DNA of 20,857 bases from a virus, in the IMG/VR virus record IMGVR_UViG_3300030430_003776, positions 1-20,857 of that record; one strand, 5' to 3'. Under the pieces are notes generated by a model. It was not told the DNA's origin. It saw nothing but the letters and a program-made list of their open reading frames with translations, and searched no databases. How positions within the stretch are numbered: position 1 is the stretch's first letter; each line of letters begins with the position of its first letter. Below are positions 1-20,857 of this stretch, piece by piece. The position numbers were made by a program, and so were the translations under genes.

Positions 1-9
1 ATGGAGTGA
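1..9 (+). CDS. 3' end of an upstream gene (only last codons visible)
   Basis: The first nine bases read Met-Glu-stop in frame 1, and the TGA at 7-9 lies just before the next gene's start at 15. In so compact a genome this is most likely the tail of an upstream gene translationally coupled to the next one. Only two codons are visible, so no identity can be given and the reading frame itself is a guess. Confidence 0.3.
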   Translation: ME

Positions 10-14
10 AAAAG

Positions 15-470
15 ATGCAAAAAGACAAAGCGATCGATCAACTTATGCGTCAAGTTTCTACGACTACGACAAAGCAACCAACATTTAGCGCAAGAGAAAA
101 AGACTCAATTGCCTATTTTTTCCTGCGCCTTCAAAATACTTTCGGCATTTCAAAAATGCTTGCAGTGTATCCAGACGAAAAAAGTATTGCGCTTGCTCGA
201 AGAGAATATGGCAAGTTCATATGTAATATGAAACGACAAGAAATTAATGAATTGTTTGATTTGGTGCATGAGCAGAGACAGATGGGATCAGACAATTTTT
301 TATTTCCTGACATCGATGCAATATTGGGACTGAAAAGACAGGTCAAACCACAGGCAAGTTATCACAGATTGTACGAGCCAAAATATCTTTCAGAAAAGCA
401 AGTCAAAGAACAAAGACAACGCAACGTTCTGAATTTGAAAAAGTTAAAACAGCAATTGGATATGGCATGA
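15..470 (+). CDS. Putative lambda P-like replication protein (helicase loader)
   Basis: Protein of 151 residues from the ATG at 15. This start is preferred over the GTG at 6 because GGAG at 3-6 sits 8 bases upstream of the ATG. The central part (residues ~25-105) has the layout I associate with phage replication protein P: a hydrophobic helix containing YFFLRLQNTFG, an 'AxYPDEKxxxLARREYGKF' helix, then a segment ending in LFPDIDAILGL. P proteins bind the replicative helicase DnaB and load it at the phage origin. The C-terminus is lysine- and glutamine-rich and probably helical. The gene overlaps the following nuclease by 4 bases (ATGA), which fits a replication or recombination operon. No helicase or initiator is visible because the window starts here. 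The assignment rests on pattern resemblance only; another DNA-replication accessory protein is possible. Confidence 0.45.
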   Translation: MQKDKAIDQLMRQVSTTTTKQPTFSAREKDSIAYFFLRLQNTFGISKMLAVYPDEKSIALARREYGKFICNMKRQEINELFDLVHEQRQMGSDNFLFPDIDAILGLKRQVKPQASYHRLYEPKYLSEKQVKEQRQRNVLNLKKLKQQLDMA

Positions 471-811
471 CTTTGAAATTTAAAGGCGAAGAGGCACTTG
501 CGTTGTTATTAATGGAAGCAAATATTCCGTTTCGCCGTGAATATCAATTTTATAATCAACGGAAATGGCGCTTTGACTTTGCAATTGGCAATCAGCCGTT
601 AGATCAAAAGATCGCCATCGAGATCGAAGGTGGTGTATTTTCAAACGGCAGACATACACGTGGGAGCGGATATATTAAAGACATGGAAAAGTACAATCAT
701 GCTGTATTACAAGGATGGAGCGTTTTAAGATATGCAACCCATCAAGTTTGCGCCGATACCATTGACGATATTCGAATGCTTATAAACCGAGGTCAATATG
801 TCAAGGCTTGA
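467..811 (+). CDS. Small PD-(D/E)XK endonuclease (VRR-NUC/DUF559-like)
   Basis: A 114-residue protein. Residues ~30-95 show the restriction-endonuclease-like core: RFDFAI with Asp37, then IAIEIEGG with Glu52 and Glu54, giving the D...ExE metal-binding arrangement. This is followed by GRHTRGxGYxKDMEKYN and a final strand WSVLRYATHQV. The block EIEGGxxxxGRHTRGxGxxKDMEKYN is common in small phage nucleases annotated as VRR-NUC, DUF559 or Holliday-junction-resolvase-like proteins. The usual role is cleavage of branched DNA during recombination or before packaging. It starts in the ATGA overlap with the helicase-loader candidate and overlaps the next gene by 14 bases, so the three are probably cotranscribed. 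The catalytic core looks intact. The fold is fairly certain; the DNA substrate is not. Confidence 0.8.
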   Translation: MTLKFKGEEALALLLMEANIPFRREYQFYNQRKWRFDFAIGNQPLDQKIAIEIEGGVFSNGRHTRGSGYIKDMEKYNHAVLQGWSVLRYATHQVCADTIDDIRMLINRGQYVKA

Positions 812-1115
812 TGAATGTATAGAAACATGGTCTGACTGCTTAAAGATATTTGAAAGCACCCTCCATATATACCATGAACACGAAGCAAGTTTTAAAGCAT
901 GGGAAGCGGCAATCAAAAAAGCGCATATGGAAAATAAAGTTTCGGGTGTTATGGCTGATGTGTTGCTAAAAACCCACGATGATTGGGAAAGACGATATTT
1001 AGACGTTCAAAAATATTCAATCAAATCAGAGATGGCAAAGAAAAGATTGCGATTAGCCGAGGCATCTTGGGAGACAGAAAGATCGAAAGAAGTTAGTTTA
1101 AGACAAGTTAAATAA
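798..1115 (+). CDS. Hypothetical helical (coiled-coil) protein
   Basis: A 105-residue protein I do not recognise by function. The ATG at 798 is supported by GAGG at 789-792. Composition is highly charged, with many Lys, Glu and Arg and few glycines or prolines, so it is probably almost entirely alpha-helical and likely coiled-coil. There is a short segment with tryptophans near residues 11 and 35 (TWSDC, FKAWEAA). No signal peptide or membrane segment is present. The gene overlaps the nuclease by 14 bases and precedes the methyltransferase by 10 bases. Short coiled-coil proteins at this place beside phage nucleases are frequent, and an accessory role in DNA recombination is possible, but this is context only. 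Confidence 0.65.
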   Translation: MSRLDECIETWSDCLKIFESTLHIYHEHEASFKAWEAAIKKAHMENKVSGVMADVLLKTHDDWERRYLDVQKYSIKSEMAKKRLRLAEASWETERSKEVSLRQVK

Positions 1116-1125
1116 AGGAAAATAA

Positions 1126-2346
1126 ATGGAAATTGAAGTTATCGATATAAATGAAATCGTGCCTTACAAAAATAACCCAAGAATAAACGATCAGGCAGTG
1201 AGTGATGTACTTCGTTCTATTAAAGAGTTTGGTTTTCAACAACCTTTGGTTCTTGATTCTAATTATGAAGTAGTTGTTGGTCATACTAGGTTAAAGGCGG
1301 CAAAGGCCTTGGGTTTATTAGAGGTTCCTTGCGTTATCGCTAAAAATTTAACAGATGCCCAATCAAAAGCTTACAGAATAATGGATAACAAAAGTGGTGA
1401 ATCTGCAGATTGGGATTACGAATTGTTAAACACAGAAATATCAGATCTCTTAAGCGAAGATTATGACCTTGATTTGACGGGTTTTGATGAAAGAGAACTT
1501 GCAGATCTAGGTATTCTTGGTGATTTTGAAGAGGAAGGATTAATCGATCCAAACTACGTTCCTGAATTGATAAAAGAGGCAAAAACAAAGAAGGGTGATA
1601 TTTGGGTGTTAGGAAATCACCGATTAATTTGTGGGGACGCGACCGTGATAAGCGATATTGAAAAGTTGATGGATGGTGAGTTAGCCGATCAATTAATAAC
1701 AGACCCTCCTTACAACGTCGATTATATTGGTAAAACAAAAGACAGGATGAAAATAGAAAATGACAACATGAGTGATGAAAATTTTAGATTATTTTTAAAA
1801 GATTCATTTATTTCAGCAGATATGGTTATGAAAGAGGGTGCTGTTTTTTACATTTGGCATGCGGATTCGGAAAGTTATGAATTCAGAGGTGCTGTGAAGG
1901 ATACGGGGTGGAAGGTAAGACAGTGTTTGATTTGGAATAAAAACTCTATGGTGATGGGAAGACAAGATTATCATTGGAAGCATGAGCCTTGCCTTTATGG
2001 TTGGAAGGACGGATCGGCGCATCTTTGGGCATCAGATCGAACACAAGTAACGGTGCTTGATTTTAATCGCCCCAGTAGAAATGACGTGCATCCGACAATG
2101 AAGCCTGTCGATCTGCTCGAGTATCAGATCACAAACAATACGAAGGGAAGCGATATAGTTTTGGATATTTTTGGTGGATCGGGAAGTACCCTGATTGCGT
2201 CGGAGAAAACTAACAGACATTGCAGAATGGTCGAATTGGATGAATCCTATTGTGATGTTATCGTAAGGCGGTGGCAGGAATTCACAGGAAGAGACGCTAT
2301 TTTAAAAGATACTTCTGAAACATTTAACGAAATTCAGATAAAATAA
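1126..2346 (+). CDS. ParB-like domain / beta-class DNA methyltransferase fusion
   Basis: A 406-residue protein with an AAAGGA ribosome-binding site at 1114-1119. Residues ~1-90 form a ParB/sulfiredoxin-type N domain with 'PYKNNPR' and the box VVVGHTRLKAA (49-59). Residues ~155-390 form an amino-methyltransferase: DPPY at 193-196 (catalytic motif IV), HPTMKP at 322-327, and FGGSGST at 349-355 (the S-adenosylmethionine-binding motif). Motif IV before motif I defines the beta class, which makes N6-methyladenine or N4-methylcytosine. This fusion is common in phages and usually stands alone without a restriction enzyme, as is the case here. It may protect phage DNA from host restriction or mark it for replication or packaging. 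The gene lies directly upstream of the terminase genes. Modified base and recognition sequence cannot be read from the sequence. Confidence 0.92.
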   Translation: MEIEVIDINEIVPYKNNPRINDQAVSDVLRSIKEFGFQQPLVLDSNYEVVVGHTRLKAAKALGLLEVPCVIAKNLTDAQSKAYRIMDNKSGESADWDYELLNTEISDLLSEDYDLDLTGFDERELADLGILGDFEEEGLIDPNYVPELIKEAKTKKGDIWVLGNHRLICGDATVISDIEKLMDGELADQLITDPPYNVDYIGKTKDRMKIENDNMSDENFRLFLKDSFISADMVMKEGAVFYIWHADSESYEFRGAVKDTGWKVRQCLIWNKNSMVMGRQDYHWKHEPCLYGWKDGSAHLWASDRTQVTVLDFNRPSRNDVHPTMKPVDLLEYQITNNTKGSDIVLDIFGGSGSTLIASEKTNRHCRMVELDESYCDVIVRRWQEFTGRDAILKDTSETFNEIQIK

Positions 2347-2369
2347 TATTTTTTGATAACGGTTAAGAT

Positions 2370-2930
2370 ATGTCTAACAAACTAACAGAAGAACTTAAAA
2401 TAAAAATTAGAGATGAATTTGTCCACGGTTCGGTCGGGGAAAATGGGTCAAGGGTTTTTCTAACCATCGATAAATTGCACAAAAAGTATGATGTTTCTCG
2501 TGCCACATTATTTAGATATTCTTCAGAGGAAAATTGGCAATCGCAAAAAAACAAAATTCAATCAGAGATTCAACAAGCTTTAGATGATGATCGTGTTTTA
2601 AGAATTATTAATGATTCGAAAAAACTTGATGATACTGCTATACGGATAGCACAGGCTCTTCTAAACAGCGTTGGTAAAAAATTACAGGCATCTCAGGTTG
2701 CAGAGCAAAATAAAACTCAATTAGGATTGCTTACTATTTCAGAATTAAGAGATGCCTCACATATCGCGCAAAATGCGCAGAAGCTTGGAAAGTTAGCGCT
2801 TGGAGAAGCGCAAGAAATCACAAAGGTGTCAGCAGATGTTAACAACCCAGAATCCTTCCGCAGAGTTATGGAGCAATTGGACGAACTTGCGGAATCAAGG
2901 TCACAAAGAGACAGCGATTTTATACACTAA
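2370..2930 (+). CDS. Terminase small subunit (putative)
   Basis: A 186-residue protein. Residues ~30-60 (FLTIDKLHKKYDVSRATLFRY) form a helix-turn-helix of the type used by small terminase subunits to recognise the packaging site; the rest is predicted helical, suited to oligomerisation. The strongest evidence is position: the gene directly precedes and overlaps the large terminase gene. The small subunit selects concatemeric phage DNA and hands it to the large subunit for cutting and translocation. The ribosome-binding site before the ATG at 2370 is weak (GGTTAAG), so other nearby starts are possible. Sequence divergence is normal in this family, so function is inferred from the helix-turn-helix plus synteny. 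Confidence 0.72.
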   Translation: MSNKLTEELKIKIRDEFVHGSVGENGSRVFLTIDKLHKKYDVSRATLFRYSSEENWQSQKNKIQSEIQQALDDDRVLRIINDSKKLDDTAIRIAQALLNSVGKKLQASQVAEQNKTQLGLLTISELRDASHIAQNAQKLGKLALGEAQEITKVSADVNNPESFRRVMEQLDELAESRSQRDSDFIH

Positions 2931-4134
2931 CTGGTTGGACAAAGCGCGAAACGCTCAAATCACTCCCTTGGGTGATTGGCATATTTGGATGATTCAGGCA
3001 GGACGTGGTTGGGGAAAAACTCTGACGGGTGCATATGACACGATTTTATATGCGTTGAGAAATCCAGAAGTGCAAGTTGCGGTGGTTACTCCAACGTTCG
3101 GTGATCTCCGTCGAGTCGCATTTGGTGGTGTTAGTGGTATCCTCAAATTGCTTCCGAAAGATTGCTTACTACAAGGTCGCGGTCAGGGATATAATTCTTC
3201 AGCGTCTGAGATAAGATTATTTAATGGATCAAAAATCATTGGGTTTTCGGCAACCGAACCTGACAGGCTTCGAGGACCGCAGTTTCATCGTGCTTGGTGT
3301 GACGAGTTAGCGGCTTGGAGATATCCAGAAGCCTTTGATCAATTGATGTTCTCATTAAGATTAGGAAAGAATCCAAAGTGTGTAATTACCACAACTCCAA
3401 AACCAACGCAACTTTTGATAAGTCTTTCAAAACGAAAGGATGTGTATATAACTAAAGGAAATACCTTTGAGAACGCTGATAACTTAGCTGAATCCACCTT
3501 GGCAATGTTACGAGAAAGATATGAAGGAACTAATCTTGGCAGACAAGAACTTTATGCTGAAATTATCGAAGATGTTGATGGTGCTTTATGGAATAATCGA
3601 ATGATAAATGATGCAAGACTACCAAAATCAACAAAAGTTGAATTTTCAAAAATATGCGTTGGGATCGATCCTGCTGTTACGTCAAATGTTAACTCTGATG
3701 AAACAGGGATCGTAGTAGTGGCAAAAGACTTCAATAATAAGTATTATTTACTAGATGATAAGTCGGGGAAGTACAGCCCTGACGGTTGGGGTCGGTTGGC
3801 GATTGATTTATATCACAGATATTCGTGCAACCTGATTGTTGCTGAGATCAACAACGGCGGAGATTTAGTGGAACGTTTATTGAAGAGTATTGATCAGACA
3901 GTAAAATATAGGGCAGTTCATGCGAGCCGTGGCAAGATGCTCAGAGCAGAACCCATCTCAGCGTTGTATGAGCAAGGCAAGGTTCACCATCTGGGAGTTT
4001 TTCCAGAACTTGAAAGTCAAATGTGTACATACACTGGCGAATCCAAACCATCTCCTGACCGACTTGATGCGTTGGTTTGGGGATTAACTGAATTAAGCAA
4101 ATCGCGTGGCGATGTGTCTTGGAGAATTTCGTGA
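2836..4134 (+). CDS. terL: Terminase large subunit (ATPase/nuclease)
   Basis: A 432-residue protein. The frame is open further upstream to a TTG at 2800, but I prefer the ATG at 2836: AAGGTG at 2822-2827 lies 8 bases before it, and this start puts the Walker A motif near residue 56, normal for the family. Walker A is GRGWGKT (56-62) and Walker B is WCDEL (154-158); together they power DNA translocation. The C-terminal half holds the RNase H-like nuclease that cuts packaged DNA: GIDPA with Asp278, AEINNGG with Glu337, and PDRLDALVWG with Asp411. The gene overlaps the small-subunit gene by 95 bases in another frame. All key residues are present and the protein looks complete. It acts on the portal vertex during packaging. 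Confidence 0.95.
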   Translation: MLTTQNPSAELWSNWTNLRNQGHKETAILYTNWLDKARNAQITPLGDWHIWMIQAGRGWGKTLTGAYDTILYALRNPEVQVAVVTPTFGDLRRVAFGGVSGILKLLPKDCLLQGRGQGYNSSASEIRLFNGSKIIGFSATEPDRLRGPQFHRAWCDELAAWRYPEAFDQLMFSLRLGKNPKCVITTTPKPTQLLISLSKRKDVYITKGNTFENADNLAESTLAMLRERYEGTNLGRQELYAEIIEDVDGALWNNRMINDARLPKSTKVEFSKICVGIDPAVTSNVNSDETGIVVVAKDFNNKYYLLDDKSGKYSPDGWGRLAIDLYHRYSCNLIVAEINNGGDLVERLLKSIDQTVKYRAVHASRGKMLRAEPISALYEQGKVHHLGVFPELESQMCTYTGESKPSPDRLDALVWGLTELSKSRGDVSWRIS

Positions 4135-6347
4135 TGGCAATATTTGACAGATTTTTAGGAAGAAATAGAAACAAACTACAAACAAAAAATTCATCAATGG
4201 TTGGATATTTTGGAGTGCATGCAATGCCTTCAAAAACAATGACTTATGATGATCTAGCATCTGAAGGATATATGAAGAACGCAATCGTTTATCGATGTGT
4301 TAATGAGATATCGAAGGGTGCGGCTAGTGTTCCCTTTCGAATCCTCAATGCAGATGGCGATAATTTAGAATCACATCCTGCGGTGACCCTTTTAAGTAGA
4401 CCAAATCCACTGCAAAGTTACGCAGAATTTATGAACTCGCTTTTTGGTTTTTTGTTGTTATCTGGAAACAGTTACATCTTGCGAATTGAGGGGATGGGCA
4501 ATATACCGAAGGAGTTGCATTTGTTACGACCCGATCGAATAAATATAAAAGGAAATGGAGGCACTTTTCCTGATCGTTATGAGTACATGCTAAACGGTAG
4601 GGTATCTGACACTTATGATGTGGATCAAGAAAACGGATTCTCTGATTTAAAACAAATTAAATTATGGAATCCACTTGATGATTATTACGGGATGTCACCG
4701 TTAAACGCGGCGGCTGTCGAGGTTGATCAGCACAATCTTAGTAGCAAGCACAACATCAATCTTTTGAATAATGGGGCAAGACCATCTGGCGCGGTAATAT
4801 TCAAACCGAAAGATGATGAAGGATTTGCAGTGAATCTTACAGATAGTCAAAGACAACAACTTTTGACGGACTTGAATAATCGTTTTACAGGTTCTCAAAA
4901 CGCAGGCAGACCATTGTTGTTAGAGGGTGATTTTGACTGGAAAGAAATGGGCTTGTCACCAAAAGATATGGACTTTATAAATCTCAAGCATATGAGTGCA
5001 ACCGATATAGCAATGTGTTTTGGCGTTCCTTCTCAATTAGTAGGAGTGCCAGATGCTCAAACATATGCAAATGTTGCGGAGGCAAGACTGGCTTTGTATG
5101 AGGAAACAATCATACCGATGCTCATGAAAGTGCAATCAGATATCAACGAATGGTTAATGCCTCAGTTCAATGAAGGACTTGAATTTTTATTCGACACCAA
5201 TGAGATTCCTGCCTTATCGGAAAGACGCAAGCGAATATATGAAAATGTTATTGGCGCAGTACGTGAAGGAATCATGACCAGAAACGAAGCGAGAGAGCGT
5301 CTTGGACTTGATGCAGTAGAAGGTGCTGATGGCTTATTAGTCAACGCAAGTCTATTTGCATTAAACGAGGAAAGCCCTGATGAGCCTTTGCAGATGGACG
5401 ATGAAGAGGACGTAAAGTTCTACGATTCAAAGCAAACGGATTTTCCGAATCGCGGTGACGATAAAAAAATATCGTTGAGAAACAGCGAATATCCACAATT
5501 CGATTTTAATTTTTCAAAGAACTTAGCCGATGATATGACTGCTAACGGAAGAAAGATTTGGAGGGCAGGCGGTAATATTAGAGGAACGGAAGCATTTAGG
5601 CTTTGGGAAAAAGCAAGAGAAGGATCACAAACTCCCGCTGTTTTAGATTGGATTAAAGAAAGGGAAGCATGGGCCGCTAGACACTTGGGAGATGGCGATC
5701 AATTTACTGATCCCGATTTAAAACCTACGCTGTCAAATATTGCGGGCATTATAGCACAAATGAAATGGGGCGTGATTAATCCCAAGATTGGCGAACAAGG
5801 AATGAAAGATGCGGTTCTCTCTGTCATCAAAGAGTTAGAGGGAAAGGTCGATGATGAAAAGTACCAGTTACGAAGAGATGTTTTTACAACCTCTGATGAG
5901 GCGTTAGAAAGAGCACAAGAAATAGGTTGTGTTGGATTTCACTCTCATGATGAAGACGGGACGATGATTTACATGCCTTGTCGAACACACGCGGAATACG
6001 AGGAAGCAGTCGGCGAAGAACTAAAGCAAAAAGACCCCTCAAAATTTATTATGAGTGAAAAGATCAAGACAGGTCTCAGGAATAAAGTCGATGATCATAA
6101 TGAAAAATACGGTGATCAACCTACAAAAAGAGCCACCTTTCGAATGCTTGCCGCATCCTTTCGCAGAGGTATAGGAGCCTTCTACAACAATCCTCAATCG
6201 GTCCGTCCAAACGTTACTGGACCTGATCAGTGGGCATTTGCCAGAGTCAACGCTCTTTTATATGCCTTGAGAACGGGGCGATTCCAAGGGGCGGCATTTG
6301 ATACAGATTTGTTACCAAAAGGACATCCAAAAAGTACAAAAAAATAA
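4134..6347 (+). CDS. HK97-type portal protein with long C-terminal extension
   Basis: A 737-residue protein starting at the ATG at 4134, which shares one base with the terL stop; GGAG at 4120-4123 supports it over the TTG at 4119. Residues ~1-405 are an HK97-family portal (VYRCVNEISKGAASVPF near the start, then LSGNSYI, HLLRPDR, and SATDIAMCFGVPSQLVG), the ring through which DNA enters and leaves the head. Usual HK97 portals are about 400-450 residues. The remaining ~330 residues form three further modules: ~465-550 (charged, with 'AWAARHLGD'), ~575-625 with a Cys-His cluster (Cys599, His603, His605, Cys616, His619), and ~640-737 with NPQSVRPNVTGPDQWAFARV and TDLLPKGHP. I have seen such modules in head proteins of marine phages; their function is unknown. 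A single uninterrupted frame joins all parts. Confidence 0.93.
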   Translation: MAIFDRFLGRNRNKLQTKNSSMVGYFGVHAMPSKTMTYDDLASEGYMKNAIVYRCVNEISKGAASVPFRILNADGDNLESHPAVTLLSRPNPLQSYAEFMNSLFGFLLLSGNSYILRIEGMGNIPKELHLLRPDRINIKGNGGTFPDRYEYMLNGRVSDTYDVDQENGFSDLKQIKLWNPLDDYYGMSPLNAAAVEVDQHNLSSKHNINLLNNGARPSGAVIFKPKDDEGFAVNLTDSQRQQLLTDLNNRFTGSQNAGRPLLLEGDFDWKEMGLSPKDMDFINLKHMSATDIAMCFGVPSQLVGVPDAQTYANVAEARLALYEETIIPMLMKVQSDINEWLMPQFNEGLEFLFDTNEIPALSERRKRIYENVIGAVREGIMTRNEARERLGLDAVEGADGLLVNASLFALNEESPDEPLQMDDEEDVKFYDSKQTDFPNRGDDKKISLRNSEYPQFDFNFSKNLADDMTANGRKIWRAGGNIRGTEAFRLWEKAREGSQTPAVLDWIKEREAWAARHLGDGDQFTDPDLKPTLSNIAGIIAQMKWGVINPKIGEQGMKDAVLSVIKELEGKVDDEKYQLRRDVFTTSDEALERAQEIGCVGFHSHDEDGTMIYMPCRTHAEYEEAVGEELKQKDPSKFIMSEKIKTGLRNKVDDHNEKYGDQPTKRATFRMLAASFRRGIGAFYNNPQSVRPNVTGPDQWAFARVNALLYALRTGRFQGAAFDTDLLPKGHPKSTKK

Positions 6348-8042
6348 ATGGCAATTCAAGCAACCAAACAAATTGTCGGATTTCGGCAGGGTAGAATTAA
6401 CGCCAGAAAATATGCAAAACAGCAGGCAAGACTGCGCGATAATCTCGCTCGTGGATTCCAAAGAAAAATAGAAACGAGTTTCAATAAAAATGTCAACATA
6501 ATATCAAGAACAATCACGGAAGACTCTATGATGAGCAGTGGCAACGTGGTTGCTCTGATTGATGATGAATTAGAAAAAGTTATAAAAGCGCAACTCAAAA
6601 GAGTTTTCAAAGCCGTCTATGATTACAATGATGATGCCTATAACAAGATAACTCAAAAACAAGAGGAGCCGTTTGACTTTGGTCGCTCTATTGAATTTGA
6701 AGAAGTGGTAGCACAATATTTTTCATCAAGAGAACCTTTATTCGCAAACATATCAAGAAATCAAGGAATCCTGATTCTGCGAGAAGTGGAACGATTAAGA
6801 TTAGAGGATTTATCAGTCGATCAAATAGGAAGAGAACTTCGCAAAAAATTTAGAAGAATTAACAGAAACCGATCCGCACTAATTGCTAGAACAGAAACCC
6901 ATTCGGCAACTGGATTTGCTCATCATAATTATCACAAAAATGTAAGTGATTCTTATGGTGTATCGATGATAAAAGAATGGGTTGCAACAAATGATGGGAG
7001 AACGCGACCTACTCATGCTGAAGTAAGTGGTACAAAAATATCGATGGATGAGTCATTTAAAGTCGGTGGACGTGAGATGGATTTTGTGGGCGATCCCAAG
7101 GGCGGTCCTGCCAACGTTATCAATTGTAGGTGTGTTATTGTTTATGCGGATGCAGAAGATGATGTGACTCAAGGGAGGGTATCTCAAGAAGATATTGATA
7201 TCGATTTTGATCCCAACGAAAAGCCATATATCGATGGTATTGAAGCTGTTTCGATTAAGAGTGGGAAAAAGTGGCAAAAAGAATTAAACGAAAATCTTTC
7301 TCCTTTGTTGGCAAAGGTTGCAAACGCTTTAAGGAGACCAGAGAGAATACAAAAAGGAAGGGGTTCATTTACTCCGTATGCGGCGGGCATTATTAGAACA
7401 CCGGTTGGATTAGATAATAAATTTGGAAAGACGATTAAGAAAGACGGAACATTTGGCAAAGAAATAAAGTCTAAAAATTTAGTGCTTTCTCATGAATACG
7501 GTCATCACGTTGATTATTCTTTGGGGTACAAGTTAGAAGGTACAGGTGATGTAATTATCTCTAAGAAAATTTTTGAAAATTCTGTTAATCAAACGAGAGA
7601 CGAGTATAAGTTTTTTTATTTAGCAGGACAAAGAAGTAAAGAACCTGATCTTTTTTCAAGACGAGAGAAACTTTTGAAAAGATTTGAAAATGAACTGTTT
7701 GAAACAAAAGAAGTCGGCAAGACCGTTTCAAGGTATGGTCGAAAATACACCTTTTCGCGAAAAACAAAAATATTTAAGTTCGAAGGAGCGCATATGGTGA
7801 GTGATATTATTGATGCACTTACCAAAGGAGAATTTCACGATATACTAAAAAATTGGGGGCATGGCATGGCTTATTACAGAAGAAAAGATAGTGATTTTAA
7901 AGAAATATTCGCCAATATGTATGCAATTCATCATATACCAGAGGCGATGCAATTTATGAAAAAACATTTTCCTTTGATCGTTGATTCTTTTGAAAAGGCG
8001 ATGGAAGAATTTGCTAAAACAGGACTAATTACGGGAGGATAA
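6348..8042 (+). CDS. MuF/SPP1 gp7-like head protein fused to HExxH metallopeptidase domain
   Basis: A 564-residue protein starting immediately after the portal stop with no clear ribosome-binding site, so probably translated by reinitiation. Residues ~1-265 are a phage head morphogenesis domain (Mu F / SPP1 gp7): ARTETHSATGFAHHNY near 180, then WVATNDGRTRPTHAEVSGT and a closing NCRCVIVY (259-266). Members bind inside the portal and are ejected with DNA. Residues ~300-564 are an added domain with VLSHEYGHHVDY (HExxH, zinc ligands His382 and His386, catalytic Glu383). Downstream, WGHGMAYY (503-510) and FKEIFANMYA (517-526) offer Glu519 as third zinc ligand. This is the layout of zincin metallopeptidases attached to MuF proteins. 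Known MuF fusions with toxin domains are considered polymorphic toxins; an effector role here is inference. An intact active site suggests an active enzyme; a substrate cannot be named. Confidence 0.88.
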   Translation: MAIQATKQIVGFRQGRINARKYAKQQARLRDNLARGFQRKIETSFNKNVNIISRTITEDSMMSSGNVVALIDDELEKVIKAQLKRVFKAVYDYNDDAYNKITQKQEEPFDFGRSIEFEEVVAQYFSSREPLFANISRNQGILILREVERLRLEDLSVDQIGRELRKKFRRINRNRSALIARTETHSATGFAHHNYHKNVSDSYGVSMIKEWVATNDGRTRPTHAEVSGTKISMDESFKVGGREMDFVGDPKGGPANVINCRCVIVYADAEDDVTQGRVSQEDIDIDFDPNEKPYIDGIEAVSIKSGKKWQKELNENLSPLLAKVANALRRPERIQKGRGSFTPYAAGIIRTPVGLDNKFGKTIKKDGTFGKEIKSKNLVLSHEYGHHVDYSLGYKLEGTGDVIISKKIFENSVNQTRDEYKFFYLAGQRSKEPDLFSRREKLLKRFENELFETKEVGKTVSRYGRKYTFSRKTKIFKFEGAHMVSDIIDALTKGEFHDILKNWGHGMAYYRRKDSDFKEIFANMYAIHHIPEAMQFMKKHFPLIVDSFEKAMEEFAKTGLITGG

Positions 8043-8045
8043 AAA

Positions 8046-8276
8046 ATGACATTTGAAGAGGCGATGCAAGCGTTTGAAGAATTAGACGAATTTGATGCTA
8101 AAGGATACGCTCGTATTTACAACAAATATTTTGAAGAAAACCTCGATGAAAGATTTTTTTTATTTCAAAATAGCCCTGACGGACAAGCTTTTCAAATTAT
8201 GGAGGCAATTATTTCGGATAAGCCAATTGAAATTGATTTTGATAAAGACGAAGAGAAAGTTCAGGTGGAGTATTAA
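8046..8276 (+). CDS. Acidic 76-residue protein, candidate partner/immunity of the upstream metallopeptidase
   Basis: No family recognised. The protein has 21 Asp/Glu against 7 Lys/Arg, is rich in Phe and Tyr, has no signal peptide or membrane helix, and should be soluble and cytoplasmic. It follows the MuF-metallopeptidase gene by 3 bases, and its strong ribosome-binding site GGGAGG (8033-8038) lies inside that gene's last codons, so the two are closely coupled. It ends just before a strong terminator, making it the last gene of the packaging/head operon. Position, small size and acidity match the usual pattern of an immunity or inhibitor gene behind a polymorphic toxin. That role is inference; it could equally be a head cofactor or an unrelated small phage protein. 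Confidence 0.7.
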   Translation: MTFEEAMQAFEELDEFDAKGYARIYNKYFEENLDERFFLFQNSPDGQAFQIMEAIISDKPIEIDFDKDEEKVQVEY

Positions 8277-8278
8277 AA

Positions 8279-8296
8279 AAAGGGCCGAAGCCCTTT
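8279..8296. terminator. Bidirectional intrinsic terminator with UUCG tetraloop
   Basis: A perfect 7-bp stem (AAAGGGC / GCCCTTT) with a 4-base loop lies between two convergent genes. Read on the - strand the loop is TTCG closed by a C-G pair, the very stable cUUCGg tetraloop, and is followed by a run of seven T, an ideal terminator for the leftward gene. Read on the + strand the loop is CGAA and the tail is TTTATTTTATTT, a weaker terminator for the head operon ending at 8276. Confidence 0.9.
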
Positions 8297-8299
8297 ATT

Positions 8300-8551
8300 T
8301 TATTTGGCGATTGCTTGCGCTAGATGTCTAAAGTAATGCCCGATGTCACCATTTCTAAAATCAATTTGAATCAAAGTAGATTTGATAGCATTTTGCTCTT
8401 GTTCATTAGTGGCTAAAATCGCATCTCTGACTACCGCATAAGGCATCATGTTCATACAAGATCGTCCTTCAACTTCGAATATCATTTCTAAATCAAAATC
8501 TTTTTCTTCGATGAATGTGTTTAGCCAGTTTTCAAAATTTGTTTTTTTCAT
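8300..8551 (-). CDS. Hypothetical 83-residue protein (leftward accessory gene)
   Basis: The only gene clearly on the - strand. It has a good ribosome-binding site (AAAGGGAAG, about 5 bases before the ATG at 8551), its own promoter (8583-8611) and a terminator right behind it, so it is an independent transcription unit. The protein is acidic at the N-terminus (WLNTFIEEKDFDLE...) and ends with IDFRNGDIGHYFRHLAQAIA. I have an impression of similar small proteins of unknown function in marine phages and bacteria, but cannot name a family. No membrane segment, signal peptide or catalytic motif is visible. Such self-contained units inserted among late genes are often called morons and can alter host physiology or exclude other phages; nothing in the sequence shows which. 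Confidence 0.8.
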   Translation of the reverse strand: MKKTNFENWLNTFIEEKDFDLEMIFEVEGRSCMNMMPYAVVRDAILATNEQEQNAIKSTLIQIDFRNGDIGHYFRHLAQAIAK

Positions 8552-8573
8552 TTTTCTTCCCTTTCTTTAAGTT

Positions 8574-8585
8574 ATGTATAGTATA
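8574..8585 (-). repeat. 12-bp inverted repeat, left copy (promoter-overlapping)
   Basis: On the - strand this reads TATACTATACAT. The identical 12-mer occurs on the + strand at 8691-8702. Each copy overlaps the -10/start region of one of the two divergent promoters, so the pair could be operators for one regulator or simply a shared promoter element. Confidence 0.5.
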
Positions 8586-8611
8586 ATATACGTTATTACC
8601 AGAAAAAGCAA
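8583..8611 (-). promoter_or_regulatory. Sigma-70-type promoter for the leftward gene
   Basis: On the - strand: TTGCTT (-35, 8611-8606), a 17-base spacer, and TATTAT (-10, 8588-8583). Transcription would start near 8576, about 25 bases before the ATG at 8551. The -10 overlaps the left copy of the 12-bp inverted repeat. The region immediately upstream (8613-8650) is made of A and T tracts, including the palindrome TATTTTT-C-AAAAATA (8613-8627), which could act as UP elements or a binding site. Confidence 0.6.
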
Positions 8612-8654
8612 GTATTTTTCAAAAATATTCAAAAATTTATTTTTTATAAAAGTG

Positions 8655-8667
8655 ACCCAAACTGGGT
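8655..8667. promoter_or_regulatory. Short inverted repeat abutting the rightward -35 box
   Basis: ACCCA-AAC-TGGGT, a perfect 5-bp inverted repeat with a 3-base centre, ends exactly where the -35 box of the rightward promoter begins. Placement suits an operator or activator site. Short arms make chance occurrence possible. Confidence 0.35.
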
Positions 8668-8696
8668 TTGACTTCTCGTTTTATGTGTGGTATACT
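8668..8696 (+). promoter_or_regulatory. Strong sigma-70-type promoter for the rightward accessory genes
   Basis: TTGACT (8668-8673), a 17-base spacer and TATACT (8691-8696): near-consensus boxes with ideal spacing. Transcription would start near 8703, about 24 bases before the ATG at 8727. The -10 is the first half of the right 12-bp inverted repeat (8691-8702). It should drive the small genes to 9860 and perhaps read on into the capsid genes, as no terminator is obvious between them. Confidence 0.7.
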
Positions 8697-8702
8697 ATAC
8701 AT
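8691..8702 (+). repeat. 12-bp inverted repeat, right copy (promoter-overlapping)
   Basis: TATACTATACAT on the + strand, identical to the - strand sequence at 8574-8585. It begins with the -10 hexamer of the rightward promoter and extends to the likely transcription start. Confidence 0.5.
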
Positions 8703-8726
8703 TCGGAAACTTAAATGGAGAAGTGT

Positions 8727-8936
8727 ATGCATAAGTATGCAATCAAAAATCCAACACAAAGAAAAGTCAGAAACAGAGGATGGCAACCCGTCTCAATCTG
8801 GCTTGATGGTTGGTATCAGGGTTGGCGGATAAAAACGGGGACAAAATATCAGCATGTGTTCAGGCAAAACGCCGATTACACAGGCTCAGTCAAAAAGTTC
8901 CCCCTAAAAACAAACAAAGTAGAGGATTTGAAATGA
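8727..8936 (+). CDS. Hypothetical basic 69-residue protein
   Basis: First gene of the rightward accessory run. I choose the ATG at 8727 because GGAGAAG at 8717-8723 is a good ribosome-binding site for it; an in-frame ATG at 8715 has none. The protein is basic and tryptophan/tyrosine-rich (RNRGWQPVSIWLDGWYQGWR), suggesting a compact beta-fold that might bind nucleic acid, but I recognise no family. No membrane segment or signal peptide is visible. Its stop overlaps the ATG of a tiny ORF at 8933 by 2 bases (ATGA arrangement). Confidence 0.65.
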   Translation: MHKYAIKNPTQRKVRNRGWQPVSIWLDGWYQGWRIKTGTKYQHVFRQNADYTGSVKKFPLKTNKVEDLK

Positions 8937-8968
8937 AACTCAAAAAAGACAGGAGCAAAGATTCATGA
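8933..8968 (+). CDS. Possible 11-codon coupling ORF
   Basis: ATG at 8933 overlaps the preceding stop, and the TGA at 8966-8968 overlaps the next start at 8965 in the same ATGA style. It would encode MKLKKDRSKDS. A GAGG-type ribosome-binding site (8922-8925) is well placed. It contains the ribosome-binding site of the next gene (AGGAG, 8950-8954), so its main effect may be translational coupling rather than a functional peptide. Confidence 0.3.
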   Translation: MKLKKDRSKDS

Positions 8969-9249
8969 TGCCGTATAAATTTATTTCCAGTGGCAAAATG
9001 CACCCTAATGAATCTCGTTTGGATGATGACTTTATGCAGGGAATTTTAGATTGCGAAAAAGGCATAGAGCATAAATCAAATATGTCAGAAATGTATGATG
9101 AAGGGTATAGGCAAGCTTATTCGCAGATGCAAATTGATGATGCAAATTGCAAACAAATATGGCAAAAGCCTGAGATTAAAGATTTGTCTTTTGAAGAGGG
9201 CAGAGATAAGTTTCAAAAAGCAAAGGAGTTTAATGATGTCAAAAAGTGA
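8965..9249 (+). CDS. Hypothetical 94-residue protein
   Basis: The start at 8965 has AGGAG (8950-8954) about ten bases upstream. The sequence is hydrophilic and probably helical: a central motif FMQGILDCEKGIEHK is followed by MYDEGYRQAY, a pattern like repeated 'G-x-x-x-Y/F' helices in small phage proteins of unknown function. A second half contains SFEEGRDKFQKAKEF. Two cysteines, no recognised metal site, no signal peptide or membrane segment. Its 3' end overlaps the start of the next gene (9236) by 14 bases and carries that gene's ribosome-binding site, so the two are coupled. Function unknown. Confidence 0.65.
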   Translation: MMPYKFISSGKMHPNESRLDDDFMQGILDCEKGIEHKSNMSEMYDEGYRQAYSQMQIDDANCKQIWQKPEIKDLSFEEGRDKFQKAKEFNDVKK

Positions 9250-9544
9250 TGGTTGGAGACAAAAGAAGTCTGGAACTGTTTATGTTCATGTCGGCGGTAA
9301 AGCTTGGAAAATGATGAATGATGTTCATAAAAATATGGGCTTAAACAAAACCGAGCAAATTGTGACATTGATGGCTCGATATTTCCCCGATAATTATGCT
9401 GATTATCTGGAGTTGATGCGTGAATCAATCTTGAAAAAAATTGATAAAAAATTTGAGGAAGCCAAATTCGTTTTAGATGAGCCTCCAAAAAAAGAAAAGA
9501 TAAAAAAGTTTTTTGGTAACAAAGTAAAAGAAGAGAATTCTTAA
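9236..9544 (+). CDS. Hypothetical 102-residue protein, possible ribbon-helix-helix DNA binder
   Basis: AAAGGAG at 9222-9228 places the start at the ATG at 9236 (a second ATG at 9233 is only 4 bases from it); the frame is open much further upstream but that part is a shadow of the previous gene. Residues ~13-50 read as a beta strand (TVYVHVGG), a helix (KAWKMMNDVHKNMG), and a second helix (NKTEQIVTLMARYF) - the layout of ribbon-helix-helix regulators such as Arc and MetJ. The C-terminal third is very lysine-rich. If correct, it would be a small regulator and an obvious candidate to bind the paired inverted repeats in the divergent promoter region. This is fold guesswork from one sequence, not a recognised family. 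Confidence 0.6.
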   Translation: MSKSDGWRQKKSGTVYVHVGGKAWKMMNDVHKNMGLNKTEQIVTLMARYFPDNYADYLELMRESILKKIDKKFEEAKFVLDEPPKKEKIKKFFGNKVKEENS

Positions 9545-9545
9545 A

Positions 9546-9860
9546 ATGTGTAAATTAGATTTAGACAAACTTAAAATCGAAAAAAATATACCAATTCCAA
9601 CAAAAAAAAATACCTTGACGACATTCGTGGAAAAGATGGATATAGGCGATTCTGTTTTGATTAATAAATTCAGACACGCTCGTAGTTTACAGACATTAAT
9701 TAGACAAGCAGGATATCGTTGCACATGTCTCTGGGAAAAAACTGATAACGCAGAAGGATATCGTGTTTGGAAGAGAGAGAAACAAACTCCTGAAGAGATT
9801 GCGTTTCACGAGAGTGAGTATGGCAAATATTTGCAGAAAAAACTTCCAGACTGTTATTGA
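9546..9860 (+). CDS. Conserved-type small phage protein, function unknown
   Basis: A 104-residue protein, last gene of the rightward accessory run. The start follows the previous stop by 1 base; a GAAGAG element lies about 10 bases upstream. The layout 'IEKNIPIPTK...FVEKMDIGDSVLI', then a helix with arginines (RHARSLQTLIRQAG), then 'TDNAEGYRVWKRE' resembles a widespread group of small phage and bacterial proteins that begin with I-P-x-P and contain M-x-x-G-D-S and R-V-W-R. Their function is not known to me. The protein is soluble by sequence, with two cysteines (CTC) in the middle. No terminator follows it directly. Confidence 0.7.
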   Translation: MCKLDLDKLKIEKNIPIPTKKNTLTTFVEKMDIGDSVLINKFRHARSLQTLIRQAGYRCTCLWEKTDNAEGYRVWKREKQTPEEIAFHESEYGKYLQKKLPDCY

Positions 9861-10050
9861 TGTATGAAATAATTTATTGACCGTGTTCTTTCATTGACAT
9901 TCCGAAGAGGATTGATCCACCTTTGGTCAAAACGGATCACTTTCAAAAGGGTGTCAATCAAAAAAAGTTGTGATAATATCCATAAAAATATAAAGTATCT
10001 CAATGCAGATGCCTGTTTTGTAGTAATCAGACGATTACGATAACTTAACA
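9861..10050 (+). other. 190-base non-coding region with competing inverted repeats
   Basis: The longest gap of the left half. It contains an imperfect hairpin GATTGA-tc-CACC (9910-9921) pairing with GGTGTCAATC (9950-9959), followed by a run of A. Two other pairings use the same bases: ATTGACA (9893-9899) with TGTCAAT (9952-9958), and TGATCC (9913-9918) with GGATCA (9934-9939). A weak extended -10 promoter candidate (GTGTCA at 9951-9956, 17 bases, TAATAT at 9974-9979 preceded by TG) and a small stem TAATC/GATTA (10024-10037) lie further on. The A-tail does not suit a rightward terminator. The segment may be a leader regulating the protease/capsid genes, or the site of an unrecognised small RNA. 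Confidence 0.4.
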
Positions 10051-10947
10051 ATGGTAAAGCGTATGGATGATTCTACAGCCAGAAAGATCGAGGATAACGA
10101 TATTCTCGCATGTGTTGACGCTCTCAGTCAGCAATTAGAAACCGAAGAAAACAAGCACGTTCTCAATGTCAGAGAAACAGAAAATTCTGTCATCTTAGAA
10201 ATGGCAAAAGATATGGCAGAGCAGGAGCCGACAGAGGAAGCAGGCTATCACGAGGATGAGGAAGATGAAGAAGATAAAAAAAATCGTGAGTTTGTTCAGA
10301 TAGCGGCAGAGATCAAGGCAGGACATGAAGAAGATGAGAAAGGTTCCTTTGAAGGATATGGATCAATTTTTGGAAATGTTGATTTAGGGAATGACGTTAT
10401 TCAGGCAGGTGCTTTTCAAAAGAGCATCAAAAAAACAGGACCGAAAGGAGTGAAGCTTTTGTATCAGCATAAGACTGATATGCCAATCGGTGTTTTTGAG
10501 TCTATCGAAGAGGATCAAAAAGGATTAAAAGTTAAAGGACGGCTTGCGATGGGAACACAGGCAGGTCGAGAAACTTATGAATTGATGAAGATGGGCGCAC
10601 TAGATGGCCTATCGATTGGATTTAAGACAAGCGCAAAAGGCGCACATTACGATCCAAAGACACGAAGAAGAATGATTAAAGAAGTAGAATTGATGGAAAT
10701 ATCTGTGGTCACGTTTCCTATGAATCCGCGAGCCAAGATTCGGAAAGTTAAAGGTCAAGACGTTTCAATCAGAGAATGGGAAAATGGACTGCGTGATGCT
10801 TTTAGTTTATCTCGTTCAGAGGCAAAGATAGCCGCCAAAGCAGTACAAGATGCTTTTTATCTGCGCGATGCAGAAATAGAAAAGTGTTTTGAGGTTGATG
10901 CTGTCAAACAACTAACCCAAAAACTTAAATCACTTAAAGAGGACTAA
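10051..10947 (+). CDS. Prohead (capsid maturation) protease, HK97 gp4-like, with acidic N-terminal extension
   Basis: A 298-residue serine protease of the U35 type. The core (residues ~85-235) shows FEGYGSIFGNVDLGNDVI and AFQKSI, then the catalytic His140 in YQHKTDMPIGVF, Ser188 in GALDGLSIGFK and ELMEISVVTFPMNPRA (209-228). It cleaves scaffold domains of the capsid protein inside the prohead. Typical members start close to the FEGY region; here some 85 residues precede it, including a stretch of almost pure Glu/Asp (68-75). No ribosome-binding site is evident before ATG 10051 or the alternative ATG 10063, and the upstream frame closes at 10024, so the start is uncertain. The C-terminal ~60 residues are helical. 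It sits 3 bases before the capsid gene, its substrate. Confidence 0.93.
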   Translation: MVKRMDDSTARKIEDNDILACVDALSQQLETEENKHVLNVRETENSVILEMAKDMAEQEPTEEAGYHEDEEDEEDKKNREFVQIAAEIKAGHEEDEKGSFEGYGSIFGNVDLGNDVIQAGAFQKSIKKTGPKGVKLLYQHKTDMPIGVFESIEEDQKGLKVKGRLAMGTQAGRETYELMKMGALDGLSIGFKTSAKGAHYDPKTRRRMIKEVELMEISVVTFPMNPRAKIRKVKGQDVSIREWENGLRDAFSLSRSEAKIAAKAVQDAFYLRDAEIEKCFEVDAVKQLTQKLKSLKED

Positions 10948-10950
10948 TCA

Positions 10951-12165
10951 ATGAGTGAAGATATTAAAACTTTAGTGTCCGAGATGGGTTCGGCTTTTGA
11001 GGAGTTCAAAAAAAGCTATGACGAAAAATTGGACAAGATGGCTAAAGGACAGGAAGATTCAGCGCTTGATGCTAAATTAGCCGCTATTGAAGCAAAGATG
11101 GACAGCTATGAAGACATCAATCAAAGAATGGTTCAGTCTCAAAAAAGCCAAGAGGCTCTTATGGAGCAGATGGATAGAGTGGAGGTCGCGATGCGCAGAC
11201 CTAACTCTGGATTTTCAACAAAGCAAATTGACGAAGGCATATCAGCCTTTGACGCTTATTGCAGAAAAGGAATTGAGGGATTAAGCCCTGATGAAAAGAA
11301 AGCATTGACTGTTTCTAATGATTCAACTGGCGGATATCTTGCACCTCCTGAGTACGTGAGAGAGTTGATCAAAGATATTACTGAAATATCGCCAATCAGA
11401 TCAATTGCAAGAATCAGACAAACAGCACAGCGTTCAATACAGATGCCAAAGAGAACTGGTACTTTTGCGGCGCAGTGGGTTGCTGAATCAGGAACAAGAT
11501 CAGAGACAACTGGATATCAAGTTGGCTTAGAAGAGATACCTGCACATGAATACTATGCGTTGGTTGATATTTCTGAGCAAGACCTAGAAGATTCGGTATT
11601 TGATCTTGAAGCGGAAATGCAATCAGAATTTGCCGAGCAGTTTGCTAAAGCAGAGGGTGCGGCATTTGTATCAGGAAACGCGGTAGGTAAGCCTGAAGGA
11701 TTCATGACAAACTCTGATGTTTCTGAAGTAGTATCTGGTAACGGAACTGCTTTGACAGGCGATGGTCTTATTACTTTGGTTCACAGCGTAAAAGCTGAGT
11801 ATTCTGCAAATGCGACTTTTGTATTTAACAGGAGCACATTGGCGGCAATTCGAAAGTTAAAAGATACAGCGGGACAATATGTTTTCCAAGCAGGCATGAT
11901 GTTAACTGGTGGACCAATGACGACTGTTCTAGGACACCCGTACATTCAAGCGACTGATATGCCAAACGTAGGAGCAGGTAATTTTCCTGTCGCGTTTGGT
12001 GATTTCAGAAGAGGATACATGATCGTTGACCGCGTTTCTCTTGCAGTTTTACGTGACCCATTCACTCAAGCAACAACTGGAAATATTCGATATGTTGCAA
12101 GACGTAGAGTTGGTGGTCAGGTAATTTTGCCAGAGGCTATCGTTAAACAAAAAGTTTCAGCGTAA
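10951..12165 (+). CDS. Major capsid protein, HK97 fold
   Basis: A 404-residue protein with GAGG upstream. Residues ~1-85 are a charged coiled coil, the delta (scaffold) domain removed on maturation. From ~119 the HK97 family signature follows: TVSNDSTGGYLAPPEYVRE, then IRSIARI, WVAESG, and ALVDISEQDLEDSVFDLE (198-215), AFVSGNAVGKPEGF (235-248), LGHPYIQATDMP, and a strongly conserved end AFGDFRRGYMIVDR...VLRDPFT. This builds the icosahedral shell. Cleavage by the upstream protease probably falls somewhere between residues ~85 and 120; the exact site is inference. Length, domain order and neighbours (protease before it) are typical. Confidence 0.96.
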   Translation: MSEDIKTLVSEMGSAFEEFKKSYDEKLDKMAKGQEDSALDAKLAAIEAKMDSYEDINQRMVQSQKSQEALMEQMDRVEVAMRRPNSGFSTKQIDEGISAFDAYCRKGIEGLSPDEKKALTVSNDSTGGYLAPPEYVRELIKDITEISPIRSIARIRQTAQRSIQMPKRTGTFAAQWVAESGTRSETTGYQVGLEEIPAHEYYALVDISEQDLEDSVFDLEAEMQSEFAEQFAKAEGAAFVSGNAVGKPEGFMTNSDVSEVVSGNGTALTGDGLITLVHSVKAEYSANATFVFNRSTLAAIRKLKDTAGQYVFQAGMMLTGGPMTTVLGHPYIQATDMPNVGAGNFPVAFGDFRRGYMIVDRVSLAVLRDPFTQATTGNIRYVARRRVGGQVILPEAIVKQKVSA

Positions 12166-12178
12166 GGAGGACTAAAAG

Positions 12179-12637
12179 ATGAGAGATTTAGGTAATAATT
12201 TAACTCCTGTAATAATGACTGCGGCTGTCGTCGCATCTGGAAATGCTACAACTACAACCGGCTCCGAAATTGATTTACAAGGTTTCGAGGGTGCTTTTGT
12301 AATGTGTAATTCTGGTGCAGAAGGTGACACTTTAGGAAGTTCTTTGAAGTATGAATTCAAATTATTTCATGGTGACACAAGCGGCGCTTTGACTGCTGTA
12401 TCAAGTCAATTAGATGTTACCGATGCGGCTATTGCTTCAGACGGAACTTGGTTAACGCTAGATGATAATGCCGAGACGCCTCAAGTGTCTGGAATCGGAT
12501 ATGTGGGTGGCAAGCGATATATTAGAGTTGATATTGTCAGAACTGGCAATCACAGCACTGGTACACCGATGTCACTAACTTGCATAAAAGGACATCCAAG
12601 ACATGCAGGCGGTGCTTCAACTTACAACCTAGCATAA
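12179..12637 (+). CDS. Putative head decoration / virion protein (beta-rich)
   Basis: A 152-residue protein preceded by the best ribosome-binding site in the window, AAGGAGG (12165-12171), indicating high expression. It starts 13 bases after the capsid gene and is closed by a terminator, so it shares the late capsid transcript. The sequence is rich in Thr, Ser, Gly and Ala with alternating hydrophobics (SEIDLQGFEGAFVMCNSG, YEFKLFHGD), suggesting an all-beta fold. The ending GYVGGKRYIRVDIV...MSLTCIKGHPRHA resembles small virion proteins next to capsid genes in marine phages. A decoration protein or capsid stabiliser is the most probable role from expression and position; no specific family was identified. 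Confidence 0.75.
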   Translation: MRDLGNNLTPVIMTAAVVASGNATTTTGSEIDLQGFEGAFVMCNSGAEGDTLGSSLKYEFKLFHGDTSGALTAVSSQLDVTDAAIASDGTWLTLDDNAETPQVSGIGYVGGKRYIRVDIVRTGNHSTGTPMSLTCIKGHPRHAGGASTYNLA

Positions 12638-12645
12638 AGATAAAT

Positions 12646-12670
12646 GGGGGTTTCGATAGAAGCCCCCTTT
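12646..12670 (+). terminator. Intrinsic terminator after the capsid genes
   Basis: GGGGGTTTC (12646-12654) pairs with GAAGCCCCC (12659-12667), a 9-bp stem with one G-U pair and a GATA loop, followed by TTTATTTG. The short U-run suggests partial termination, which would make capsid transcripts more abundant than those of the following tail genes. Confidence 0.8.
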
Positions 12671-12685
12671 ATTTGAGGATTTATT

Positions 12686-13006
12686 ATGAGCAAGACATAC
12701 AAAATTATCGTTCCAAAGCCTGCAACTAATGATGAGAAAGGTCTAACAACAAAGCTTTATGAAGCGGGAAGTATCGTAACAGCGGATGCACCGTGGAAAG
12801 AAGATTTGATGGCAGTATTTGAGGAGAACGGTTGGGCGATGGAATGTAAAGTTCAAGACACAACGGGAATGGAAAGAGCAAGGAATGAAAAAGGTCATTA
12901 TGTTGCAGATGATCCAAGCACCCCAGAGGTCAATGAAGCTTACGTTCAAAAACCAAAAAAGAAATCCACAGCAAAAAAGAAAGCAACTCCAAAGAAAAAA
13001 TCATAA
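12686..13006 (+). CDS. Hypothetical small virion-region protein with lysine-rich tail
   Basis: A 106-residue protein with GAGG at 12675-12678. The N-terminal half (MSKTYKIIVPKPATN..., GSIVTADAPWKEDLMAVFEENGWA) suits a small beta/alpha domain; the last ~20 residues are nearly only Lys, Ala, Thr and Ser (KKKSTAKKKATPKKKS), a histone H1-like basic tail that could touch DNA or the acidic inner surface of another protein. It is the first gene after the terminator and lies in the connector/tail region, so a head-tail connector accessory or virion-associated role is plausible. I do not recognise a family. A basic tail of this kind is common in small phage proteins at this place in marine phages. Confidence 0.7.
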   Translation: MSKTYKIIVPKPATNDEKGLTTKLYEAGSIVTADAPWKEDLMAVFEENGWAMECKVQDTTGMERARNEKGHYVADDPSTPEVNEAYVQKPKKKSTAKKKATPKKKS

Positions 13007-13016
13007 GGCATGAGCC

Positions 13017-13349
13017 ATGACCACATTATTTCTTGTTCAAGGCGATACTGGTCCACAAATACAGGTAAATCTTACCCGTGCTGACTCAGGTGCGGCGGTG
13101 GATTGTTCTGGTGGTACTTCAACGCTTAAAGTAAGAGCAAGGGGATCAGACACAACCTTATTCACCCTCACTGCCGCTAACACGGGGACAGATTTGCAAG
13201 ATGGAAAATTGATATTTTCTGTGGGTAACAATTTAGCAAGTATTGATGCAGGCAGTTATGAAGGAGAAGTAAATGTTCAATTTTCTGATGGCACAGTGGA
13301 GACTGTCTTCGAAGTTGTCGATTTAGTAATTAGAGATGATTTTAGTTGA
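13017..13349 (+). CDS. Putative baseplate/fibre-attachment protein (BppU N-terminal-like beta domain)
   Basis: A 110-residue protein, AAGG ribosome-binding site at about 13004. The sequence opens with FLVQGDTGPQIQVNLTRADSGAAVDCSG and continues TSTLKVRARGSDT...GKLIFSVGNN...AGSYEGEVNVQFSDGTVETV, which matches the pattern of the N-terminal beta-sandwich of BppU-type baseplate proteins ('G D T x P .. v .. D .. G .. vdLtg .. v .. G .y .. ei .. dG'). These domains anchor fibres or receptor-binding proteins to a baseplate. The gene overlaps the repeat protein downstream by 4 bases, so the two are translationally coupled and may be structural partners. Identification is by pattern only. Confidence 0.72.
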   Translation: MTTLFLVQGDTGPQIQVNLTRADSGAAVDCSGGTSTLKVRARGSDTTLFTLTAANTGTDLQDGKLIFSVGNNLASIDAGSYEGEVNVQFSDGTVETVFEVVDLVIRDDFS

Positions 13350-14584
13350 GTTTAATCAAGTTAAATGTAGTAAGTAAATCTTTAAATAAGGATGAAGTAG
13401 ATAAATCCTTACAAAAATCAGTAACGGACAAATCATTACGACAATCCATAACGGATTTAACTCTATTTGCCACACCCATCAGCAAAGCGATGATTGCCAG
13501 TTACGCAACTGGTCAATTTCTAATTGTAAAAGAATTTTCAGATGCGCTTACTGTATCTCAAAACCTAGTATTACAATCAGGAAAATCGCTTACCAATATC
13601 GCATCGCTTGTTGATGAACCATCATTAGGTTTTGTCAAAAGTTTTGCAAACTCAACCTCCATTGCAGATGAGCCTGCGTTTCCTTTTGGAAAAGTGCTTT
13701 CAAATACAATCTCATTTGATGATGAGCCTTCCTTTGGATTTGGACTTGCTTTTTCAAACTCAGGTATTGTTTTAGATTCTCCATCCTTGGGATCAGGTAA
13801 AACGTTCTCTAATTCTGCGGGTTTCACAGATGATGAAATAATCGTTCCGCAAAAAGTTTTAAATAACGCCGCAACAGTCTTAGATGAGCCATCTTTCCCT
13901 TTTGGCAAAATACTCTCAAATGATTTTGTTGCATCTGATTTACCATCATTGAATCCAGAAAAAGTGTTTAACAATTCTGGGGCGTTTTCCGACGATGAAG
14001 TGTTCGGTAATACCAAGGCATTAAATGATCAAGGAAGTGCGGGAGAAAGCGAAATACGAGGTTTAAGTAAGGGTTTAAGCGATAGTTCCGTGCTTGCAGA
14101 TCAAGAAGCATTGCAAGTTACAAAAATTTTGTCAGATGCTTTTGTAGGACAAGATAATGATCTTCTAGGAATCGCGAAGCCATTTTCTAACGCTTTTATA
14201 GGATCAGATAATGATACGTTGCTCGTAGGAAAGGTTTTTGCAAATAGCGCGGCATTTACAGATGCACAAGACTTGCCGTTGACAAAAGTTGTGAGCGATT
14301 CGGCAAACTTTACTGATGTACCACAATTTGCAAGAGATATCTTTTTAGCTGATACTGCTTTTGTTACCGATGATGCTGACGGTATAGCAGGCGATGATTC
14401 AACTTTTACTTTCATAAAAACTGTTTCTAATTTCTCAGTTTTGACAGATAATGATACTATTGGTTTCGGAACTGTCCAAAACAACGGTATTGGGCTGACT
14501 GATGCAGGAGTTGGCAGGAGTCAAGGTTACTGCGCTTTTGATTATTTCGCAGAGGATTATGTTGGAACAAGTTTCACTTTTTGA
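13346..14584 (+). CDS. Repeat-built putative tail fibre/structural protein (eighteen 18-residue repeats)
   Basis: A 412-residue protein. It starts with a TTG at 13346 that overlaps the previous stop (TTGA); the next in-frame ATG would remove 48 residues, so the TTG is the likely start. Residues 11-37 are three 9-residue units beginning K-S-L and ending in D. Residues 62-393 are eighteen units of exactly 18 residues, with one 8-residue insertion (350-357), of consensus K-[VTI]-[FL]-S-[ND]-[SA]-x-x-[FVL]-x-D-[DE]-[PE]-x5. The C-terminus contains DYFAEDYVGTSFTF, an ending I associate with virion proteins of marine phages. Such regular spacing with alternating hydrophobics suggests a repetitive beta-structure, such as a fibre shaft. 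Its position between a BppU-like gene and tail fibre genes supports a tail or baseplate role. Function is inferred. Confidence 0.85.
   Translation: MSLIKLNVVSKSLNKDEVDKSLQKSVTDKSLRQSITDLTLFATPISKAMIASYATGQFLIVKEFSDALTVSQNLVLQSGKSLTNIASLVDEPSLGFVKSFANSTSIADEPAFPFGKVLSNTISFDDEPSFGFGLAFSNSGIVLDSPSLGSGKTFSNSAGFTDDEIIVPQKVLNNAATVLDEPSFPFGKILSNDFVASDLPSLNPEKVFNNSGAFSDDEVFGNTKALNDQGSAGESEIRGLSKGLSDSSVLADQEALQVTKILSDAFVGQDNDLLGIAKPFSNAFIGSDNDTLLVGKVFANSAAFTDAQDLPLTKVVSDSANFTDVPQFARDIFLADTAFVTDDADGIAGDDSTFTFIKTVSNFSVLTDNDTIGFGTVQNNGIGLTDAGVGRSQGYCAFDYFAEDYVGTSFTF
13376..13456 (+). repeat. Three 9-residue (27-base) repeats, half the length of the main repeat
   Basis: KSLNKDEVD, KSLQKSVTD and KSLRQSITD follow each other without gaps; a fourth block of 9 (LTLFATPIS) may be a degenerate copy. 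The period is half of the 18-residue repeat that follows in the same protein. Confidence 0.75.
13529..14524 (+). repeat. Tandem array of eighteen 54-base coding repeats
   Basis: The array encodes the 18-residue units at residues 62-393, interrupted once by 24 bases. Example units are KSFANSTSIADEPAFPFG, KVLSNTISFDDEPSFGFG and KPFSNAFIGSDNDTLLVG. Protein units keep Lys1, Ser4, Asn/Asp5 and Asp11; the DNA has diverged considerably, so the repeat is old and under protein-level selection. Confidence 0.85.
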
Positions 14585-14596
14585 TAAGGTATTAAT

Positions 14597-15049
14597 ATGA
14601 ACAATCAAACAAACATCAAACTTAACGGAGAACTAGAGATAGTTTTACGGGACAAGTTTGGGAAAATTAAAGAAAAAAGAACTGAGAAGAATTTGATCGT
14701 TACGGTTGGTTTGACGTTCATTTGTTCTCGTATGACAGGCACATCTAAAAGCGTTATGTCTCACATGGCTCTTGGATCAGGTACAACTGCGGCGGCGGCA
14801 GGTCAAACCGATTTGGTATCGATTCTAGGCTCGAGAGAAGCCCTTGACAGCTCAACGCCATCAACTAATACCGTTGTATATGTTTCATCTTTTGAAGCAG
14901 GAGAAGGCACTGGCGCGGTTACAGAGGCAGGCATCTTCAATGCAAGCAGTAGTGGTGACATGCTTTGTCGTACAGTTTTCCCTGTAGTAAATAAAGCATC
15001 AGACGATACAATGTCTGTAACTTGGACTATTACACTCACAGCATCATAA
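14597..15049 (+). CDS. Small phage tail-associated protein
   Basis: A 150-residue protein with AAGG at 14586-14589. It begins with a beta-rich domain (LNGELEIVLRDKFGKIKEKR, NLIVTVGLTFICSRM) and contains the blocks SHMALGSGTTAAAAGQTDL and FEAGEGTGAVTEAGIFNASS, followed by MLCRTVFPVVNKASDDTMSVTWTI. I recognise this layout from many marine phage genomes as a small structural protein close to tail fibre genes; exact virion location is not established to my knowledge. Repetitive Gly/Ala and Thr/Ser content and an all-beta profile fit a tail or fibre accessory role. It lies 11 bases before the giant fibre gene and probably shares its transcript. Confidence 0.8.
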   Translation: MNNQTNIKLNGELEIVLRDKFGKIKEKRTEKNLIVTVGLTFICSRMTGTSKSVMSHMALGSGTTAAAAGQTDLVSILGSREALDSSTPSTNTVVYVSSFEAGEGTGAVTEAGIFNASSSGDMLCRTVFPVVNKASDDTMSVTWTITLTAS

Positions 15050-15059
15050 GAGTTAGCAC

Positions 15060-18000
15060 ATGGCTACGATAGTCACGCGCAGTGGTAAAGGATCACCTCT
15101 TACTAACAATGAGGTTGATGCCAACTTTACCAATCTAAATACCGACAAACTTGAAGTTGGTGGGGGCACTTTGACGGGTGCTCTCACAATTTCCTCAGGT
15201 GGTTTGACGGTTAATTCTGGGACAGTAAATCTTAATACAACATTCCAATCCACAGATGACATCGTTCAAATCGATTTTACTGATAATGATACAACCAACT
15301 CCATCACATCCTCTGGGGTTGGGTTTCGGTTTCTGTCAGGAGGCAGTGAAAATGCAAGATTGAAAAATGATGGAACGTTTTTGATTGGTAAGACCGCAAA
15401 TGGTGTTGCAACTCTTGGTTTTGAAGTACGAAGTTCAGGTATTCTTGCAGTCAATAGAGATGGTAATGTTCCGGTATTTTTTGGGAGACACACAAGTGAT
15501 GGCGATATAATTCAGTTTCGCAAAGATACAACCGTCATAGGCAGTATTGCATCACGTTCTGGCGCCGTCACCACGATGATTTTTGATCCACGTGCAAATG
15601 GATCAGGAATAACTGGCACAACAAACGGAATTATCCCAACAAATCAAGCAGGAACACCAACAAATAATCATGTTGATTTAGGATCAACGACTAATAAATT
15701 CAAAGACTTACATCTAAGCGGAACTATCTCTAGTGGCGAAATCAGTGCAAACTCAGGGAACACAAATACTGTAGCAACATTCACATCAACAGATACGGGC
15801 GCAGGCATAAATTTAACAGATGATTCTGGAACCTCTACTCTTCAAACAAATGGAGCAAATCTCAGAATTGGTGTTGATGAAGACGGAGCAGTAAATAGTT
15901 CAGCAATACAATTTAGAGTTGATGGATCAACAAAAGCAACCATTGATGATAGCGGTCTGTTCACTGCCAACGCAGGTATCTCATCAACGGGATCAGGCAC
16001 ATTTGGCTCATTGAATGTTGATGATATAAGCATAAATGGGTCAAGCATTTCAGATTCAGGCAACCTTACTTTAGATGTTGGGGGTGACATCAACCTCGAT
16101 GCGGATAGTGGAAATATAAAACTTTCAGACGGTGGAACAGAAGTTGGTAGATTTTTGTTAAATGATAGCAATCATTTGAAATTAAAATCAATTCAATCAA
16201 ATGCAGACATTAAATTTCAAGGCAATGATGGTGGCGTTGGAATCACAGCCCTCACTCTGAATATGTCAGACGCAGGTCAAGCAGAATTTAACGCGGGTGC
16301 TAGTTTTACAAAAAATATAGAAATAAACGGTGTTAATACAACAAGTGGTTGTCATATTCAATTCACAAACGCGGCGGCGAGTAAAGTTTATCAGATTGGT
16401 GCAGGTCAGGCAGGTGTGACTAACGCGGGTTTTGTTTTACGAAATGTCACTGACAGCACTTTTCCTTTGATTATTAGCGATGCAGGGGCGGCTACATTTT
16501 CTTCAACAATATCTTGTGGTGGTGATGTAACTACAACTGGTCATTTTATCGCAGATACTCATTTTAAGTCGTCAGATGGTAATGCCACTTTATCTGCTAC
16601 TGGCGGGGGTGGTATATTTTTAAGACCTGACGGTAACACAAATACTGCCAATCAAGTATTTATTGAATCAGGAACAGGCAACGCAACATTCTCAGGCACT
16701 ATCTCTAGTGGTGTTATTACAAGCACAGGACTTACTGTAAATGCCTCAAGTCCTACAGTAAATATTCTAGGCGCATCTTCAACAGATGCAACCTTAAATA
16801 TTACAAGTGCGGGAATAACACAGTATGCATTTGTAACTTCTGGGACGGATAGTAGCCTATCAATTAAAAAAGATGGTTCAACAAGATTAAAAATAGACAC
16901 TACTGGCAACGTCAACATCCCCAACGGCTCGCTTATGATCGGAGCGACTACTGCGCCCTCACATAAGGTTCATATCGAATCTGGTACAACTAATGTTGGA
17001 ATACAAACAATATCCACAGATGCGGGCGCATACATGGGATTTGAAGATGATAGCACAGGCAATACAGGTTCAAATTCAAATGTATTTATAGGTGCAAATG
17101 GAAATAATTTTCTAATTCATACAAACGCCAGCGAGCGTGTTCGTATTGATAGTTCTGGTAACTTGCTTGTTGGGACCACCAATACTACATGGCAAACAGT
17201 AGAAGGTTTACGTTATTTCTCTGGTAACTCATTAATTGTCACACGTGATAGCGATGAACCTATGAGCTTGAATCGTCTCTCTGATGATGGAGATTCATTG
17301 ATTTTAAGGCGTAATGGTACAGCGATAGGAAGTATTGGTACACGAGCAAGTGTGCAGTTATACATTGGACAAGGAAACAGTGCATTGTTGTTCGTGGATT
17401 CTACAAATCAACTTTTACCGCATGATATTAGTTCAAACGCACCCACAGATAATGTATTAGATTTAGGTGGATCATCAAATCGCTTCAAAGATTTACATCT
17501 ATCAGGGTCTATCTCTAGTGGTGCTATTACAAGCACAGGGCTTACTACAAGCGGAACCTTAACTCAATTTAATACTCATAATTCTGCATCTCAACTACTG
17601 GGTATAAATATTGTTACAGACGCAGGTTCGACAAGCTATACACATCCTTATTTAGATTTTAGAAGATGGACAGGTGTAAACACTAATCACTACACAGCAA
17701 GCATAGAAGTCGCGCCAACAAATGCAGATGCAAACGCGATTGTGTTTATGTCAGACACAAAAAGTACAAACACAAAAGCCACCACTGAGCATATGCGGAT
17801 TGACTCATCAGGTCGCGTGGGCATAGGTACAGCTAGTCCAGACGCAAAATTAAGAATTGATCAAGATGCAAATACTGTCGCCTTGAAGGTTACTGGCGGG
17901 GGTGTGGGTAACCCTATCGCGCAGTTTGTAAGAGATGTAGGTGGTTCAGGAACAGTGAGCATAGGCGCTAGTGGCGGTGATCCACAAATACAGTTTAACC

Positions 18001-20857
18001 AAGGAGGCAATTTATATTCTATTGGTGTAAATGCAAATATTTTTGAAATTGCAGATAGCGGAACATTAGGAAGCAACACTCGATTTTCGATTGACGGAAG
18101 TGGGAACGTTGGTATTGGAGCATCAACCGTAAATGCAAAATTTCACATTTCTGACGCTACAGCACCAACCTTAAGATTGTCAAGAACAGGCACAGGTCAA
18201 ATTTATCAAATGTCAATTGACTCAAGTGGTCGGTTTTTAATTCAAGAAGCGGCAAGTGAAGGAGGCACAAAAAACACAAGATTTGTCATTGATGATACTG
18301 GTGAAATTGGGCTTGGAAAAGCGGCTCCAGAATTTACTCTTGATGTGCTTGGGGGTGCGGGAAGTACTACAGCCCGATTTGCTAACAATGCCGCAGAAGA
18401 CACTTTAGTGAGAATAATAGCAGGTAATTATCAAACTGATCGAGATGCACGTTTATTTTTAGGGGAAGATAATACTCATGGAATGACATTGGAATATGAT
18501 GGTGTCGCAAATATTGGATACATTGGGATGAATGATAGTGTTGATCCCACTGGTGCATATTCAAAAAGAATTCAAATGAGCAGAAGCGGAACAGAAGTGG
18601 CATTTATGGCGGGGGATGTCGGTATCGGTTTAACGGCTACAGATTCACTTCTACACCTTGAACAAGATGCTGTTGCACTTAGCACTTCAACTTTAGATGA
18701 CGGGACTGCTGTAGGCTTGCATGTTACCATTCCTGATCAAGCTATATCTGGGACTCCAGGAATTGCAATTGCTCTGGGTATGAATGGTAGAGGAAGATCA
18801 TATCTTGCAAATATTCATAGTGGTACAAACAAAGATTCTTCTAACTTACTTATTTATACAGAAAATGGAGGGACAATAGGGGAACGTGCGCGCATCGATA
18901 GTTCTGGTAACTTGCTCGTAGCAGGGACTAATACTAATCCTGTAGGAAGCAACGTAGTTGGTCATAATTTGGCAAACGATGGAAGAGTTCAACATTCTAC
19001 AACTGGCAATACTGTGATGAAAACTAACCAAACATCGGATGGGGACATCATTCAATTTAGGGTAGCAGGTTCTCCCGTAGGTAGTATTCAAGTTTTAAAC
19101 AGCAATAATCTTACTATAGGGGGAACGGTTGCAGATCATGGTGGACTACAATTTGGAACACACTCAATTACTCCGATGGAAGCAGGTGTCGATAGTCAAG
19201 GAACGATTGATTTAGGAACTACCAACGCAAAATTTAAAGACTTACATTTAAGCGGTGCTGTCAATGCAGGAACAATCTCTAGTGGTGCTATAACATCCTC
19301 TGGAGCTTCATCTGGAAGATATACAGGTTTAGAAGTTGTCAATACTACAAATGCAGGAGGAACAGAAACAGCAATCGGTCTTGGTGTGGTTTCAGCATCA
19401 AACAGTGCTTGTGATGTCAAACTTGTAGCAAATCGAGTCGCGGCAAATTCTGGATCAGATTTTTATATAGAACAAACAAATTCTTCAGGTTCTCAACAAG
19501 AAACATTGAGAATTACAGAAAATGGGAACCTTGGTCTGGGAACCACATCGCCAGATACAGCAAAACTTGTTGTTCAAGGAGCAGATGCAGGAGATATGCT
19601 TCATCTTCATGGGTTAACAGGAACGGATACTCGAGGATTGAAGATTTCCTTATCAAATGAAGGAGCCACAAATCAAGTTGTAAATTATGATTCATTACAA
19701 GCTAACGGCAAGCATGTATTTAAAACTGCGGGGACAGAGCGTTTACGCATTACGGATGGCGGAGATATTGGTATTGGAACCACATCGCCAGATACTAAAT
19801 TCGATCTAACTTCAAGCGGTGTTCATGGATTAATATTAAATCAAGACCTCACTAACTCTTCAGCATCCTCAAGACTGTTTTTAAAAGATTCAACTAGAAT
19901 AAATACTATTTTAAATCTTAACGGCAATCTTCAATTTAGAACTGGTGCAAACATTGGAAACAGCAGTGGAACTGTAAGGATGCTCATAGATGGCTCCAAT
20001 GGAAACTTGGCTATTGGACATTCATCGCCTACATCTAAAGTTGATATAAGAGGATCAAGTAACGCAGTGCATAGTAGGGGGCAACTGTATATTGCCAACA
20101 CTGACACTGCCGCGATAAACAATGGTAGTCAAATTAGTTTAGGTGGCACTTATACAGGTACTAACGATACATTTTTTGCGAGTATTGCAGGTAGAAAAGA
20201 AAATGGTACTGATGGGAATTATCAAGGCTATTTACAGTTTGCAACTCGGGCAGATGCGGGGTCAAATACGGAGAGGCTCCGCATCGATAGCCATGGTAAA
20301 ATTATTGTTAATACTACGTCCGCTTTTACTACGGGGGGAACAGCAAGATTAAGTGTGACTGATTCCTCTGTACTTTTATCAATGGGGCTTTCTAATTCAG
20401 ATTTAATTTATTTCAGAAGACAATCGACAGGAAAATTTACATGGCAAACTTTTAATGGCTCAAATGATGGTGAAATTCGTTTGCAACCTTATGGTGGTAA
20501 AGTTGGAATAGGCACGTCTAATGATAATCTTGATGCAACCCTTCATGTAAAAAATACAAGTTCTGGTAACTTTGTAGAGGGTATTCGTCTTGAAAACTCT
20601 GGTGGCGGAGCAGATGAAGGTACTTACATACAATGGGAGGTAGCAAATACCTCTGGATATGGTCCACGAATAGGTGGTAGAAGAGAAAGCACAGGAGGTA
20701 TCGGACTACATTTTTATACTGGCGAAATAAATGCAACGCCTACCGAAAAAATGAGGCTTGACCATGATGGCAATCTTCTTGTAGCTACAACTTCATTATC
20801 AGCGGCAGTAGATGGTTTTAGAGCACAAAATTCAGGACAAACAATAACTACAACTAA
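15060..20857 (+). CDS. Giant tail fibre protein (3' end outside the window)
   Basis: I translated the frame from ATG 15060 codon by codon: it stays open for 1932 codons to the edge, so the gene is partial. AAGAG at 15048-15052 is a modest ribosome-binding site. The N-terminus (TIVTRSGKGSPLTNNEVDANFTNLN, then KLEVGGGTLTGALTISSG) is the usual anchor of marine phage tail fibres. The rest is built from about 14 units of the type [E/T]-R-x-R-I-D-x-x-G-N-L-x-[VI]-G-T-T-S, e.g. near 17136, 17787, 18885, 19500, 19737 and 20271, and three DLG-x(5)-FKDLHLSG units (15675, 17460, 19209). Such units form trimeric beta shafts. Fibres of this kind often end in a self-cleaving chaperone (peptidase S74), which would lie beyond 20857. 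The protein should bind the host receptor; specificity cannot be read. Confidence 0.92.
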   Translation, partial: MATIVTRSGKGSPLTNNEVDANFTNLNTDKLEVGGGTLTGALTISSGGLTVNSGTVNLNTTFQSTDDIVQIDFTDNDTTNSITSSGVGFRFLSGGSENARLKNDGTFLIGKTANGVATLGFEVRSSGILAVNRDGNVPVFFGRHTSDGDIIQFRKDTTVIGSIASRSGAVTTMIFDPRANGSGITGTTNGIIPTNQAGTPTNNHVDLGSTTNKFKDLHLSGTISSGEISANSGNTNTVATFTSTDTGAGINLTDDSGTSTLQTNGANLRIGVDEDGAVNSSAIQFRVDGSTKATIDDSGLFTANAGISSTGSGTFGSLNVDDISINGSSISDSGNLTLDVGGDINLDADSGNIKLSDGGTEVGRFLLNDSNHLKLKSIQSNADIKFQGNDGGVGITALTLNMSDAGQAEFNAGASFTKNIEINGVNTTSGCHIQFTNAAASKVYQIGAGQAGVTNAGFVLRNVTDSTFPLIISDAGAATFSSTISCGGDVTTTGHFIADTHFKSSDGNATLSATGGGGIFLRPDGNTNTANQVFIESGTGNATFSGTISSGVITSTGLTVNASSPTVNILGASSTDATLNITSAGITQYAFVTSGTDSSLSIKKDGSTRLKIDTTGNVNIPNGSLMIGATTAPSHKVHIESGTTNVGIQTISTDAGAYMGFEDDSTGNTGSNSNVFIGANGNNFLIHTNASERVRIDSSGNLLVGTTNTTWQTVEGLRYFSGNSLIVTRDSDEPMSLNRLSDDGDSLILRRNGTAIGSIGTRASVQLYIGQGNSALLFVDSTNQLLPHDISSNAPTDNVLDLGGSSNRFKDLHLSGSISSGAITSTGLTTSGTLTQFNTHNSASQLLGINIVTDAGSTSYTHPYLDFRRWTGVNTNHYTASIEVAPTNADANAIVFMSDTKSTNTKATTEHMRIDSSGRVGIGTASPDAKLRIDQDANTVALKVTGGGVGNPIAQFVRDVGGSGTVSIGASGGDPQIQFNQGGNLYSIGVNANIFEIADSGTLGSNTRFSIDGSGNVGIGASTVNAKFHISDATAPTLRLSRTGTGQIYQMSIDSSGRFLIQEAASEGGTKNTRFVIDDTGEIGLGKAAPEFTLDVLGGAGSTTARFANNAAEDTLVRIIAGNYQTDRDARLFLGEDNTHGMTLEYDGVANIGYIGMNDSVDPTGAYSKRIQMSRSGTEVAFMAGDVGIGLTATDSLLHLEQDAVALSTSTLDDGTAVGLHVTIPDQAISGTPGIAIALGMNGRGRSYLANIHSGTNKDSSNLLIYTENGGTIGERARIDSSGNLLVAGTNTNPVGSNVVGHNLANDGRVQHSTTGNTVMKTNQTSDGDIIQFRVAGSPVGSIQVLNSNNLTIGGTVADHGGLQFGTHSITPMEAGVDSQGTIDLGTTNAKFKDLHLSGAVNAGTISSGAITSSGASSGRYTGLEVVNTTNAGGTETAIGLGVVSASNSACDVKLVANRVAANSGSDFYIEQTNSSGSQQETLRITENGNLGLGTTSPDTAKLVVQGADAGDMLHLHGLTGTDTRGLKISLSNEGATNQVVNYDSLQANGKHVFKTAGTERLRITDGGDIGIGTTSPDTKFDLTSSGVHGLILNQDLTNSSASSRLFLKDSTRINTILNLNGNLQFRTGANIGNSSGTVRMLIDGSNGNLAIGHSSPTSKVDIRGSSNAVHSRGQLYIANTDTAAINNGSQISLGGTYTGTNDTFFASIAGRKENGTDGNYQGYLQFATRADAGSNTERLRIDSHGKIIVNTTSAFTTGGTARLSVTDSSVLLSMGLSNSDLIYFRRQSTGKFTWQTFNGSNDGEIRLQPYGGKVGIGTSNDNLDATLHVKNTSSGNFVEGIRLENSGGGADEGTYIQWEVANTSGYGPRIGGRRESTGGIGLHFYTGEINATPTEKMRLDHDGNLLVATTSLSAAVDGFRAQNSGQTITTT
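15675..15746 (+). repeat. Fibre repeat unit, DLG/FKDLHLSG type, copy 1
   Basis: Encodes DLGSTTNKFKDLHLSGTISS followed by GEIS. Related to 17460-17546 and 19209-19298 in the same frame. Confidence 0.75.
16701..16736 (+). repeat. 36-base near-identical DNA repeat in the fibre gene, copy 1
   Basis: Encodes ISSGVITSTGLT. It matches 17511-17546 with only 2 differences in 36 bases, enough to support recombination within the gene. Confidence 0.8.
17142..17171 (+). repeat. RIDSSGNLLV-coding repeat, copy 1
   Basis: Thirty bases encoding RIDSSGNLLV, nearly the same DNA as 18891-18920; a typical shaft unit of this fibre family. Confidence 0.75.
17460..17546 (+). repeat. Fibre repeat unit, DLG/FKDLHLSG type, copy 2 (includes the 36-base repeat)
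   Basis: Encodes DLGGSSNRFKDLHLSGSISS followed by GAITSTGLT. Its last 36 bases (17511-17546) are the second copy of the near-identical repeat at 16701-16736. Confidence 0.8.
18891..18920 (+). repeat. RIDSSGNLLV-coding repeat, copy 2
   Basis: Same ten residues as 17142-17171, with only third-position changes in the DNA. Confidence 0.75.
19209..19298 (+). repeat. Fibre repeat unit, DLG/FKDLHLSG type, copy 3
   Basis: Encodes DLGTTNAKFKDLHLSGAVNA followed by GTISSGAITS; a five-residue insertion before TISSG separates it from the other copies. Confidence 0.75.
19539..19556 (+). repeat. GTTSPD-coding repeat (identical to 19776-19793)
   Basis: GGAACCACATCGCCAGAT occurs identically at 19776-19793 in the same frame. 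Both copies sit in 'LRITxxGxxGxGTTSPDT' shaft units 237 bases apart. Confidence 0.8.

What the first reader, a model, noticed from the sequence alone, without database searches (positions are those of the whole stretch)
6348..8276. MuF head protein carrying an intact zincin metallopeptidase, followed by a coupled acidic gene: possible phage-delivered toxin/immunity pair
Seen: a SPP1 gp7/Mu F head domain (residues ~1-265) joined in one frame to a ~265-residue domain with HEYGH (382-386) and a downstream Glu519 in FKEIFANMYA. It is followed 3 bases later by a 76-residue protein with 21 acidic and 7 basic residues, whose strong ribosome-binding site lies inside the toxin-candidate gene. Known: MuF domains fused to variable C-terminal toxin domains have been described as polymorphic toxins of temperate phages, often with an immunity gene directly downstream. 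Inference: the metallopeptidase is packaged and ejected with DNA, acting on a host protein or on competing phages, and the acidic protein protects the producing cell. An alternative is a virion-internal protease that processes head or ejection proteins.
Basis: partly seen in the sequence, partly recalled or inferred. Interest (0 to 1): 0.8.

Follow-up and report, generated by a model that had tools for sequence, protein, structure and literature searches.

The report
Swappable phage-head protease with partner gene
A phage head protein carries an intact zinc-protease tail that, together with the small gene next to it, is gained, lost and swapped as one cassette between near-identical phages; this is the signature of a toxin delivered with the phage's DNA plus the antidote that protects the cell making it.

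Summary
ORF 6348-8042 is a MuF head protein fused to an intact zincin (HEYGH 382-386, Glu519), and a 76-aa acidic gene follows 3 bp later. AlphaFold2 models the zincin core at pLDDT 92-98 with the M34-type (lethal-factor/Pro-Pro-endopeptidase) fold.

The pair is real. In 53 of 54 non-redundant loci carrying this zincin the next gene is a homologous 54-76-aa acidic protein (the 54th has a probable one). The family is unknown to Pfam and PHROGs and is predicted to form three helices.

The decisive tests are natural exchanges. Three phages with 97-99% identical portals and 99.5-100% identical capsids (two loci) have a short MuF protein and lack both zincin and partner. Two phages with identical MuF residues 7-263 carry either zincin + its partner, or an unrelated domain + a different small gene, with borders at the MuF end and just after the small gene. 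Two further exchanges agree. On this MuF trunk at least four C-terminal domain types occur; short MuF proteins lack a recognisable partner.

I conclude this is a MuF polymorphic toxin/immunity-type cassette with an undescribed zincin and partner family. Not shown: toxicity, packaging, host target, partner binding. The carriers lack recognisable integrases, unlike published temperate carriers.

The parts
6348..8042 (+). MuF head protein with C-terminal zincin, 564 aa
6348..7139 (+). MuF trunk (Pfam core nt 6819-7139): predicted portal-binding, packaging part
   Evidence: PF04233 E 7.8e-16; PHROG 2468 E 1e-40; gene lies directly after the portal gene 4119-6347
6480..7160 (+). diverged tract: identity to otherwise near-identical phages drops from 88-95% to 56-82% (recombination tract)
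   Evidence: L081; starts nearer 6260 against L083
7200..8039 (+). zincin metallopeptidase domain, M34-type fold
   Evidence: model pLDDT 92-98 in core; fold match Z 10 to lethal factor catalytic domain, Z 7.9 to Pro-Pro endopeptidases
7491..7505 (+). HEYGH zinc-binding/catalytic motif, residues 382-386
   Evidence: also HExxH in loci found by other motifs
7857..7904 (+). GHGMAY...E: GH504-505, Tyr509, third zinc ligand Glu519
   Evidence: kept in 56 of 56 relatives
8033..8039 (+). ribosome-binding site of the partner gene, inside the zincin gene
   Evidence: sequence GGGAGGA
8046..8276 (+). partner gene, 76-aa acidic three-helix protein, proposed inhibitor/immunity protein
   Evidence: model mean pLDDT 81.5; no Pfam or PHROG match
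7161..8274 (+). cassette absent from the three closest relatives (zincin + partner together)
8279..8296 (+). terminator-like hairpin directly after the partner; shared backbone resumes here

Best explanation
It is a MuF-type polymorphic toxin/immunity cassette. The MuF trunk takes a few copies of the protein into the phage head (inferred from SPP1 gp7). The C-terminal M34-like zincin is an effector that enters the next cell with the DNA and cleaves a host or rival-phage protein (inferred). The acidic three-helix protein is translated from a start site coupled to the end of the same gene and is thought to bind the zincin and silence it in the producing cell (inferred). Toxin domain and partner move as one unit between phages (shown).
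For: (1) Intact zincin: HExxH, GHxxxY and Glu conserved; fold. (2) Conserved homologous partner directly downstream or overlapping in 53 of 54 non-redundant loci plus one probable; a profile finds exactly one copy per locus, 168 loci. In the records checked it is present in all nine with this zincin and absent from the four without it. (3) Joint loss: L081-L083 have MuF 82-86%, portal 97-99% and, where the contig covers them (L081, L083), S78 protease 97-99.7% and capsid 99.5-100% identity; all have a 275-aa MuF protein with neither zincin nor partner. (4) Cassette exchange: L198 (this zincin + its partner) and L199 (unrelated ART-like domain + a different, basic small gene) have identical MuF residues 7-263; DNA identity is 97% up to the MuF end and 94% from 6 bp (L198) or 2 bp (L199) after the small gene. 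L220/L071 and L195/L198 show the same. (5) Across 75 MuF relatives with complete ends, an ATG small ORF lies directly downstream in 13 of 14 with a C-terminal domain against 5 of 61 by the counted table where most lack one; those 5 do not resemble the partner. (6) Characterised MuF toxins have small neutralising partners that occlude the active site (PMC12226406).
Against: No toxicity, packaging or binding was shown. The complex was not modelled: the partner half of the single-chain model had pLDDT 44-69. No tyrosine integrase was found in 24 of 25 records and 17 of 17 further metagenomic records, so the lysogen-protection logic of known MuF toxins may not apply. Independent evolutionary contrasts for 'domain with partner' number only 5 (all concordant in most pairings, p 0.06). 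The window's own partner is a divergent family member (leave-one-out 14.5 bits, E 0.02 for 14,073 candidate ORFs, about 1.5e-6 for the single expected position).
Confidence: 0.75

Rival explanations
1. The zincin is an injected anti-defence or host-takeover protease (a small polyvalent-type effector), and the small protein is a folding or packaging chaperone or safety catch, not an immunity protein in the competitive sense.
For: MPTase domains are the commonest domain of polyvalent early-phase effectors (PMC5512222). The carrying phages show no integrase. The partner is conserved as one family with its zincin type.
Against: The one-to-one exchange of domain and small gene, with unrelated small genes for unrelated domains, is what cognate inhibitors show. 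Dedicated chaperones could show the same pattern.
Confidence: 0.17
2. The zincin works inside the virion or at ejection as an autoprotease that cuts the MuF protein or ejection proteins.
For: Such a role is proposed for MPTase domains of polyvalent proteins, for example phage P1 DdrB (PMC5512222).
Against: Near-identical phages do without it, and on an identical MuF trunk it is replaced by an unrelated domain with no HExxH. Autocleavage explains neither that nor the partner.
Confidence: 0.06
3. The zincin is a head-maturation protease needed for capsid assembly.
For: The gene lies in the head operon, and PHROG 4728 is labelled head morphogenesis.
Against: The phage already has a Peptidase_S78 prohead protease (10051-10947). 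Two phages with 99.5-100% identical capsid protein and 97-99.7% identical S78 lack the zincin, and their 41-43 kb records hold no other copy.
Confidence: 0.02

Closest known systems
MuF polymorphic toxins (Jamet et al. 2017, PMC5576092)
   Same: MuF trunk gene directly after the portal gene, variable C-terminal domain, small ORF directly downstream. 20% of their 191 putative toxins are metallopeptidases; [quoted passage not shown]
   Different: Those toxins are reported from temperate phages of Firmicutes. Here they are metagenomic phages without recognisable integrase. The zincin has no Pfam model and the partner family no Pfam or PHROG model. Cassette borders are resolved here on near-identical backbones.
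Apk2/IapK (MuF toxin with proteinaceous immunity, Paulet et al. 2025, PMC12226406)
   Same: MuF trunk + enzymatic C-terminal domain + downstream protein that neutralises it by binding and occluding the active site.
   Different: The enzyme is a (p)ppApp synthetase, from prophages. Neutralisation is shown there but not here.
Listeria phage B054 gp4/gp5 and Clostridioides phage phiCD418
   Same: MuF-position head protein with a zincin of the same profile (E 2e-17 and 3e-9) and a 50-56-aa gene directly downstream resembling the partner.
   Different: Very divergent sequence. The partner match is weak on its own: 11.3 and 7.4 bits.
M34-type zincins: lethal factor catalytic domain and Pro-Pro endopeptidases
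   Same: Fold (Z 10.2 with rmsd 3.1 over 155 residues; Z 7.9) and zinc-ligand arrangement.
   Different: About 16% identity or less. Different carrier; nothing known of shared targets. Shared fold only.
Polyvalent-protein MPTase domains (Iyer et al. 2017, PMC5512222)
   Same: Zincins carried in phage proteins thought to be injected with DNA.
   Different: Those proteins are large and multidomain. Which of their MPTase clades, if any, this one belongs to was not tested.

Membership tests
MuF polymorphic toxin | N-terminal MuF domain | tested here: met
   PF04233 E 7.8e-16, over cut-off
MuF polymorphic toxin | gene directly downstream of the portal gene in the packaging module | tested here: met
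   portal 4119-6347, MuF ORF starts at 6348
MuF polymorphic toxin | variable, exchangeable C-terminal domains on a conserved trunk | tested here: met
   at least four domain types plus short forms on one trunk; tree needs 11-12 changes of type; exchange on identical MuF residues 7-263
MuF polymorphic toxin | small cognate ORF directly downstream, absent from short MuF genes | tested here: met
MuF polymorphic toxin | toxin domain homologous to domains of other polymorphic toxin families | tested here: inconclusive
   same fold class as ALF-type metallopeptidase toxins; homology to a specific toxin family not shown
MuF polymorphic toxin | carried by temperate phages | tested here: inconclusive
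   no integrase in nearly all metagenomic carriers, but records may be incomplete; the Listeria/Clostridioides-type relatives include integrase-bearing records
MuF polymorphic toxin | toxicity relieved by the partner | not testable with these tools
   needs an expression assay
MuF polymorphic toxin | packaged in the head and ejected | not testable with these tools
   inferred from SPP1 gp7 (PMC6316719)
zincin metallopeptidase | HExxH helix plus downstream Glu ligand in the zincin fold | tested here: met
head-maturation protease | required with the capsid for head assembly | tested here: not met
   absent from phages with 99.5-100% identical capsid protein

The most novel reading that the evidence does not exclude
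MuF toxin/immunity cassettes are used by phages that never lysogenise. Strictly lytic environmental phages trade protease or ART-like effector domains on a fixed head protein, so the antidote protects the infected factory cell against its own or a co-infecting sister phage's effector, rather than protecting lysogens.
Probability: 0.35. Interest if true: 0.75.

Novelty: new member of a known kind. Interest (0 to 1): 0.6.

Why it matters
It supplies what the MuF-toxin idea has mostly lacked: natural exchanges on near-identical phages with cassette borders resolved to a few bases. These show that the enzymatic domain and the small gene are one unit and are dispensable for building the head. It adds an undescribed zincin family with one conserved candidate inhibitor family, found from environmental phages to Listeria and Clostridioides phages. 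It also shows such cassettes in phages with no sign of lysogeny, which questions the view that MuF toxins serve lysogens. The pairs are small and ready for direct neutralisation assays.

Tried and rejected
Complex modelling: the window genes are in frame across one stop, so a single chain was modelled with TAA read as Gln. The model that was sent therefore had almost no alignment for the partner and gives no interface. A GTDB genome scan with HEYGHHVD found no relatives. The viral structure library gave only two weak head-protein matches (best E 5e-3). No Pfam, PHROG or NCBIfam family was found for the partner. Pseudoalteromonas phage HS6 gp28/gp27 was a false lead: the zincin profile barely matches and the small gene does not. 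Head-maturation protease was rejected. For L260 no convincing partner was found; a minus-strand ORF is only a guess.

Full report
What is there. The window is a 20,857-bp linear IMG/VR virus record holding a head-gene operon: terminase (2800-4134), portal (4119-6347), the MuF protein (6348-8042), a Peptidase_S78 prohead protease (10051-10947) and an HK97-type capsid protein (10951-12165).

The zincin is intact and conserved. 79 IMG/VR loci encode relatives of the domain at 23-35% identity. Their ORFs carry it at the C-terminus. HEYGHHVD was one of the search patterns, so its conservation is biased. GH504-505, Y509, E519, D486 and D489 were not in the patterns and are kept in 55-56 of 56 non-redundant sequences. 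Loci fetched with other motifs also have HExxH wherever covered. AlphaFold2 gives pLDDT 92-98 in the core, with the HEYGH and Glu on separate helices. The fold comparison ranks the M34-type zincins first, Z 10.2 and 7.9, with unrelated chains at 4 or below; a profile search of PDB sequences agrees weakly (E 4e-4). This is a shared fold at about 16% identity and says nothing about target.

The partner is conserved. In 53 of 54 non-redundant loci with downstream DNA, a 54-76-aa acidic ORF starts within about 30 bp of the zincin stop, usually overlapping it; the 54th (L079) has a probable one. They form one family with a Y...FG.EP ... AI..n.P pattern that no Pfam or PHROG model covers. It is predicted as three helices with an unstructured acidic tail. 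The family profile finds exactly one copy in each of 168 loci (these include the same contigs fetched twice). In the whole records checked it is present in all nine with this zincin and in none of the four without it. The window's copy is a divergent member: 14.5 bits when left out of the profile. Listeria phage B054 (gp4/gp5), Clostridioides phage phiCD418 and Flyfo myovirus Tbat2_7 have the same arrangement.

Natural exchange experiments. (a) The three closest relatives by MuF (L081, L082, L083; MuF 82-86%, portal 97-99%; S78 97-99.7% and capsid 99.5-100% in L081 and L083) have a 275-aa MuF protein that stops right after the MuF domain; zincin and partner are both missing. The 41.5- and 43.4-kb records of two of them hold neither elsewhere. 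Identity falls from 88-95% to 56-82% from about nt 6480 (L081), or about 6260 (L083), to 7160, and the backbone resumes at 8275, at the partner's stop and a terminator-like hairpin. (b) L198 and L199 have identical MuF residues 7-263 and 97%/94% identical flanks. L198 carries this zincin and its partner; L199 carries an unrelated domain, ART-like by eye only, and a different basic 64-aa gene. Homology resumes 6 bp (L198) and 2 bp (L199) after the small gene. (c) L220 and L071 (MuF 95%) carry two zincin types, each with its own small gene; L195 and L198 likewise.

Survey of the trunk. MuF relatives at 39-87% identity carry this zincin, a second zincin type, a long third zincin type, the ART-like type, or nothing. 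The counted table for adjacent ATG small ORFs is 13 with and 1 without among those with a C-terminal domain, against 5 with and 60 without among short MuF genes; the five are unrelated to the partner profile. The Fisher p of 4e-10 ignores kinship. On the tree the independent contrasts number five, nearly always concordant. Domain types change 11-12 times on the MuF tree. One row of the tree labelled short (L197) is cut by its contig end and was left out of the contrasts.

Interpretation. These are the published hallmarks of MuF polymorphic toxins (PMC5576092), and neutralising partners have been demonstrated for another MuF toxin (PMC12226406). SPP1 gp7, the model MuF protein, is drawn into the procapsid by the portal in few copies (PMC6316719). 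By analogy the zincin rides into the next cell, and the partner keeps it silent in the producing cell. Shown: architecture, conservation, joint movement, dispensability for the head. Inferred: packaging, delivery, toxicity, inhibition. A chaperone role for the partner and an anti-defence role for the protease remain open; the first would be separated by an inhibition assay.

What differs from the known kind. MuF toxins were described as exclusive to temperate phages. Among the metagenomic records searched here only one of 25 and none of a further 17 has a tyrosine integrase, though the same search found integrase in two of four Listeria/Clostridioides-type prophage records. Serine recombinases are likewise absent from all but the same record. 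Incomplete records prevent a firm claim of lytic lifestyle.

Noticed in passing
L191, L192, L193, L195, L220, L238 (C-terminal extensions): A second MuF-borne zincin type (HE-F/L-GH...EWFAENF.xWA) with its own small acidic downstream genes in two apparent subfamilies; only sub-threshold Pfam matches (ATLF, M78).
   Followed up: partly
L199:1968-3008, L201:4802 onward: ART-like MuF C-terminal domains (YRGV...GIFGNGLY) followed by basic 64-76-aa genes sharing an SRWFA motif; no family match.
   Followed up: partly
L252, L260, L261, L262: A long third zincin type (361-499 aa) with a 96-aa small gene; in L260 a candidate small gene may lie on the opposite strand.
   Followed up: partly
window 8300-8551 (-): Minus-strand 83-aa gene of PHROG 6004 (unknown function), convergent with the partner across the terminator; kept in L082 (75%) and L083 (95%) but not matched in L081.
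   Followed up: no
window 5885-6000 and L001, L046, L056, L071: A DUF3721-like segment (RDVFTT..EA..RA.EIGC.G.HSHDE.G..MPC) sits at the portal C-terminus in the window, but in the gene after the partner (joined to the S78 protease) in these relatives.
   Followed up: no
L090:3721-3873: Unannotated 50-aa TTG-start ORF in Clostridioides phage phiCD418 at the partner position.
   Followed up: partly
window 13346-14584 and 15049-20857: Highly repetitive ORF (FxxSxSFGFGKxFSNS repeats), then a long stretch to the window end with no plus-strand ORF of 70 aa or more that closes inside it, possibly a tail-fibre gene running off the end.
   Followed up: no
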